From NCBI RefSeq assembly GCF_000768065.1, contig NZ_JRKM01000001.1, forward strand, positions 4,384,001-4,448,000: a DNA stretch of 64,000 nucleotides. Direction: 5' to 3'. How positions within the stretch are numbered: the first letter of the stretch is position 1; every line of letters starts with the position of its first letter. Shown here in pieces: positions 1 to 64,000 of the stretch. A program made the position numbers and the translations under genes. The DNA is from Aquabacterium sp. NJ1. GTDB lineage: Bacteria; Pseudomonadota; Gammaproteobacteria; Burkholderiales; Burkholderiaceae_C. The notes beneath the pieces were generated by a model. It was not told the DNA's origin and made no database searches. It was given only the letters and a program-made list of their open reading frames with translations.

Positions 1-287
1 AATCAGCGGCGGCTGCTTTGCGTGACCCTGCCACCTTGCCTTCGGCGCGGGTGGTGGCGGCCATGCAGCAGGATCTGGCTGGTGGCCACGTAGGCTTCAC
101 GCTGGCACGTTCGGCGCAGACGCGCCACGCCTTGATGGCCCAGGCCTTGCCGGCCGATGTGCTGGCGCGTTTCGAGCAGCAGGCGCAGGCATCGCTGGTG
201 GAGCAGGCCAGCATCGAGGCCGCGGACACCTTGCCTTTTGAGGCCTTCCGCCAGGACTACATGTCGGCTTCACACCTGGTGGTGTGA
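1..287 (+). CDS. gshA: Probable glutamate-cysteine ligase, C-terminal end (partial)
   Basis: The reading frame is open from the first bases (first whole codon at 3) and ends at 287, so this is the 3' end of a gene that begins outside the window. The roughly 95 visible residues are helical. They carry a serine-alanine-arginine stretch early on and, near the end, a glutamine-x-x-isoleucine-glutamate-alanine-alanine-aspartate segment followed by PFEAFRQDY. I recognise this pattern from the tail of proteobacterial GshA, which joins glutamate and cysteine in the first step of glutathione synthesis. No catalytic residue lies in the visible part, so the call rests on this tail only. The gene converges on the membrane-protein gene that ends at 347. 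Confidence 0.55.
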   Translation, partial: SAAAALRDPATLPSARVVAAMQQDLAGGHVGFTLARSAQTRHALMAQALPADVLARFEQQAQASLVEQASIEAADTLPFEAFRQDYMSASHLVV

Positions 288-346
288 GCTGGCTGTCGGG
301 CAGGCTGGCGCCCTTGCGGTTCGTCCTTGCTGTTGGTCCTTACGGC

Positions 347-2131
347 TCACTTGCCCTTGTTGACGTAGCGCATCACGGCCTTGCCGATGTCGTACGAGGC
401 GACGGTCAGTGACTGCCCGGGTGCCGGCGGCGTGACCTGATACAGGCCTTCTTCGCGCCAGGCAAAGAAGCGCCAGTGGGCGTTGTCCAGCGAATCCGGG
501 AAGTGATAGCGCACCGTCCGGGGTAAGCCACCTGCGGTGAGCGCCTCCACCTCGGCCGTCATGCCGCCCATGCGAGCGGTGTCGCCCACCTTGAAGGGTT
601 GCAGGCGCACGTCGCGCGTGATCGTGCCCTTGAAGCCCGTGGGCACGTCCACGCGCAAGGTGGTGTCGTCCACGCGGGTGAGTGTCAGCGCCTGGTTATT
701 GGGCCCCAGGGCGTGCATGGTGGCCGGATTGTGCATGCCATGGTACTCACGGGTCACCGGGAAATAATAGGTGGCCTCCGCGGAGGGCGCATTCAAAAGC
801 AGGTAATGCAGACCGGAGTTTTCGCCGGCGTCAGGCAAGGCCAGTGCGCCCAGTGCTTCGCCCGAGGTGTTGATGGTTTTCATCATGGCGGATGAAACCA
901 GTTTGCCGACCGGAAACACCACCATGTGGATGAGGCCAATCAGCAGAATCAGGTATTTGGCAGAACCCCGTGCCCAGCCTGTCAATTGTTTGCGCTGCTG
1001 CCAGACCGGAATCAACACCATGGCCAGCAAACCACTGGCACCAATATCGGAATTCACCGTGAGGCGGTCAAACGGATAACCGGCACAGGCGGGCGCCAGT
1101 GCGATGATGGACGCTGCCGCATAAAAACGCACCAGGGTCGATTTGAAGCTACCCAGATAATGAATGGCATAAAACAAACCCAGCAATACCACAGTGGCGC
1201 CGCCCGCATACAGATATTGCACGGGCCGGTCGAGTTGCTCGAACATCACCGACGACACGCCATACCATTGCGCCAGCATCAGTGCGGGCAGGCGCAGCAT
1301 CAGGCTGGTGAGGAAACCTGCGGGGTTGGAGCTCGGGTCCACATAACCAGGCGAGCCAAAACTGCCATAACCCAGGTGGCTGTGGGTGGCCTTCCAGGCC
1401 AGCACGATCACGATGAAGGGCAGAAGGGCGCCGAAACGGTTCAACAGCGGCTTGCCTTGCTCGATGAACAGGGCATAGGCCAGCAGGTAGCCCATGGTCT
1501 GGATGGCAGCTTCGGCGCTGAACAGGCCCGTGATGAGGCTGGCTGCGGCAAGCACGCCGTACAGGGCTGATTGCCCCTGTCGCCAGCGGTGGTAGGCCAG
1601 CACGGTGAGCGCCAGCAATATGCCGCACAGCATCTGGTTGCGGCTGGCCAGCCAGGCCACGGCAAATACGTGCAGCATGTTGCCGGCAAAAAGCCAGGTG
1701 GCCGTGCCGGCTTGCCGGCGGTCGGTGTCCAGCTCATGAAAGAGTTTGCCGACCAGCAGAATCATCACCCCGTACAACAGCAGGTTGTGCAGGTGCATCA
1801 GCACGGGGGAATCTGGCCACCAGAGGTAATCCAGCTTCTGGCTCAGTTCGGCCAGCGGGCGCCAGAAGGCAATGCGCAAATGGTCGCTGGCCCACCAGAC
1901 GAGTTTGCCAGAATCCATCAATAACTGATTGGCTTGCTGGCTACCGTCTGCAAAAGTGAAAAGGCCGAAAAAGGAGCCCGGTTGCGCGTTGGTGGCGCGG
2001 CCTGTGAGCAGGGACCAGTGCAGATAATCATCGCCCATCAGGCCCATATTCATGGCCGGGGCGGTGAGCAGCATCCCGACCAGGGCGGCAAACCATATAT
2101 TCCAGCGGCCCGATATCAACTTTTCCAACAC
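347..2131 (-). CDS. Polytopic membrane protein, possible GT-C-type glycosyltransferase
   Basis: A 594-residue inner-membrane protein with about ten hydrophobic segments over residues 10-430, then a soluble C-terminal part of about 150 residues. After the first membrane helix comes an acidic motif, MGDDYLHW (about 32-39). In GT-C glycosyltransferases of the ArnT/PMT type, acidic residues in this first extracytoplasmic loop bind metal or act in catalysis. That comparison is inference; I cannot name the family. The start is GTG at 2131, chosen because AAGGAA lies seven bases upstream. A sigma70-like promoter is proposed at 2158-2185. It is transcribed away from the BAHD acyltransferase gene. Confidence 0.5.
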   Translation of the reverse strand: MLEKLISGRWNIWFAALVGMLLTAPAMNMGLMGDDYLHWSLLTGRATNAQPGSFFGLFTFADGSQQANQLLMDSGKLVWWASDHLRIAFWRPLAELSQKLDYLWWPDSPVLMHLHNLLLYGVMILLVGKLFHELDTDRRQAGTATWLFAGNMLHVFAVAWLASRNQMLCGILLALTVLAYHRWRQGQSALYGVLAAASLITGLFSAEAAIQTMGYLLAYALFIEQGKPLLNRFGALLPFIVIVLAWKATHSHLGYGSFGSPGYVDPSSNPAGFLTSLMLRLPALMLAQWYGVSSVMFEQLDRPVQYLYAGGATVVLLGLFYAIHYLGSFKSTLVRFYAAASIIALAPACAGYPFDRLTVNSDIGASGLLAMVLIPVWQQRKQLTGWARGSAKYLILLIGLIHMVVFPVGKLVSSAMMKTINTSGEALGALALPDAGENSGLHYLLLNAPSAEATYYFPVTREYHGMHNPATMHALGPNNQALTLTRVDDTTLRVDVPTGFKGTITRDVRLQPFKVGDTARMGGMTAEVEALTAGGLPRTVRYHFPDSLDNAHWRFFAWREEGLYQVTPPAPGQSLTVASYDIGKAVMRYVNKGK

Positions 2132-2157
2132 GACCCAATTCCTTGGAAAATAATTTG

Positions 2158-2185
2158 ATCTTACTCACGCGTACGTGTTAATCAA
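2158..2185 (-). promoter_or_regulatory. Possible sigma70 promoter with an inverted repeat in its spacer
   Basis: On the minus strand, TTGATT (2185-2180) and TAAGAT (2163-2158) are separated by 16 bases and lie shortly upstream of the GTG start at 2131. The spacer holds CACGCGTACGTG (2166-2177), in which CACG and CGTG are inverted repeats, a possible operator. The surrounding A+T content is higher than in the neighbouring genes. This is visual matching only. Confidence 0.3.
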
Positions 2186-2328
2186 TTCGAGTTTACCTTG
2201 ATTCATTCGCGGGTTTGAGTCGATTTCACGCAAACAGGGGGTGGGAAAGTCCTGCTCAGGGAGGCTTGGGGGTTCTGGAAAAATCCGCCCACCCCAGCCC
2301 CCATTCATTGACTGTTTTCGTACCCTGC

Positions 2329-3696
2329 ATGGCCAAATCGCGATCCACCCTGGTTCTGGAAAAGCGTGTACACGCCGGTGTGACCGCCTCGCCCCAATAT
2401 CTGTCGGGGCTGGACATGTTCCATTCCCACGCCAGCTTCCCGCTGGTGCTGGTCTACAAGCGCGGCCTGGATCTGGCGCTGCTTGAGAAAGGCCTGGTCG
2501 AGGCGCTCAAGCGCTATCCGCTGGTGGCCGGGCGCTACAAGAAGGATGCCCAGGGACAGGTCTACATCGACTGCAACGACGCGGGGGTGGACTTTCGCCT
2601 GCACCGTTGCGAGGGCCAGATGCCTTACGGCGAGGAAAACCCGCTGGGCAAGGACATCCTCAAGCACGTCAAGGTGCTGATGCCCTGGGCCATGGTCGGC
2701 AAGGACCGGCCACCGCTGCAGATCAATGTTCACCAGTACGAGGACGGCGGGGTGGTGCTGTGCTGCTATGCCACGCACTCGGTGTTCGATGGCGCCAGTT
2801 TCTGGAACTTCATGCTGGATTGGTCCAAGGCATGCCGGGGCATCGTGCTGGCGCCGCATCAGGCTTTGAACCGCCAGGTCATGATCGAGGCAGGGAAGGG
2901 TCAGGTCGACCCTGCAGCCTATGACCTGCTGGAAAAGCCCGGCCTGTTCAAGCTGATCGGCACGTTTGCCCGACTGGGCTGGCGCGCGGTGAAGGGCATT
3001 GACAGCGGCCTGTTCCGCATCTCAGCCGAGACGATCCAGGCCTGGAAGGCGCAATCGGCGGCGGCCTTGCCGGGCACGAATGTGAGCTCAGGCAACCTGG
3101 TGACCGCCTACATCATGAAAGGCATTTCGCCGGCCTTGCAGCCTGGTGTGGACCGCAGCGTGGGCCTGGTGATGGACCTGCGCTACAAGCGCGAGCTGAA
3201 TCTGCCGCAGGACTATTTCGGCAACGCCCTTTGTTATGCCGAGGCACGCTACACCCCCGAGCAACTGGCCCGCGAGAGCTTGCCCGTGCTGGCCCGGATG
3301 TGCCGGGCACCGGCCGAGCAGGTCAACACGGCGAGCGTGCAGCGCATGCTGGTCGACATGGAAACCTACAGGCAGAAGAAGGCGAACTGGCGGCTGCTGT
3401 TCAAGCCCACGGTCGAAACCTTGAAGGCGGGGCTGATCCTGAACAATTGCGTGCAGTTCCCGATCTATGACATCGACATGGGCAATGGTGCGCCGGACTG
3501 GTACGAGATGTGCCCGGCTACGATCCGCCTCTTGTTGATCGTGCCGACACCGACCAAGGATGGCGGCGTGGACCTGTTGTTGAGCGCGAGCACGGCCGAG
3601 CTGAAGTCGCTGCGGGCGCAGTTCGCCGCCGATGGCATCGACACGGCCTTGAGGCCCCGTCAGAAGGCGCCGGCGGACCTGGCCTCAGTGGGCTAG
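2329..3696 (+). CDS. BAHD-type (plant transferase family) acyltransferase
   Basis: A 455-residue protein, the usual BAHD length. It has the catalytic HxxxD motif as HSVFD (about 150-154), followed by a GASFW stretch, and a DFGWG-like motif as DMGNG (about 383-387) inside YDIDMGNGAPDW. The spacing between the two motifs is typical of the family (Pfam PF02458-like). BAHD enzymes move acyl groups from CoA thioesters to alcohols or amines; the motif histidine is the base. The N-terminal half has the family's LEKGLVEALKRYPLVAGRY segment. ATG at 2329 is preferred because the 38 upstream codons look non-homologous. No signal peptide is seen, so it is probably cytosolic. The substrate is unknown, and no biosynthetic cluster surrounds it. 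Confidence 0.8.
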   Translation: MAKSRSTLVLEKRVHAGVTASPQYLSGLDMFHSHASFPLVLVYKRGLDLALLEKGLVEALKRYPLVAGRYKKDAQGQVYIDCNDAGVDFRLHRCEGQMPYGEENPLGKDILKHVKVLMPWAMVGKDRPPLQINVHQYEDGGVVLCCYATHSVFDGASFWNFMLDWSKACRGIVLAPHQALNRQVMIEAGKGQVDPAAYDLLEKPGLFKLIGTFARLGWRAVKGIDSGLFRISAETIQAWKAQSAAALPGTNVSSGNLVTAYIMKGISPALQPGVDRSVGLVMDLRYKRELNLPQDYFGNALCYAEARYTPEQLARESLPVLARMCRAPAEQVNTASVQRMLVDMETYRQKKANWRLLFKPTVETLKAGLILNNCVQFPIYDIDMGNGAPDWYEMCPATIRLLLIVPTPTKDGGVDLLLSASTAELKSLRAQFAADGIDTALRPRQKAPADLASVG

Positions 3697-5232
3697 GCTG
3701 CCGTCGTTGGGTTTGATCGTGCGGGCGTAGGCCAGCAGGCTGGCGTGGTCCTCGGGCAGCAGGAAGCCCTGGCTCAGCAACTTGTCAGCGGCTTTCTTGT
3801 AGGCGTCGAAGTAGGCCTGGTCCGTCGGGTAGAGCTTGCGCACGACCTCGATCGGCAGCGGGTTGCGGCTGCCCCCGGCCATGCAGGCGTAGAACGACCA
3901 CATGCTCCACTGGCTGCTGGGGAAGTTGCTGTACATGCCGTGCTGTGCCAGCGGCACATCCAGATCGGGCAGGCGCAGGCCGCCCAGGGCATTGCCGTAT
4001 TCATCGTCCTGCACAAAACCCAGGCGCGTGCGCTGCATGCGGGGTGCGATGGGCGGCGCCTTGCCTTCGGTCACCCAGGTGCGCAGCGCGCGCAGGGCCG
4101 CGTGATTGAACAGCCTGGCGGGCAGGGTGTTGGTCGGCTTGCGGCAGTGCGGCATCTGCAGCGCCTTGCCGCTCAGGTCCACGGCCAGTGTCTCTTGCTG
4201 CATGTACTTGTCCAGGTGCGATGCGCCGGGGATCTCCCAGTGCCGCAGCGCGTTCGTATCCGGCGTGCGCGACAACTGCCAGCCCACCATCACTTCCATC
4301 TCGGTGGACACCTGCATCACCGGCGCTTGTGGCGTGGCGCGGTACTGCGGGCTGAAGTAGCGCGAGCCGGCAGTCGTCAGTGGCATGCCCACCGCAGCCG
4401 TGCTCATCAGGTAGAAGCCATCAAACGCGTGCGTCCAGGGCTGGAAGGCATTCAGGTAGGTGATCAGGTAAGAGCCCGATTGCGAATAACCCAGGGCAAG
4501 CAGGCGCACGGGGTGCTTGGCATCAGCCTGGCCGGCCAGGCCCCATTGCGGCGCAGTCTGGCGAATGAGCCTGGCCGCCTGCGTGTAGATGTCGAAGGAC
4601 TGGCCGTTGTTGTCTTCGGCGCGGGCCTGCGCATAGCGGGTGGGGTTCAGGCCTTTGAGAAAGCTCACGCTCTGTGCCTCGGCACTCACGCCGACCCAGG
4701 CATACCCTTGGCGCAGGATCTCGTCGCGGTTGAGCAGCCAGCCACCATCCAGGTCGAAGCTCAGCGCCGTGTTCATCCATTCCACCAGCACGATGCCGTT
4801 GAAACGGGCCGGGTCCTTGGGTCTGCGCACCAGGATGCGGGTCTCATAAGGTTGCGGCGGGTGGGCGGCCTTGACGCCCCACAGGCCGTCGTCATGCCAT
4901 TCGCCATCGGCCACATAGCTTTGGGCCTGGCCGCGCAGGCGCCATTCCTCTTCGCTGTAGCCCGTGGCGGCCAGTTGCGACTGGCGGCTGGAGCTGGCCT
5001 GGCCTTGGGTGAAGGGCAGCAGGCTGGCCAGGGGCGCTGGTGGCGCGGCTGGCGCAGAAGCCCGCGCCGGTGCCGAGGCCCATTCTGGCGCGGTGGCGGC
5101 CGGTGTCGTGGTGCTCACTGGTGGCCCGGCTTGCGCGCAGCCCACACCGATCAGGCTCAGCAGCAGGGCCGCATGGGCGGCACCCCTCGTGCGCCCCGCA
5201 AGGCGGTTGAGAAGGGCGCTTGCCCGTCTCAT
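3685..5232 (-). CDS. Secreted alpha/beta hydrolase of the Abhydrolase_10-like group
   Basis: About 515 residues starting at the ATG at 5232; the upstream alternative at 5259 would overlap the permease gene ending at 5241. A hydrophobic leader with ALLLSLIGVGCAQA suggests export, by signal peptidase I after AQA or possibly as a lipoprotein. A proline/alanine-rich linker follows. The nucleophile elbow is GYSQSGSYL and a late GASHLD supplies a likely catalytic histidine. NGIVLVEWMN followed by an NRDEILRQGYAWVGVSAE stretch is characteristic of the large hydrolases in PF20091. It is the last gene of the ABC-exporter operon and overlaps the 3' end of the BAHD gene by 12 bases, tail to tail. Ester or lactone hydrolysis is likely; the substrate is unknown. 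Confidence 0.75.
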   Translation of the reverse strand: MRRASALLNRLAGRTRGAAHAALLLSLIGVGCAQAGPPVSTTTPAATAPEWASAPARASAPAAPPAPLASLLPFTQGQASSSRQSQLAATGYSEEEWRLRGQAQSYVADGEWHDDGLWGVKAAHPPQPYETRILVRRPKDPARFNGIVLVEWMNTALSFDLDGGWLLNRDEILRQGYAWVGVSAEAQSVSFLKGLNPTRYAQARAEDNNGQSFDIYTQAARLIRQTAPQWGLAGQADAKHPVRLLALGYSQSGSYLITYLNAFQPWTHAFDGFYLMSTAAVGMPLTTAGSRYFSPQYRATPQAPVMQVSTEMEVMVGWQLSRTPDTNALRHWEIPGASHLDKYMQQETLAVDLSGKALQMPHCRKPTNTLPARLFNHAALRALRTWVTEGKAPPIAPRMQRTRLGFVQDDEYGNALGGLRLPDLDVPLAQHGMYSNFPSSQWSMWSFYACMAGGSRNPLPIEVVRKLYPTDQAYFDAYKKAADKLLSQGFLLPEDHASLLAYARTIKPNDGSLAH

Positions 5233-5240
5233 GCCGAGGA

Positions 5241-6410
5241 TCAGGCCTGACGCAAGCATTCGATGATGCTGAGCTGGCCTGCGCGCCAGGCTGGCACGAA
5301 GCCACCCAGGAAGCCCATCAGCAGCGCGAACGACATGGTCTCGATGCCGACCACCCAGGTCAGCTTGAAGCGAAACGCCAGCTCCGAGAACGTGGCCATG
5401 TTCAAGGTGGAAATGTTGACCGTCTGCATGACCGATGCCCCCGCCAGGCCCAGCAGGCCGCCCACCAGGGCCAAGCCGAGTGCCTCACCCAGGAAGGCGA
5501 TCAGCACGGCCTCGCGCCGGAAGCCCAGGGCGCGCAGCGTGCCGATCTCGCCAATGCGCGAGGCCACTGCCGCGAACATCGTGATCATGGCGCCCACGAT
5601 GGCCCCGATCGAGAAGATCACCGACAGGGACAAACCCAGCAGGGTGATGAACTTGGTCATGCCTTCGGACTGCTCGGCGTAGAAACGTTGCTCCAGCTTC
5701 ACGTCCAGCTGCAGCTGAGGGTCGTCGGCGATGGCCTTGGCGATGGGGGCAAAGGCTTCGGTGTTGGTCAGCTTGAAGACGATGGCCGAGTACACCGTGC
5801 GGCGGAAGGACTGCATCACCTGGTCGTTGTCGCCCCAGATCTCGGAGTCAAAGCCGCTGCGCTTGGCGTCGAAGATGCCGACGATGGTCCACTCGCGGCC
5901 CGCCATCTGCAGCGTGTTGCCCAGGCTGACGTTGGCAAAGCCCTTGGCCACGGCCTGGCCCACGATGATCTCGGTGGTGCCGGGGCGGAACATGCGGCCC
6001 TGTACCAGCTTGACCTGCGGCCGGATGGCCAGCCCGATCAGCGAGGTGCCGCGCATGGTCACGTTGGCCGTGTCTTCGGAATCGCGCTTGGGCAGGTTGT
6101 TGAGCACCACGGCTTCACGCGCCACCTGGCGCACGCCCTGGCTGTCGGTCATGATGCCGGGCAGCGCTTCCAGGTTGGACGCCTGTGCGCGCAGGATGGC
6201 CGAGTTGATCTCGGTGCCGGAGCCCTTGCGCAGCACGATCACGTTGTCGGGCTGGCCGGTGGCCACCATGGTTTCCTTGATGCCTTCGCTCATCATCAGC
6301 ACCGTGGCGAACACGAAGACCACCAGGGACATGCCGCCCGCCGTCAGCACCGTGGTGACGCGGCGCACCCAGAGGTTGCGCATGACATAGGACAGGGGGA
6401 TGGCTCTCAT
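5241..6410 (-). CDS. ABC transporter permease, FtsX/MacB-like (second of two)
   Basis: 389 residues with the FtsX/MacB layout. There is one N-terminal membrane helix (about 18-38), a large extracytoplasmic domain (about 40-260), then three helices near the C-terminus. Between the helices lies the EIGTLRALGFRREAV segment, the usual coupling helix that contacts the ATPase. It follows the first permease with a 13-base gap and probably forms a heterodimer with it. MacB-type systems use this fold to drive transport or lipoprotein movement through mechanotransmission rather than by a central channel. Substrate unknown. Confidence 0.85.
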   Translation of the reverse strand: MRAIPLSYVMRNLWVRRVTTVLTAGGMSLVVFVFATVLMMSEGIKETMVATGQPDNVIVLRKGSGTEINSAILRAQASNLEALPGIMTDSQGVRQVAREAVVLNNLPKRDSEDTANVTMRGTSLIGLAIRPQVKLVQGRMFRPGTTEIIVGQAVAKGFANVSLGNTLQMAGREWTIVGIFDAKRSGFDSEIWGDNDQVMQSFRRTVYSAIVFKLTNTEAFAPIAKAIADDPQLQLDVKLEQRFYAEQSEGMTKFITLLGLSLSVIFSIGAIVGAMITMFAAVASRIGEIGTLRALGFRREAVLIAFLGEALGLALVGGLLGLAGASVMQTVNISTLNMATFSELAFRFKLTWVVGIETMSFALLMGFLGGFVPAWRAGQLSIIECLRQA

Positions 6411-6423
6411 CTGATGTCCCCGT

Positions 6424-7584
6424 TCAGGCCACGTGGCGCAGGCCCTGGACGATGTCGATGCGCGACATCTTCCAGGCGGGCCACATGGCCGCGATGATGC
6501 CCACGATCATCGCCGCGATGGCCTGGTAGATCATGGTGGTCTGCGAGACCTCGAAGACCTTGAACACATTGTTGGTCTGCATGAGGAAGCCTTGCGCCAG
6601 AGGGAAGGTCATGCCGATGCCGATGGCGCCCCCGATGAAGGCGATCATCATGCTCTCGCCGAACAGCAGCTTGACCACAAAGCCCGGCGAGAAGCCCAGG
6701 GCCTTGAGCGTGGCGTACTCGGCCAGGCGCTCGCGCGCGGTCATGGTCATGGTGTTGGCCATCACGGCCATGATGATGAGGATCACCACGAAGCTCACGG
6801 CGCGGATGGCCATCAGAATCGCGCGGCTCATGGACACCACGCCCAGCTGGAAGGCTTTTTCGGTCTCGGTGCGGGTCTCGGCCACGGAGTTCTTGAACAG
6901 TTTGTCGATCTCCTGCGAGATGACGGAGGCGCGGGCCGGGTCCTTGATGCCCACCATGAACAGGCCGACCTGGTTGGCCGCGTTCGGGCCCAGGCGCTTG
7001 CGCACGCTCTGGTCGATCAGGTTCCAGTGCATGAGCATCAGGGTTTCATCAAAGCGGGCGTCCTTGACGGTGTAGATGCCGCGGATGTTGAAGGTCCAGT
7101 TGCCCGGGTAGATGGTGCCGCTCAAGGGGATGGTGTCGCCCACATGCCAGCCAAAGCGCTGCGCGGTCTTGCGGCCCAGGATGACGCCCTGGCGGTCGGC
7201 CATGAAGGCGGCCTTTTCCTCTTCGCTGATGTTGAACTCGGGGAACAGCTCGAAGTAGCTGTTGCTGTCGATGGCCATGCGCGCGAAAAAGTTGCGGCGG
7301 TCGATGTAGATGCCGCCGAACCAGTTCATCCAGGTCACGCCGGTGACGCCGTCGATCTTCTTGATCTTGTCGGCGTAGTAGACGGGCAGGGGGTAGCCCA
7401 GCGAGATCGCGCTGCGGGTGATCAGGCGGGTGTTGGAGGTGCCTTCAACGCCGGCGTACCAGGCGTCCACGATGGTCCTGAGCAGGCCGAACGCGCTGAT
7501 GGCCACGATCAGCCCGACCATGGTCAGCAAGGTGCGCAGCTTGTGCCTGAAGGCGTTCTTCAGGAGGAGCTTGAAGAGGAACAT
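6424..7584 (-). CDS. ABC transporter permease, FtsX/MacB-like (first of two)
   Basis: 386 residues. An N-terminal amphipathic start ([21 protein letters not shown]) leads into the first membrane helix. A periplasmic domain spans about 45-265, and three C-terminal helices surround the [16 protein letters not shown] coupling segment. It lies 22 bases after the ATPase gene and 13 before its partner. The two permeases resemble each other in plan but not closely in sequence, which favours an obligate heterodimer, as in split MacB or LolCE-like exporters. Confidence 0.85.
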
Positions 7585-7606
7585 GTACTACCTGGCCTCG
7601 GCTCGC

Positions 7607-8323
7607 TCAGTGCGCATCGGCGCCCGGGTCGTCCACCAGCACGCCCTTTTCCAGGTGGATCATGCGGCTGGCACGCGAGGCGGCCTTGGGGTCGTGGGTC
7701 ACCATCACGATGGTCTTGCCCAGATCGCGGTGCAGCTCGTCCATGAGCTTGAGCACTTCTTCACCGGTGGCGCGGTCCAGGTCGCCGGTGGGTTCGTCGG
7801 CCACGATGAGGGTGGGGTCGGTCACCAGGGCGCGCGCAATGGCCACGCGCTGTTGCTGGCCGCCAGAGAGCTCGTTGGGGTAGTGGTCCATGCGGTCGCT
7901 CAGGCCCACCATGGCCAGGCACGCCTCGACGTGCGCCTTGCGCTGGCGGCGGCTGAGGTTGGTCAGCAGCAGGGGCAGCTCCACGTTCTCGTAGGCCGTG
8001 AGCACGGGCATGAGGTTGTAGAACTGGAAGATGAAGCCCACGTTGGCCGCGCGCCAGTCTGCCAGCGCGCTTTCGTCCAGCGTGGCGATGTCCACCCCGT
8101 TGATGAGGATGCGGCCGGAGCTGGGGTGGTCGATGCCGGCAATCAGGTTGAGCAGGGTGCTCTTGCCCGAGCCGGAGGGGCCCATCAGCGAGACGAACTC
8201 GGCCTTGCCGACTTCCAGGTTGATGTCCATGAGCACGGGGATGGGCTGGCCGCCCCGTGTGTAGGTCTTGCTCAGGTGCTCGATGCGGATGACCGGCTCG
8301 CGCACGACGTTGTTGTCACTCAT
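7607..8323 (-). CDS. ABC transporter ATP-binding protein, MacB/LolD-like
   Basis: 238 residues from the ATG at 8323. The frame is open further upstream to 8440, but that would overlap the membrane-fusion gene and has no homologous look. Walker A is GPSGSGKST, the signature is [15 protein letters not shown], Walker B is [12 protein letters not shown], and the H-loop is VMVTHDP. The sequence [24 protein letters not shown] is typical of the LolD/MacB/FtsE branch that pairs with FtsX-like permeases. It energises the two permeases encoded directly downstream. Confidence 0.92.
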
Positions 8324-8342
8324 GAGTCGATGCGAAGCTGGT

Positions 8343-9581
8343 TCAGGAAGTACCGAGGTTGACGCGCGAGCCATTGCGCAAGGTGGCAGGCGGCGTGGCC
8401 ACGAGCTTGTCGCCAGCCTTGATGTTGCCGCTGACCTCACGCAGGTCGCCCAGCTTGCGCAGGGGCTTCACGGGTACTTCTTCCGCGACATTGCCGCCAC
8501 CATCGACCGCCTTGATGCGGTAGACCACGGCGCCACCATCGCGGTTGACCAGCGCCGTGTTGGCCACGGCCATCACGGGCTCCTGGTCGGCGGCGGTGAT
8601 GTCCTGGGACAGGAAGCTGACCTTGGCGCTCATCTCGGGCAGGATGCGCGGGTCGAGCTGGTCAAAGCGGATCTTGGTCATCACGGTGGCCTTGGCGCGG
8701 TCCACCGTGGGCACGATGCCGGCCACATGGGCACGGAAGCGGGCCGAGGGCAGGGCGTCAAGCGTGACTTCAACCGGCTGGCCCACCTTGGTCTTGGACA
8801 GGTTGCCTTCGGACACGTCGGCTTCGACTTCCAGGGTGCTCATGTCGGCCATGGTGACCACGGCACCTTGCGCGCCTGCGGCGCTCGACATGGGCGTGAT
8901 GATGTCGCCCACGTTGGCGTTCTTGACCAGCACGACGCCATCAAACGGGGCGCGGATCTCGGTGTAGTCCAGGCCGACCTTCTGGGCCTTCAATTGGGCC
9001 TGGGCCTGTTCCATCGCCGCTTGAGCTGCCGCCACAGAGGCGAACGCAGCCTTGTTCTTGGCCAGGGCGTTTTCAACTGTCTGCGGCGAGACGAAGCCTT
9101 GGGCTTCCAGGCTGCGGGCACGCGCCAGGTCCGCACGGGCCTGGATCAGCTGCACAGTGGTCTGCCTGACGTTGGCTTCTGCCTGGTGCACGGCGGCTTC
9201 GGCGCCCAGGATGGCGGCCTTGATGTCACTGGCGTCCAGGCGTGCGATCAGGTCGTCCTTCTTCAGGTGCGAGCCTTCGCGGGCGTTGAGTTCGATCAGG
9301 CGGCCAGAGGCCTTGGAGGCCACCGCGGCGCGGCGCTGGGCCACGACATAACCCGATGCGGTCAGCTGCACGTACTGCTGCGAGGGGGTGCTCATCACCA
9401 CGGCGGTGCTGCCGACATCGACCGTGCGGGGTACGAAGTAGTAAGCGGCGGCACCTGCGGCCACGACACCAGCCAGCACCCAGGGCAGGATGCTGGTTTT
9501 TTTCTTTGCCGAAGCCTGAACGCCTCTGTCGATCTTGAGCTGGGAAAGTGCCGAGGGAGCGGCGGCGGGTACATCAGTCAT
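8343..9581 (-). CDS. Periplasmic adaptor (membrane-fusion) protein, HlyD/MacA-like
   Basis: 412 residues. A short cytoplasmic N-terminus precedes one membrane helix (about 32-50). The first half of a barrel/lipoyl domain (ASGYVVAQRRAAVASKASGR) follows, then a long coiled-coil hairpin rich in alanine and glutamine (about 120-190), and then the return lipoyl strand IRAPFDGVV. It is the first gene of the five-gene operon, and its ATG at 9581 has no strong ribosome site. Such adaptors link an inner-membrane exporter to an outer-membrane channel; no TolC-type gene is present here, so a shared TolC is assumed. Confidence 0.88.
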   Translation of the reverse strand: MTDVPAAAPSALSQLKIDRGVQASAKKKTSILPWVLAGVVAAGAAAYYFVPRTVDVGSTAVVMSTPSQQYVQLTASGYVVAQRRAAVASKASGRLIELNAREGSHLKKDDLIARLDASDIKAAILGAEAAVHQAEANVRQTTVQLIQARADLARARSLEAQGFVSPQTVENALAKNKAAFASVAAAQAAMEQAQAQLKAQKVGLDYTEIRAPFDGVVLVKNANVGDIITPMSSAAGAQGAVVTMADMSTLEVEADVSEGNLSKTKVGQPVEVTLDALPSARFRAHVAGIVPTVDRAKATVMTKIRFDQLDPRILPEMSAKVSFLSQDITAADQEPVMAVANTALVNRDGGAVVYRIKAVDGGGNVAEEVPVKPLRKLGDLREVSGNIKAGDKLVATPPATLRNGSRVNLGTS

Positions 9582-9866
9582 GGCGTTACTAGGCTAAAGA
9601 TGGAGATTTTGCACTGCCCTGACACCCTTAACGATAAGCGTTGTGCCGGCCCTTGAACGGATGGCCGGCTGGGGTAGCCCGGGTGGACAATATTGTTACG
9701 GTGTGTTAGGTCTCTGGGTTGTCGCCAAGGTAGCTTATGGGTTCGTCTAACTCGAAAGGAAGGGGTGGACGAAGACTAAGGCAGGCGGGATGGGTCAAAG
9801 CTAGGGGATTGCATGGGCACCCCTTCATGTGAATGGGGTGGCACCGATGGGGTGCGATTTCGCGAG
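9582..9866. other. Intergenic region upstream of the ABC-exporter operon
   Basis: 285 bases between the AraC gene end and the adaptor start, both on the minus strand. The operon promoter should lie here, but I see no convincing -35/-10 pair. A hairpin-capable pair, CACCCC (9819-9824) and GGGGTG (9835-9840), sits just downstream of the AraC stop and could help termination, but it lacks a T-run. I see no small gene. Confidence 0.4.
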
Positions 9867-10919
9867 TCAGCGCGCCCTGGCTGCGCGGTTGCCGATGCCG
9901 GCGCGCAGGCGCTGCTTGCGGTATTGGCCTGGCGTCATGCCTGTCCAGCGCTTGAAAGCGTGGTGAAAGCTCGACTGCGTGGCAAAGCCCAGCCTGTGGG
10001 CCATGTCGATGAGCGTGATGTCAACGTCCCCCATGTAGAGCAGCACCTGCGCATGGCGCATGCGGTCGAGCAGGCTGCGGAAGTTCAGCCCGTTTTCTTC
10101 GAGCCTGGTCTGCAGCGTGCGCACGGACACGCCGGCCTCAGCGGCGATGTCGTCGAGGTTGATCTGGCCGTTCTCCAGTCGGGGTTTGATGATGCGCTCG
10201 ATCTTGTGCACGAAGCTGGTCGAGGTGTCTTGCAGCGCGGCCATCTCGGCCATGAGCTGGGCTCGCAGCGTTTCCTGCACGCCGTGGTCCCCGCGCGAAA
10301 CGGGCAGGGTTTCGTATTCGGCCGGGCCACGCAGGCATGAGCGTGGCGCGTTGAAGCTCAGCGTGCCGCCAAAGGTCTTTTGCAGCGCGGCCAGCAGCGG
10401 AGGGGCGGGCGTTTCGAAGGCGAAGTCGGCGTCGAATTGCAGGTCCGCGCGGCGCGACAGCCAGCGTGCATGCCAGCACATGGTGGCCAGGGTGAGGCGC
10501 TCCAGTGCGGGCGAGCTGTGGGCGCTCAAGGGGCGCATGGCGATTTCGAAGCGCTCACCCACGAGTTCGGCGTCCAGTGAATAGACGTCGTTGAGCAGGT
10601 TGTAGAACTGCGCCAGTGATTCAGCGGCCTCGCGCAGGTTGTGGCTGGCCATGGTGATGAAGCCGATGGGGCCGGTGTCCCAGGGTTTCACGAACTCGGC
10701 CATGCGCAGGGCCACGTCGCGTTCACTGGGGCGCTGGGCTTGCTCGACCAGGCCTTCCCACTCTTCGATGGGGCGGCGGGTATTGGGGTCCAGTGCGGTC
10801 AGCGCTTGCAGGTAGTCGCTGCCGAAGAGGATGTCTACGTCGATGCCGTCCTGCTTGAGGCAGTCAATCAGCATCAACAGGTAGCCCAGGTGCACGGTGC
10901 ACAGGCTGGCTTCGGACAT
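9867..10919 (-). CDS. AraC-family regulator with arabinose-binding-like N-terminus
   Basis: 350 residues. The N-terminal two thirds resemble the sensor domain of OruR/ArgR-like AraC proteins (PF12625 type). The C-terminal 100 residues carry two helix-turn-helix units: IAAEAGVSVRTLQTRL, and DMAHRLGFATQSSFHHAFKR followed by WTGMTPGQYRKQ, the standard AraC signature. It starts three bases after the stop of the membrane-anchored unknown, so the two are probably cotranscribed. Likely targets are the divergent lipase-like gene or the downstream exporter operon; this is inference from position. Confidence 0.85.
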   Translation of the reverse strand: MSEASLCTVHLGYLLMLIDCLKQDGIDVDILFGSDYLQALTALDPNTRRPIEEWEGLVEQAQRPSERDVALRMAEFVKPWDTGPIGFITMASHNLREAAESLAQFYNLLNDVYSLDAELVGERFEIAMRPLSAHSSPALERLTLATMCWHARWLSRRADLQFDADFAFETPAPPLLAALQKTFGGTLSFNAPRSCLRGPAEYETLPVSRGDHGVQETLRAQLMAEMAALQDTSTSFVHKIERIIKPRLENGQINLDDIAAEAGVSVRTLQTRLEENGLNFRSLLDRMRHAQVLLYMGDVDITLIDMAHRLGFATQSSFHHAFKRWTGMTPGQYRKQRLRAGIGNRAARAR

Positions 10920-10922
10920 GGG

Positions 10923-11720
10923 TCAGTGGGTCGATGTGGCGCCTGAGGGGTCCAGCAGGCTGCGGCGCGGGGTATCGGCACGCGCCTCCAGCTGCAGGGT
11001 GTTGGTCGCCTCAGTCGTTTCGGGCTCATGGGCGGCCTGGCTGGGCTTTTGTTGCTGCTGGAATGATTGCGCGGCAGATTGCGCCGTCAGTTCGCTCTGA
11101 TCGATGATGGGCGCCTGCTTCTCCAGTTCGGTGCGGGCCTCGGCCAGGCGAGAGCGTTGCAATCGAGGGTTGGGCTCCAGATCCTGGACGAGTGCCTTGG
11201 CCATCATCAGGGCCTGGCGGCCCAGCAGTTCACCGCGGCTGTAGTGATCGGGTAGCACCTTCAGCAAGTGCTGGCCCAAGGTGGCACGCTCACTGTTCAT
11301 CGGCCCGTTCTGCAACTCGTTCCACAGCGCAACGCGCTTCTGGAACCGGCTGTGGTCTACCAGGCGGTTGAGTTCGCCATCTTTGTCCGGGTGATCGACA
11401 AGGGTCGACTCGATCGCCTGAATTTCTTGTTCGCTGGGCTCGGTGGCCAGTACCCACTTGGGCTGGTCAGAAGCGGGCAGCGTGGCTTCGCGCCCGGCAG
11501 GGCCAAAGTTGCCGCGGCCAGGCTGGACCCAGCCTGCAAACAGGGGGCGGTTGATCGTGGCCTCTTCTTCTGCCTGAGGCGCTTGTTGTTCGTCACCGGG
11601 CCACGCAAGGCCGATGACTGCCAGGAGCGCCGCCGTGACCACGCCTGCCGCTGCCATCCTGACTGGCCGAGACAGCCTCGGCGCAGAGGTGGTACTGCCG
11701 GTCGTGGATGAAATGTTCAT
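10923..11720 (-). CDS. Membrane-anchored protein of unknown function
   Basis: 265 residues with one predicted membrane helix (about 22-42), so most of it is probably periplasmic. The middle (95-210) is helical and charged. The C-terminal 60 residues are rich in glutamine, alanine and serine. AGAGGA precedes the ATG at 11720. I do not recognise the family. It stands opposite a lipase-like hydrolase and just upstream of an AraC gene. A lipase-foldase (LifO-like) role was considered because of the single N-terminal anchor and helical body, but no LifO motif is visible. Confidence 0.5.
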   Translation of the reverse strand: MNISSTTGSTTSAPRLSRPVRMAAAGVVTAALLAVIGLAWPGDEQQAPQAEEEATINRPLFAGWVQPGRGNFGPAGREATLPASDQPKWVLATEPSEQEIQAIESTLVDHPDKDGELNRLVDHSRFQKRVALWNELQNGPMNSERATLGQHLLKVLPDHYSRGELLGRQALMMAKALVQDLEPNPRLQRSRLAEARTELEKQAPIIDQSELTAQSAAQSFQQQQKPSQAAHEPETTEATNTLQLEARADTPRRSLLDPSGATSTH

Positions 11721-11938
11721 GTGCTGCGGTCCTCTCTTGCGGCGGGACTGTGCAGCCTTGTCCTGCCGGTGTCATGTCGTGTTTTCCCGGGGCCAGGAAA
11801 AAAGCGTTTCCAGGTGTTTCCCATGGTCTGCGTTCAGGCGCAAAACATTTGCATGTGCAGACAAGACAGCTTACCTCGACTTCGACAAGATGCGCGCTGG
11901 CCTTCTACGTGGTGCGACACGGTGAAGGAGGCCATTGA
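11721..11938. promoter_or_regulatory. Divergent promoter region between the anchored unknown and the lipase-like gene
   Basis: 218 bases that must carry both promoters. It is more A+T-rich around 11800-11890 than the genes beside it. On the plus side AAGGAGG (11925-11931) lies seven bases before the ATG at 11939 and fixes that start. I could not identify clear promoter hexamers or an AraC half-site pair by eye. Confidence 0.4.
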
Positions 11939-12844
11939 ATGAATGGCAAACAGTACATGAGCATGTTGAACGAGACGATCCTGACCCGAGATGGTTTGAA
12001 GTTGATGCGGCGGCACTGGCGCGTGGCCCGGCCCAGAGGCACCGTGGTGCTGGTGCACGGCATCGCCGAGCACAGTGGGCGCTACCACCATGTGGCGGCG
12101 CAACTCAATGAGTGGGGCTGGTCCGTCGAGAGCTATGACCAGCGCGGGCATGGCCAATCGGCGGGGCCGAGAGGCCGTCTGCAGCGCGATGATGATCTGG
12201 TGCGGGACCTGGCTGCTGTGGTGGCGCAGGTCCGCGCCGAGCAGCCCTGCGGACCGCTGTTGTTGATGGGGCACAGCATGGGCGGTTTGATCGTGGGGTG
12301 TTATGCCGCCGATTTGCTGGAACCTCGTTCCCCTGATGCGCCAACCGACGTTGATGCCGTGATCATGATTTCGCCAGCTCTGGCTGTGCCCATGAACTGG
12401 TTTCGGCGCTTGCTCATGGCCACGATGGGGCGCCTGACGCCGGACTTGTGCGCGAGAACCGGCTTCAACCCCAAGGCAATTTGTCGCGATGAGGCGGTTG
12501 TGAACGCCTACCGCGGCGACCCGTTGGTGCACGACCGCATCAGCCCGCGTCTGGCTCGTTTCATCCTGGAGGGCGGCGGTTATGTGCGTGCGCTGGCCGA
12601 TCAGTGGGACAAGCCTACCGCCTTGCTCTACGCTGGCGCCGATGACATCGTGGACCCTCTTGGTGCCAGGCAGTTCGCGGACGCCGCACCAGCCCTGGTT
12701 CACACCCGGTGCTTTCCTCACATGGCGCACGAGATCCTCAACGAACCGGATCAGGTCATGGTGTTCCATGCCCTGCACGCCTGGCTGGAGGCACGCTTTG
12801 CGCGTTCGCCGACGCGTGCAGGAGATCGCCTGAACGCCGCTTGA
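11939..12844 (+). CDS. Alpha/beta hydrolase, monoacylglycerol-lipase/lysophospholipase type
   Basis: 301 residues with the Hydrolase_4 pattern: HGIAEHSGRY oxyanion loop, YDQRGHGQS, and nucleophile elbow GHSMGG (serine at about 113). An aspartate in YAGADDIVDP and a histidine in FPHMAHEI complete the triad. There is no signal peptide, so it acts in the cytosol on monoglycerides or lysophospholipids, or on a similar ester. The start is set by a strong ribosome site seven bases upstream. It is divergent from the AraC-linked unknown. Confidence 0.82.
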   Translation: MNGKQYMSMLNETILTRDGLKLMRRHWRVARPRGTVVLVHGIAEHSGRYHHVAAQLNEWGWSVESYDQRGHGQSAGPRGRLQRDDDLVRDLAAVVAQVRAEQPCGPLLLMGHSMGGLIVGCYAADLLEPRSPDAPTDVDAVIMISPALAVPMNWFRRLLMATMGRLTPDLCARTGFNPKAICRDEAVVNAYRGDPLVHDRISPRLARFILEGGGYVRALADQWDKPTALLYAGADDIVDPLGARQFADAAPALVHTRCFPHMAHEILNEPDQVMVFHALHAWLEARFARSPTRAGDRLNAA

Positions 12845-12941
12845 TGCTTGTTGGCCAGGGGCCTCGCCATACGGCGCCGCGCTCAGGTGGCCGTATCATG
12901 GCTTCACCGCGCCTTGCGCTTGCTTGCGGCCACCCGATCAG

Positions 12942-13655
12942 ATGCTTCCTTCGATCCACTTTCATCATGTCGAGTCGGCCGAGGTGCTGGCGCAGGATCT
13001 TGCTGAGTTTGTGGCCCAGCGGCTGCGAGAGGGGTTGGCCACCCGTGGGCAGGCTTTGCTTGTGGTGTCGGGCGGCAGCACCCCCATGCCGTTCTTCAAG
13101 GCCTTGTCCGGCATGGCCCTGGACTGGTCTGGCGTGTGGGTGACCCTGGCTGACGAGCGCTGGCTGCCGCCTGATCATGCCTACAGCAACGAGCGCCTGG
13201 TGCGCCAGGGGCTGCTGCAGGGGCAGGCTGCTCAAGCCCGCCTTCTGCCTCTCTTCAACGGCGCGGCCTCGCCCGAGGCGGCTCAGGTGGCCGTGGAGGG
13301 CGCCCTGGCCAGCCTGCCCTGGCCGGCCGATGTGGTGGTGCTGGGCATGGGCGGCGACGGGCACACGGCCTCCTTGTTTCCGCATGCGCCCGAGCTGGCC
13401 GCGGCACTGGCCGAGGGTGAGGGCCCGCGCTGTCTGCCGGTGGCGGTGCCTGCCGCGCCCAATGTGCCCGTGCCACGTTTGAGCCTGACGCGCCGCGCCT
13501 TGCTGGACACGCGGCAGCTTGTCGTCCACATCACCGGCGCATCCAAGCTGGCCTTGGTCGAACAAGCCATGCAGGAAGGGCCTGTGGCGCCATGGCCGAT
13601 CCGACTGGCCTTGCATCAAAGTCGTGTGCCGTGCGAGGTGTTCCATGCTGCATGA
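12942..13655 (+). CDS. pgl: 6-phosphogluconolactonase
   Basis: 237 residues from the ATG at 12942; an in-frame TTG at 12924 is less likely. It has the SugarP_isomerase/6PGL signatures VVSGGSTPMPFF, TLADERWLPPDHAYSNE and LGMGGDGHTASLFP. It hydrolyses 6-phosphoglucono-lactone to 6-phosphogluconate in the oxidative pentose phosphate and Entner-Doudoroff routes. It overlaps the start of the glucokinase gene by 11 bases, so the two are translationally coupled. Confidence 0.93.
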   Translation: MLPSIHFHHVESAEVLAQDLAEFVAQRLREGLATRGQALLVVSGGSTPMPFFKALSGMALDWSGVWVTLADERWLPPDHAYSNERLVRQGLLQGQAAQARLLPLFNGAASPEAAQVAVEGALASLPWPADVVVLGMGGDGHTASLFPHAPELAAALAEGEGPRCLPVAVPAAPNVPVPRLSLTRRALLDTRQLVVHITGASKLALVEQAMQEGPVAPWPIRLALHQSRVPCEVFHAA

Positions 13656-14607
13656 CTACCCCAAGCTGCTGGGCGACATCGGCGGCACCAATGTGAGGCT
13701 GGCCCTGAAGCTGTCGCCAGAGGGCGAGATTGGCCACATCGTCAACATGAAGCTGCGTGACCACGCGGATGCTGCTTCCGCCATCGAGCACTATCTGGCG
13801 CAAGTGGGCGCAGCCAGCGGCCCCATGCGGCCGCGTACGGGCTGTCTGGGTGTGGCGGGGCCGGTGCAGGGCGATCACCTGAAGCTGTTCAATGCGCCGT
13901 GGGGCTTTTCCATCGAGGGCTTGCGGCAGGCTTTGGGCCTGGCGCGGCTGCGGGTGCTCAATGACTTCACCGTGCTGGCCCTGGCCTTGCCGCATCTGCC
14001 CAAGGCCGAGTTGCGTCAGATCGGTGGTGGCGAGCCCGTGGCCGGTATGACCATGGGCCTGATCGGCGCGGGAACCGGCCTGGGTGTATCCGGCCTGGTG
14101 CCCAATCTGCAAGGTGAGATGTCACCGATCGCGGGTGAGGGCGGGCATGTGACGCTGGCCCCTTCCGATGACGATGAGGAGCGCCTGATCGCGCTGTTGC
14201 GGCATCGGTTCGGCCATGTGTCTGCCGAGCGTGTGTTGTCCGGCTCCGGGCTGGTGGTGCTGTATGAAGCGCATGCGCAACTGGCGGGCAAGCCCGTCGA
14301 GCCGCTGGCACCTGCGGATGTGACGCAGCGTGGCCTGGCGGGCCAATGCGCACTGTGCGAGGCGGCGCTGAACAGCTTCTGCCTGTTCATGGGCACGGTG
14401 GCGTCCAACCTGGCCGTGTCGCTGGGGGCCCAGGGCGGCCTGTTCATTGGCGGCGGCATCGTGCCGCTGTTGGGTGATTTCTTCGAGCGCTCCGGTTTTC
14501 GGGCGCGTTTTGATGCCAAGGGGCGCTACACCGATTACATGCGGCGCATCCCCGTGTTCGTGATCCACACGGCGTACCCGGGCTTGATCGGGGCGGCGCA
14601 GGCTTGA
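13645..14607 (+). CDS. glk: Glucokinase
   Basis: 320 residues from the ATG at 13645. The phosphate-binding loop LLGDIGGTNVRLAL is near the N-terminus, the LNDFTVLALALP segment contains the catalytic aspartate, and GAGTGLGVSGLVP and EGGHVTLAP are the other family markers. It is of the ROK-unrelated proteobacterial Glk type (PF02685). It phosphorylates glucose with ATP and supplies glucose-6-phosphate to the route served by the overlapping pgl gene. The usual neighbours zwf, edd and eda are not in the window. Confidence 0.93.
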   Translation: MLHDYPKLLGDIGGTNVRLALKLSPEGEIGHIVNMKLRDHADAASAIEHYLAQVGAASGPMRPRTGCLGVAGPVQGDHLKLFNAPWGFSIEGLRQALGLARLRVLNDFTVLALALPHLPKAELRQIGGGEPVAGMTMGLIGAGTGLGVSGLVPNLQGEMSPIAGEGGHVTLAPSDDDEERLIALLRHRFGHVSAERVLSGSGLVVLYEAHAQLAGKPVEPLAPADVTQRGLAGQCALCEAALNSFCLFMGTVASNLAVSLGAQGGLFIGGGIVPLLGDFFERSGFRARFDAKGRYTDYMRRIPVFVIHTAYPGLIGAAQA

Positions 14608-14638
14608 TCGCGGTGCGCGCCCGCAGATCATCCTCGGC

Positions 14639-15754
14639 TTATTCGGCCTGCAAACTGGGCTGCAGCTTGGCCGGCGTGCTGGGGAACGAGTGGCGCACGA
14701 TGCGCCAGATCACCTGGCTGAACTGCTTGACCATCGAACCCGTGTTGTAGCGCACGCCATAACGGGCGCAGATCTCGCGCACATGCGGCGCCATTTCAGC
14801 GTAGCGGTTGGCGGGCACATCGGGGAACAGGTGGTGCTCGATCTGGTGGCTGAGGTTGCCCGTCATGATGTGCAGCAGCTTGCTGCCCGACAGGTTGGAC
14901 GAACCCAGGACCTGGCGCAGGTACCACTGCCCGCGGGTCTCGTTCTTGACGATGCTCTTGGGGAAGGTCTGGGCGTCCGTGGTGAAGTGGCCGCAGAAGA
15001 TCACGGTGTAGGTCCAGACATTGCGGATGCCGTTGGCCACCAGGTTGCCCAGGAACACGGACCAGAAGGCGGGCCAGGCCAGCAAGGGGAAGACGAGGTA
15101 ATCGCGGATGAGCTGGCGGCGGCTCTTGCGCAGCACCGGTGCGGACTCCTTGAGCAACTGGCGCCAGGTGATGCGGCCGATGAAGACGCGGCCCAGGCGC
15201 AGGTCCTGCACGGCCACGCCCCACTGGAACAGCAGCGCGAAGATCACGGCGTACAGCGGTTGCAGCAAGGCGGCGGGGTACCACTTCTGCTCGGGGAACA
15301 GGCGCAGCACGTCGTAGCCGATGTCGTCGTCCATGCCGTGCACATTGGTGTACGTGTGGTGACGGAAGTTGTGCGTCTTGATCCAGTTGGCGCTGGTGCC
15401 CACGATGTCCCACTCAAAGGTCTTGCCGTTGAATTTCGGGTCATTCATCCAGTCGAACTGGCCGTGGATGACGTTGTGGCCCAGTTCCATGTTGTCCAGG
15501 ATCTTGGAGATGCCCAGGATGACCGCGCCGGCCAGCCAGGTGGTCCACAACCAGCCTTCGGGCATGAGGATGCCGGCCATCAGCAGGCCACGGCCCAGGA
15601 CTTCCGTCCAGCGCACGGCGGCGAAGATGCGGCGGATGTAGCGGGCGTCGCGGTCGCCGAGGTCGGCCACGGTGCGGGCGCGCAGGGCGTCGATTTCAGC
15701 GCCGAAATGCTGGAGTTCGTCAGCGGTCAGGGGGCGGCGGAGGGCTTGGCTCAT
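14639..15754 (-). CDS. Membrane fatty-acid desaturase, DesB-like
   Basis: 371 residues with the three histidine clusters of the di-iron desaturases: HNVIH (93-97), HNFRHH (128-133) and HQIEHH (303-308). Membrane segments lie at about 55-85 and 165-245. The HQIEHH form puts it with the acyl-CoA/acyl-lipid group rather than the stearoyl-ACP group. Its electron donor is encoded 16 bases upstream in the same operon and a FabR-like repressor lies beyond. That arrangement matches the desT-desCB system of Pseudomonas, which places a delta-9 double bond in existing acyl chains. Confidence 0.88.
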   Translation of the reverse strand: MSQALRRPLTADELQHFGAEIDALRARTVADLGDRDARYIRRIFAAVRWTEVLGRGLLMAGILMPEGWLWTTWLAGAVILGISKILDNMELGHNVIHGQFDWMNDPKFNGKTFEWDIVGTSANWIKTHNFRHHTYTNVHGMDDDIGYDVLRLFPEQKWYPAALLQPLYAVIFALLFQWGVAVQDLRLGRVFIGRITWRQLLKESAPVLRKSRRQLIRDYLVFPLLAWPAFWSVFLGNLVANGIRNVWTYTVIFCGHFTTDAQTFPKSIVKNETRGQWYLRQVLGSSNLSGSKLLHIMTGNLSHQIEHHLFPDVPANRYAEMAPHVREICARYGVRYNTGSMVKQFSQVIWRIVRHSFPSTPAKLQPSLQAE

Positions 15755-15770
15755 GTCTGTCTTGTCTCTC

Positions 15771-16955
15771 TCAGATGTCCAGCGAGATGTCGGTCACGGC
15801 GCGGCTGATGCACAGGCGCACCTGGGTGTCAGGCTCGGTGTCCTGGTCACCCGTGTTGATGTGGCTGGTGGTGCCTTCGTGCTTGGTGCACACGCAGGTG
15901 TTGCAGATGCCCATGCGGCAACCGGAGGCGGGGTTCATGCCGGCTTGTTCCAGCGCGACCAGCAGCGATTGGCCGGAGGACACGTCCAGCGCGCGGCCGC
16001 TCTTGCGCAGTTGCACGCGCACGGTGGTGATCGCTTCTGGTGCCAGCGCGGGTGCGGCCGGCGTGAAGCCTTCTGCCAGGAAGCTGCGGGCCTTGTCAGC
16101 CGTCAAGGTGCGTGCCGCTTCGATGAAGCCGCCGGGGCCGCAGGCGTAGATCTGGCGTTCGGGCAGATCCTGGATCAGCTCGGCCAATTGCTCGGCGCTG
16201 ATCAGGCCACGGGCCTCGTCGGCCAGCGTCTGGGCTTCGTGGGTCAGCACGACCTGCAGCTTGAAGTTGGCGTGGCGCTGGGCGAGTTCACGCAATTCGC
16301 GCAGGAAGCACAACTCGGCACGGGTCTTGGCCCAGTAGATCAGGCTCAGGTCGACCGGCATGCCCTGCGTGGCCAGCTGCCGCGTCAGGCTCATCAGCGG
16401 GGTGATGCCGCTGCCGGCAGCCAGGAACAGCCACTTGCCCTGTGGGTGGGCGTTCAGCGTCATCTCGCCAAAGGCCGTGCCCAGCTCCAGCACGTCACCG
16501 GCGCGGATGTCGCGGCACAGGTGGGTGCTCAGCTTGCCGCCTTCGACGCGCTTGACCGTGATCTCGATGCGCCCGTCGCGGCCGGGCACGTTGGTGATGC
16601 TGTAGCTGCGGGTGGTGCGCCGGCCATTGATCTCGGCGCTCACATTGATGTGCTGGCCGGGGCGCACCTTGCTGCAGTGGCGGTTGGGCTGGAGCACCAG
16701 GGTGATGGCGTCTTGTGCTTCCACGCGGCGGTCCACCACGCGGGCCAGGGGGCGAGCCCAGGACCAGGCCGGGTTGATCAGGCCAGCCCAGAAATCGAAC
16801 ACCGACGGCTCGATCAAGGGCGCGACCAGCCTTTGCAGGGGGCCGGCACCAGGGCCGACCGAGGAGGTGGGGGCAGAAACGGACACGTGGGCAGCTTTCA
16901 AAAACAGGGCGGCGGGCTGGTCAGCCTGCGGATGCGCGCAAGTATACGCAAGCAT
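15771..16955 (-). CDS. Ferredoxin-type reductase (FAD/NAD(P)/2Fe-2S), DesC-like
   Basis: About 394 residues. An FAD-binding barrel comes first, with RTTRSYSITN, then an NAD(P) domain (LAAGSGITPLMS, ACGPGGFIEAA). A C-terminal 2Fe-2S domain has CRMGICNTCVC and a fourth cysteine in RLCISRAV. It should pass electrons to the desaturase encoded downstream. The start is uncertain. The ATG at 16955 overlaps a 16-bp palindrome and lacks a clear ribosome site; the frame stays open to 17024, but that would abut the divergent repressor start. Confidence 0.85.
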   Translation of the reverse strand: MLAYTCAHPQADQPAALFLKAAHVSVSAPTSSVGPGAGPLQRLVAPLIEPSVFDFWAGLINPAWSWARPLARVVDRRVEAQDAITLVLQPNRHCSKVRPGQHINVSAEINGRRTTRSYSITNVPGRDGRIEITVKRVEGGKLSTHLCRDIRAGDVLELGTAFGEMTLNAHPQGKWLFLAAGSGITPLMSLTRQLATQGMPVDLSLIYWAKTRAELCFLRELRELAQRHANFKLQVVLTHEAQTLADEARGLISAEQLAELIQDLPERQIYACGPGGFIEAARTLTADKARSFLAEGFTPAAPALAPEAITTVRVQLRKSGRALDVSSGQSLLVALEQAGMNPASGCRMGICNTCVCTKHEGTTSHINTGDQDTEPDTQVRLCISRAVTDISLDI

Positions 16956-16969
16956 AGACAATTGTCTAT
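16954..16969. promoter_or_regulatory. Perfect 16-bp palindrome, likely operator of the FabR-like repressor
   Basis: ATAGACAATTGTCTAT is an exact inverted repeat in the short gap between the divergent desaturase operon and the repressor gene. TetR-family dimers bind such sites, and FabR/DesT proteins are known to repress unsaturated-fatty-acid genes from a site at the promoter. It overlaps the proposed start codon of the reductase gene, so the true start may lie further downstream or the message may be leaderless. Confidence 0.6.
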
Positions 16970-17023
16970 ACACTTGTGCATTAATTGCTGACGATATGAT
17001 GTCGGACCTTCTGATCGGCATCA

Positions 17024-17677
17024 ATGAGTACGAACCTGTCCCCTGTTCAGGTGGCCACCCCCGGCCGCAAACCGGTGATCTCCCGCGAGGACATCATGAC
17101 GGCGGCGCTCAAGCTGGTGGGGCCGCACCGCAGCGTGTCTTCCTTGAGCTTGCGCGAGGTGGCCCGGGAAGCGGGCATCGCGCCTAACAGCTTTTACCGA
17201 CAGTTTCGCGATATGGACGAACTGGCGGTCGCCCTGATCGAGCGCGCCGGTGAATCCCTGCGCCAGATCATTGGTGAAGCGCGCCAGCGGGCCACCTCGG
17301 ACCGCAGTGTGGTGCGTGGCTCGGTCGAAGCCTTCATGGAGCAATTGCACACAGACGATCGCCTGCTGCAGATCCTGCTGCGCGAAGGCACGGTTGGGTC
17401 GGATGCGTTCAAGCAGGCGGTGGACAGGCAGCTCAATTTCTTTGAGGAAGAGCTGAAGCTGGACTTGATTCGCCTGGCCGAGGCCAACAAGACCGGCCTG
17501 TTCGAGCCGGCTTTGACCGCCAAGGCCATCACGCGGCTGGTGTTCACCATGGGCGCCACGGCCATGGACCTGCCTCAGGACAAATACGCCGAGCTCACCG
17601 AGCAGGTGGTGCTGATGGTCCGAATGATCGTGACCGGCACGCAGACGCTGGCGGTGACGGGCGCGCCGGACCGTTAA
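17024..17677 (+). CDS. fabR: TetR-family repressor, FabR/DesT-like
   Basis: 217 residues. The helix-turn-helix region SLSLREVAREAGIAPNSFYR, followed by FRDMDELA, is nearly identical to that of E. coli FabR. The C-terminal ligand domain has the FMEQL and LLREG pattern. FabR and DesT sense the ratio of saturated to unsaturated acyl-CoA or acyl-ACP and repress unsaturated fatty-acid genes. The gene is divergent from the desaturase/reductase operon, with the palindrome at 16954-16969 in between, so control of that operon and of itself is likely. Confidence 0.85.
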   Translation: MSTNLSPVQVATPGRKPVISREDIMTAALKLVGPHRSVSSLSLREVAREAGIAPNSFYRQFRDMDELAVALIERAGESLRQIIGEARQRATSDRSVVRGSVEAFMEQLHTDDRLLQILLREGTVGSDAFKQAVDRQLNFFEEELKLDLIRLAEANKTGLFEPALTAKAITRLVFTMGATAMDLPQDKYAELTEQVVLMVRMIVTGTQTLAVTGAPDR

Positions 17678-17682
17678 AAAAA

Positions 17683-17812
17683 TTCAGTCCCCCCACCCAC
17701 CTGGGTAAACACATGAACTGCACATTGCCATGCAGCCGGGAGCGATGCTGCACCAGTGGAGAGATCGGCGCTGGAGCAGGCCCGGGCGGGCTGGGTCTTT
17801 GGGGGGACTGAA
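17683..17812. repeat. 130-bp element bounded by 13-bp perfect inverted repeats
   Basis: TTCAGTCCCCCCA (17683-17695) is the exact reverse complement of TGGGGGGACTGAA (17800-17812). The interior can form a further hairpin from TGCAGC and GCTGCA. Short A-runs flank both ends, but I see no clear target duplication. It could be a small non-autonomous mobile element, a structured RNA, or a two-sided terminator between the convergent fabR-like and Cro-like genes. No coding sequence is convincing inside it. Confidence 0.5.
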
Positions 17813-17837
17813 CAAAACGTGTTGAAGGCCCGGACGA

Positions 17838-18065
17838 TCAGGCCCTCAACACCCACCAATTGACGCGCGGGTTGAGTTGCTCGCAGCGCACCTCGCGCTT
17901 GACGATGTATTCGATGGTGGGGCAGTGCTCAGCCGGGACCACCGGCGCCTGGGTCAGCCAGTAATGCACGTGCGCCTGCGTGATCCCGTTGCCGATTTCG
18001 CGTGCCAGCCTCGTTTGTGAGCCGACGATGCCAATCGCCTTCAGTAAGGCTTCCTGCGGTGTCAT
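17838..18065 (-). CDS. Small Cro/YdaS-like DNA-binding protein
   Basis: 75 residues from the ATG at 18065, which has AGGAGG about eight bases upstream. The sequence ALLKAIGIVGSQTRLAREIG, then GITQAHVHYWL, fits the YdaS/Cro-like helix-turn-helix family. VPAEHCPTIEYIV follows, which in YdaS proteins forms the last helix. It is divergent from a CI-like gene, the classic immunity-switch arrangement, yet no other phage gene is nearby. Role: probably an antagonistic repressor of the shared control region. Confidence 0.75.
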   Translation of the reverse strand: MTPQEALLKAIGIVGSQTRLAREIGNGITQAHVHYWLTQAPVVPAEHCPTIEYIVKREVRCEQLNPRVNWWVLRA

Positions 18066-18148
18066 TGTTTTCCTCCTGCAGACGTATTTGTAGTCAATTA
18101 TCGATATTTCTGCAAGATGCTCAACAAAGAGTTTTGTAGCATCCACGC
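18066..18148. promoter_or_regulatory. Shared control region of the Cro-like and CI-like pair
   Basis: 83 bases, A+T-rich compared with the surroundings, containing both promoters and presumably the operators. It contains the 8-bp palindrome TATCGATA and two TTTGTAG copies in the same orientation, which could mark repeated half-sites. I cannot assign operators firmly. Confidence 0.45.
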
Positions 18149-18889
18149 ATGAGCAAGAAAAACAGTGAATGGGGCAGCTACACGGGGCGTCTGTTGTGGG
18201 CCATGAATCGGGCCGGCAAGACCAACCAGAGCGAGCTGGCGCGCGCCGTGGGCATCAAGCCGCAGTCCATCCAGTACCTGTGTGATCCCAACTCTGGTGC
18301 GCGGGGCAGCTCGCACACCCCGTCGTTGGCGCGCGAACTGGGCGTGGGGGCCGAGTGGCTGGCGACAGGGCTGGGGCAGCCTGGCGGCGTCACGGTGGTG
18401 GACACGCGCGAGGCGGCATCCCCGGGGTATGCCGTCGGGAAGCTGCAAGCGGGGCAGGGGGCCCATCATGGGGTTCATCTGCGGGTGACGGGCACGCTGC
18501 GCACGGGCGGCCAGCCGGGCGAATTGACCAGAACCGATCTGGACAAGGGGCAGACCGATGGGGGCTTGATCCTGCCCTTGATGCTGCCGGTGGCGCCTGC
18601 CGTGCTGCGCGTGCAGGGCACCGCCTTGTCGCCGGGCATCAAGGACGGGCAGTTCATGGTGCTGCAGGCTGCACCTGACCCGGTGCAACTGGAGCCCGAA
18701 GACACCTTGCTCATCACGCTCACGGATGGGCGCGTATTGCTGCGCGAACTGATGGTGGTGCGCGAGCACAGCCTGCTGGTGCTGCCTGTGATGGGGGGGC
18801 GGGCCGAGCCGCTCGCCCGTGAAGACATCGCGGGGATCGAGCTGCTGGTTTGTGTGGTGCCGCGCCGCTGGTGGCGTGCCGGAGCGTGA
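18149..18889 (+). CDS. CI-like repressor with an S24 domain that lacks its catalytic residues
   Basis: 246 residues. The N-terminal helix-turn-helix is QSELARAVGIKPQSIQYLCD. The C-terminal half has the S24/LexA fold pattern VQGTALSPGIKDGQFMVLQ and later RVLLRELMVV. In active LexA/CI proteins the first motif reads G-x-S-M, with a nucleophile serine, and the second has a lysine before R-L. Here the serine position is alanine (about 159) and the lysine position appears to be arginine (about 199). RecA-stimulated self-cleavage therefore looks impossible, while dimerisation may persist. It is divergent from the Cro-like gene; the pair is either a phage remnant or a domesticated switch. Confidence 0.75.
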   Translation: MSKKNSEWGSYTGRLLWAMNRAGKTNQSELARAVGIKPQSIQYLCDPNSGARGSSHTPSLARELGVGAEWLATGLGQPGGVTVVDTREAASPGYAVGKLQAGQGAHHGVHLRVTGTLRTGGQPGELTRTDLDKGQTDGGLILPLMLPVAPAVLRVQGTALSPGIKDGQFMVLQAAPDPVQLEPEDTLLITLTDGRVLLRELMVVREHSLLVLPVMGGRAEPLAREDIAGIELLVCVVPRRWWRAGA

Positions 18890-19028
18890 AGCAGCCTGCC
18901 GCGGCCCGTCTCGGCCCTTGTGGCATGCACGGCGTCGGCCATGACCACGCACCAAGGTGGTCCATAACTTGCTGCTGTCACACAGACGCCTGCACACTGG
19001 TGCGGGCTCGTCCTAGCCGGAGATCTGT
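18890..19028. other. Intergenic region ahead of the transglutaminase/ATP-grasp array
   Basis: 139 bases after the CI-like gene. It should contain the promoter of the following array, but no convincing hexamers are visible. GGAGA about six bases before the GTG at 19029 is the likely ribosome site. No small gene seen. Confidence 0.4.
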
Positions 19029-22000
19029 GTGTCCATTCACGTTGCCCTCAATCACGTCACGCATTACCGCTACGACCGCCTGGTCAACTTGTCACCTCAG
19101 GTCGTTCGCCTGCGCCCCGCGCCACATTGCCGCACCCGCATCCTGTCGTATTCATTGAGGGTCGAGCCCGCCGTCCACTTCATCAACTGGCAGCAGGACC
19201 CGTTTTCCAACCACCTGGCCCGCCTCGTCTTTCCGGAGCAGACCCAGGAGTTCAAGATCACGGTGGACCTGGTCGCCGAGATGGCGGTCTACAACCCATT
19301 TGACTTTTTCCTGGAGCCCGAGGCGGAGACGTATCCCTTCAGCTACGACGCCTCCACGCTGCACGACCTCACGCCCTATCTCGTCAAGGGCGAGTTGACA
19401 CCGGCCTTCAAGGCTTTTGTCGACAGCATCGACCGCACCGAGGTGCGCACCATCGATTTCCTGGTCGGGCTCAACCAGCGCCTGCAAAAGGACATCAGCT
19501 ACACCATCCGCATGGAGCCCGGTGTGCAGACGCCCGAGGAGACGCTGACGCTGAAGTCCGGTTCATGCCGGGACACGGGCTGGCTGATGGTGCAGGCCCT
19601 GCGCCACCTCGGCCTGGCGGCCCGCTTCGTGTCCGGCTACCTGATCCAGTTGAAGGCCGATGTGGCCGCGCTGGACGGCCCCTCCGGCACCGAGGTGGAC
19701 TTCACCGATCTGCACGCATGGTGCGAGGTCTTCCTGCCCGGCGCGGGCTGGATCGGCCTGGATCCGACGTCCGGCCTGCTGGCAGGCGAGGGCCACATCC
19801 CCGTGGCCTGCACGCCCGAGCCCACAGGCGCCGCGCCCGTGACAGGTGCGGTGGACGAGTGCGAGGTCAGCTTCGAGCACCTCATGGACATCACCCGCAT
19901 CTATGAAAGCCCGCGGGTCACCAAGCCGTATACCGATGGGCAATGGGATGCCATTGACGCATTGGGCACCAAGGTGGATGCCGATCTGCAAGCGGGCGAT
20001 GTGCGCCTGACCATGGGCGGCGAGCCCACCTTCGTGTCCGTGGACGACCGCGATGGCGCCGAGTGGAACACCGACGCCCTGGGGCCCACCAAGCGGGGCC
20101 TGGCCACCGAGCTGGTCCACAAGCTGCGCCAGCGTTATGGCGAGGGCGGCTTCCTGCACTTCGGGCAAGGCAAGTGGTACCCCGGCGAGCAACTGCCACG
20201 CTGGGCCTTGTCGATCTTCTGGCGCACCGATGGCCAGCCTTGCTGGCACGACCCCAGCCTGTTTGCCGACGAGCGCAACTCGGTGCGCTACACCAGCCAG
20301 GATGCGCGCCTGTTCATCGACACGCTGGCCAACAAGCTGGGCGTGGGGCCCAGCTACATCCAGCCCGGTTATGAGGACACCTTCTACTACCTGTGGCGCG
20401 AGCGGCGCCTGCCGGTCAACGTCGACCCCTTCGATGCCAGGCTGGATGACGAGATGGAGCGCATGCGCCTGCTGCGTGTGTTCGAGCAGGGTCTGGAGCA
20501 CCAGGTCGGTTACGCCTTGCCGCTCAAGCGCAACGATGCCCTGGGCCTGAGCGGCCCCAAATGGATGACCGGGCCGTGGTTCTTCCGCGATGAGCGCATG
20601 TACCTGTTCCCGGGCGATTCGCCCATGGGCTACCGCCTGCCGCTGGATTCGCTGCCCTGGGTCAGCAAGGGCGACTATCCCTACAGCCACGAGCACGACC
20701 CGTTTGCGCCACGCGGGGCCTTGCCGGCCGCGGCCTCCTTGAAGGCCCAGTACGCGCAGCACCAGGTTGGTGGCGGCTTCGCTCAAGGTGGTGTCGTGAG
20801 CACGCAGGGGCAGAACGTGGCCGGCCTGGGTGGTGCGGGCGTCAACGGCGAGTGGGGGGCACTGGGTGCCAACCCGCCTTCGGGCCCGGGTGGGGCGGCT
20901 GCTCAAAGCGGTGACGCGGCGCGCATGCCCAACCGCTTCGAGTCGGCGCACTGGATCACACGCTCGGCCTTGTGCGTGGAGGTGCGCAACCCCGATCGCG
21001 CCAGCGGCCCCAAGGTCGAGGCCGAGGGGCAGGGTGGTGGCGTGATGTACGTGTTCATGCCGCCCCTGACCTTGCTGGACGACTACCTGGACCTGCTGGC
21101 CGCCGTCGAAGCCACCGCGGCCGAGTTGGGCATGGCCATCGTGCTGGAAGGCTACCCACCGCCTCGCGACCCTCGCCTCAAGGTGCTGCAGGTCACGCCG
21201 GACCCCGGTGTCATTGAAGTCAACATCCACCCCGCGTCCAGTTGGGGCCAACTGGTGGACCACACCGAGTTCCTCTACCAGGCCGCACATGAAACCCGCC
21301 TGTCCACCGAGAAGTTCATGGTCGATGGCCGGCACACCGGCACGGGCGGCGGCAACCACTTCGTGCTGGGGGGCGCCACACCGGCAGACAGCCCCTTCCT
21401 GCGCCGCCCCGACCTGATCCCCAGCCTGCTGACCTTCTGGCACAACCACCCGTCCTTGTCCTACCTGTTCTCGGGTTTGTTCATCGGGCCGACCAGCCAG
21501 GCGCCTCGCATCGACGAAGCCCGCATGGACCAGGTCTACGAGACCGAGATCGGCCTCAAGGAGATTGAGCGCCAGATGGACATCTGGGGGCAATGCCCGC
21601 CCTGGCTCATCGACCGCACCTTGCGCAACCTGCTGATCGACGCCACCGGCAACACCCACCGCAGCGAGTTCTGCATCGACAAGCTGTACTCGCCCGACGG
21701 CCCCACCGGCCGCCTGGGCCTGCTGGAGCTGCGTGCCTTCGAGATGCCGCCCCACGCCAAGATGAGCCTGGTGCAGCAGTTGCTGTTGCGTGCGCTGGTG
21801 GCCTGGTTCTGGAAGACGCCTTACCAAGGGCATGGCGCCCAGCGCCTGACCCGCTGGGGCACCGGGCTGCACGACCGCTTCCTGCTGCCCAGCTTTGTCG
21901 AGCAGGACTTTGCCGACGTACTGGCCGAGCTGCAGATGGCGGGCTACGGCTTCCAGAACGAGTGGTTTGCACCACATTTCGAGTTCCGCTTCCCCTACAT

Positions 22001-22538
22001 CGGCGAAATCTCGGCAGCCGGGGTGCGCCTGACCTTGCGCGGGGCGCTGGAGCCCTGGCACGTGATGGGCGAGGAGGGCTCGCCAGGCGGCACCGTGCGC
22101 TATGTGGATTCGTCCCTGGAACGGCTGGAGGTGCGCGCCACCGGCCTCAACGGCAACCGCCATGTGGTCACGGTCAACGGCCAGATCCTGCCGCTGCACC
22201 CCACGGGCCGTGTGGGCGAGTTCGTGGCCGGGGTGCGCTACCGCGCCTGGCAGCCGCCGTCCTGCCTGCACCCCACCATCGGCTCGGATGCGCCCTTGAC
22301 CTTTGACGTGGTGGACAGCTGGCTCAAACGCTCTCTGGGCGGGTGCCAGTACCACGTGGCACACCCGGGTGGGCGCAATTACGACAGCTTCCCGGTGAAC
22401 GCCTACGAGGCCGAAAGCCGGCGCCTGGCGCGTTTCTTCCGCATGGGGCACACGCCAGGCTTGATGCCGATCAAGCCCAAGCCTGCTGGTATCGAGCACC
22501 CCTTGACGCTGGACTTGCGCACGTCACGCTCGGCTTGA
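19029..22538 (+). CDS. Large transglutaminase-like protein fused to a putative amidoligase (DUF2126)
   Basis: 1169 residues from a GTG start. Residues 1-95 form the bacterial transglutaminase N-terminal domain. Residues 130-260 form a papain-like transglutaminase core with triad Cys180 (KSGSCRDTGW), His229 (DLHAWCEV) and Asp245 (LDPTSG). From about 310 to the end the protein matches DUF2126, which Pfam describes as a putative amidoligase. It opens with TMGGEPTFVSVDDRDG and contains GGGNHFVLGG and an acidic/basic core. The triad suggests peptide-bond cleavage or transfer, and the second part ATP-dependent amide formation. A glycine/alanine-rich insertion lies at about 575-640. No signal peptide, so cytosolic. 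Substrate unknown. Confidence 0.85.
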   Translation: MSIHVALNHVTHYRYDRLVNLSPQVVRLRPAPHCRTRILSYSLRVEPAVHFINWQQDPFSNHLARLVFPEQTQEFKITVDLVAEMAVYNPFDFFLEPEAETYPFSYDASTLHDLTPYLVKGELTPAFKAFVDSIDRTEVRTIDFLVGLNQRLQKDISYTIRMEPGVQTPEETLTLKSGSCRDTGWLMVQALRHLGLAARFVSGYLIQLKADVAALDGPSGTEVDFTDLHAWCEVFLPGAGWIGLDPTSGLLAGEGHIPVACTPEPTGAAPVTGAVDECEVSFEHLMDITRIYESPRVTKPYTDGQWDAIDALGTKVDADLQAGDVRLTMGGEPTFVSVDDRDGAEWNTDALGPTKRGLATELVHKLRQRYGEGGFLHFGQGKWYPGEQLPRWALSIFWRTDGQPCWHDPSLFADERNSVRYTSQDARLFIDTLANKLGVGPSYIQPGYEDTFYYLWRERRLPVNVDPFDARLDDEMERMRLLRVFEQGLEHQVGYALPLKRNDALGLSGPKWMTGPWFFRDERMYLFPGDSPMGYRLPLDSLPWVSKGDYPYSHEHDPFAPRGALPAAASLKAQYAQHQVGGGFAQGGVVSTQGQNVAGLGGAGVNGEWGALGANPPSGPGGAAAQSGDAARMPNRFESAHWITRSALCVEVRNPDRASGPKVEAEGQGGGVMYVFMPPLTLLDDYLDLLAAVEATAAELGMAIVLEGYPPPRDPRLKVLQVTPDPGVIEVNIHPASSWGQLVDHTEFLYQAAHETRLSTEKFMVDGRHTGTGGGNHFVLGGATPADSPFLRRPDLIPSLLTFWHNHPSLSYLFSGLFIGPTSQAPRIDEARMDQVYETEIGLKEIERQMDIWGQCPPWLIDRTLRNLLIDATGNTHRSEFCIDKLYSPDGPTGRLGLLELRAFEMPPHAKMSLVQQLLLRALVAWFWKTPYQGHGAQRLTRWGTGLHDRFLLPSFVEQDFADVLAELQMAGYGFQNEWFAPHFEFRFPYIGEISAAGVRLTLRGALEPWHVMGEEGSPGGTVRYVDSSLERLEVRATGLNGNRHVVTVNGQILPLHPTGRVGEFVAGVRYRAWQPPSCLHPTIGSDAPLTFDVVDSWLKRSLGGCQYHVAHPGGRNYDSFPVNAYEAESRRLARFFRMGHTPGLMPIKPKPAGIEHPLTLDLRTSRSA

Positions 22539-22636
22539 GGGAGGGAAGGGGCAACCCTAGGTATCTGGGGGCCCTGGGTTTGACACACTGGACTTATGGG
22601 TTGTAATCCCAACCCGTCGTTCATTTGTCAGTACCC

Positions 22637-24601
22637 ATGTCGGTTTCGCCCCCCAGTGGCACACCTCAACCATCGGCCCCCTCCCGTGAGGCGGCCTTGA
22701 GCGAGGCCGTGTACCGCGATTGCTTTGATCTGTCTCCCGCCGCCCAGGTGATCCTCAATCACCGTGGCGAGTTGCTGGATCTCAACCTCCAGGCCTGCAC
22801 GGTGATGGGCCATGAGCGCGCCGTGCTGCTGGGCCGCCGCCTGACAGACGTGGTGCACGCTGATGACCGCGCGGAGATTTTCTCCGCCATCGAGCACAGC
22901 ACGGAACACAAGGTGCCTTTCGAGCTGGAGTGCCGCGTGCAGTCACCCGGGCAGGCGCTGCGCTGGTTCCTGGTGCAATCGCGGCCGGCGGGCCAGCCCG
23001 GGCAAGGCACGCTCTGGTACACCTTGCTGGCCGACATCACCGAACGCAAGAGGCAGGAGGCGTGGCTGACTCACCGCAATGCCTTGCTCACGGCCTTGTC
23101 GCACAACCTGCCCGGCATGATTTACGTGTTCAGGCCGGGCATGGACAAGGGCGGGCGCCTGGACTTTGTCAGCGAGGGGGTGCGCCACTTGTTCGGTGCC
23201 ACGCCTGAAGAAGCCCTGGCCAGCCCCTGGGTGCTGTACAACCGGGTGCCACCGGAAGACCTCAGCAACTTTTTCCAGCAGCGTGACCAGGCCATCGGCG
23301 AGGCCAGCCGCCTGCACAGCGAGTTCCGCGTGCGCAATGCCGAGGGTGAACTGCGCTGGTGTGCGGCTGATTCGGTCGCCGGCCTGGATGCCGACGGCAA
23401 CGAGGTGCGCTGCGGCTACATCGCCGACATCACCGAGCACAAGCTGTATCAGGAGGCCTGCATGGCCGCAGAAACGGCCGAGCGCGCCAGCCGTGCCAAG
23501 TCGCAGTTCCTCTCACGCATGAGCCACGAATTGCGCACACCGCTCAACGCCGTCATCGGGTTTGCGCAGCTGCTGCAGATGGACAAGAGCCCCGAGCTGG
23601 CCGACAGCCAGCGCCAGAAGGTCGAGCTCATCGAACGCTCGGGGGCGCACCTGCTGGACGTCATCAGCGATGTGCTCGATCTGTCACGCATCGAGGCGGG
23701 CGACATGCCCTTGTCGGTCGAGCCCATCATGCTGGGTGGCGTGATCAACGATGCCCAGGCCATGGTGGCCGAGGCGGCGGGCCGCGCCAATGTGCTCATG
23801 ACCGAATCCGGCCGCAGCTGGGACATGTACGTCATGGCCGACCGTGTGCGCCTGCGCCAGGTGCTGGTCAACCTGCTGAGCAATGCAGTCAAGTACAACC
23901 GGCCGGGCGGTGAGGTCTGTGTGGCCGTCAGCATGGAGAGCGACACGCGTGTCCTGCTGGAGGTCACCGATACCGGCGTGGGCCTGAGCGAGAGCCAGAT
24001 CACCCACCTGTTCGAGCCCTTCAACCGGCTGGGCGCCGAGCATTCCGGCGTCGAGGGCACCGGCATCGGCCTGGTGATCGTGCACCGCCTGGTCGAGCTG
24101 ATGGGCGGCACCATCGCCGTGCGCAGCCAGGCCGGGCAGGGCACCACCTTCTCCCTGAGCCTGCCCGCCGCGGAGGTGGACCTGGCTTCCGACCACGGCG
24201 TGCTGGACGAAGCGCTGCCCGAGGCCCGCCAGGCCACCATCCTGTACGCCGAAGACAATGAGATCAACGTGTTGCTGGTGCGCCAGATCCTGGAGTTGCG
24301 CCCCTCCTGGAAGCTGGAGGTGGCCCGCAGCGGCGCCGAAGCGCTCAAGCTGGTGAACCAGATCCAGCCTGACCTGCTGCTGCTGGACATGCACCTGGGC
24401 GACATGACCGGTTTCGAGCTGGCCGAGCTGCTCGACCAGAACCCGGCCTTGCAGGGTGTGACCAAGGTGGCCTTGTCTGCCGACGCCATGCCCGATCGGG
24501 TGCATGCCGCACGCACCAAGGGATTCAGCGCCTACCTCACCAAACCGCTGGACGTGGCCGCGCTCCTGCGTTGCCTGGACGAGCACCTGGCCGCCAAATG
24601 A
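22637..24601 (+). CDS. Hybrid PAS-sensor histidine kinase with C-terminal receiver domain
   Basis: 654 residues from the ATG at 22637; an in-frame TTG lies four codons upstream. Two PAS domains span about 20-135 and 155-275. The dimerisation domain carries the phosphoacceptor His297 in FLSRMSHELRTPLNA. The ATPase part has NLLSNAVKYN, DTGVGLS and GTGIGLVIV. A receiver domain (about 535-650) has acidic EDN residues, the acceptor aspartate in LLLLDMHLGD (about 584) and a late lysine in LTKPLD. There is no membrane segment, so it is a cytosolic sensor. It interrupts the transglutaminase/ATP-grasp array in the same orientation and is followed by a terminator-like hairpin. It lacks a DNA-binding output domain. 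Confidence 0.9.
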   Translation: MSVSPPSGTPQPSAPSREAALSEAVYRDCFDLSPAAQVILNHRGELLDLNLQACTVMGHERAVLLGRRLTDVVHADDRAEIFSAIEHSTEHKVPFELECRVQSPGQALRWFLVQSRPAGQPGQGTLWYTLLADITERKRQEAWLTHRNALLTALSHNLPGMIYVFRPGMDKGGRLDFVSEGVRHLFGATPEEALASPWVLYNRVPPEDLSNFFQQRDQAIGEASRLHSEFRVRNAEGELRWCAADSVAGLDADGNEVRCGYIADITEHKLYQEACMAAETAERASRAKSQFLSRMSHELRTPLNAVIGFAQLLQMDKSPELADSQRQKVELIERSGAHLLDVISDVLDLSRIEAGDMPLSVEPIMLGGVINDAQAMVAEAAGRANVLMTESGRSWDMYVMADRVRLRQVLVNLLSNAVKYNRPGGEVCVAVSMESDTRVLLEVTDTGVGLSESQITHLFEPFNRLGAEHSGVEGTGIGLVIVHRLVELMGGTIAVRSQAGQGTTFSLSLPAAEVDLASDHGVLDEALPEARQATILYAEDNEINVLLVRQILELRPSWKLEVARSGAEALKLVNQIQPDLLLLDMHLGDMTGFELAELLDQNPALQGVTKVALSADAMPDRVHAARTKGFSAYLTKPLDVAALLRCLDEHLAAK

Positions 24602-24610
24602 CGGCTTTGC

Positions 24611-24630
24611 AGGCCGGTGGCCGGCCTTTT
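24611..24630 (+). terminator. Short GC hairpin with T-run after the hybrid kinase gene
   Basis: GGCCGG, loop TGG, CCGGCC, then TTTT. The stem is strong but short and the T-run has only four bases, so termination may be partial. Confidence 0.5.
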
Positions 24631-24689
24631 GCTTGCATGCCTGACAATCGGACGGGCTGATGCCCGCTGCCTCGCCCTGACTTGCCCTT

Positions 24690-27359
24690 ATGTCCTCGAC
24701 CCTCCAGCTCTTCGATGACCCCGCCGACTCGCCCTCGGTCGCCGCAGAAATGCAGCGCCAGGCGCGTCCGGTGGAGCCTGGGCATTACGACGAGTTGCGC
24801 GACGAGCAAGGGCAGTTGCGCCCGGCCTGGCAGGCCTTCGCCGAACACCTGGGTGCACCGTTGTCTGACCTGACGCGCCGCCAGAGCCTGCTGGCCCACC
24901 AGATCCAGGAAGACGGCATCACCTACAACGTCTACAACGCGCAAGGGGGCCCCAGCCGCCCCTGGTCGCTGGAGGCCTTGCCCCTGATCCTGTCGGCGGC
25001 CGACTGGCAGGCGCTGGAGCGTGGCGTGGCCCAGCGCGCCAGCCTGCTCAACCGTGTGCTGGACGACGTGTACGGCGAGCAGACCGTGCTCCGGGGGGGC
25101 TTGTTGCCCTCGGCCCTGGTGCTGGGCCACCCCAGCTACCTGCGGGGCCTGCAAGGGGTCAAGCCCGTGGGCGGCGTTTACCTGCATGTGGTCGCCTTTG
25201 ACCTCGTGCGCGGGCCCGACGGCGCCTGGTGGGTGGTGTCGCAGCGCACCCAGGCGCCGTCCGGCCTGGGCTACGTCATGCAGAACCGCCTGATCGTCTC
25301 GCGGCTGTTCCCCGAGGCGTATCGGGCCATGAACGTGCAGCACCTGGCGAGCGGCTACCGGCGCCTGCTGGACACCATGACCGAGCTGGCCAGCCTGTGC
25401 GCCGGCGGCGAAACCCCGCGCCTGGCCTTGCTCACCCCCGGGCCTTACAACGAGACCTACTTCGAGCACGCCTACCTGGCGCGCTACCTGGGCCTGCCCC
25501 TCGTTGAAGGCGGTGACCTGGTGGTGCGCGACGAAGGCCTGTTCCTCAAGACCGTGCAGGGCCTGGAGCCCATCCACGGCTTGCTGCGCCGCCTCGACGA
25601 CGATTTCTGCGACCCGCTGGAGTTGCGCTCCGACTCGACACTCGGCATCCCCGGCCTGATGCAGGCGGTGCGTGCCGGCAAGGTGGCACTGGCCAATGCC
25701 CTGGGCACGGGCTTCCTCGAATCCCCGGCCGTGCATGGTTTCCTGCCGGCGCTGTCGCGCAAGCTGCTGGGTGAAGAACTGGTGCTGCCCTCGCTGCCGA
25801 CCTGGTGGTGTGGTGAATCGGCCGCCTGGCAGGACGTGCGCGACGACCTGACCGAACGCGTGATCCGCCCCAGCTACCCGCATGCCGGCACACCGGGCTT
25901 TGGCGGCTCCAGCACCGTGCGCCAGAGTTTTGACGCCGTCATCGGGCGTGTGCTGACGCCGCCTGCGCTCAAGGCCTGGCGCGAACGCATTGACCACGAC
26001 CCGGCCGCCTACACGGTGCAACGTTTCGAGCCCTATCCCCAGGCACCGGTCTGGTCGGGTGGGGCGCTGAGCATGCGGGGCGCATCGCTGCGGGTGTACG
26101 CCTTGTCCGACGGGCAGGGTGGCTGGCAGGTCCTGCCCGGAGGCATGACACGCATTGCCACGCGCGACGCCGGCCCCGTTTCCATGCAACTGGGCGGCAG
26201 CAGTCTGGACACCTGGGTACTGACCGAGGAGCCGGTGGACACCTTCTCGATGCTGCCCTCGTCCATCAAGCTCGACGAGTTGATGCAGCGCCAGCGCCCC
26301 GTGGCCAGCCGCACCGGCGAGAACCTGTTCTGGATGGGGCGCTACACCGAACGCACCGAGCAGCAACTGCGCTTGCTGCAAACCTCGGTCAGCCTGCAGT
26401 CGGGTGACGACGAGATGCAGGCCAGCGTGTCACGCGCCTTGTCGGATCTGGCCGAGACCAATGGCCTGGTGCCCCCCGGCACACCCAGCCTGATCAAGTC
26501 GCCCCGGGTGTTCGAGCGTGCGGCGCTGGATGCCCTGATGGACGTGTCGGCCTCACAAGGGGCCTACAGCCTGGGCTTCAACCTGGGCGCCCTGGCACGC
26601 TCCGCGCAGAGCCTGCGTGAGCGCCTGTCGCCCGAGCATGCGCGCTTGTTGCGGGCCCTGGGCAGCGACTTTCAGCACCGCCTGACGCAAGCAGCCATGC
26701 CGCCTGACGAACTCGCGCATGAACACGTCGATGAGCGCGGTGAGCAGCCGGCTCGCACCGCACCACCAACCCGCCTGCGCAGCCTCACGCAGGCGCAGGA
26801 CGCCTTCGAGCACCTGGGCATGCAACTGGCCGCCGTGACCGGTGCCCAGACCGACCGCATGACGCGCGACCCAGGCTGGCGCCTGCTGACCGTGGGCCGG
26901 CTCATCGAGCGCCTGACCGGCTATGCCGGCATGCTCAAGGCCTTCTGGGAAAACGAGGCGCTCACGCACCCGCAAGGTTTTGACCTCGTGCTGGACTTGT
27001 TCGACAGCACCATCACCTTCCGCGCACGCTTTCAGCGTCGTCTGGAAGTGCCGGCCCTGCTGGCCTTGCTGGTGATGGACGAGACCAACCCCCGCGCACT
27101 GGCCTGCGTGCTGCGTCGCTTGCGCACCGAGTTGATCAAGCTGCCCGCCCGCGGCGGCTCGCATGCCGACATGCTGGCTTTGTTGCCTCATGAGGGCGTG
27201 GGGGTGTCGCTGGCCGACTTGTGTGCACCAGACAAGGGGCACGAAGCCGTGCTGGCCTTGCTCAACCGCCTGATCGACGCGGGCTGGCGCCTGTCCGACG
27301 AAGTCGGGCGCCGCTATTTCGCCCACGCCGAACCGACCGACTCCATGGTGAGCGCATGA
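24690..27359 (+). CDS. Circularly permuted ATP-grasp protein fused to an alpha-E domain
   Basis: 889 residues. The first 510 or so match the circularly permuted ATP-grasp family (DUF404/DUF407). Markers are SLLNRVLDDVYGEQTVLRGG, then TPGPYNETYFEHAYLARYLG, RRLDDDFCDPLELR and the ANALGTG stretch. From about 530 the alpha-E domain begins, with ENLFWMGRYTERTEQQLRLL; it is an all-helical module rich in glutamate and arginine. ATP-grasp enzymes activate a carboxylate with ATP and join it to an amine. Alpha-E proteins are found almost always with these ligases; their activity is unknown. The stop overlaps the ATG of the next transglutaminase gene. Confidence 0.88.
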   Translation: MSSTLQLFDDPADSPSVAAEMQRQARPVEPGHYDELRDEQGQLRPAWQAFAEHLGAPLSDLTRRQSLLAHQIQEDGITYNVYNAQGGPSRPWSLEALPLILSAADWQALERGVAQRASLLNRVLDDVYGEQTVLRGGLLPSALVLGHPSYLRGLQGVKPVGGVYLHVVAFDLVRGPDGAWWVVSQRTQAPSGLGYVMQNRLIVSRLFPEAYRAMNVQHLASGYRRLLDTMTELASLCAGGETPRLALLTPGPYNETYFEHAYLARYLGLPLVEGGDLVVRDEGLFLKTVQGLEPIHGLLRRLDDDFCDPLELRSDSTLGIPGLMQAVRAGKVALANALGTGFLESPAVHGFLPALSRKLLGEELVLPSLPTWWCGESAAWQDVRDDLTERVIRPSYPHAGTPGFGGSSTVRQSFDAVIGRVLTPPALKAWRERIDHDPAAYTVQRFEPYPQAPVWSGGALSMRGASLRVYALSDGQGGWQVLPGGMTRIATRDAGPVSMQLGGSSLDTWVLTEEPVDTFSMLPSSIKLDELMQRQRPVASRTGENLFWMGRYTERTEQQLRLLQTSVSLQSGDDEMQASVSRALSDLAETNGLVPPGTPSLIKSPRVFERAALDALMDVSASQGAYSLGFNLGALARSAQSLRERLSPEHARLLRALGSDFQHRLTQAAMPPDELAHEHVDERGEQPARTAPPTRLRSLTQAQDAFEHLGMQLAAVTGAQTDRMTRDPGWRLLTVGRLIERLTGYAGMLKAFWENEALTHPQGFDLVLDLFDSTITFRARFQRRLEVPALLALLVMDETNPRALACVLRRLRTELIKLPARGGSHADMLALLPHEGVGVSLADLCAPDKGHEAVLALLNRLIDAGWRLSDEVGRRYFAHAEPTDSMVSA

Positions 27360-28351
27360 GCGAGCCGTCACGCGAACCGCTGAGCGAGCCCATCAGTGAA
27401 CCTACGAGCGGCCGGGCACGCCTGTCCGTCGAGCACGAAACCCTGTACGAGTACAGCCGCCCGGTGGATCAGGCGCAGCACATCGCCTGCCTGCGCCCCT
27501 TGAGCGACGCGGGCCAGACGCTGGAGGTGTTCGACATGTCGGTCAGCCCGACACCTTCGCAACACAGTGTTCGCCGCGACAGCCACGGCAACAGCCGCGC
27601 CTATTTCGCGCTGCACGCGGCCCACTCGACCCTGCGCGTCATGGCACGCAGCCAGGTGACGGTCACCGCGCGCTATGAGGGCCTGGCGCCGGATCAAGGC
27701 CCGACCTGCGGCGAGGTGAGGGCCTTGCTGGCCTACCGCGCCAAGGCCCCGTTTCAGCCAGCCAGCGAGTTCGTGTTCGCCTCGCCCTACGTGCCCTGCC
27801 TGACCGCCTTGCGTGAATACGCCGAGGTCTCGCTCAAGGACGACCGCCCGCTGGCCGAAGCCGCCATCGAACTGATGAGCCGCATCCACGCGGACTTCGA
27901 TTACGCCCCAGCCTCCACCGACATCTCCACCCCCATCCTGGACGTCTTCCTGCAACGCAAGGGGGTGTGCCAGGACTTCGCGCACCTGATGCTCGGTTGC
28001 CTGCGCGCCTGCGGTCTGGCGGGGCGTTATGTCAGTGGCTACCTGCTCACACGCCCGCCGGCCGGGCAGCCGCAACTGGTGGGTGCCGACGCCTCACATG
28101 CCTGGGTCAGCGTCTGGATCCCCGGTCTGGGGCTCGATCGAGCCCAGGACTGGCTCGACCTGGACCCCACCAACGACTGCGTGCCCGGGATTCACCACGT
28201 CCGGGTGGCCCACGGCCGCGACTTTGGCGACGTCACGCCTTTGCGGGGTGTGATCCGCGGGGGGGGGCGCCACACCTTGTTGGTGCGCGTCACCACCCGC
28301 TTGCTGGACGACCCTGTCCGCCAAAACCCTGTTCGCACCAACGCTGCCTAG
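27356..28351 (+). CDS. Stand-alone transglutaminase-like protease-fold protein
   Basis: 331 residues from the ATG at 27356, which overlaps the preceding stop as ATGA, so the two are translationally coupled. A short SEP-repeat leader (2-18) precedes a bacterial transglutaminase N-terminal domain (about 20-110). The core carries Cys205 in RKGVCQDFAHL, His248 in ASHAWVSVW and Asp270 in LDLDPTND, a complete triad. In this gene family the enzyme is thought to cut or transfer peptides made by the partner ATP-grasp protein; that is inference from conserved neighbourhoods, not a shown reaction. No signal peptide. Confidence 0.87.
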   Translation: MSEPSREPLSEPISEPTSGRARLSVEHETLYEYSRPVDQAQHIACLRPLSDAGQTLEVFDMSVSPTPSQHSVRRDSHGNSRAYFALHAAHSTLRVMARSQVTVTARYEGLAPDQGPTCGEVRALLAYRAKAPFQPASEFVFASPYVPCLTALREYAEVSLKDDRPLAEAAIELMSRIHADFDYAPASTDISTPILDVFLQRKGVCQDFAHLMLGCLRACGLAGRYVSGYLLTRPPAGQPQLVGADASHAWVSVWIPGLGLDRAQDWLDLDPTNDCVPGIHHVRVAHGRDFGDVTPLRGVIRGGGRHTLLVRVTTRLLDDPVRQNPVRTNAA

Positions 28352-28442
28352 CGGCGCCCCAATATGGGGAGCATCATGGCGTGAGTGCCCGAAAGCTGTG
28401 CCAAGCCAATACCCCTGATGTCGACCCTGGCACACTCTGTGC

Positions 28443-29924
28443 ATGACTGAGTTGACCGCAGCTTTATTCACCCCTGCAAGGGGCCAGACGATGCGATTCT
28501 TCGACGAGATGCACGTGAGCAGCGCCCAGGTGCGCGACCACTACAAGACCTACGACCGCTGGTTGGGGCGACAGCCCCGCGAGCTGATGGCCTCGCGGCG
28601 CGAAGAAGCAGAGATGATCTTCCGCCGTGTGGGGATCACCTTCGCGGTTTATGGCGACAAGGACGAAGACGGCTCGGGCACCGAGCGTCTCATTCCCTTC
28701 GACCTGATCCCGCGCATCATCCCCGCCAGCGAATGGCGCGAGATGGAAAAGGGCTTGAAGCAACGCGTCACCGCGCTCAACCGCTTCCTGGAGGACGTCT
28801 ACCACGGTCAGGAAATCCTCAAGGCCGGCATCATCCCCGCCGAGCCGGTGCTCAACAACGCCCAGTTCCGCAAGGAGATGGTGGACCTCAAGGTGCCCGG
28901 CGGCATCTACTCCATCATCGCGGGCATCGACATCGTGCGCGCCTGCAACCCCGATGGCTCGGGCACCTACTACGTGCTCGAAGACAACCTGCGTGTGCCC
29001 TCCGGCGTGAGCTACATGCTGGAGAACCGCAAGATGATGATGCGGCTCTTCCCGGACCTGTTCGCCGAGCACCGTGTGGCCCCCGTGGCCCACTATCCGG
29101 ACTTGCTGCTCGACACCCTGCGCGCCATGGCACCGGCCAACGTCAACGAGCCGACCGCCGTGGTGCTGACCCCGGGCGCCTACAACTCGGCCTACTTCGA
29201 GCACGCTTTCCTGGCGCAGCAGATGGGCATCGAGCTGGTGGAAGGGCAGGACCTGTTCGTCAAGGACGACTTCGTCTACATGCGCACCACCCGTGGACCG
29301 CAGCGCGTGGACGTGATCTACCGCCGCCTGGACGACGACTTCATGGACCCCGAGGTCTTCCGCAAGGATTCGACCCTGGGCGTGGCCGGCCTGCTGCGCG
29401 CCTACCGTGCGGGCAACGTCACGCTGGCCAACGCCTTTGGCACCGGTATCGCGGATGACAAGTCCATCTACCCCTACGTGCCCAAGATGATCGAGTTCTA
29501 CCTGGGCGAAAAACCCATCCTGCAGAACGTGCCGACCTATGTCTGCCGCGAGAAGGACGACCTCAAGTACACCCTGGACAACCTGGCCGACCTGGTCGTC
29601 AAGGAAGTGCACGGGGCCGGGGGCTACGGCATGCTGGTGGGGCCGGCGGCCACCAAGGCCGAGGTCGAAGACTTCCGCAAGGCGCTGATCGCCAACCCGA
29701 GCAACTACATCGCCCAGCCCACGCTGTCGCTGTCGACCTGCCCGACCTTTGTCGAGTCCGGCATCGCGCCGCGCCACATCGACCTGCGGCCCTTTGTGCT
29801 CTCAGGCAAGACGGTGCAGATGGTGCCCGGCGGCCTGACCCGCGTGGCACTCAAGGAAGGCTCCCTGGTGGTCAACAGCTCGCAAGGCGGTGGCACCAAG
29901 GACACCTGGGTGCTCGAAACCTGA
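28443..29924 (+). CDS. Stand-alone circularly permuted ATP-grasp protein
   Basis: 493 residues. The same family as the first half of the upstream fusion, here without the alpha-E part. Markers are ALNRFLEDVYHGQEILKAG, TPGAYNSAYFEHAFLAQQMG, YRRLDDDFMDPEVFRKDSTLG and TLANAFGTGIADDKSIYPYV. Sequence differs widely from the fused copy, so this is a second subfamily and not a recent duplicate. The downstream alpha-E gene supplies the missing module. An internal ATG 16 codons in (MRFFDEMH) is an alternative start. Confidence 0.88.
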   Translation: MTELTAALFTPARGQTMRFFDEMHVSSAQVRDHYKTYDRWLGRQPRELMASRREEAEMIFRRVGITFAVYGDKDEDGSGTERLIPFDLIPRIIPASEWREMEKGLKQRVTALNRFLEDVYHGQEILKAGIIPAEPVLNNAQFRKEMVDLKVPGGIYSIIAGIDIVRACNPDGSGTYYVLEDNLRVPSGVSYMLENRKMMMRLFPDLFAEHRVAPVAHYPDLLLDTLRAMAPANVNEPTAVVLTPGAYNSAYFEHAFLAQQMGIELVEGQDLFVKDDFVYMRTTRGPQRVDVIYRRLDDDFMDPEVFRKDSTLGVAGLLRAYRAGNVTLANAFGTGIADDKSIYPYVPKMIEFYLGEKPILQNVPTYVCREKDDLKYTLDNLADLVVKEVHGAGGYGMLVGPAATKAEVEDFRKALIANPSNYIAQPTLSLSTCPTFVESGIAPRHIDLRPFVLSGKTVQMVPGGLTRVALKEGSLVVNSSQGGGTKDTWVLET

Positions 29925-29956
29925 TCTGAATTGCTGTTTTCACGGAGGACACCGCC

Positions 29957-31015
29957 ATGCTCAATGAACGCATCGAAAGCCATCTGCCCTCCCACCTGAT
30001 CGAGACTGAAACAGGGGCCTTGCGCGCAAGCAATGCCTCGCATCTGGAGACCAAGCCCATGCTGTCGCGCACCGCTGACCACCTCTTCTGGATGGCACGC
30101 TACATGGAGCGCGCCGAAAACACCGCACGCCTGCTCGACGTCAACTACCAGACCTCGCTGCTGCCGCAATCGAGCGAGTCCGCGCAGGCGGGCTGGCGCG
30201 GCCTGCTGGGCATCAGCGAGTTGATGCCCGAGTACACGGCCAAGTATGAAGACATCAACGCGCGTGACGTGATGGCCTTCATGGTGACGGACGCGACCAA
30301 CCCGTCGAGCATCCTCAACTGCCTGCGTGCCGCGCGTGAGAACGCCCGGGCCGTGCGCGGCGCCCTGACCACCGAGGTGTGGGAGACCATGAACCAGACC
30401 TGGCTGGAGTACAACCGGCTGGTCAAGTCCGGTGCCCTGGCCAAGGACCCCGGCGAGCTGTTCGAATGGGTGAAGTTCCGCTCGCACCTGTCGCGCGGCG
30501 TGACCCTGGGCACCATGCTGCAGGACGAGTCCTTCCACTTCCAGCGCATTGGCACCTTCCTGGAGCGCGCCGACAACACCGCGCGCCTGCTGGACGTGAA
30601 GTTCCACGCCCGCAACACCGAGTTCTTTGGCTCCGGCCTGGGCAACGAGGGCAAGGAGGTGGACTTCTACCACTGGTCTGCCGTGCTGCGCAGCGTGTCG
30701 GCCTTCGAGGTGTACCGCAAGGTCTACCGCAACGTGATCCGCCCCGAGAAGGTGGCCGAGCTGCTGATCCTGCGTGCCGAGATGCCACGCTCGCTCGTGT
30801 TCTGCATGGACGAGGTCGTGAGCAACCTGCGCGCCGTGGCCAACGACCACAGCCATGAGACCCTGCGCCGCGCCGGTCGCCTGCGTGCCGACCTGCAGTT
30901 TGGCCGCATCGACGAGATCGTGGCCACGGGCCTGCACGCCTACCTCACGCAGTTCCTCGACCGCGTGGGTGACCTGGGTTATGGCATCAGCCGGGACTTC
31001 CTGATGCCGGCTTGA
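29957..31015 (+). CDS. Stand-alone alpha-E domain protein
   Basis: 352 residues. GGAGG ten bases before the ATG at 29957 fixes the start, giving about 35 extra residues before the conserved MLSRTADHLFWMARYMERAE motif. The rest is helical, with TDATNPSSILNCLRAARENAR and the late RYLGRL-like arginine-rich helices typical of the alpha-E family (DUF403). It matches the C-terminal half of the fusion upstream in architecture. Its gene follows the ATP-grasp gene with a 32-base gap, so the products probably form a complex. Confidence 0.88.
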   Translation: MLNERIESHLPSHLIETETGALRASNASHLETKPMLSRTADHLFWMARYMERAENTARLLDVNYQTSLLPQSSESAQAGWRGLLGISELMPEYTAKYEDINARDVMAFMVTDATNPSSILNCLRAARENARAVRGALTTEVWETMNQTWLEYNRLVKSGALAKDPGELFEWVKFRSHLSRGVTLGTMLQDESFHFQRIGTFLERADNTARLLDVKFHARNTEFFGSGLGNEGKEVDFYHWSAVLRSVSAFEVYRKVYRNVIRPEKVAELLILRAEMPRSLVFCMDEVVSNLRAVANDHSHETLRRAGRLRADLQFGRIDEIVATGLHAYLTQFLDRVGDLGYGISRDFLMPA

Positions 31016-31044
31016 GCCTTGGCCAGGCCCTGGCGACAGGCGTG

Positions 31045-31074
31045 AAAAAGCCGACCCGCGGGTCGGCTTTGTTT
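31045..31074 (+). terminator. Rho-independent terminator after the alpha-E gene
   Basis: A 24-bp perfect palindrome spans 31047-31070, with a GCCGACCC half, a CG centre and a GGGTCGGC half. It is followed by TTTGTTTT. It closes the transglutaminase/ATP-grasp array. Confidence 0.8.
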
Positions 31075-31120
31075 TGGGTGCAACGTGGCGCTACATGTGC
31101 AGCGCCGCGCGGGAGCGACC

Positions 31121-31150
31121 CAATCAGGCCCGATCAGGCCCGATCAGGCC
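31121..31150. repeat. Three tandem copies of a 10-bp unit at a gene's stop codon
   Basis: CAATCAGGCC, CGATCAGGCC and CGATCAGGCC follow one another; the last copy contains the stop of the PEP-CTERM gene read on the minus strand. Each unit carries a TGA on that strand. Replication slippage is the simplest origin. Confidence 0.7.
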
Positions 31151-31800
31151 GCGCGGCGGCGGGCCATGATGGCGCCGAAAGACAGGCCCAGCGCCAGGTA
31201 GGCCAGGGTGCCCGCTTCAGGCACGGGTGCCGTGGTGCCACCAATGGCAAAGCGCGTCTGGCCGGCGGCGATGGCGGCATTGAGGTTGCTCAGGAATGCG
31301 CCGTTGAGCGTGAAGGTCTGGTTGATGAAACCGGTCGACACGAGGTCACCACCATACGTGGCACCTGTGCCCAGATCGGTGTAGATGCCCGCGTCACCGT
31401 TGCCGTTGACCAGCGTGCCAATGTCGCCGGTGTAGTCCACCAGGGTGTATTGCAGCGGCGCGGTGACGTCAAAGCTGTTGAGCGTCAGGGTGGCGCTGGT
31501 CACCGGGGCGGTCAGGCTGGAGATGTCGAAGACGAAGAAGTTGTTGTAGTAGTGGCCGCCGCAGTTGTTGCAGAAACCAGCGATGTAGTTCTGGTTGTCC
31601 GGATTGTGGACCGCGTCGTCACGGTACCAGCCGCTTTTGGACAGGTTCACCGTCTCCGTGCCGTTCAGCAGCAAGGCATTGCTGGCCGAGGTATCGCTGG
31701 AGCCGAAGATGTAGGCGTCACCCTCCATGGCGTGCGCCGAGGCACCGGCGAACAGGGTGGAGGCGACCAGAAGGGCGCAGGCGCGGAAATTCATGGACAT
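31144..31800 (-). CDS. PEP-CTERM sorting-signal protein (first)
   Basis: 218 residues. The start is the ATG at 31800 with GGGAG seven bases upstream. A signal peptide ends at ASAHA (about 23). The C-terminus has the PEP-CTERM plan: VPEAGTL, a hydrophobic helix, and a basic end ARRRAA. The signal reads VPEA instead of VPEP. Such proteins are exported and then processed by exosortase, usually in exopolysaccharide-producing species. The body has paired cysteines in FCNNCGG and many asparagines. No enzyme motif is visible. Exosortase is not in the window. Confidence 0.82.
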   Translation of the reverse strand: MSMNFRACALLVASTLFAGASAHAMEGDAYIFGSSDTSASNALLLNGTETVNLSKSGWYRDDAVHNPDNQNYIAGFCNNCGGHYYNNFFVFDISSLTAPVTSATLTLNSFDVTAPLQYTLVDYTGDIGTLVNGNGDAGIYTDLGTGATYGGDLVSTGFINQTFTLNGAFLSNLNAAIAAGQTRFAIGGTTAPVPEAGTLAYLALGLSFGAIMARRRAA

Positions 31801-31983
31801 CAAAGTTCTCCCTCAAATGATTGAAACACCATGAAGACGATGCCGTTGATCGGCATGCCGCCAGCACACGCTGCGTCTTCGCAAGCTGAGGGGATTCTAG
31901 AACTGGATGCCCGGGAAACAGGCGCCGCGAGATCGCCCGAATGGGGGGTTACCCCAATGTGCATCGGCCCTCAACAGCGGCGC
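31801..31983. other. Intergenic region between PEP-CTERM gene and GDSL hydrolase
   Basis: 183 bases between two minus-strand genes. It contains the ribosome site and presumably the promoter of the PEP-CTERM gene. I see no clear terminator for the GDSL gene and no small gene. Confidence 0.4.
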
Positions 31984-33159
31984 TCAACGGTTGGGGAGCG
32001 GCGCATCCATGACCACGGACTTGGCGAAGTCTGTGCCGATGACCAGGGAGCCTGCCGCGGTCGGGTGGTTGCCGTCCCAGAAAAGATGCTTGTCGGGGTC
32101 GTCACAGACGGGGCCGGGGATGCCCATGAACTTGGGGTCATAGCAGGCTTTCATCACATCGATGCCTTCTGCGGCAGCCTGGCTCACGCGCGTTTGCGAA
32201 TACGTGAAGGTGTTGAATGTGCGCACGGTGGCCTGGGGGTAGGCCTTGGCAAAGCCGGCGAGCATCTTCGACAAGGCCGCAGCCATCTCGGCGCTCCGTG
32301 CCTTTGCGTTCACGTTGTAGTTGGTCAAGGCGGCGTTGTGGATGTGAGCCGATGGCGTGATGCTGAGGTCCGGCATCTGCGGCACGAAGAAGTGCCGGGC
32401 ACCACGCTGGTACAGGCGCGTCATTCCGGTGCGGATGTCGTCGATGATGGCGGCCGTGATCGCGGGGTTGAACACGTTGCCGTCGGCATAGTAGTCATCG
32501 GGGCCCGTCCACAGGACGTACAAGCCATTGGCATCCAGGCGTGCGGTGGTGCTGGGCTGGTTGTCCAGCAGATCCTGGATCTGCTGCAGCATGCCTTTTT
32601 GCATGCCGTAAACCGGCACCAGGTTGTTGTAGCCGGAGCGGGCGCCCGCGAACGCGTAGTTCACCAGTGGCAGGTTCAGGGCATTGGCCATGGCCTCCAG
32701 CACCACGGGGCCATTCGAAAAGCGGCCCTGGTAGTTGGGGCTCGTTGGCAGGGGTGTCCTGGCACCGTTGCCGCGCATGGCGGCATACAGGTTGCCGGTG
32801 TCGCTCATGCTGTCGCCGAACGAAAAGATCTGCGTGTAGCTGTTGGCGTACACCTGTGCCGGCGGCGTGGGGGCGCTGGGCACGGGCCGCAGCCGGGGTG
32901 TTTTCTTCAGGGCCAGCATGCGCAGATCGTCAGAGTAGGGCGCCATGTAGGGCACGACCAGCTTGACGAGGCTGTTCCACAGCCCGGGCGTGACGGCGAT
33001 GGTGTACATGGTGACGGGCGACACCACCACGCCGGACAACTGGCCTGTGGTGGCCAGAAACGGCGTTGGAAGCTCCAGCTGGGCTTGGGCCGATGTGGTG
33101 AGCAAGGCGGTGGCGATCAACAGGCCGAGGCGTTGGGGGCGCTTGGGTGTGAGCTTCAT
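31984..33159 (-). CDS. Secreted GDSL/SGNH hydrolase (phospholipase/esterase type)
   Basis: 391 residues with a signal peptide ending at SAQA (about 26). Block I is IFSFGDSMSDTGN (Ser117). Block V is WDGNHPT, with Asp362 and His365. The block III segment reads TGPDDYY (about 218-224), where the usual asparagine of GxND is aspartate. The GRFSNGPV stretch is the standard block II region. An insertion of about 85 residues separates the signal peptide from block I. Family members hydrolyse lipids or acetylated sugars outside the cell. It lies between two PEP-CTERM genes, so a role in the cell envelope or matrix is plausible. Confidence 0.85.
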   Translation of the reverse strand: MKLTPKRPQRLGLLIATALLTTSAQAQLELPTPFLATTGQLSGVVVSPVTMYTIAVTPGLWNSLVKLVVPYMAPYSDDLRMLALKKTPRLRPVPSAPTPPAQVYANSYTQIFSFGDSMSDTGNLYAAMRGNGARTPLPTSPNYQGRFSNGPVVLEAMANALNLPLVNYAFAGARSGYNNLVPVYGMQKGMLQQIQDLLDNQPSTTARLDANGLYVLWTGPDDYYADGNVFNPAITAAIIDDIRTGMTRLYQRGARHFFVPQMPDLSITPSAHIHNAALTNYNVNAKARSAEMAAALSKMLAGFAKAYPQATVRTFNTFTYSQTRVSQAAAEGIDVMKACYDPKFMGIPGPVCDDPDKHLFWDGNHPTAAGSLVIGTDFAKSVVMDAPLPNR

Positions 33160-33472
33160 GGTGTGGACGTCTCTGTTTTAGTACGGAAGATGTGCGCACC
33201 TTGCCATCCGTCGAGCGCGGCTTGTGGATCAGATCACGTCAGCCAAGGGTTGACCCGACCACGCGTTCGCGCGTGACGCAAAGCCCGTCTGCGTCAGGCC
33301 TTTAACACTTTTGGACCATGCCGGTGCACCCGGTGTCAGCGATGTTTCTTATTTCGGGCCTTTTCAGCACACAAGGCGGGGCGCGGCAGATGGCATGCCT
33401 GACACGGGTGCTTCCTATCCTGATCACATGTTCAAAAGCCTGCTGCCAGGCCTGTGTGAGGAGCTTCCTGTG
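33160..33472. promoter_or_regulatory. Divergent control region between GDSL hydrolase and second PEP-CTERM gene
   Basis: 313 bases. It contains a near-perfect inverted pair about 60 bases apart, GCACCCGGTGTCAG (33326-33339) and CTGACACGGGTGC (33399-33411), differing by one missing base. This could be a paired operator or an RNA stem. GAGGAG (33458-33463) precedes the ATG at 33473. No small gene is convincing. Confidence 0.4.
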
Positions 33473-34117
33473 ATGCCAACCCGGTTCGCCATGGTCGCCT
33501 TGACGGCGCTTGGTCTTTCGTCTGCTTCTCTGGCCTGGGCCGATCCGGCCAACCATGTGGTGGCCAACTATGGGGATGTCACGCTGCCGTTCACGCGCAG
33601 CATTGGCAACACCTTCTCGGGCTCGCCAACCGCCGGGTTCGTCTCCCAGGATGGCCAGCCCGTGGTGTACGCCTCGGTGGGCGGGCTGTCGTACTTCTAT
33701 GACGACTACGTGTTCAACCTGCCGCTGGCGCCGCAGGCCAGTTTCAACGCGGCCGCTGTGTCCATCGACCTGGGCAGCTTCCTGAGCCTGCAGAATTTTT
33801 CTGCCCGGCTGTACAAGCTGGACGCGGGCCTTGACTCCCTGACCACGGGCTTGCCCAGCAGTGGCACGCCCATTCAGGCGTGGACGTCAACCTCGTTGCT
33901 GGCCCCGGGCGTGACGGGTACCACGGTGTTGTTCCAGAACGTGGACTTGCAGGCCGGTGCCAGTTATGCACTGGAGCTGCGCGGCACCATCAACGGCAGT
34001 TATGGTGGCAGTTATGGCGGCAACCTGAACATCACGCCGGTGCCGGAGCCCAGTGGCATGGCCTTGCTGGCGGCCAGCCTGGGCGTGATGACACTGGTCA
34101 AGCGCCGCCGTTCGTGA
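33473..34117 (+). CDS. PEP-CTERM sorting-signal protein (second, FxDxF-like)
   Basis: 214 residues from the ATG at 33473, which has GAGGAG upstream. Signal peptide ends at AWA (about 23). The C-terminus is VPEPSGM, a hydrophobic helix, and KRRRS, a canonical PEP-CTERM signal. The body has a FNAAAVSIDLGSF segment reminiscent of the FxDxF subclass and a GSYGGSYGG repeat shortly before the signal. It is predicted to be exported and exosortase-processed; function unknown. It is divergent from the GDSL hydrolase gene. Confidence 0.82.
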   Translation: MPTRFAMVALTALGLSSASLAWADPANHVVANYGDVTLPFTRSIGNTFSGSPTAGFVSQDGQPVVYASVGGLSYFYDDYVFNLPLAPQASFNAAAVSIDLGSFLSLQNFSARLYKLDAGLDSLTTGLPSSGTPIQAWTSTSLLAPGVTGTTVLFQNVDLQAGASYALELRGTINGSYGGSYGGNLNITPVPEPSGMALLAASLGVMTLVKRRRS

Positions 34118-34156
34118 ATGCTTGAATGAGCGTACCCGAGGGGGCAAGCAAAAAGA

Positions 34157-34188
34157 AAAAAGGCCGAACACCACTGTTCGGCCTTTTT
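34157..34188. terminator. Bidirectional rho-independent terminator
   Basis: AGGCCGAACA (34161-34170), loop CCAC, TGTTCGGCCT, flanked by A-run and T-run. It works in both directions between the PEP-CTERM gene and yggX, which converge. Confidence 0.85.
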
Positions 34189-34225
34189 GCTTGGGCGCTT
34201 GCACCCGTGAGCGTGGGGCTCAGGT

Positions 34226-34498
34226 TTACTGCGCGGGCGGCACGTAGCCTTGCACCTGCTCGGCGCCGGCGCCAAAGAAGAACTGCTCCATCTGGCGGGC
34301 CAGGTACTGGCGCGCGCGGGCATCTGCCAGGTTCAGGCGGTTCTCATTGACCAGCATGGTCTGGTGCTTGAGCCACATCTGCCAGGCTTCCTTGCTGATC
34401 TCGTTGTAAATGCGCTTGCCCAACTCACCCGGGTAGGGCGCAAAGTCCAGGCCTTCGCCTTCCTTGTTGAGGTGCTTGCATTGAATGGTGCGTGCCAT
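34226..34498 (-). CDS. yggX: Probable Fe(2+)-trafficking protein YggX
   Basis: 90 residues, full length for the family. Motifs are [20 protein letters not shown] near the start (Cys7) and [18 protein letters not shown] in the middle. YggX protects iron-sulfur clusters from oxidative damage and supports iron trafficking in the cytosol. It follows argA on the same strand with a 28-base gap, so cotranscription is likely. Confidence 0.93.
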
Positions 34499-34526
34499 GG
34501 TGGTCTAGTCCAGAGAGAAAAATCGA

Positions 34527-35909
34527 TTACTTGAGTTGCTTGACCAGCACCTGAGAGCGCCGGTCCCACTTGTAGCTGCGTTTGCGGGCTTCGGGCAGCC
34601 AGGCCGGGTCGACCGGCGCAAAGCCACGCTTGATGAACCAGTGCATGGTACGCGTGGTCAATACAAACAGTGTGGACAGGCCCATTGCCCGAGCGCGTTG
34701 CTCGATGCGTTTCAGAATGCGTTCGCCGTCGCCCTGGCCCTGTACGCTCGGCGAGATCGTGAGGGCCGCCATTTCGGCCGTGCTGGCCTCGGGGAAGGGG
34801 TAAAGGGCGGCGCAACCGAAGATCACGCCGTCGTGCTCGATCACGGTGTACTGGGCCACGTCGCGTTCGATTTCGGTGCGGCTGCGTTTGACCAGCGTGC
34901 CGTCCTGCTCGAAGGGTTCGATCAGCTGCAGGATGCCGCCCACGTCATCCGGCGAGGCTTCGCGCAGGCTTTCGAGCTTTTCGTCCACGATCATGGTGCC
35001 CACGCCATCGTGCGTGAACACCTCCATCAGCAGCGCGCCGTCCACCAGGAAGGGGATGATGTGCACGCGCTCCACGCCGCCTTCGCTGGCCTTGACGGCG
35101 TGCTGCAGGTAGAAGGCCGTGTCGGTGGGCTGCAAGGGGTTGGGCAGGGCGGCCAGCAGGCGTTTGGCCTCGGCCAGGGCCAGTTCCTGGTCGATCTCGA
35201 CATCGGGGTCGTGCTGTTTGGCTTCCAGCTCCTTGGCCTTGGCGGGGTCCTGCACGATGCTTTGCAGGATGCCGCGCACCTCGGTCACGAAGATGAGCTT
35301 GTCGGCCTGCAGGGCGATGGCGGCGCTGGTGGCCACGTCTTCCATGCTGAGGTTGAAGGCCTCACCAGTATGTGAAAAACCGAAGGGCGAGAGCATGACC
35401 AGGGCGCCGGTGTCGATCGCACGGCGCACGGCCATGGCGTCGATCTTGCGGACCAGGCCCGTGTGCATGAAGTCCACGCCGTCAACGATGCCGACGGGGC
35501 GGGCGGTCACGAAGTTGCCCGAGATGACGCTGACCGAAGCACCGGCCATGGGCGTGTTGGGTAGCCCCAGCGAAAAAGCTGCCTCGATTTCATAGCGCAG
35601 CTGGCCGGCGGCTTCCTGGGCGCAGTCGAGTGCCACGGGGTCGGTGATGCGCATGCCGTGGCTGAATTTGGACTCCTGCCCCTTGGCGCGCAGCTGCTCT
35701 TCGAGCTGCGGGCGAAAGCCATGCGCCAGCACGATCTTGATGCCCATGGCCTGCATCAGGGCCAGGTCTTGCACGAAGCTCTCGAGCTTGCCTGCGGCGA
35801 TCAGCTCGCCTGACAGGCCGACGACAAAGGTCTTGCCCCGGTGCGCGTGGATGTGGGGTGCCACGGAACGAAACCACGGCACGAAGGTGTGGGGAAAGAC
35901 CAGGTCCAT
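34527..35909 (-). CDS. argA: Amino-acid N-acetyltransferase (N-acetylglutamate synthase)
   Basis: 460 residues from the ATG at 35909 (MDLVFPHTFVPWFRSVAPHI); the open frame extends 27 codons further without conservation. The N-terminal amino-acid-kinase-like domain has GKTFVVGLSGELI and ends near 290. A GNAT acetyltransferase domain follows, with ALTISPSVQGQGDGERILKR as the acetyl-CoA loop. It acetylates glutamate, the first step of arginine synthesis. The kinase-like domain usually binds arginine for feedback inhibition. Confidence 0.93.
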   Translation of the reverse strand: MDLVFPHTFVPWFRSVAPHIHAHRGKTFVVGLSGELIAAGKLESFVQDLALMQAMGIKIVLAHGFRPQLEEQLRAKGQESKFSHGMRITDPVALDCAQEAAGQLRYEIEAAFSLGLPNTPMAGASVSVISGNFVTARPVGIVDGVDFMHTGLVRKIDAMAVRRAIDTGALVMLSPFGFSHTGEAFNLSMEDVATSAAIALQADKLIFVTEVRGILQSIVQDPAKAKELEAKQHDPDVEIDQELALAEAKRLLAALPNPLQPTDTAFYLQHAVKASEGGVERVHIIPFLVDGALLMEVFTHDGVGTMIVDEKLESLREASPDDVGGILQLIEPFEQDGTLVKRSRTEIERDVAQYTVIEHDGVIFGCAALYPFPEASTAEMAALTISPSVQGQGDGERILKRIEQRARAMGLSTLFVLTTRTMHWFIKRGFAPVDPAWLPEARKRSYKWDRRSQVLVKQLK

Positions 35910-36047
35910 TGAGAGGATGCAAGAGGGGCGCCAGCAAGGCGGCCGTTCAAAAAGGGTGGGGAATGCGTCAAGCCGTAATGTTACGGGCAATGTGCGTCTT
36001 CCACACGTTGTTGAACGGGCCTTGCGTGCGCGCCCGTGCGCCGCCTC
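35910..36047. other. Intergenic region ahead of argA
   Basis: 138 bases between the amidase end and the argA start. The argA promoter is expected here; no clear ARG box or hexamers could be identified by eye. Confidence 0.35.
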
Positions 36048-37544
36048 TCACAGTTTGGGGCGTTTGTCGAACCAGGGGCGGGCTTGTTCCAGCTGGGCGG
36101 CCAGTTGCAGCAACAGGGTTTCCGAGTTGACGCCGCCCACGAATTGCACGCCCAGGGGCAGGCCATCAGGCGTCCAGTACAGCGGCACGGACATCGCCGG
36201 GCGGCCGGTGATGTTGGCCAACTGGGTATAGGGCGTCCAGGCGAGGTTCTTGAGGATGACGTCGCGGAAGAAGCGGGTCTTGCGGACGATCCCGAACAGG
36301 CCCAGCCCGGACATGAGCTTGTTGACCATGTGCAACGCCGGTGGGGTGGTCAGGGCGCCGATGGGGATGGGCGGCGCGCTGAGTGTGGGCGAGAGCCAGA
36401 AATCGAACCGCGCGTGAAAGCGGGCCAGGTCCATGGTGTGCTGGTGCCAGCGCTCCAGGCAGGCGATCAGCTCAGGTGCAGAGACCGTTCGTCCCACCGC
36501 TGCCAACACCTGGGTGTCGGGTTCGCAGTCCGAGGGCTTGATGCCCATTTGCCGACCGAGTTCGTCGATCAACATGGCCTGGGCGCAGGACCACGTCAGC
36601 AAGAAATCGGCCGACAGTTGCTCGCCGTCGAATGGCAACTTGACCTCTTCGACATGGTGGCCCAGCGAGGTCAGCAGCTTGACGGCATCCTCGGTGGCGG
36701 CCACCGCCTGCGGGTCGACGGGCGTGCCTGTGGGCGAGACGGTGGCGTAACCGATGCGCAGCGCCTTGGGCGGCCGGGTGATGGCCTGCAGATAGGGCTG
36801 CTCGGGTGGAGGCATCCAATAAGGAGCATGGGGCTCGGGGCCTTGCAGCAGGTCAAGCATGGCGGCGGTGTCACGCACGCTGCGTGACACCACGCCTTGC
36901 ACGGCGGCACCGAACAGGCCTTCTGCGGCCAGCGGGCCCATGGAGATGCGGCCGCGCCCGGCCTTCAGGCCGAACAGGCCATTGCAAGCCGCGGGGATGC
37001 GGATGGAGCCACCGCCATCGTTGGCGCCGGCCACGGGCACAATGCCGGCGGCCACGGCCGAGGCGGAACCGCCAGACGAGCCGCCCGGCGTGCGAGACGT
37101 GTCCCACGGGTTGCGGGTCACACCGCAAGCCAGGGGCTCGGTGACGTTGCGCGCGCCGAACTCCGGGGAGTTGGTGGCGCCGAAGATGACCAGGCCGGCG
37201 TCGTTCCAGCGTCGGACGACGTCGCTGGTGAGCGGGGCAGGCTGGTTTGCAAGCCGGCGATTGCCCCAGCCACAGGGCACGCCCTCCCACTCCTGGAACA
37301 GATCCTTGATCAGGAAGGGCACGCCGGCAAAGGGCTGGTCGGGACGGAAGCCCTGCTTGACGCGTTGCTGCGCGCGGTCGTCGTAGCGCCGGATGATGGC
37401 GTTGAGCTTGCCGTTGACCTCATCGGCCCGGCTGCTGGCCGCCGCCAGCAATTCCGCAGGCGAGACCTCGCCGCGACGAACAAGGTCGGCCAGGCCCAGG
37501 CCGTCGTACTGGATGTAGTCGTGAAATTCCATGGCCGGCATCAT
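36048..37544 (-). CDS. Amidase-signature family hydrolase
   Basis: 498 residues from an ATG cluster at 37544-37532. The Ser-cisSer-Lys triad is visible: lysine in FLIKDLF, then TPGGSSGGSASAVAAGIVPV with the cis-serine and the serine nucleophile region. SIRIPAACNGLFGLKAGRGR is the usual continuation. The family includes GatA, but the absence of gatB and gatC nearby and features of the C-terminus point to a general amidase. Substrate unknown; cytosolic. It is divergent from hrpA. Confidence 0.88.
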   Translation of the reverse strand: MMPAMEFHDYIQYDGLGLADLVRRGEVSPAELLAAASSRADEVNGKLNAIIRRYDDRAQQRVKQGFRPDQPFAGVPFLIKDLFQEWEGVPCGWGNRRLANQPAPLTSDVVRRWNDAGLVIFGATNSPEFGARNVTEPLACGVTRNPWDTSRTPGGSSGGSASAVAAGIVPVAGANDGGGSIRIPAACNGLFGLKAGRGRISMGPLAAEGLFGAAVQGVVSRSVRDTAAMLDLLQGPEPHAPYWMPPPEQPYLQAITRPPKALRIGYATVSPTGTPVDPQAVAATEDAVKLLTSLGHHVEEVKLPFDGEQLSADFLLTWSCAQAMLIDELGRQMGIKPSDCEPDTQVLAAVGRTVSAPELIACLERWHQHTMDLARFHARFDFWLSPTLSAPPIPIGALTTPPALHMVNKLMSGLGLFGIVRKTRFFRDVILKNLAWTPYTQLANITGRPAMSVPLYWTPDGLPLGVQFVGGVNSETLLLQLAAQLEQARPWFDKRPKL

Positions 37545-37714
37545 GGCTGACTTTTTTCGTGCCGCGCATCCGTTTTTGCCTTGAAACGTGTTGCGTTGTT
37601 TTTGACAAGGTGCGCCAGCTTTCTGCCGCTCTGGTGGCCGCGAACGCATGGCGCCGGGCGCCTCGGGCACTCGCTGGATAATGTGCGCCTTGCCCGCGCG
37701 CCACCAAGTCTTCC
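37545..37714. promoter_or_regulatory. Divergent region between the amidase gene and hrpA
   Basis: 170 bases that must hold both promoters. It is slightly A+T-rich near 37560-37610, on the amidase side. No hexamers stand out. Confidence 0.35.
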
Positions 37715-40700
37715 GTGTCTGTCCGTCCCACCCTCATCGAGTTTCCCGAATCCCTGCCTGTCAGCGGCAAGCGCCACGAAATCGAGGCGGCTTTGCGCGA
37801 GCACCAGGTCATCATCGTCTGTGGCGAAACGGGCTCGGGCAAGACCACGCAGCTGCCCAAGATCGCGCTGGCCATGGGGCGAGGTGGCTGGGGGCAGGAG
37901 CGGGATCCGAACGCCCCACGCCACCTGCGGCCCAAGCTGATCGGCCACACCCAGCCCCGGCGGATCGCGGCTTCCAGCGTGGCCAAGCGCATTGCGGAAG
38001 AGCTCAACTCGCCGCTGGGCGAGGTGGTGGGCTACAAAGTGCGCTTCCAGGATCGCCTGCAGCCCGGCGCCAGCGTCAAGCTGATGACCGACGGCATCCT
38101 GCTGGCCGAAACCCAGGGTGATCCGGACCTCAGGGCCTACGACACCATCATCATCGACGAGGCGCACGAACGCAGCCTCAACATCGACTTCCTGCTGGGT
38201 TACCTGCGCCAGTTGCTGCCGCGCCGGCCTGATCTGAAGATCATCGTGACCTCGGCGACGATCGATGCCGAACGGTTTGCCAAGCACTTTGAATCTGCCA
38301 AGGGGCCGGCGCCGGTCATCATGGTCTCGGGGCGACTGTTCCCGGTGGAGCAGCGTTACCGGCCGTTCGAGGAAAGCCGCGAGTACGGTCTGAACGAAGC
38401 CATCACCGATGCGGCGGACGAACTCTGGCGCGAGGGCAGCGGCGACATCCTCGTCTTTCTGCCCGGCGAGCGCGAGATCCGCGAGGCGGCGGACCACCTG
38501 CGCAAGCACTTCGCTCACCACCGCGTCACCGCCAACATCCTGCCGCTGTTCGCGCGCCTGAGCCAGCAGGAGCAGGACGAGGTCTTCAAGACCGGCGGCG
38601 GGCGGCGCATCGTGCTGGCCACCAACGTGGCCGAAACCTCGCTGACGGTGCCGGGCATCCGTTATGTGATCGACTCGGGCATGGCGCGGGTCAAGCGCTA
38701 CAGCTTTCGCAACAAGGTCGAGCAGCTGCAGATCGAGCCCATCAGCCAGGCCGCGGCCAACCAGCGGGCCGGGCGATGCGGCCGGGTGGCCAATGGCATC
38801 TGCATCCGCCTGTATGACGAGAAGGATTTCAACGCGCGGCCGCGCTTCACCGATCCGGAAATCCTGCGGTCTTCGCTGGCGGGCGTGATCCTGCGAATGA
38901 AGTCCTTGCACCTGGGCCTGGTGGACGACTTCCCCTTTATCGAGCCGCCGCTGCGCAAGGCGATCGCCGACGGCTACCAGCTGCTCAACGAGCTGGGCGC
39001 GGTCGACGACAACAACGAGATCACCAAGCTGGGCATGGACCTGGCCCGCCTGCCGCTGGACCCGCGCGTGGGCCGCATGATCCTGGAAGCCAAGGACCGG
39101 CAGGCCCTGGCCGAGGTGCTGGTGATCGCCGCGAGCTTGAGCGTGCAGGACGTACGTGACCGGCCCATCGACCAGCAACAGCAGGCGGATACCAAGCACA
39201 AGCAGTTCGACGACGAGAAGTCGGAGTTCATGGGCACGCTGAAATTGTGGAAGTGGCTGGATGACTCGCGCGGCGGGCACGGGCAGCACGAGCCGGGGCA
39301 GCCTGAGAAACACAAGCTCAGCCACCGCAAGTACGAGCAATTGCTGCGTGACAACTACATCAACCCGCGCCGTGTGCGCGAGTGGCGGGATGTCTACACG
39401 CAGCTGCACACCGTGGTGGCCGAGCACAACTGGCGCCTCAATGGCAGCCCCGCCACGTATGAGCAGGTGCACCTGTCACTGCTGGCCGGTTTGCTGGGCA
39501 ACATCGGCTGCAAGAGCGATGACGAAGACTGGTACCTGGGTGCGCGCGGCATCAAGTTCTACAAGCACCCTGGCGCCAACCTGAGCAAGAAGCCGGGGCG
39601 ATGGATCCTGGCGGCCGAACTGGTCGAGACCACGCGCCTGTTCGGCCGTGGCATCGCCAACATCGATCAGCAGTGGCTGGTGTTCATGGGCGGCCACCTG
39701 CTCAAGAAACAGTTGCTCGAACCCCATTGGGAAAAGAAGGCCGCCGAGGTGGTGGCGCTGGAGCGGGCCACGCTGTATGGCCTGGTGGTCTACAACAACA
39801 AGCGCGTCAACTTCGGGTTGGTTGATCCGCCCAAGGCGCGCGAGATCTTCATCCGCGAAGGCCTGGTGAACGACGAGTGGGAAACGCGCCTGCCCTTCCT
39901 GGCGGCCAACCGCAAGCTGATCAACCAGGTCGAGCAGCTGGAGCACAAGTCGCGCCGGCAGGACGTGCTGGTCGACGACGAGCTGATCTTCGCCTTCTAC
40001 GACGCGCAGATCCCGCCCGAGGTGATGAGCGGCCACAGCTTCGAGCGCTGGTACAAACAAGCCAGCCGCGAGAACCCGAAGCTGCTGTACCTCAGCCGCG
40101 AAGAGCTGATGCGCCACGAGGCCGCCGGCATCACCAGCAGCGCCTTCCCCAAGGTCTTGCGCATCGGCGGGGTGGACTGCACCACGGCCTATCTGCACGA
40201 GCCTGGTGACGCGCGCGATGGTGTGACCGTGACAGTGCCCATCTTCGCGCTCAATCAGGTCAGCGAAGAAGCGGGTGAATGGCTGGTGCCGGGCATGTTG
40301 AAAGACAAGGTACTGGCCCTGGTCAAGAGCCTGCACCAGAAGCCGCGTGCACGCCTGGTGCCGCTGCCGGACTATGCCGAGTCCTTTGTCGAGTCGGCCG
40401 AGTTCGGCAAGGGCAGCCTGATGGACGCCTTGCTCAAGGCCGTGCGCGACAAGACGCAACTGGACGTCAAGCGCGCGGACTTCAAGCTCGACATGCTGTC
40501 GCCGCACCTGTTCATGAACTACCGGGTGGTGGACGAACACGGCCGCCAGCTGGGCATGGGCCGCAATCTGCCGGCGCTGAAGGCTGAGCTGGGCTCGCTG
40601 GCACGCGGGGCCTTCCAGGCGCTGGCGGCGCTCAAGGCGCAGGCGGTGGTGCAGGGTGGCGATATGGCCTCGGCGCCTGAGCGGCAGGTTTCGGCTGCGC

Positions 40701-41689
40701 AGCAGGCGGGGGCGCCACAAGGTGGGGCTCAGCCCGGTGGGGCCAAGCCTGGCTTGCAGCGCGTGCAGGGTGCGCAGGCGGCAGGCAAGGGCGGGGCGGG
40801 CAACGCCGCCGCGCCCGCTGGCAACAAGCCCGCCCAGGCCGCCCAAGCCCTGACGGACTGGACCTTTGGCGAGCTGCCCGAGCTGATGGAAATCCAGCGT
40901 GGTGGCCACACCCTCATCGGTTTCCCGGCGCTGATCGACAAAGGCCAGCACGTCGAGATCGAGGTGTTTGACGAGCCCGACGTGGCCGCAGCCAAGCACC
41001 GCGCGGGCCTGCGCCGCCTGATCGCTCTGCAGATCAAGGAGCCGCTGAAGTACCTTGAGAAGAACATCCCCGATCTGCAGAAGATGGCCATGACCTACAT
41101 GAGCCTGGGCACGGCCGACGAGCTGCGTGACCAGATCATCGAAGTGGCGCTGGACCGCGCTTACCTCAACGACCCGCTCCCCACTGACGCCGCCAGCTTC
41201 AAGGCGCGGGTGGAAGAAGGGCGCACGCGCCTGAACCTGATCGCGCAAGAAGTGGCCCGCCTGACCGGCAACGTGCTGACCGAGTACGCCGCCGCCACAC
41301 GCAAACTCAAGGACGCCCGCCCCCCGAAGGACGTGGCCGACGACATCACCGCGCAACTGCAGCGCCTCATGCCCAAGCGCTTCGTGGCGCTGACGCCCTA
41401 CACGCAGATGCAGCACTTCCCGCGCTACCTCAAGGGCATCACCCTGCGGCTGGACAAGCTCAAGGGCGACCCGGCGCGGGACACGCAGCGCCTGGCCGAG
41501 CTGCGCCCGCTAGACCAGCGCCTGACGCGCCGCTTGAGCGAGCTCAAGGGCACGCATGACGCCCGCCTGGACGAGTTCCGCTGGTTGCTGGAAGAACTGC
41601 GCATCAGCCTGTTCGCGCAGGAGCTGCGCACGCCGCAGCCCGTGAGTGTCAAGCGGCTGGAAAAAGTCTGGGCTCAGATGACGTCCTGA
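37715..41689 (+). CDS. hrpA: ATP-dependent RNA helicase HrpA
   Basis: 1324 residues from a GTG start. DEAH helicase core: Walker A GETGSGKTTQ (37-46), DEAH (148-151) in IIIDEAHERS, motif III TSATIDAERF, and motif VI QAAANQRAGRCGR. HA2 and OB-like parts follow, then the long C-terminal region characteristic of HrpA (DUF3418). HrpA rescues stalled ribosomes and processes some mRNAs. A low-complexity alanine/glycine/glutamine stretch (about 985-1045) interrupts the C-terminal part and is probably a flexible linker. The 3' end overlaps the convergent AraC gene by 16 bases. Confidence 0.94.
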   Translation: MSVRPTLIEFPESLPVSGKRHEIEAALREHQVIIVCGETGSGKTTQLPKIALAMGRGGWGQERDPNAPRHLRPKLIGHTQPRRIAASSVAKRIAEELNSPLGEVVGYKVRFQDRLQPGASVKLMTDGILLAETQGDPDLRAYDTIIIDEAHERSLNIDFLLGYLRQLLPRRPDLKIIVTSATIDAERFAKHFESAKGPAPVIMVSGRLFPVEQRYRPFEESREYGLNEAITDAADELWREGSGDILVFLPGEREIREAADHLRKHFAHHRVTANILPLFARLSQQEQDEVFKTGGGRRIVLATNVAETSLTVPGIRYVIDSGMARVKRYSFRNKVEQLQIEPISQAAANQRAGRCGRVANGICIRLYDEKDFNARPRFTDPEILRSSLAGVILRMKSLHLGLVDDFPFIEPPLRKAIADGYQLLNELGAVDDNNEITKLGMDLARLPLDPRVGRMILEAKDRQALAEVLVIAASLSVQDVRDRPIDQQQQADTKHKQFDDEKSEFMGTLKLWKWLDDSRGGHGQHEPGQPEKHKLSHRKYEQLLRDNYINPRRVREWRDVYTQLHTVVAEHNWRLNGSPATYEQVHLSLLAGLLGNIGCKSDDEDWYLGARGIKFYKHPGANLSKKPGRWILAAELVETTRLFGRGIANIDQQWLVFMGGHLLKKQLLEPHWEKKAAEVVALERATLYGLVVYNNKRVNFGLVDPPKAREIFIREGLVNDEWETRLPFLAANRKLINQVEQLEHKSRRQDVLVDDELIFAFYDAQIPPEVMSGHSFERWYKQASRENPKLLYLSREELMRHEAAGITSSAFPKVLRIGGVDCTTAYLHEPGDARDGVTVTVPIFALNQVSEEAGEWLVPGMLKDKVLALVKSLHQKPRARLVPLPDYAESFVESAEFGKGSLMDALLKAVRDKTQLDVKRADFKLDMLSPHLFMNYRVVDEHGRQLGMGRNLPALKAELGSLARGAFQALAALKAQAVVQGGDMASAPERQVSAAQQAGAPQGGAQPGGAKPGLQRVQGAQAAGKGGAGNAAAPAGNKPAQAAQALTDWTFGELPELMEIQRGGHTLIGFPALIDKGQHVEIEVFDEPDVAAAKHRAGLRRLIALQIKEPLKYLEKNIPDLQKMAMTYMSLGTADELRDQIIEVALDRAYLNDPLPTDAASFKARVEEGRTRLNLIAQEVARLTGNVLTEYAAATRKLKDARPPKDVADDITAQLQRLMPKRFVALTPYTQMQHFPRYLKGITLRLDKLKGDPARDTQRLAELRPLDQRLTRRLSELKGTHDARLDEFRWLLEELRISLFAQELRTPQPVSVKRLEKVWAQMTS

Positions 41690-42726
41690 GGCTGGCGGCT
41701 CTGCTGCCGGAAGGCCGAGGGCGTCTGCCCCGTCCAGCGTTTGAAGGCGTGCGCAAAGGCCGCGGTCTCGCTGTAGCCCAGCTTCTCGGCAATCAGTTCG
41801 ATGGGCAGCTGCGTGTGGCGCAGATGGTGGATGGCGCGCTGCTGCTGGATCTGCGTGACCAGATCCTGAAACGTGCAGGATTCGCTTTGCAGCCGCCGCC
41901 GCAGTGTGCGCTCTGCGCAATGCAGGCGCTCGGCCACTGTGCCCAGGTCCGGCATGGGGTGGGTGCTCAGCAACAGGTTCTCGACCTGCCTGGTCCAGGG
42001 GTTCTGCTGGCGCTTGAGCAACTGGGCATCACATTGCTCCTGCATGATCTTGAGCGTGATGGGGTTGGCCAGCCTCAAGGGCTTGAGCAGTGACTGCCTG
42101 TGCGCGATCACACGCGTCTCGCTGGCGCCGAAATGCACGGGCCAGCCAAAGAAGGCCTGCACGGCGCCTATGTCGGCGGGCGCATCCATGGCGATCTCCA
42201 TGTCGTCCACCAGTTGCGCCCAATCCTCCGCGCCCGCCTCCTTGCTCAGGTTGCGGATGAAGGCCAGATCCCGCATCAGGTAAAAGTCGCGGCATTCACC
42301 CAGGTCCATGCAGTCTACATAGCGCGCGCAGACCTGCTCACCGGCTTCTTCCATCAGGACGCGAAAGGGCGTGAAGGTCAGGTCTACATAGCGGGCCAGG
42401 AAGCGGCAGGCCTCCAGCATGGTGGGGTGGCTCACCAGCGCCGCACCCAGCGTGCCGAAGCTGTTGTAGTGATAGAAGGTGCTGGCGCGCAGGCCGGGCA
42501 CCGATTCACGGGTCAGGCTCAGGTAATTGCGCACCACGATCAGCTCATGGCTGAAGGGCACGTCCCGGTTGGCATCGCGCAGCAAGGCTTCTGTCAGGCC
42601 GGTGCCCTGGAGCAGCTGTGCACTGTCCAGCCCCTCGTCCAGCGCGCACTGGAGCAAGGGGTAAACCGACATGGTGGGGACGCGAAGCGAGCGCTCGTTC
42701 ATGACATCGTGATGGGCCTGAGGCAT
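41674..42726 (-). CDS. AraC-family regulator beside the acyl-CoA dehydrogenase operon
   Basis: About 350 residues; the start is uncertain (ATG at 42726, 42702 or 42672, with no clear ribosome site). The C-terminus has GTVAERLHCAERTLRRRLQS and AEKLGYSETAAFAHAFKRWT, the two AraC helix-turn-helix units. The N-terminal sensor domain is of the OruR/arabinose-binding-like kind (PF12625). It is divergent from an operon of two acyl-CoA-dehydrogenase-like genes and a decarboxylase-like gene, so it probably controls that operon in response to its substrate. Confidence 0.82.
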   Translation of the reverse strand: MPQAHHDVMNERSLRVPTMSVYPLLQCALDEGLDSAQLLQGTGLTEALLRDANRDVPFSHELIVVRNYLSLTRESVPGLRASTFYHYNSFGTLGAALVSHPTMLEACRFLARYVDLTFTPFRVLMEEAGEQVCARYVDCMDLGECRDFYLMRDLAFIRNLSKEAGAEDWAQLVDDMEIAMDAPADIGAVQAFFGWPVHFGASETRVIAHRQSLLKPLRLANPITLKIMQEQCDAQLLKRQQNPWTRQVENLLLSTHPMPDLGTVAERLHCAERTLRRRLQSESCTFQDLVTQIQQQRAIHHLRHTQLPIELIAEKLGYSETAAFAHAFKRWTGQTPSAFRQQSRQPQDVI

Positions 42727-42846
42727 GGGTGCTGACAGCTCATGAAGCGGAATGGCCAGATCGATCAGTAGCCTGACCGTTCGCAGCATCCACACCGGTG
42801 GGCTGCCTGCCTAGCATGAGCCTGTTCATGATAACGAGGAGCAGTC
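42727..42846. promoter_or_regulatory. Divergent control region of AraC gene and acyl-CoA dehydrogenase operon
   Basis: 120 bases. GAGGAG at about 42836 precedes the GTG start at 42847. AraC-binding direct repeats were looked for but none were clear. Confidence 0.35.
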
Positions 42847-43947
42847 GTGCAGTTGAGCGATGAAGACATCGTCATGATCGACGACAGTTTGCGGCACCTG
42901 TGCAAGGACCTGGCAGCGGCCGTGTTCTCCAGGCCGGAGCGGGCATGTGAGCCTGAGCCGTTTGTTCGGGCGATGAATCTGGTGATGGATCAAGGATTCG
43001 TCAACACGGATGAAGAATCGGGTTGCGGTTTGTGGGAAGCATGCGGGCAGGCGCCCCAGCTGGCCTTGACCTTGCGCAGCCTCACGGCGCTTGCCAGGGT
43101 AAACGCGGCCCTGGCCTTGAGCTTGCACCGCTCAGCCCTGGCGCATTTTGTCTTGCGGCAGTTGGGCCGGACCGACATGGGCGTATCGCACCCTGGCATC
43201 TGCCTGCATGGGCGGCATGGCATCGGCCGAGGCGAGCTGGCCAACTGGTGGCGTGGCCAGCCGGTGGATGAGGCCGTGCTGCGTGACGTGTTGGCCCCTG
43301 ATCGGCCCTTCAGTGGCCTCATGCAACCGCAGACGCAGCTGCTGCTGGCACCAGCCTTCACCAAAGGGACGATGGCCTGGCTGTTGATCCAGGGCCAGGT
43401 CAAGCGGGTCGAGCCCGGCCATGGCCTGGACGAACTGCACGATGGCGCTTTCGAGCCTGCCCAGGTTCAAGTCATCGCCTTGCCCGAGCAGCAGGCCAGG
43501 GCCCTGTCCATGGATATCTGGCACCGCGAGTGGCTTGGCCTGCTGGCCATCCAGCAAGGTTGCGTCCAGCAGATGACGGAGATGGCGCGGCAGTTCAGCG
43601 CCTTGCGCTTCCAGGGTGGGCGCGTCATCGCCGGGCATCCGGCCGTGCAGATCATGTTGTCTGACATGCAAATGGCCTTGACCGATGTGCGCACCGTGCT
43701 CGCTGGCCAGGCGCTCAACGAAGCGGGCTTCGCCGATTTGCTGCGAGCCCGCAACAGGCTCAACGATGGCCTGGCGCTGGCCGCCAATGTGGCCATGCAG
43801 ACCTTCGGTGGGCTGGGCTATATGCGGGACAACGGCATCGAAAAACGCTGGCGGGATGTCAACCACCTGCGGCAGCAAAGCGGCGGCGCGCTGGACATGC
43901 AGTTGATGTCCGCCAACTGGTGCAGCAACACGGGAGCCACGGCATGA
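42847..43947 (+). CDS. Divergent acyl-CoA-dehydrogenase-like protein
   Basis: 366 residues from a GTG with GAGGAG upstream. The C-terminal half resembles the helical C-domain of acyl-CoA dehydrogenases, with QTFGGLGYMRDNGIEKRWRD, the flavin-contact region. The usual beta-domain signature ITEPTAGSD and the FEGTNQI motif are missing; the middle domain is short. It is coupled by ATGA to a standard family member. A non-catalytic or half-site partner, as in the heteromeric FadE enzymes of steroid-degrading actinobacteria, is an inference. Confidence 0.72.
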   Translation: MQLSDEDIVMIDDSLRHLCKDLAAAVFSRPERACEPEPFVRAMNLVMDQGFVNTDEESGCGLWEACGQAPQLALTLRSLTALARVNAALALSLHRSALAHFVLRQLGRTDMGVSHPGICLHGRHGIGRGELANWWRGQPVDEAVLRDVLAPDRPFSGLMQPQTQLLLAPAFTKGTMAWLLIQGQVKRVEPGHGLDELHDGAFEPAQVQVIALPEQQARALSMDIWHREWLGLLAIQQGCVQQMTEMARQFSALRFQGGRVIAGHPAVQIMLSDMQMALTDVRTVLAGQALNEAGFADLLRARNRLNDGLALAANVAMQTFGGLGYMRDNGIEKRWRDVNHLRQQSGGALDMQLMSANWCSNTGATA

Positions 43948-45329
43948 GCACGCTTGACCACATCGACGGGCATGTGCCGCCCGTGCACAGGCTCAACCCC
44001 CTGCAGCGCATCAAGGAACTCAACACCTTGGCCCGGGCCTTGACCCACTACGGCCCCGCCGACCTCTGGGAGATGGACACCGCCAGCCTGCCAGCGGCAC
44101 TGGGCCAGTTGCGTCGGCGTGCGCGGCAGTTCGCACAGACCCACATGGCACCCCATGTGCGCCTGCTGGACGAAGCCGAGCATGCACAGCCCGGCACCCT
44201 GCACCCCGTGGCGCGGCAACTGTTGATCAAGGCCGGGCACGAGGGCTTGATGTCCAACGTGGTGCCGGCGCCGCTGGGTTCGGCCTCACTGTGGGACATG
44301 CGCTTCTCGCCCGCCTACCGCATGGCGATCCAGGTCGAAGAACTGTCGGCCGTTTGCGCCGGGCAGATGCTGCTGTTGAGTGCGCACAACCTGGGCCTGG
44401 CACCCGTGCTGCTCAGCGGCGACCTGAAAGCCATGTGGCGCTTCATTCGCCCCATGCACCAGGATTTCATGCGGGGCCAGCCGCACCTGTTCGCCTACGC
44501 CATCACCGAGCCCACCGCTGGTAGCGATGTCGAGGATGGCCACGGCGCGCAGACCAACCGCCCCCGTGTGGTGGCCAGGGCCGTGCCCGGCGGCTACCGC
44601 ATCAGCGGCCAGAAGTGCTACATCAGCGGCGGTGACGTGGCGCGCAAGGTGGCCGTGTTTGCCTCGCTGGAAGGCGAGGGCTTCGAGTCCTGGACTTGCT
44701 TCATGCTGGACGCCAGCAACCCCGGCATGAGCGCCCGCCGCACCGAGCTGAAGATGGGCATGCGCGCCAGCAGCGCCGCCGAGCTGACTTTCGAGGACGC
44801 CTTCGTGCCGGACGCCGACGTGATCGGTGGCCTGCGCAAGGGCTGGGCACTCAACCGCGCCACCCTCAATGCGTCGCGCTACCCCGTGGCCGCCATGGCC
44901 GTGGGCATCGCCCGCCGGGCTTGCGAACTGGCCTTGAGCCATGCGATGGACACCCGCCTGGGCGGCCGCCCGCTCATCGCCTACCAGGAGGTGCAGTTGC
45001 AACTGGCTCAGATGGTGGCCGAGACCCGCACTATCCGCTCCCTGCTGTGGCAGCAAGCCAGTGCCAGCCAGCAGGCCCGGCAATCGGGTGCCTGCATCAG
45101 CAAGTTCATGGCGACGGACCTGGCCCAGGCCATCTGTGAGATGGGCATGGCCTTGATGGCCGAGCACGGCACACGCACGGCCACCGGCCTGGAAAAGCTG
45201 CTGCGCGACATTCGCCTGACCCGCATCTTCGAGGGCACCAACCAGATCAACCGCCTGGGCCTGATCGAGGACATGCAGCCCCAACTGCTGGCCCACATGG
45301 CCGGCCAGCCCATCCATATCAGCGTGTAA
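43944..45329 (+). CDS. Acyl-CoA dehydrogenase
   Basis: 461 residues from the ATG at 43944, overlapping the upstream stop as ATGA. Standard motifs: AYAITEPTAGSDVEDG, ISGQKCYISGGDVA, FEDAFVPDADVIGG, and IFEGTNQINRLG near the end. The enzyme oxidises the alpha-beta bond of an acyl-CoA using FAD. A 50-residue N-terminal extension precedes the typical start. It probably pairs with the upstream divergent paralogue. Chain type is unknown; the operon has no CoA ligase. Confidence 0.88.
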   Translation: MSTLDHIDGHVPPVHRLNPLQRIKELNTLARALTHYGPADLWEMDTASLPAALGQLRRRARQFAQTHMAPHVRLLDEAEHAQPGTLHPVARQLLIKAGHEGLMSNVVPAPLGSASLWDMRFSPAYRMAIQVEELSAVCAGQMLLLSAHNLGLAPVLLSGDLKAMWRFIRPMHQDFMRGQPHLFAYAITEPTAGSDVEDGHGAQTNRPRVVARAVPGGYRISGQKCYISGGDVARKVAVFASLEGEGFESWTCFMLDASNPGMSARRTELKMGMRASSAAELTFEDAFVPDADVIGGLRKGWALNRATLNASRYPVAAMAVGIARRACELALSHAMDTRLGGRPLIAYQEVQLQLAQMVAETRTIRSLLWQQASASQQARQSGACISKFMATDLAQAICEMGMALMAEHGTRTATGLEKLLRDIRLTRIFEGTNQINRLGLIEDMQPQLLAHMAGQPIHISV

Positions 45330-45349
45330 GCCAACCAGGACAAGACATC

Positions 45350-46111
45350 ATGCGAACCTATTTCGACGTGGACAGACAGACTTACCCGACGCGCGTCGGG
45401 CCGGTGGAGCTGCCCATCCTTTACTACAACGCCGCGGCCGTGTTCGCCTCGTTCCTGGTGGACGAGGACAAGGCCCAGGCTGTCTTGCCCCCGGAGCTGA
45501 AGGCCGTGACCCTGCGCCCAGGCAAGGGGCTGGTGACCGTGGCCTTCTTCGAGTACGTGGACACCTCCGTGGGTTCGTACAACGAGATGGGCATTGCCGT
45601 GGCCGGCAGCCCCGTCAAGTCGAGGTTCAAGGACACGGCCGCCTGGCATCTCGGGCAATCGGCCCTGCCGGGCATGTACGTGGCGGACTTGCCCGTGACC
45701 ACCGCGGCCGCCCATGCCGCCGGGCATGATTGCTGGGGCTACCCCAAGATCATCGTGCCCATTGACTTCCAGTTGCGAGACCGTGATCTGGATTGCGGGG
45801 TGCGCAGCGAAGATGGACAGGCGCAGCTTTGCCGCCTGTCCGGCCGCATCGGGTCGGGCGTGAGGATGTCGGCGCCCAACCTCATGACCTACACGCTGTT
45901 CAAGGGGCAACTGTGGCGCACGGTGATCAACACGCGCGGCCGCATGCGGCACGCGCTGGGCGGCGAGGTGAGGCTGCAGTGCGATGGCGACGGCGCCCAC
46001 CCGCTGAGCACACGCCTGCGTGACCTGGGCCTGCATGGCGCCAAACCCCTCATGGTGCAGAGCATTCAAGGGATGCAGGCGATCCTGCCCGCGGGCGTGC
46101 CAGTCAAATGA
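45350..46111 (+). CDS. Acetoacetate-decarboxylase-like protein
   Basis: 253 residues, matching the ADC family (PF06314) in length. [28 protein letters not shown], and [16 protein letters not shown] are visible. In true acetoacetate decarboxylase a lysine forms a Schiff base with the substrate; the lysine in GYPK is the likely equivalent. Distant members act on other keto acids or are not decarboxylases. It is the third gene of the operon, 20 bases after the dehydrogenase. Confidence 0.8.
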
Positions 46112-46165
46112 TTTTCGGCTGAGCAGCCTGGGCCGGCGGTTTTCGGTATAAACTCTCGGTCTCGT

Positions 46166-46242
46166 CGGGGCGTAGCGCAGCCTGGTAGCGCATCTGCTTT
46201 GGGAGCAGAGGGTCGTGAGTTCGAATCCCACCGCCCCGACCA
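46166..46242 (+). tRNA. tRNA-Pro (anticodon TGG)
   Basis: 77 bases. The acceptor stem pairs CGGGGCG with CGCCCCG, the anticodon stem is TCTGC/GCAGA with loop TTTGGGA giving TGG, the T-arm has GTTCGAATC, and CCA is encoded at 46240-46242. Confidence 0.95.
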
Positions 46243-46250
46243 TTGAATCA

Positions 46251-46288
46251 ACGGGTCAGCATCTTGTGGTGCTGGCCCGTTTTGTTTT
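46251..46288 (+). terminator. Terminator downstream of tRNA-Pro
   Basis: ACGGGTCAGCA (46251-46261) pairs with TGCTGGCCCGT (46270-46280), with one G-T wobble, followed by TTTGTTTT. Confidence 0.8.
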
Positions 46289-46415
46289 GTGTGCTCGTCT
46301 GGGCGCTCGCTCATTCAGAGGCTGTTCGCGGGCGTTGGCGTCTCCTAGAATGCCTGCCACTGCGGCATATTGCACACCCGTTTTGTGATGCAAAAAGCCG
46401 CCAGGGAGGCCGGCT

Positions 46416-46898
46416 TTGAAGATCAGCACAAGTACTCGAACCAGGCGCACGCAGCGGGGCATGTCCCTGCTGGAAATGGTGTGCACCGTTTCCATCATGG
46501 GCGGCTTGTCCGCGACGGCCTTGCCGCATTTCGCGGATCTGCCGGGCGATGCACGCAAGTCGGTCGTCATGAACATGCAGGGCGCCTTGACGTCCGCCAG
46601 CACGCTGATGCACATGAAATGTGCCACCCAGTCGGATTGCAGTCTCCACAGCGGGGGCGCCTTGGTGGCCATCAGCGACACGAGCGTGGCCATGACCCGA
46701 GGCTATCCACAGGGCGGTGATCCAGCAGGCATCCAGAACGCCGTGCAGTTCTCTGGTTTCGTCCCTGTTCATGTCGGCGAGAAAACCGTCTTCCAGAAGG
46801 AGGGCGCGCCGGATGCCACTGCATGCTCGGTGAGCTATGTGTCTCCCCAGGTCGATGGTGGCTTGCCGCTCATCACGGCCGAGGTTTCCGGTTGCTGA
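46416..46898 (+). CDS. Orphan type IV pseudopilin-like protein
   Basis: 160 residues from a TTG start fixed by GGGAGG (46404-46409) upstream. The prepilin peptidase site is RRTQRG|MSLLEMVCTV, with glycine at -1 and glutamate at +5, then a hydrophobic helix. The body has four or more cysteines, including one at the C-terminus, which can form a disulfide as in pilins and GspH-like pseudopilins. It stands alone; no pilin assembly gene is in the window. Its normal place would be a minor pilin or type II secretion pseudopilin. Confidence 0.72.
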   Translation: MKISTSTRTRRTQRGMSLLEMVCTVSIMGGLSATALPHFADLPGDARKSVVMNMQGALTSASTLMHMKCATQSDCSLHSGGALVAISDTSVAMTRGYPQGGDPAGIQNAVQFSGFVPVHVGEKTVFQKEGAPDATACSVSYVSPQVDGGLPLITAEVSGC

Positions 46899-46916
46899 CC
46901 GCCGACCCTGCCTGAA

Positions 46917-47813
46917 TCACGCTGCGCCGGACCTGACACCCGCGGCGCCGCCCGACAACTGCTGTCGCAGGAAGGGCACCACGGCTTGGGCCACGCCCTG
47001 AGGGTCATCCGCAAAAGGGAAGTGCCCGCTTTGCGGCAACAGCACTACCTGCGCTTTGGCAAAGGTCTCTTTCTGCTGCTCGGCGTAGCGGGCCGGCAGA
47101 TACGGGTCGGCCGCGCCCCACACCACGAGCGTGGGCGGGTTGAGGGGCGCGAGCATCTTGCCGAGCGCCTGGCTGCGGTTGTTCAGGTCGCCCGTGGCTC
47201 GGTAGAGCTTGAGGATGGCCCGTTTGGTGCCCCAGTCCAGATCCTGGTACATGCGGTTGATGAACTCAAGTGGCAAACCCTTGGGGCAACCCACCGAAAT
47301 CGCCCATTTGAAGCCGCTGCGGGTGGTGATCAACTGCTGCAGTTCGCCCAGCAAGGGGGTGCGCCAGATGCGTGCCATGTAGTGCCAGCGGTAGCCTTTG
47401 AGCACACCCGTGTTGATCAGCGTGAGGCTGGCCAGCCCCAGCGGGTTCATGGCCGCCCACATCAGGCCCCAGGGGCCGCCGAAATCGTGCAGCACCAGGT
47501 GGGCTCGCACGATCCCCAGTTGCTTGAGTGCCTCAGTGAGGAAGGCGGTGCCGCCTTCCACGGAGTAGGGATAGTCGGCGGGCTTGTCGGCCTGGCCGAA
47601 GCCGGGCATGTCCAGGGCCACGACGCGGCCAAGCGGCGCCACAGCCTGCATCAATGGCCGCCAGTCTTCGCTGGAGCCCGGGTTGCCGTGCACGAAGACC
47701 ACGGCTTCCGTGGCCTTGAGGTCCTGCCCGCCTTGCAGCACCCGCGTGCGGATGCCGCAGGCGCTCAGGCTGGATGACTGCAGTGGCCACTCGGCTTGGG
47801 GTGTGCTGGACAT
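46917..47813 (-). CDS. Alpha/beta hydrolase, haloalkane dehalogenase/epoxide hydrolase-like
   Basis: 298 residues. HGNPGSSEDW is the oxyanion-hole region, LDMPGFGQADKP follows, and HDFGGPWGLM is the nucleophile elbow, with aspartate as in dehalogenases and epoxide hydrolases instead of serine. LPQSGHFPFADDP contains the catalytic histidine. The nucleophile aspartate supports an ester-intermediate mechanism on epoxides or haloalkanes, but the substrate cannot be told. Cytosolic. Confidence 0.83.
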   Translation of the reverse strand: MSSTPQAEWPLQSSSLSACGIRTRVLQGGQDLKATEAVVFVHGNPGSSEDWRPLMQAVAPLGRVVALDMPGFGQADKPADYPYSVEGGTAFLTEALKQLGIVRAHLVLHDFGGPWGLMWAAMNPLGLASLTLINTGVLKGYRWHYMARIWRTPLLGELQQLITTRSGFKWAISVGCPKGLPLEFINRMYQDLDWGTKRAILKLYRATGDLNNRSQALGKMLAPLNPPTLVVWGAADPYLPARYAEQQKETFAKAQVVLLPQSGHFPFADDPQGVAQAVVPFLRQQLSGGAAGVRSGAA

Positions 47814-47901
47814 GGGCGGGCTCCTCGTGTTGTAGATGGGGCAGGCCCCAGATCATGCACGCAAAGCCCGCCGTTCGTCATGCACGGGGCGCCCAACCGC
47901 C

Positions 47902-48384
47902 TCAATGTCGCGACGAATGGCAGCCTGCTGCCGCGGTCGGCAATGGTGTGCCGGCCAGGTCATCCAGGATCGGGCAGCAGGCACGCTCGTCGCCATGGCA
48001 TTGCTCGGCCAGGTCGTTCAAGGTGCGCTTCATGGCTTCGAGTGCCTGGATGCGGGCCTCCAGCGTGGCCACGTGCTGAACGGCCAGCTTCTTGACGGCG
48101 GCACTGGAGCGACGGCGGTTGCGCCACAGGTCCAGCAACTGCCCGATGTCTGCCATGCTGAACCCCAGGTCGCGCGCACGCCGGATGAAATGCAGCGTGT
48201 TGATGGCGTCTGGGTCATAGCGCCTGTAGCCCGAGTCGGTTCGTGGCGGTGCCGGCAGCAAGCCCAGCCCCTCGTAATGCCGGATCATCTTGGCCGACAC
48301 GCCCGTCAGCCGGGATGCTTCGCCAATATTGACCGGCTGGCCGGTGGGCGTGGCCTCAGGCAGGGCGTCAGGGCTGGACTTCAT
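47902..48384 (-). CDS. cueR: Copper-responsive MerR-family regulator CueR
   Basis: 160 residues from the ATG at 48384, overlapping the copZ end. The N-terminal MerR helix-turn-helix is NIGEASRLTGVSAKMIRHYEG followed by the SGYRRYD wing. A coiled coil dimerisation helix follows, then the metal loop CHGDERACCPIL, where CueR proteins bind Cu(I) or Ag(I). It activates copper-export genes by twisting a 19-bp-spacer promoter; two such promoters lie at 48618-48648 and 48697-48727. Confidence 0.92.
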   Translation of the reverse strand: MKSSPDALPEATPTGQPVNIGEASRLTGVSAKMIRHYEGLGLLPAPPRTDSGYRRYDPDAINTLHFIRRARDLGFSMADIGQLLDLWRNRRRSSAAVKKLAVQHVATLEARIQALEAMKRTLNDLAEQCHGDERACCPILDDLAGTPLPTAAAGCHSSRH

Positions 48385-48577
48385 AACCTTCTTCACCGAT
48401 GGCTTGCGCCGTGGCTTCGCGGCTGAGCGTGGTGAGCACCGTGACCGTGCCTTGCGGCAGATCCACCGTCACTGTGGCGCCCGCATCACGACTCTGGATC
48501 GCTTTGGTGACGGCTTTCACGCAGTGCTGGCAGCTCATGCCTTTGACCTGAAGTTGATGGTTGTGGGTGTCGCTCAT
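48368..48577 (-). CDS. copZ: Copper chaperone (heavy-metal-associated domain)
   Basis: 69 residues, a single HMA domain with GMSCQHC as the metal site. AAGGAC lies just before the ATG at 48577. It carries Cu(I) to the CopA exporter. It is the first gene of the minus-strand copper operon and overlaps cueR by 17 bases. Confidence 0.92.
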   Translation of the reverse strand: MSDTHNHQLQVKGMSCQHCVKAVTKAIQSRDAGATVTVDLPQGTVTVLTTLSREATAQAIGEEGYEVQP

Positions 48578-48617
48578 GGAAGTCCTTTCGATGGAATGGT
48601 CAGTATCAACGCAGTTC

Positions 48618-48648
48618 AGTCTGAACCTTGACATCATGGCAAGGTCAA
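48618..48648 (-). promoter_or_regulatory. CueR-type promoter for copZ-cueR
   Basis: Minus strand: TTGACC (48648-48643), a 19-base spacer, then CAGACT (48623-48618). The spacer carries a dyad (48625-48645) with arms ACCTTG and CAAGGT, the MerR-type operator position. Confidence 0.8.
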
Positions 48649-48696
48649 GCGGATGCCCATGACCGTGATCAAACCAGGGTGAGGTGTTCGGCGGAC

Positions 48697-48727
48697 TTGA
48701 CCTTGACATCATGTCAGGGTTGAAAGT
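48697..48727 (+). promoter_or_regulatory. CueR-type promoter for copA
   Basis: TTGACC (48697-48702), a 19-base spacer, then GAAAGT (48722-48727). The dyad at 48700-48720 has arms ACCTTGAC and GTCAGGGT, with one mismatch. The -10 box is weak, as is usual for MerR-activated promoters. Confidence 0.78.
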
Positions 48728-48736
48728 GCCATCATC

Positions 48737-51073
48737 ATGGACCCATTCAAAGGCCGCGTCATGTCCTCCGTTTCTGTTTCTTCGTCGCCGATCGAGCCGG
48801 TGCAGCTTGCCGTGCGGGGCATGACCTGCGCCGCCTGTGTCGGCCGTGTCGAGCGCGCCTTGCGCAAGGTGCCCGGTGTGCAGGAGGCGCAGGTCAATTT
48901 CGCCACCGAAACCGCCAGCGTCACCTTGAGCCCTGAGGCTTGTGACCTGGACCCAACTGGCCTGGTGAGCGCGGTGGAGGATGCCGGTTACCACGCCTTG
49001 ATCCAGCAACCGGATGCGCCGGTGGTGGAGGCCGTGGTGCCCTGGTGGGACGTCTGGGGCGCCGTGATCCTGGGGGCTGCGGCCAGCTTGCCCCTGTTGC
49101 TGCCCATGCTCTGGGGCGCGCACCATTTCTGGCCTGCCTGGGTGCAGTTCGCGTTGGCCACACCGGTTCAGTTTGGCCTCGGTGCGCGCTTTTACAAGGC
49201 GGGCTGGGCCGCGCTCAAGGATGGCAGCGGCAACATGGATCAGCTGGTGGCCCTGGGCACCAGCGCAGCCTGGGGGCTGTCATGCTGGCTGTGGTGGACG
49301 CATGCGCAGTCCGTACACGCGGCGCATGGCGGGCCGGATCTGTATTTCGAATCTTCGGCTGTGGTGATCACCCTGGTCTTGCTGGGCAAGGCCCTTGAAG
49401 CGCGAGCCAAGCGCCAGACCACGGCCGCCATCCGGGCTCTACAGGCATTGCGGCCTGACACGGTGTCTCGCCTGGGCCCGCAAGGCGAGGTGACCGTGCC
49501 CTTGTCCCAGGTGCTGGTGGGCGACACGCTGGTTGTGCGCCCGGGTGAGCGCATCCCCACCGACGGCACGGTCACCGAAGGCGCCAGCCATGTCGACGAG
49601 GCCATGCTCACGGGTGAGCCCTTGCCGGTGGCCAAGAACCAGGGCGACCGCCTGACCGGTGGCGCGGTCAACGGCGAAGGGCGGCTGGTCATGCTGGTGA
49701 CGGCCGTGGGCGGGCAGACCATGCTGGCCCACATCATCCGCCGTGTGGTGGATGCGCAAGCGACCAAGGCGCCCATCCAGCGCGTGGTGGACCGGGTCTC
49801 CGCCGTGTTCGTGCCCACGGTGCTGCTGGTGGCCTTGTTGACGGGGCTGGGCTGGTGGTGGTCGGGCGCTGGCGGCGAAGTGGCCTTGATCCGCGCTGTG
49901 GCCGTGCTGGTGATCGCCTGCCCATGTGCCTTGGGCCTGGCCACACCCGCGGCCATCATGGCGGGTACCGGCGCGGCCGCACGCCAGGGCATCCTGATCA
50001 AGGACCCCGAAGCGCTTGAGACGGCGCACCGCGTGCAGGTCGTGGCATTCGACAAGACGGGGACCTTGACGCAGGGGCATCCCCGGTTGATTGAATGGCA
50101 GGTCGCGCACGAACCGGCTGCCCTCGGCGTTGCTTGGGGCAAGCCACAGGCCTTGCAGGTGGCCGCAGCCCTGCAGGCTGGCAGCGAGCACCCCTTGGCG
50201 CGTGCGGTGCTGGAGGCCGTGGAAGGCGCGCCCCGGTTTGTCGCGCAAGCTGTTCAGTCCATGCCCGGTAGAGGTGTGGTGGGGCGCTTGAGCGAGGCTG
50301 GGGGCCAGGTTGAGTTGCTGGGGGATTGGGGCTTGGGCAGCGCCCGTTGGGTGGAAGAACAGGCTTGCGCCGTTGAGCCTTCTTTGAGGGTTCAGGCGGA
50401 TGCCTGGGCCACCAGCGGCGCCACGGTGTCCTGGCTCATGCGTCAGGCAGCGGCACCAGCAGGCGGCGAGCCAGTCTGGCAGGTCATGGCGGCCATGGCC
50501 TTCGGTGACGAACTCAAGCCAGGTGCCGCCGAGGCCGTGGCCCGCCTGCATGCCCTGAACGTGCGCACCGTGATGATTTCCGGCGACAACCGGGGTGCGG
50601 CGCAGGCCATGGCCAGCCGATTGGGCATCCAGCAGGTGGTGGCCGAGGTGCTGCCTGGTGACAAGGCCGACCATATCCAGCATCTGCGGCAAGGCGAGGG
50701 CGGTGCACGCCTGACCGTGGCCATGGTGGGCGATGGCCTCAACGATGCGCCGGCGCTGGCCGCTGCCGATGTGGGCATGGCCATGGCCAACCCCGAAGGT
50801 GGCACGGACGTGGCGCTGCAGGCCGCAGGCATCACCCTGATGCGCGGCGACCCGATGCTGGTGCCCGCCGCACTGGACATCTCCCGCCGCACCTCCACCA
50901 AGATCTGGCAGAACCTGGCGTGGGCTTTTGGCTACAACGTGATCGGCATCCCGCTGGCGGCATTTGGCGGGCTCAACCCCATGCTGGCTGGCGCGGCCAT
51001 GGCGCTCAGCAGCGTCAGCGTGGTGACCAACGCCTTGTGGCTGTCGCGCTGGAAGCCTGCGCGCATCGCTTAA
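48737..51073 (+). CDS. copA: Cu(I)-exporting P1B-type ATPase CopA
   Basis: 778 residues. One N-terminal metal domain has [10 protein letters not shown] (CxxC at 31-34). Other markers are the membrane metal site [11 protein letters not shown] (Cys-Pro-Cys at 395-397), the phosphorylation site FDKTGTLTQ (Asp439), [13 protein letters not shown] and [10 protein letters not shown]. It pumps Cu(I) from the cytosol to the periplasm. Only one N-terminal metal domain, where many CopA proteins have two. The promoter at 48697-48727 fits CueR control. No terminator was found; a tRNA-Arg follows. Confidence 0.94.
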
Positions 51074-51086
51074 ACTGCCAGCTTGG

Positions 51087-51163
51087 CTGCCCGTAGCTCA
51101 ACTGGATAGAGCAACTGCCTTCTAAGCAGTAGGTCGGGGGTTCGAGTCCCTCCGGGCAGGCCA
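51087..51163 (+). tRNA. tRNA-Arg (anticodon TCT)
   Basis: 77 bases. Acceptor CTGCCCG/CGGGCAG, anticodon stem ACTGC/GCAGT with loop CTTCTAA giving TCT, T-loop TTCGAGT, and CCA encoded at 51161-51163. Confidence 0.95.
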
Positions 51164-51269
51164 GATGGATTCAGGGATTTCGCCATGTGTTTTTCAGCTA
51201 TCTGAATGGAAACGCTCAGGTAGACTGCCTCATGGATAGACCCAAAGTTCCTTCTGGAACCACCTCCGC
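51164..51269. other. Intergenic region between tRNA-Arg and the unknown gene
   Basis: 106 bases, moderately A+T-rich. Presumably contains the promoter of the downstream unknown. No clear terminator hairpin with T-run after the tRNA. Confidence 0.35.
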
Positions 51270-51932
51270 ATGTTTGCCTCCATCAAGCGACTGATCGGTT
51301 CTGTGCCTTCCAGGCAGGATGAAGGGCAGGCGCTGTCCGCGTGGGCCAAATCCCAGGGGTTCGCCTTCAAGCGCGTCAAGGACAAGACCGGCGGCGGTTA
51401 CGTGGTCGAGACCGACCAGGGCTGGCGCGTGGAGTGGGGTTCGTCCCAGCGGCCTTACATCATCGGGCACGAGTTGCGTTTTCGATGTGACACCGGCCTG
51501 CCGGGTGATGTGCAGATGATCCTGGTGAGCAAGGTGGTGGCCCAGACACTCGAATCCGATGTGTTCAGCCGCTTCACCAACGCCATGCAGACGCAGATCG
51601 ACAACACCCTGCCTGACGAAATGCGTTGGTTGGCCATGCATCCCCGCGTGAGCCTCAATGCCTCGGCCATGCTGGCCAAGCGCTATGCACTGTTCTGTAA
51701 TGCCGAGACCGTCATACAGGCCTGGCTGGACGCGCCCACGATTCAGGAACTCGAAAGCGCCGCGGCCAACTGGTGGACAGACGGCCTGTTGTTGGTGATG
51801 ACGCTCAACAGGGGCATGCTCACCCTGCGCATGCCCGGCCAGAATGTGGAGTCCGGGCAGTTGCAGATGGTGGGCAAGCTGTTTGCACAGCTGTCAACGC
51901 GCATGCGCCAGGTGGCTTTCGAGCTGAACTGA
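51270..51932 (+). CDS. Conserved-looking cytosolic protein of unknown function
   Basis: 220 residues, no signal peptide or membrane helix. Composition is that of a soluble mixed alpha/beta protein, with GGGYVVETDQGWRVEWG and IIGHELRFRCDTG near the start and a helical C-terminus ending QLSTRMRQVAFELN. I do not recognise the family. It converges on the enoyl-CoA hydratase gene with a one-base gap. Confidence 0.7.
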   Translation: MFASIKRLIGSVPSRQDEGQALSAWAKSQGFAFKRVKDKTGGGYVVETDQGWRVEWGSSQRPYIIGHELRFRCDTGLPGDVQMILVSKVVAQTLESDVFSRFTNAMQTQIDNTLPDEMRWLAMHPRVSLNASAMLAKRYALFCNAETVIQAWLDAPTIQELESAAANWWTDGLLLVMTLNRGMLTLRMPGQNVESGQLQMVGKLFAQLSTRMRQVAFELN

Positions 51933-51933
51933 T

Positions 51934-52701
51934 TCAGCGGCTCTTGCCCTGCAAGAAACGCTCGATGGCCTGGCCTGCTTCGGGGCGGCTGAGGTTCACC
52001 AGGAAGTGTTGCTTTTCGGCGTCCAGGTGGGCGCGCAAGGGGCGGTCTGAATCGTTGACCAACTCTTTCACGCTGGTCAGAACCTGCGGGGCCATCTGCG
52101 CCAGTTGCTCCGCCAGCTGAAGCGCATGCTCCAGCACCATGCCGGCGGGCGCCAATCGGCTGACCAGCCCCAGGGCTTGCCATTGCTGCGCAGATTGCTG
52201 CTCACCCAGCCACAAACATTCCAGGGCTCTGGCGCGGCCTAATGCCTTGCTCAGGTGCCAGCTGGCGCCACCGTCTGGTGACAGCGCGACCTTGTTGTAG
52301 GCCATCACGAAACGGGCGCTTTCCGAGGCCACGATCAGGTCGCAAGCCAGGGCCAGCGACACGCCGCCACCAGCGGCCACGCCCTCCACGGCGGCGATCA
52401 CGGGCTTGGGAAAGCTGCGCAGCGCCTCGATCCATTGATGGAAGGCGTCCAGGTTCGCGCCTTGTGCCTGCATGTCGTGCTGGCGGTTGTGCGCCAGTCT
52501 TTGAAGGTCGCCACCGGCGCAGAAGTGGTCACCCGCACCGGTCAGCACCACGGCACGCACGTCCGGGCTGGATTCGGCCATGTTCAGGGTTTCGATGCCG
52601 GCAGCGTAGACCTGTGGGGACAGGGCGTTGCGCGTGGCCGGGCCCGACAGGGTCATCACCAGTGTCTGGCCTTGTCGTTCGGTCTGCAGTTCGGTTGTCA
52701 T
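51934..52701 (-). CDS. Enoyl-CoA hydratase/isomerase family protein
   Basis: 255 residues, crotonase fold. Oxyanion holes are GDHFCAGGDLQR and AAVEGVAAGGGVSLALACD. The position of the second catalytic glutamate reads SPDGGASW, with aspartate and glycine where many hydratases have glutamate, so isomerase or hydrolase chemistry is possible. The sequence resembles proteins annotated as alternative oxepin-CoA hydrolase in Burkholderiales, a comparison from memory. It is divergent from the FimV-like gene. Confidence 0.82.
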   Translation of the reverse strand: MTTELQTERQGQTLVMTLSGPATRNALSPQVYAAGIETLNMAESSPDVRAVVLTGAGDHFCAGGDLQRLAHNRQHDMQAQGANLDAFHQWIEALRSFPKPVIAAVEGVAAGGGVSLALACDLIVASESARFVMAYNKVALSPDGGASWHLSKALGRARALECLWLGEQQSAQQWQALGLVSRLAPAGMVLEHALQLAEQLAQMAPQVLTSVKELVNDSDRPLRAHLDAEKQHFLVNLSRPEAGQAIERFLQGKSR

Positions 52702-52842
52702 GCTTTATTTGTGGGAAATCGGATGTCTTGTTGTCAGCAAGTCGCAAAGTCGGGAGTTGGCCGCATTCTCACGGGCTTCCCACCAGATGGGAGCGAAAGC
52801 CTTCATGCTAGAGTCAAAACCTGGGCCTCATGATGCACCGAC
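52702..52842. promoter_or_regulatory. Divergent region between hydratase and FimV-like genes
   Basis: 141 bases holding both promoters. A+T-rich around 52710-52750. No firm hexamers or operators identified. Confidence 0.35.
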
Positions 52843-54909
52843 ATGAATAACTTTAAGCGGGTATCGGCCGCGGTTCTAGCTGGTATGGCGCTGCTGTGTG
52901 CAGCTGGGGCTGCCTACGGCTTGGGCTTCGGTCACGCAAACAGCCGAGCCATTTTGGGCGACACCCTGAAGGTGAGCGTCCCCCTTCGCCTTGAGCCGGG
53001 TGAGGATGTACCCAATGAATGCGTCGCCGCCGATGTGTATTTCGGTGATGAAAAGGTTTCGCCCAAGGCCATTTTCACCGAGGTGGTGGGCGGCGAAGGG
53101 CGTGATCGCGTCCTGTATGTCCGCAGCTCCATCGCCATCAGCGAGCCCGTGGTCACCATTTATGTGGCGGCAGGCTGCAAGTCACGCATCACGCGCAAGA
53201 TTGTCACTTTCCCGGACCCGCCCAACGCGTCCGTTCCGCTGGTCAGCGAAGCCGCGCCCGTCAGCGTGGCTGACGCCATCCAGGCCGCCACCTTGCCCGC
53301 TACGGGCACGGTGAGCCCGCCTGGTGCCTTGCCCATGGGCAAAGCGCCCGACCGCATCGAGGCCTCGGGCAAGCCGGTGCATGCAGAACCATCTGCGCCG
53401 GCACGGGCAGATCGGCCCGCCAAGTCTTCCAGGCCTGCAAATGGCGTGATGCCCAGCATGACCATGGCCGATGTGGCCGTGTCGGTGGGTGACAAACCTT
53501 CTGCCAGCAAGGCTTCCATGACGAAGGCTGCTGGCAAGGCGCACAGGCACTCGCCCACGCCGGCCCATCAAGGGCCCGCTGAAGGGGGGCGCCTGTTGCT
53601 GGACCCCGCCGATGCGGATGCCATGGTGATCCCCAGCCTGCGCATGACGCCGGCCCTGGGTTCGCCCACCTCCGCAGAGGAGACCTCGCCCGAGCTGGTC
53701 GCGCGTCGGCAGGCCGCGGCCGCAGTCTGGCTGGCGCTCAACGCGTCGCCTGAGCAGATGGCCCGTGACCGTGATCGCCTGCAGCAGCTGGAGCAGCGCC
53801 TGGCGCAACTCAAGCAGCAGGGGGACCAGGCTCAGCAGAACGTGGCGGCCTTGAAGACGCGCCTTCAAAAGGCGGAATCCAGTTCCGGCAAATCGGCCTA
53901 TCTGCTTTGGGCCCTGATGCTGGCTGCCTTGGCGCTGTCCGCGTATCTGTATCAGCGTCTTCGCCACGAGCGCAAGCGCAATGAATCATGGTGGCACTCT
54001 CAGGCTCAGTCCAACCTGAGTGAGCCGGATCTGGACCGCGAGCCGGAGCTTTCGCGCACCTCTGCGGAGTTCGTGCACGTTCCCTCAGGTTCGCCGGCAG
54101 CGGAGGGGCAGACCGAGGCTGGGGTGTTCACCCCCATGGCAACCGAGCCCAGCAGTCCGTTGACCTCCGCGGCGATCCACAAGTTCGTGCCGGACGCGGT
54201 TCCGCCTGCCGTGCAGGCGCCGCCAGCAAGCGTGGCGCACAACGAGCCGCTGCGTGAAGTGTCGGTTGAAGAGTTGATCGACCTGGAGCAGCAAGCCGAG
54301 TTCTTTGTGGTGCTGGGGCAGGACGACGCGGCCATTGATCTGCTCGAAGGCCATGTGCACCACACCACTGGTGCCAGTCCCTTGCCCTTCCTGAAGCTGC
54401 TGGAGATCTACCGCCGAGTGGGCAAACGCGCCGACTATGAGCGCGTGCAAGCCGAGTTCAACCAGCGCTTCAACGCCTATGCGCCAGCCTGGGAGGCCGA
54501 CCTGCAGCAAGGACACACGCTGGAAGACTACCCCGGCGTGATCGAGCGGCTGCAGACCTTGTGGGCGGAGCCTGTCCGTGCCATGGCTGTGCTGGAGAAG
54601 TCCTTGACACGGCCTGAAAGCGGCGACGACACCTTCGAGTTGCCAGCCTACCGCGAGTTGCTGTTCCTCTACGCTGTGGCGCGTGACCTGTCCGAGCGCG
54701 ACATCGTGGACCGCCACAGTGTGGATCTGCTGCTGCCGGTGGTGGATTTATCCGGTCGCGAGCCGATGGAATCGGTTCACGCGACGCCCGTGATCGAGCC
54801 CCTGATGGCCACGCGCCCCATCAAGGCTCAGCCGGAAGTCAGCCCCAGCATGAGCCTGGATCTGCAGCTGGACGACCTGCCGGTGACGCCGCCGGATCAA
54901 CGGCATTGA
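52843..54909 (+). CDS. FimV-like peptidoglycan/polar-scaffold protein
   Basis: 688 residues. Signal peptide ends near AYG (about 26). Residues 27-130 are the FimV-type N-terminal domain (LGFGHANSRAILGDTLKVSVPL). A proline/alanine/serine-rich linker follows, then a glutamine-rich coiled coil (304-346), one membrane helix (351-371) and a cytoplasmic tail with a helical repeat region (about 470-560). The end has SLDLQLDDLP, as in FimV C-termini. The LysM domain of Pseudomonas FimV is not evident. FimV organises type IV pili and polar complexes. Convergent with cysB. Confidence 0.8.
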   Translation: MNNFKRVSAAVLAGMALLCAAGAAYGLGFGHANSRAILGDTLKVSVPLRLEPGEDVPNECVAADVYFGDEKVSPKAIFTEVVGGEGRDRVLYVRSSIAISEPVVTIYVAAGCKSRITRKIVTFPDPPNASVPLVSEAAPVSVADAIQAATLPATGTVSPPGALPMGKAPDRIEASGKPVHAEPSAPARADRPAKSSRPANGVMPSMTMADVAVSVGDKPSASKASMTKAAGKAHRHSPTPAHQGPAEGGRLLLDPADADAMVIPSLRMTPALGSPTSAEETSPELVARRQAAAAVWLALNASPEQMARDRDRLQQLEQRLAQLKQQGDQAQQNVAALKTRLQKAESSSGKSAYLLWALMLAALALSAYLYQRLRHERKRNESWWHSQAQSNLSEPDLDREPELSRTSAEFVHVPSGSPAAEGQTEAGVFTPMATEPSSPLTSAAIHKFVPDAVPPAVQAPPASVAHNEPLREVSVEELIDLEQQAEFFVVLGQDDAAIDLLEGHVHHTTGASPLPFLKLLEIYRRVGKRADYERVQAEFNQRFNAYAPAWEADLQQGHTLEDYPGVIERLQTLWAEPVRAMAVLEKSLTRPESGDDTFELPAYRELLFLYAVARDLSERDIVDRHSVDLLLPVVDLSGREPMESVHATPVIEPLMATRPIKAQPEVSPSMSLDLQLDDLPVTPPDQRH

Positions 54910-55881
54910 TCAAAGGCCGTAGTCGCCTTCGCTCTGGCTATTGGCTGGTGACTGCATGGCCTGCATGATCAGGGCCTTGGTCAGGCGATCCGAGATCAAC
55001 TCGGCAAAGGCCAGCACGAACTGGCGCAGGTAAGCGCCGCGCTTGAAGGCCAGCCTGGCCATATTGGGCCCGAACAGGTGCCCCACCGGGCGCCAGACCA
55101 GTTCACTGCCGGGTGTGCCCATGGTCGGGTCGTCCTTGACCGCCATTTCGGCCACCAGGCCAACGCCCAGGCCCAGGCGCGTGTAGGTCTTGATCACGTC
55201 GGCGTCGATCGCTTCAAGTACCACATTGGGCGTCAGGCCCCGTTGCGCGAAAGCCGAATCAATGCGCTTGCGGCCCGTGAACGAGGGGTGATACGAGATC
55301 AAAGGTTCGGCGGCCAGTTGCTCCAGCGTCAGGCGCGAAACCTGGGTCAGCGGATGCGAGGCCGGCATCACCACCACGTGCTGCCATTCATAGCAGGGCA
55401 GGGTGACCAGCTCGGGGAAGTCGCTGAGCGATTCGGTGGCCAGGCCGATGTCGGCAGTTTCATCCAGCACCATCTGGGCCACCTGCTCGGGCGTGCCCTG
55501 GTGCAGGCTGACTGACACCTTCGGGTACTTCTTGCGCAGTGCGGCCACCGGCTCGGGCAGCACGTAGCGGGCTTGCGTGTGCGTGGTCGCGATCGACAAG
55601 GTGCCCGCATCCTGCATGGCGTATTCATCGCCGATGCGGCGCAGGTTGCCCAGTTCGCGCAGGATGATGTCGATGGACTGCAGCACCTGCTGGCCTGGCT
55701 CGGTCACACGCTTGAGGCGTTTGCCATGCCGCACGAAGATGTCCACGCCCAGTTCTTCTTCCAGCTCCATGATGGCTTTGGAGATGCCCGGCTGCGAGGT
55801 GTGCAGGGCCTTGGCGGTTTCCGTCAGGTTGAGGTTGCGGCGGGCGGCCTCGTAGACGAACCGGAACTGGTGCAGGTTCAT
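54910..55881 (-). CDS. cysB: LysR-family regulator, CysB-like
   Basis: 323 residues, the CysB length. The N-terminal helix-turn-helix is MNLHQFRFVYEAARRNLNLT then ALHTSQPGISKAIMELEEEL, nearly identical to CysB and Cbl. The effector domain has TTHTQARYVLP, the characteristic sulfate/acetylserine pocket. It activates cysteine and sulfate assimilation genes with N-acetylserine as inducer. The upstream gene for sirohydrochlorin chelatase fits, since sulfite reductase needs siroheme. Confidence 0.92.
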   Translation of the reverse strand: MNLHQFRFVYEAARRNLNLTETAKALHTSQPGISKAIMELEEELGVDIFVRHGKRLKRVTEPGQQVLQSIDIILRELGNLRRIGDEYAMQDAGTLSIATTHTQARYVLPEPVAALRKKYPKVSVSLHQGTPEQVAQMVLDETADIGLATESLSDFPELVTLPCYEWQHVVVMPASHPLTQVSRLTLEQLAAEPLISYHPSFTGRKRIDSAFAQRGLTPNVVLEAIDADVIKTYTRLGLGVGLVAEMAVKDDPTMGTPGSELVWRPVGHLFGPNMARLAFKRGAYLRQFVLAFAELISDRLTKALIMQAMQSPANSQSEGDYGL

Positions 55882-55894
55882 GGCGCGGCTTTCT

Positions 55895-56281
55895 TCAGTC
55901 TTCCGGCTGCGACAGCTGCCAGGCGGCGTCCACCAGGCCCTGGATCAGCACGTCGGTTTCGCCCACGGCCTGGCTCAGCGTCCAGCGGATGTCGGGGTGC
56001 TGGCGGGCCATGTCGTCCAGCAATTGGGGCAGGTCCTTGCGCACGTGGCCACCGGCGCCCAGGAACAGGGGCACCACCGTGATGCGCGTGCAACCTTTGC
56101 GCACCAGGTCGGCCGCAGCCTTGGCGATGCTGGGCGACATGAACTCCAGGTAAGCGAGCTCGACCTCGTCACCGCTGGCTGCAGCGCGGGCGCGCAGCCG
56201 GTCGGCCACGGTCTCGAAAGGGCGCGCCCAATTGGGGTCTCGCGCGCCATGGGCAAAAAGCAGGATGCCGGATCGGTCCAT
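55895..56281 (-). CDS. cbiX: Sirohydrochlorin chelatase (CbiX/SirB-like)
   Basis: 128 residues, the short single-domain form. ILLFAHGARDPNWARPF carries the active-site histidine; VVPLFLGAGGHVRKDLP carries the second. It inserts iron or cobalt into sirohydrochlorin to give siroheme or a cobalamin precursor. It lies between lptG and cysB on the same strand, with gaps of 32 and 13 bases. The neighbouring cysB points to the siroheme branch for sulfite reduction. Confidence 0.9.
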   Translation of the reverse strand: MDRSGILLFAHGARDPNWARPFETVADRLRARAAASGDEVELAYLEFMSPSIAKAAADLVRKGCTRITVVPLFLGAGGHVRKDLPQLLDDMARQHPDIRWTLSQAVGETDVLIQGLVDAAWQLSQPED

Positions 56282-56313
56282 GAATCAACCTCGAAACGTG
56301 AACAGCAAGGGGG

Positions 56314-57480
56314 TCAGCGGTAGCGCACCAGCCAGACAAAAGCGCTGAGCGACAGCAACAGGTAGGCGATGCTGGGTGCGGCTGCGGCCAGCCAGGGTTG
56401 CCATTGGTGCAACAGGCCCAGGTGGCTGGAAATGTGGTTGATCAGCACGAAGCTGATGCCCAGCATGATGCCGCCAAAAATCTTCAGGCTCATGCTGCCG
56501 CTGCGTGCGTGAAGATAGGCGAAGGGCAGGGCGAGCGCCACCATCACCATGCAGACCAGCGGGTAGAAGGTCTTCTTCCAGAACTCGATTTCGTAGCGCT
56601 GTGCGGCCTGGGCATTGGTGGCCAGGTGCTGGGTGTAGCGCCACAGGGCGAGCGTGGACATGGTTTCCGGCGGCAGCACCGAGGCCGACACCACCAGCGG
56701 CGTCAGGCTGCTTTGCCAGTCGAGTTGATCCGGATGCGTCTCGGCGATGATCTTGCTGCCATCGAGCACGGCCTGCTCGCCCACCATCTCGTGCGACAGC
56801 CAGCGGGTGTCCGTCACCTTCTTGAGGTGCCAGACGGAGCCGGTGGCCGTGGTGGCATCACCCAGCGCTTCGACCTCGGCTCGCTCGGCGGCCACGCGGC
56901 GGATCAGGCGCCCCTGGGTGTCGAACTCGAAGATGCGCACCAGCCCGAATTCGCCCTGGCTGTTGGCCGAACCCACGTTCACGGTGATGTTGTGGAAGCC
57001 CTTGCCCAACACTTCGCGGCGTTCGCGCAACCACGTGCCACCGTGGCCCAGGTTGAGGCCCTGCCGGTTGCTGAACTTGGCGCGGTGCAGCGCCAGTTGC
57101 TCTTCGGACCAGGGCACGTACCAGTTGCCCACCACCACCATGAGCAGGGCCGCCAGCACGCCCAGGATGCCCAGCAGCGCCAGTGCGCGCCCGGGGCCCA
57201 GGCCGCCGGTGCGCAGGATGGTGAACTCCGACGTCTGGGCCATGCGGGCCAGCGCCAGGATGCCCCCGATCAGCAGCGCGATCGGGAACAGGTCGTAAAA
57301 GTGGGCGCCTTGCAGGAAGACGCAGGTCCAGATGGCGTTGGTCAGGGTGTAGCCATGGTGACCCAGGTCCTGCAGTTCCTCAACGAAGTCGATGAAGAAG
57401 AACAGCGCAGAGAAGGCCAGCGTCACGAAACCCACATGCGTGATCATCGTGCTGAAGATCAGTCGGCGAACGGTGTTCAT
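56314..57480 (-). CDS. lptG: LPS export permease LptG
   Basis: 388 residues from the ATG at 57480, which overlaps the lptF stop by four bases. MNTVRRLIFSTMITHVGFVTL begins the first of about six membrane helices; a periplasmic beta-jellyroll lies in the middle (about 135-265). YPLVCMVMVALALPFAYLHA and FGGIMLGISFVLINHI near the end are typical. With LptF and LptB it extracts lipopolysaccharide from the inner membrane. Confidence 0.93.
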   Translation of the reverse strand: MNTVRRLIFSTMITHVGFVTLAFSALFFFIDFVEELQDLGHHGYTLTNAIWTCVFLQGAHFYDLFPIALLIGGILALARMAQTSEFTILRTGGLGPGRALALLGILGVLAALLMVVVGNWYVPWSEEQLALHRAKFSNRQGLNLGHGGTWLRERREVLGKGFHNITVNVGSANSQGEFGLVRIFEFDTQGRLIRRVAAERAEVEALGDATTATGSVWHLKKVTDTRWLSHEMVGEQAVLDGSKIIAETHPDQLDWQSSLTPLVVSASVLPPETMSTLALWRYTQHLATNAQAAQRYEIEFWKKTFYPLVCMVMVALALPFAYLHARSGSMSLKIFGGIMLGISFVLINHISSHLGLLHQWQPWLAAAAPSIAYLLLSLSAFVWLVRYR

Positions 57481-58604
57481 GCCGTACCTCCGGCTCGTTT
57501 GAGTCGGCCCGAGGGCCCTGCGCGGCGCGCCACCGTCTGCCCGGGCATCAAGGCGCCATCGCGCCACCACAGCACGGCCAGCGCACCCAGCGTCAGGCCG
57601 CCATGCACGAGCAACAGAGCCGTGATCCAGCCCAGCTTGCCCTGGCTCACCCAGTTCTGGCTCAGGCTCAGCAGGTTGAAATACACCACGAACACCAGCA
57701 GGGCATAGACCAGGTTCCAGTTGCTGTTGCGGCGCGCGTTGCCCGCAGCCAGACTCAGGCCTGCCAGCACCATGTTCAAGGTGGCCCAGACCAGGCCGAA
57801 GCGCCAGTTCAGCTCGCCATGGGCTTCCGTGCTGTGGACGCCCAGCAGCTTGTGCGTGGGCAGGGCGCGTACCTCTGGTGCCAGCTTTTGCGGGTCCACC
57901 ACCTCGCCCACCAGGAGGCGCGCCGTGTCGAAGCGCGACAGCGTTTTTTCTGAGGTGGCCAGATCCGTCTGGATGCGTTCACCCTGGCTCAGCACCAGGT
58001 AGCGCACGTCATTGTCGATGCGCAGCTGGCCCTCACGCGCGGTGATGACCGACTCCTGCCCCTTGTCGGTCAGCACCATGAAGACGTTCTTGCCGGTTTG
58101 CTGGCCGTCGCTGTGGCTGTCGATGAAAAACACGCGCTTGCCGTCGGCCGAAGTCTGGAACTGCCCCGGTGATACGCGGGCCATGTCTGAGCGCTTTTCG
58201 AATCGGTACTTGAGCACCTGCGTCTGGCTCTGGGCCCAGGGGCGCGCCACCAGCGTCGAGAACGCCACCACGGCCAGCACGGGCCAGGCCATGCGCAGCA
58301 GCGGCGGGACGAAGCTGAACTGCCGCGCACCGCTGGCCTGCCAGACCACCATCTCGCTGTCGCGCCACAGACGGCTGAGCACGGTCACCACCGCCACGAA
58401 CAAGGCCAGGGCAATGAGGATGGGCAACTGGCCGATGACGGTGTAGCTCAGCACCAGGCTGACGTCAGCGGGCGCGAAGCTGCCCTTGGTGGCCTGGCCG
58501 AGGATGCGGATCAGCACCATGGTCAGGACCACGGTGAGCAACACCACCAGGGTGCCGATAAAGCTGCGCCAGAGTTCGCGGCGCACGGAGGAATCGAATA
58601 ACAT
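57477..58604 (-). CDS. lptF: LPS export permease LptF
   Basis: 375 residues. MLFDSSVRRELWRSFIGTLV starts the first helix. The cytosolic coupling region SRLWRDSEMVVWQASGARQF and the periplasmic jellyroll with VFFIDSH are visible. It is the first gene of lptF-lptG and stands back to back with pepA, only 27 bases apart, a widespread order in proteobacteria. Confidence 0.93.
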   Translation of the reverse strand: MLFDSSVRRELWRSFIGTLVVLLTVVLTMVLIRILGQATKGSFAPADVSLVLSYTVIGQLPILIALALFVAVVTVLSRLWRDSEMVVWQASGARQFSFVPPLLRMAWPVLAVVAFSTLVARPWAQSQTQVLKYRFEKRSDMARVSPGQFQTSADGKRVFFIDSHSDGQQTGKNVFMVLTDKGQESVITAREGQLRIDNDVRYLVLSQGERIQTDLATSEKTLSRFDTARLLVGEVVDPQKLAPEVRALPTHKLLGVHSTEAHGELNWRFGLVWATLNMVLAGLSLAAGNARRNSNWNLVYALLVFVVYFNLLSLSQNWVSQGKLGWITALLLVHGGLTLGALAVLWWRDGALMPGQTVARRAGPSGRLKRAGGTA

Positions 58605-58631
58605 TGGTCAGATCAAATCAATCCGTCCATT
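58605..58631. promoter_or_regulatory. Very short divergent gap between lptF and pepA
   Basis: Only 27 bases separate the two start codons, so at least one promoter must lie inside the opposite gene. No hexamers can be assigned. Confidence 0.4.
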
Positions 58632-60242
58632 ATGGACTTGCACTGCATGGACTACCGCTCCACCGTGGCCGAAGGGCCCGCACTGTCTCAGGTCAACGCT
58701 GACGCGCTGCTGCTGGTTCTGGCCAGCGATCATGCCCATACGGGCGACGCGGTGCTGGACAAGCTCGTCAAAGAGGCTGTGGCGGCTGAAGATTTCGCCT
58801 TCAAGGCTGGCCGCGTGTTGTATGTGCACCGCCCCGCGGGCGTCAAGGCGGCCCGCCTGGTGCTGCTCGGTGCGGCGGACAACAAGCCCAAATCCTACAA
58901 ATCGGCGGTGGCCAAGGGCCTGGCCCAGGTGAAGGAGCTGGGCGCCGCGCATGTGGCCGTGGCCGCCGCCAAAGGCTTCAAGCTGGGTGCAGAGCATGCC
59001 AAGGCCCTGGTGCTGGGCGTGGCCGATGCCACCTATGTGTACCGCCACACCAAGCCCAGTGCACCCAAGGCTGGTGCGCTCAAGAAGGTCACAGTGGTCT
59101 CTTCTCAGTCCGAGGCGGCCGCCGTCAAGGCGGGCCTGGCGCAAGGCCAGGCGGTGGCTGAGGGCGTGGCCCTGGGCCGCGAGTTGGGCAACCTGCCGGC
59201 CAACTACTGCACGCCCACGCACCTGGCCAATGAGGCCAAGCGCCTGGCACGCACGTTCAAGCACATCAAGGCCGAGGTGCTGGAGCGTCGCGCCCTGGAA
59301 AAGCTGGGCATGGGCTCCTTCCTGTCCGTGACGAACGGCTCTGCACAGCCACCCAAGTTCATCATCCTGCGCTACCAGGGTGCGGCGGCTTCGCAAGCAC
59401 CGGTGGTGCTGGTGGGCAAGGGCATCACCTTCGATACGGGCGGCATCTCGCTCAAGCCTGGTGCCGGCATGGACGAGATGAAGTTCGACATGGGCGGCGC
59501 AGCCAGCGTGCTGGGTACCTTCCGTGCCGTGGCTGACCTGCAACCCAAGCTCAACCTGATCGGCCTGATCCCCACGTGCGAGAACATGCCAAGCGGCACG
59601 GCCACCAAGCCGGGCGACGTGGTCACCAGCATGTCGGGCCAGACCATCGAGGTGCTCAACACCGACGCCGAAGGCCGTTTGATCCTGTGTGATGCCCTGA
59701 CGTATGCCGAGCGCTTCAAGCCTGCAGCCGTGGTGGACATCGCCACCCTGACGGGCGCCTGCGTGGTGGCACTGGGCAACGTGCACAGCGGCTTGTTCTC
59801 GGCGGATGACCAGCTCGCCAACGCGCTGCTGGCCGCTGGCCAGACCGCTCAGGACACCGCCTGGCGCATGCCGATGGACGAAGAGTACGGCGAGTCGCTC
59901 AAGAGCAACTTTGCCGACCTGGGCAACGTCGGTGGCCGCGAGGGTGGTGCCATCACGGCGGCTGTGTTCCTGAGCAAGTTCACCAAGGCCTACCGCTGGG
60001 CCCACCTGGACATCGCGGGCTCGGCCTGGAAGTCGGGCGGCGCCAAGGGGGGCACCGGCCGCCCGGTTGGCTTGCTGACCCAGTTCATTCTGGACCAGGC
60101 TGCCGCAGGCAAGGATGCGATTGCGCCTTTGCCCCATAAGGCAGAAGCCAAGGCGGCAGCCGGCAAGACCGCGCGCCGTGTCGCAGCACCCCGCAAGACG
60201 GCGGGCAGGGTGGCAGCCAAGAAGGCTGCAGCCAAGGCCTGA
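58632..60242 (+). CDS. pepA: Leucyl aminopeptidase PepA with lysine-rich tail
   Basis: 536 residues; an ATG five codons on is an alternative start. The M17 metal site is intact: VGKGITFDTGGISLKPG, MKFDMGGAAS and the signature NTDAEGRL. It removes N-terminal residues from peptides; E. coli PepA also binds DNA in Xer recombination and carAB control. The last 35 residues (about 502-536) are an alanine/lysine/arginine-rich tail (KAEAKAAAGKTARRVA, then AAKKAAAKA) absent from standard PepA and similar to histone-H1-like bacterial tails. holC follows 10 bases later. Confidence 0.93.
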   Translation: MDLHCMDYRSTVAEGPALSQVNADALLLVLASDHAHTGDAVLDKLVKEAVAAEDFAFKAGRVLYVHRPAGVKAARLVLLGAADNKPKSYKSAVAKGLAQVKELGAAHVAVAAAKGFKLGAEHAKALVLGVADATYVYRHTKPSAPKAGALKKVTVVSSQSEAAAVKAGLAQGQAVAEGVALGRELGNLPANYCTPTHLANEAKRLARTFKHIKAEVLERRALEKLGMGSFLSVTNGSAQPPKFIILRYQGAAASQAPVVLVGKGITFDTGGISLKPGAGMDEMKFDMGGAASVLGTFRAVADLQPKLNLIGLIPTCENMPSGTATKPGDVVTSMSGQTIEVLNTDAEGRLILCDALTYAERFKPAAVVDIATLTGACVVALGNVHSGLFSADDQLANALLAAGQTAQDTAWRMPMDEEYGESLKSNFADLGNVGGREGGAITAAVFLSKFTKAYRWAHLDIAGSAWKSGGAKGGTGRPVGLLTQFILDQAAAGKDAIAPLPHKAEAKAAAGKTARRVAAPRKTAGRVAAKKAAAKA

Positions 60243-60252
60243 CAAGGTAGCC

Positions 60253-60687
60253 ATGGGCAAGGTCGAGTTTCATCACGGCGTGGGCGACAAGCTGTCGTAT
60301 GCCTGCCGCCTTTTGCGCAAGGCCTACAAGGCCGGCGCCAAGGTTGTCGTGACCGGCGACGCGGCCACGCTGCGCACGCTGGACAAGCAGTTGTGGGTGT
60401 TTGACGATCAGGAGTTCCTGCCGCACGTCATGGCGCAGCCTGGGCAGACCGTGCCGCCGCGCCAGCACGACACGCCGATCTGGCTGTCGGTGGACCCGGA
60501 CACGGCGCCCGGCGAGCGCGGCATCCTGATCAACCTGGGGCAGGAGATGCCGCCCGGCATGGCCCGGTTCGAGCGCTTGTTCGACATCGTCAGCAGTGCG
60601 CCGGACGACCGCCAGCTCGGTCGCCAGCGCTGGAAGGCGTATGCGGCCATGGGCTGGCAGGTACAGCCGCATGAGGTCAAGGAATGA
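60253..60687 (+). CDS. holC: DNA polymerase III chi subunit
   Basis: 144 residues from the ATG at 60253. KVEFHHGVGDKLSYACRLLRKA opens the family; VVVTGDAATLRTLDKQLWVF and FLPHV follow, as in HolC. Chi links the clamp loader to single-strand-binding protein. It sits after pepA, a common order, and overlaps the next gene by four bases. Confidence 0.9.
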   Translation: MGKVEFHHGVGDKLSYACRLLRKAYKAGAKVVVTGDAATLRTLDKQLWVFDDQEFLPHVMAQPGQTVPPRQHDTPIWLSVDPDTAPGERGILINLGQEMPPGMARFERLFDIVSSAPDDRQLGRQRWKAYAAMGWQVQPHEVKE

Positions 60688-61400
60688 GCCAAGGCGCCCA
60701 ACCCAATCCAGCCCAGGTGCCCACCTTGACCGAGGTGATCGAGCTGCTGTCACCCACCCCGGTGCGGGACGATGGCCTGAACAATGTGGCACGGCCGGCT
60801 GCGCCTGCGCAGGGCACGCCAGCAGCCTCTCCCATCATCACCCGTGGTTTGCCCCCCAGCCAGCAGGGGCGAGGCGCCTGGGCGCCCATGACCACGGTGG
60901 TCGTGCCTTCGCTGGAGGCCATGCCTGGCCAGGCCGTCGTGGCGCTGGCCGACCTGCCGGTGCTGGAGGCCGTGGTGCCCGAGCCCCTTGCGCAGCAGCC
61001 CGTTGCATCCCCGGCCGCTCCTGTGCAGCCGGTGGCGCCTGCCGTGCCCCCGGCCGCAGCGCCGCTCGCCCGGCCACAACCCGTGCAGGCCGCCTTGATC
61101 CCGACGGTGACCGATGAGGTCAAACCGGTGGAGGCACTTGCTGCCCCTGCCTTGGTGCCGCCTCAAGCGCCGGTGTTACCCGAGATCACCGAAGCCCAAC
61201 TGGCCCAGCGTGTGATGGGGGATGTCCAGCGCCAGATCGATGGCATGCTGGACTTCCGCCTGCGTGAGGCCATCGGCCCGATCCTGGCCCGGCACACCGA
61301 GGCCCTGGTGAAGGATCTGCGCGAAGAACTCAACCGCACCATGCGTGATGTGGTCACCCGTTCGGTGGCCCAGGAAATGGCCAAGCTGCGCCAGCGCTGA
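60684..61400 (+). CDS. Proline/alanine-rich protein of unknown function, coupled to holC
   Basis: 238 residues; its ATG overlaps the holC stop as ATGA. A short helical N-terminus (TLTEVIELLSP) precedes a long disordered proline/alanine/valine-rich middle (about 45-165), then a conserved-looking amphipathic helix region (QLAQRVMGDVQRQIDGMLD and on to the end). I do not recognise it. Coupling to the chi gene makes a replisome or SSB-related role conceivable, but nothing in the sequence shows it. Confidence 0.65.
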   Translation: MSQGAQPNPAQVPTLTEVIELLSPTPVRDDGLNNVARPAAPAQGTPAASPIITRGLPPSQQGRGAWAPMTTVVVPSLEAMPGQAVVALADLPVLEAVVPEPLAQQPVASPAAPVQPVAPAVPPAAAPLARPQPVQAALIPTVTDEVKPVEALAAPALVPPQAPVLPEITEAQLAQRVMGDVQRQIDGMLDFRLREAIGPILARHTEALVKDLREELNRTMRDVVTRSVAQEMAKLRQR

Positions 61401-61449
61401 GGCCTTGTTTTTTTCTCCTTACTCATCAATCAATTTTGAGGTGGCTCTG

Positions 61450-62598
61450 ATGTCTGGATCTGTTTTGTCTGTTCAAGCGCGCCTGAGCCTGGCTGCGCTG
61501 GCCGCTGCGGCCTTGCTGGTACCTGCCGCCCAGGCCCAAACCGTCGTGAAGATCGGCCACGTTGGCCCGGTGTCCGGCCCACAGGCCCATTACGGCCGCG
61601 ACAATGAAAACGGCGCCCGCATGGCCGTGGATGAACTCAACGCCCAAGGTGTGCAGATCGGCGGCAAGAAGATCAAGTTCGAGTTGATGGCCGAAGACGA
61701 CGCGGCCGACCCCAAACAAGGCACCGCCGCAGCCCAGAAGCTGTGTGATGCCAAGGTCAACGGCGTGGTCGGCCACTTGAACTCGGGCACCACCATCCCC
61801 GCGGCCAAGGTCTACAACCAGTGCGGCCTGCCCATGATCTCGCCCTCGGCCACCAACCCCGAGCTGACCACGCTGGGCTACAAGAACGTGTTCCGCCTGC
61901 TGGCCAACGACAACCACCTGGGCGCGGGCCTGGCCAACTACGCGGTTGACACGCTCAAGCTCAAGAAGGTCGCCATCATCGATGACCGCACGGCTTATGG
62001 CAAAGGCGTGGCCGAGGTGTTTGCCAAGGTCGCCAAGGAACGTGGCCTGGAAGTGGTCAGCCAGCAGTACACCAATGACAAGGCGGTGGACTTCAGCGCC
62101 ATCCTCACGGCCATCAAGGCCAAGAAACCCGATGGCATCTTCTTTGGTGGCATGGACCCCCAGGCCGGCCCCATGCTGCGCCAGATGCAGCAGCTGGGCC
62201 TGAGCAAGGTTTACCTGTTTGGTGGCGACGGCATCTGCACCGACAAGCTCATGGACTTGTCCAGCGGCGCCAAGACCCTGGCCAACGTGGTGTGCGCCGT
62301 GGGCGGTGCCTCGCTGGACAAGCTGCCTTCAGGCAAAGCCTGGCGCGCGCGTTACGACGCCAAGTTCCCCAACCAGTTCCAGGTCTATTCGCCTTACACC
62401 TATGACGCGACCATGGTGCTGGTGGATGCCATGAAGCGCGCCAACTCGGTCGACCCCAAGGTCTACGGCCCCAAGATCGTGGAGGCGTCTTACCAGGGCG
62501 TGACCGCCAAGGTGGCCTTCGAGCCCAATGGCGAACTCAAGAACCCCGCCATGACGCTCTACAGCTACAAGAATGGCAAGAAAGTGCCACTGAACTGA
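61450..62598 (+). CDS. Branched-chain amino-acid-type ABC substrate-binding protein
   Basis: 382 residues from the ATG at 61450, with GAGG ten bases upstream. Signal peptide ends at AQAQ (about 30). VKIGHVGPVSGPQAHYGRDNENGARMAVDELNA-like opening, GHLNSGTTIPAAKVY and AIIDDRTAYGKGVAEVF are features of LivJ/LivK binding proteins (PF13458). It binds leucine, isoleucine, valine or a related ligand in the periplasm. No liv permease or ATPase gene follows, so the membrane parts are elsewhere. Confidence 0.88.
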   Translation: MSGSVLSVQARLSLAALAAAALLVPAAQAQTVVKIGHVGPVSGPQAHYGRDNENGARMAVDELNAQGVQIGGKKIKFELMAEDDAADPKQGTAAAQKLCDAKVNGVVGHLNSGTTIPAAKVYNQCGLPMISPSATNPELTTLGYKNVFRLLANDNHLGAGLANYAVDTLKLKKVAIIDDRTAYGKGVAEVFAKVAKERGLEVVSQQYTNDKAVDFSAILTAIKAKKPDGIFFGGMDPQAGPMLRQMQQLGLSKVYLFGGDGICTDKLMDLSSGAKTLANVVCAVGGASLDKLPSGKAWRARYDAKFPNQFQVYSPYTYDATMVLVDAMKRANSVDPKVYGPKIVEASYQGVTAKVAFEPNGELKNPAMTLYSYKNGKKVPLN

Positions 62599-62642
62599 TT
62601 TCCGCGGAACAGGCTGAAATCCTTGCTACAATAGCGGGCTTC

Positions 62643-62732
<90 letters not shown>

Positions 62733-62737
62733 GATGC

Positions 62738-62771
62738 AAACCCCAAGTGAGTCAATCGCTTGGGGTTTTTT
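62738..62771 (+). terminator. Rho-independent terminator after tRNA-Ser
   Basis: AAACCCCAAG, an 11-base loop, CTTGGGGTTT, and a run of six T. Confidence 0.88.
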
Positions 62772-62881
62772 GCTTTCTGGCCATTTGTCATGCGCGACAA
62801 CGGCGCGCTCAAATCGGCTCGCGGTACATTGCAGGGGAGGCCTTATCCAGCTGTCTCCAAGACTCAAGCGCGCGCGCCCAC

Positions 62882-64000
62882 ATGCTCCACCCGCAAACTG
62901 CATTTTTCCTGGCAGGCCTGCTGTACATCGCCTTGCCTCTGACGGCGTGGTCCATCCTGCGGCGGCGGCATGACGGGCGGACGGTGACCCTGTGGTGCCT
63001 GGGCGGCGGCGCCTTCGGCATTGGCACGGCGCTGATCGGCATGCGTGGCATCGCACCTGAGTGGTTGAGCCTGCCTGTGGCCAACTTGCTGATTTTTGGC
63101 AGCTATGCCTTGCGGTCCGCCTCGCTTCGGCGTGAGCTCGGCCTGAGCGAGGGCTATCGGGTGTCCGGGGTGGCCTGGGTGCTGATGAGCGCGCTGTACA
63201 TGGCGCTGCTGATCTGGGTGCCGCTGGATGCGCCTCGTGTGGTGCTCAGCTCTGTGGCCAACACGGCTGGGGGGCTGACCCTGGCCTGGCTGGCGTGGCG
63301 GCTGTTTCGCATCAAAGCTTATCGCAGCGCGGCCATGCTGTCGGTGGCCTACAGCGTGTTTGCCTTGTCGATGCTGGTGCGTGGCGTGGTCAGTGCGGTC
63401 CACTGGCAGCAATTGGTGATCTTTTCCTCTGGCCCGGAGTTCGTCTTCGCGTTTCTGGCGGCGCTGATTGCAGCCTTGTACGGCAACCTGGGCTACATCG
63501 GCATCGCCCTGGAGTCGGCGCGGGAAGTCGAGCTGGCACGCGCCATGGAGTTGAGCCGTGAGCAGGAGAAACGCGAGCAGGTCGAACTGCACTCGCGGGA
63601 GTTGTCCGCGCTGCTGGACGAGCGCACGCAGTTGCTGGCGCACCGCGAGGAGATGTTGGGCGTGATGGCACATGAGGTGCGCCAGCCCCTGAACAACGCG
63701 TCTGCGGCCTTGCAAAGCGCCGCGGCGGTGCTGGCGCGCGCCCAGGATGGGCAGGAGGCCAGGCTGCGGCTCAATCGCGCCAACACGGTGCTGATGCAGG
63801 TGTCGGCGTCGATCGATAACGTCCTGACCGACGCGGTGCTGCTCGATGGCGGTGAGGCCATGGTGCGTCAGGAAACGGACATCGACACCTTGCTCGCCCT
63901 GGTCGTGGCTGACATCTCGCCGGACAGTCGGGCCAGGGTGCGGATCGAGCGCCTGGCCGCGGCAAGAACGGCGGACATGAACGCCAGCCTGATGCGCCTG
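62882..64000 (+). CDS. Membrane sensor histidine kinase, N-terminal part (cut by window end)
   Basis: The frame starts at the ATG at 62882 and is open to the last base, giving 373 residues. About seven membrane helices fill residues 5-205, with no obvious ligand motif. A coiled coil (about 207-255) leads to the phosphoacceptor box MAHEVRQPLNN (histidine at about 262; glutamate-valine-arginine-glutamine-proline where E-L-R-T-P is common). The ATPase domain should follow beyond the window. This H-box variant and the seven-helix sensor resemble 7TM-type receptors with HK, but the ligand is unknown. Confidence 0.82.
   Translation, partial: MLHPQTAFFLAGLLYIALPLTAWSILRRRHDGRTVTLWCLGGGAFGIGTALIGMRGIAPEWLSLPVANLLIFGSYALRSASLRRELGLSEGYRVSGVAWVLMSALYMALLIWVPLDAPRVVLSSVANTAGGLTLAWLAWRLFRIKAYRSAAMLSVAYSVFALSMLVRGVVSAVHWQQLVIFSSGPEFVFAFLAALIAALYGNLGYIGIALESAREVELARAMELSREQEKREQVELHSRELSALLDERTQLLAHREEMLGVMAHEVRQPLNNASAALQSAAAVLARAQDGQEARLRLNRANTVLMQVSASIDNVLTDAVLLDGGEAMVRQETDIDTLLALVVADISPDSRARVRIERLAAARTADMNASLMRL

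What the first reader, a model, noticed from the sequence alone, without database searches (positions are those of the whole stretch)
19029..31015. Double set of a predicted peptide-ligation system: two transglutaminases, a putative amidoligase, two ATP-grasp and two alpha-E modules
Five of six consecutive plus-strand genes belong to families known to travel together: circularly permuted ATP-grasp (DUF404/407), alpha-E (DUF403), transglutaminase-fold protein and DUF2126. Both transglutaminase triads are complete. Comparative-genomics work has predicted that such sets make and cut an unknown peptide or amide, but no reaction or product is established to my knowledge. Here the set is present twice in different architectures: fused ATP-grasp/alpha-E with two transglutaminases, then split ATP-grasp and alpha-E. 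This suggests two successive ligation steps or two substrates.
Basis: partly seen in the sequence, partly recalled or inferred. Interest (0 to 1): 0.8.

Follow-up and report, generated by a model that had tools for sequence, protein, structure and literature searches.

The report
Peptide-ligation operon with a dead ATP-grasp
A bacterial gene cluster predicted to join and cut small peptides or amides, probably during nitrogen shortage, holds two copies of its ligase part, but one copy has lost the residues needed for catalysis and looks like a non-catalytic partner of the other.

The parts
18958..18973 (+). sigma-54-like -24/-12 sequence upstream of the operon (TGGTCCATAACTTGCT)
   Evidence: 9 of 12 consensus positions, a score that alone is common (42 plus-strand sites of 9 or more in the window); lies in a block conserved in L002-L005. 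Sites of at least 10/12 in 54 of 115 orthologous upstream regions vs 22 of 948 control genes; the window's own site is below that threshold.
19029..22538 (+). transglutaminase (Cys180, His229, Asp245) fused to DUF2126, the putative GS-like amidoligase
22625..24601 (+). PAS-PAS hybrid histidine kinase with receiver domain, inserted in the cluster
   Evidence: Pfam; at this place only in L002 and L003
24618..24633 (+). second sigma-54-like site before the fused gene (TGGCCGGCCTTTTGCT)
   Evidence: 10 of 12 positions; also at -72 in L002 and L003, but in no other of the 31 usable upstream regions of fused genes
24690..27359 (+). fused pseudo-ATP-grasp ~ alpha-E (module A): ATP-grasp fold with E->Ser184, N->Arg186, K->Pro346, K->Arg393, D->Ser466 substitutions
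   Evidence: Pfam, alignment to 3n6x, column counts, model and fold search
27356..28351 (+). second transglutaminase-fold protein of module A (Cys205, His248, Asp270 in 331-aa numbering), probably translationally coupled
   Evidence: Pfam, triad, ATGA overlap
28443..29924 (+). standalone ATP-grasp (module B), tested catalytic positions kept
   Evidence: Pfam, phmmer to 3n6x E 2e-218, columns
29957..31015 (+). standalone alpha-E (module B)
   Evidence: Pfam, columns
31048..31075 (+). intrinsic-terminator-like hairpin plus T-run after the last gene
   Evidence: read from sequence by eye; not scored by a tool

Best explanation
Two cooperating modules probably make and recycle an unidentified peptide or amide (a free metabolite or a tag on proteins) when nitrogen is short. 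Module B's standalone ATP-grasp is the active ligase: it activates a carboxylate with ATP/Mg and joins it to an amine, working with its alpha-E partner. Module A adds a second, GS-like ligase (DUF2126), fused to one transglutaminase-fold domain and encoded with another; these two probably hydrolyse or transfer the amide, and Anbu, encoded far away in this genome, may trim it. The fused ATP-grasp~alpha-E of module A is not a ligase but a pseudoenzyme. It keeps the fold and an alpha-E domain and most likely pairs with module B's ATP-grasp/alpha-E, or docks the DUF2126 enzyme on it, as scaffold, regulator or substrate holder. Shown here: gene content, residue loss, fold retention in a predicted model, ancient paralogy, co-occurrence, promoter-like-site enrichment. 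Inferred: the pairing, the order of steps, the substrates, the use of the promoter.
Against: No reaction or product is known, and published tests of the Y. bercovieri operon found no specific interactions among its four proteins and no Anbu peptidase activity; that operon is module B only. Regulation: in the P. putida rpoN mutant PP_2686-2688 stay induced 14- to 20-fold under nitrogen limitation, and PP_2685 (Anbu) changes little in the wild type (1.12), which speaks against sigma-54 control of module B there. A P. phymatum nitrogen-starvation paper's main text names none of the four terms I searched. Mapping of D163/E180/N182 to the Mg ligands of glutathionylspermidine synthetase rests on a non-significant local profile match (E 0.25) plus recalled ligand numbering. 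44 of 108 fused copies keep the Lys at K387, so nucleotide binding is not excluded. The DUF2126 model is weak (pLDDT 66), with no Foldseek hit below 0.001. Surveyed genomes share ancestry, so the P values are too small. Pairing of the modules was not tested.
Confidence: 0.5

Rival explanations
1. The fused protein is an enzyme of another kind: the ATP-grasp site has been rebuilt (Arg in place of the presumed metal Asn, conserved E344, W373, G375) for ATP-independent chemistry or for nucleotide sensing.
For: Fused-specific conserved residues; K387 kept in 44 of 108; fold intact.
Against: Substituted positions vary within the fused family (Ser/Ala/Gly for E; Pro/Leu/Arg/Asn/Ser for K), which fits lost function better than a new catalytic site.
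Confidence: 0.2
2. The system is mainly degradative: transglutaminase-fold proteins act as amidases/peptidases with Anbu and release nitrogen from isopeptides or modified amides; the ligases recharge or tag the substrate.
For: Nitrogen-limitation response in two species; triads conserved; Anbu in 42 of the 69 genomes with alpha-E and 1 of the 51 without.
Against: Two ATP-dependent ligase folds at the core, and module A found without Anbu in 16 of 36 genomes.
Confidence: 0.2
3. One reading: two complete ATP-grasp ligation sets act in two successive steps or on two substrates.
For: Two ATP-grasp and two alpha-E modules present; both kinds persist in 36 of 120 genomes.
Against: Presumed metal and ATP residues absent from all 108 fused ATP-grasps examined.
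Confidence: 0.06
4. Module A is a decaying duplicate of module B without function.
For: Catalytic residues lost from its ATP-grasp.
Against: Family-specific conserved residues, a DUF2126 with 155 invariant positions, gene overlap and a conserved upstream block, and presence in 36 of 120 genomes.
Confidence: 0.03

Closest known systems
Predicted peptide-tagging system of Iyer et al. 2009 (ATP-grasp, GS-like ligase, alpha-E, transglutaminase, Anbu); paper not held, known from recall and from passages of papers citing it
   Same: Same families; module B equals the Anbu operon without its transglutaminase and linked Anbu; DUF2126 is, by recall, the GS-like ligase
   Different: Here two ATP-grasps with one lacking catalytic residues and fused to alpha-E; Anbu unlinked; kinase inserted. 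Whether the 2009 paper already noted inactive copies I could not check.
Anbu operon of Yersinia bercovieri / Pseudomonas (PMC6376114, PMC5666114; passages seen)
   Same: ATP-grasp, alpha-E, transglutaminase, Anbu in one operon; the Y. bercovieri ATP-grasp releases phosphate from ATP
   Different: The passages describe the four-gene operon; module A (DUF2126, fused pseudo-ATP-grasp) does not appear in them
NtrC/sigma-54-dependent cluster I35_5080-83 of Burkholderia cenocepacia (PMC5491218; passages seen)
   Same: DUF404/407, DUF403, transglutaminase-like, 'large protein containing transglutaminase-like domain'; listed as common targets of NtrC and sigma-54 (-8.2, -9.4, -9.4, -6.0 in the ntrC mutant)
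   Different: Found by transcriptomics; no mechanism; a fused ATP-grasp is not discussed in the passages seen
Glutathionylspermidine synthetase / glutathione synthetase (ATP-grasp), 3n6x Mfla_0391
   Same: Same ATP-grasp fold; module B matches 3n6x at E 2e-218
   Different: 3n6x is only a 'putative' synthase by its depositors; the fused protein lacks the catalytic residues
Glutamine synthetase / GCS / Dop fold
   Different: About 900 residues; low-confidence model; recalled prediction of circular permutation not tested

Membership tests
Anbu/alpha-E predicted peptide-ligation system | Circularly permuted ATP-grasp with catalytic residues | tested here: met
   28443-29924 keeps the positions that are 113 of 113 in standalone sequences; the residue roles are assigned by motif and recall
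Anbu/alpha-E predicted peptide-ligation system | Alpha-E protein | tested here: met
   Two Pfam hits in the genome, both in the window
Anbu/alpha-E predicted peptide-ligation system | Transglutaminase-fold protein with Cys-His-Asp | tested here: met
   Two copies
Anbu/alpha-E predicted peptide-ligation system | Anbu peptidase in the same operon | tested here: not met
   Not in the operon; one Anbu gene elsewhere, C1:401219-401959, E 1.1e-102, beside mutS
Anbu/alpha-E predicted peptide-ligation system | Peptide or amide product | not testable with these tools
   No product named in the passages seen
ATP-grasp ligase (for the fused protein) | ATP-grasp fold | tested here: met
ATP-grasp ligase (for the fused protein) | Metal-ligand E-x-N and ATP-binding lysines | tested here: not met
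   E 0 of 108, N 0 of 108, K340 0 of 108; K387 kept in 44 of 108 but Arg in this window
GS/GCS-like amidoligase (for DUF2126) | GS superfamily fold | tested here: inconclusive
GS/GCS-like amidoligase (for DUF2126) | Conserved acidic/basic active-site residues | tested here: inconclusive
   E332, E730, N732, N776, H777, E900, R902 and others invariant in the rows aligned; not mapped residue by residue onto GS
NtrC/sigma-54 regulon | -24/-12 promoter | tested here: inconclusive
   Enriched across orthologues of the first gene; the window's own site scores only 9/12, in a conserved block
NtrC/sigma-54 regulon | NtrC/RpoN-dependent induction in this organism | not testable with these tools
   Published for a B. 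cenocepacia relative; contradicted for RpoN in P. putida module B

The most novel reading that the evidence does not exclude
A nitrogen-starvation machine in which a catalytically dead ATP-grasp fused to alpha-E is the obligatory partner that couples an active ATP-grasp ligase to a GS-like ligase fused to a transglutaminase, so that two unrelated ligase folds act in relay on one substrate. A pseudo-ATP-grasp would be the organising subunit of a bacterial peptide-tagging system.
Probability: 0.35. Interest if true: 0.8.

Novelty: new variant of a known kind. Interest (0 to 1): 0.5.

Why it matters
This widespread system was predicted in 2009 and I found no product for it in the papers seen. Knowing that one ATP-grasp is very probably dead changes which proteins to assay: the standalone ATP-grasp and DUF2126 are the candidate ligases and the fused protein a partner. 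The published expression data and the upstream sites say under which condition to look for the product (nitrogen limitation).

Tried and rejected
Plus-strand ORFs 31012-31824 and 31831-33276: no Pfam match, opposite minus-strand genes; rejected as cluster members.

Anbu absent from the genome: I first believed this because PF00227 rang only once. A search with an Anbu alignment found one, so the claim was dropped. The motif scan also missed four Anbu genes inside fetched regions (G002, G010, G057, G061) that one search found; the counts here use.

Profile match of the standalone ATP-grasp to E. coli GspS alone found nothing useful. With five GspS-family sequences the best local piece lands on the E-x-N motif but is not significant.

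Sigma-54-like sites upstream of standalone ATP-grasp genes are only weakly enriched (5 of 29 usable regions, shuffle mean 0.85), and upstream of fused genes 3 of 31 (shuffle mean 1.0), the three being the window, L002 and L003. In the window a 10/12 match at 28428 overlaps the start codon of the standalone ATP-grasp gene and so cannot serve it as a promoter. A canonical NtrC-binding dyad was looked for by eye only and is not claimed.

Recurrent neighbours: Anbu is the commonest. A Peptidase_Mx metallopeptidase, an ABC ATPase, ComEC-like, RidA-like and SDR genes recur locally and were not pursued.

Full report
What is there. The window lies in a genome whose closest named relatives in the scan are Aquabacterium-type Burkholderiales. 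The operon reads transglutaminase~DUF2126, hybrid kinase, fused ATP-grasp~alpha-E, transglutaminase, ATP-grasp, alpha-E, then a terminator-like hairpin seen by eye. The fused gene and the second transglutaminase overlap as ATGA. NCBIfam gave no match at E 0.001 for the five cluster proteins.

How common it is. In those 80 loci, 72 show the fused ATP-grasp~alpha-E and 52 show the standalone ATP-grasp or alpha-E within the fetched stretch; several stretches are cut by contig ends. So the 'double set' is ordinary in this order. The kinase between the first two cluster genes occurs only in L002 and L003, in none of the other 78 near loci and none of the 80 broader regions.

Two modules. In 120 Pseudomonadota genomes, alpha-E occurs in 69, DUF2126 in 39 and Anbu in 43. 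A fused alpha-E (open frame of at least 800 aa) is in 36, and all 36 also have a standalone one; all 39 DUF2126 genomes do too. 34 of 36 fused genomes have DUF2126 (exceptions G024, G114), and 34 of 39 DUF2126 genomes have the fused gene (exceptions G036, G049, G064, G076, G081; in G049 the DUF2126 gene and in G081 a cut ATP-grasp lie at contig ends). Gene orders fall into module A (transglutaminase~DUF2126, fused ATP-grasp~alpha-E, transglutaminase) and module B (ATP-grasp, alpha-E, usually transglutaminase, often Anbu). In 22 broader regions that hold both modules, none has a second separate transglutaminase, and Anbu lies in the region in 8 of the 22 by the coordinates. Where a fused-gene genome keeps module B elsewhere, a transglutaminase follows in 10 of 12 regions, one of the other two being at a contig end. 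Anbu is present somewhere in 20 of 36 fused genomes. Trees split fused from standalone forms without exception, support 1.0, for ATP-grasp (108 vs 113) and alpha-E (88 vs 116); an earlier run that included overlapping short loci gave the same split with support 0.69 and 1.0. The duplication is therefore old, not recent.

Regulation. A sigma-54-like site of at least 10 of 12 positions lies within 300 bases upstream of the DUF2126 gene in 54 of 115 distinct regions (shuffled mean 2.1) and of 22 of 948 flanking control genes; at 11 or more, 31 of 115 vs 1 of 948. Near relatives were not thinned, and the control starts are first-Met guesses. The window's site (18958, 9 of 12) falls short of that threshold and such a score is common, but it sits in a block conserved in four relatives, two of which (L004, L005) score 10. 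A second site before the fused gene is shared only with L002 and L003. Published data: the B. cenocepacia cluster I35_5080-83 is lower in an ntrC mutant and listed as an NtrC and sigma-54 target (PMC5491218, passages); P. putida PP_2685 and PP_2688 rise on nitrate versus ammonium (PMC8050072, passage); PP_2686-2688 rise 11- to 15-fold under nitrogen limitation in the wild type and still 14- to 20-fold in an rpoN mutant, where the urea transporter gene urtA, which that paper also assigns to NtrB/NtrC, stays induced too, while PP_2685 hardly changes (PMC7801951, passages). The last result speaks against sigma-54 control of module B in P. putida. A sigma-54 regulon survey lists the proteasome-type protease COG3484 (PMC12316311, passage), and in marine metagenomes these domains associate with urea metabolism (PMC3597751, passages). 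A P. phymatum nitrogen-starvation paper's main text has none of the terms transglutaminase, DUF404, ATP-grasp or proteasome (PMC5748707).

What is and is not in print. Full-text searches of the held open library found 20 papers with DUF403 or DUF2126 and none of them with DUF2126, one paper with PF09899 that I did not open, none with the phrases 'inactive', 'pseudo' or 'degenerate ATP-grasp', and one paper, on a tubulin-ligase-like protein and seen in the listing only, with ATP-grasp and pseudoenzyme. Most subscription papers and Iyer 2009 are not in that library, so priority is unproven. The Anbu papers report phosphate release by the ATP-grasp, no detected specific interaction among the operon proteins and no Anbu peptidase activity (PMC6376114, PMC5666114, passages).

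Verdict. A widespread predicted peptide-ligation system, here in a common two-module form. The new point is that the fused ATP-grasp is very probably a pseudoenzyme that always occurs with a standalone module, which shifts the mechanism from two ATP-grasp steps to one ATP-grasp plus one GS-like step.

Noticed in passing
window 22625-24601: PAS-PAS hybrid histidine kinase inserted inside module A, seen at this place only here and in L002/L003; possibly a sensor for the system.
   Followed up: partly
L202 8133-8960 (own genome C1:401219-401959): Unlinked Anbu gene directly downstream of mutS; neither the own-genome PF00227 search nor the Pfam scan of the protein detects it, so Anbu can be missed by Pfam-based surveys.
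   Followed up: partly
G000:C1:533137-533661 (L203): The genome's only PF00227 match, a 208-aa frame, presumably HslV; neighbours not checked.
   Followed up: no
window 31144-34117: GDSL hydrolase (minus strand, 31984-33159) between two ORFs without Pfam match, 31144-31803 (minus) and 33311-34117 (plus); the latter ends in a weak PEP-CTERM match below cut-off. Antisense plus-strand ORFs here look like genes but are not.
   Followed up: partly
window 34527-35990 and 36048-37670 (minus): Amino-acid-kinase + GNAT protein (N-acetylglutamate-synthase-like) and an amidase-family gene next door.
   Followed up: no
L036 8768-9868 and relatives: Zn-ribbon Peptidase_Mx metallopeptidase whose cluster recurs within 5 kb of the modules in 18 loci.
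   Followed up: no
L072 and L075: Limnohabitans loci in which the fused gene, transglutaminase, standalone pair and DUF2126 protein are rearranged and an Anbu-like ORF lies nearby.
   Followed up: no
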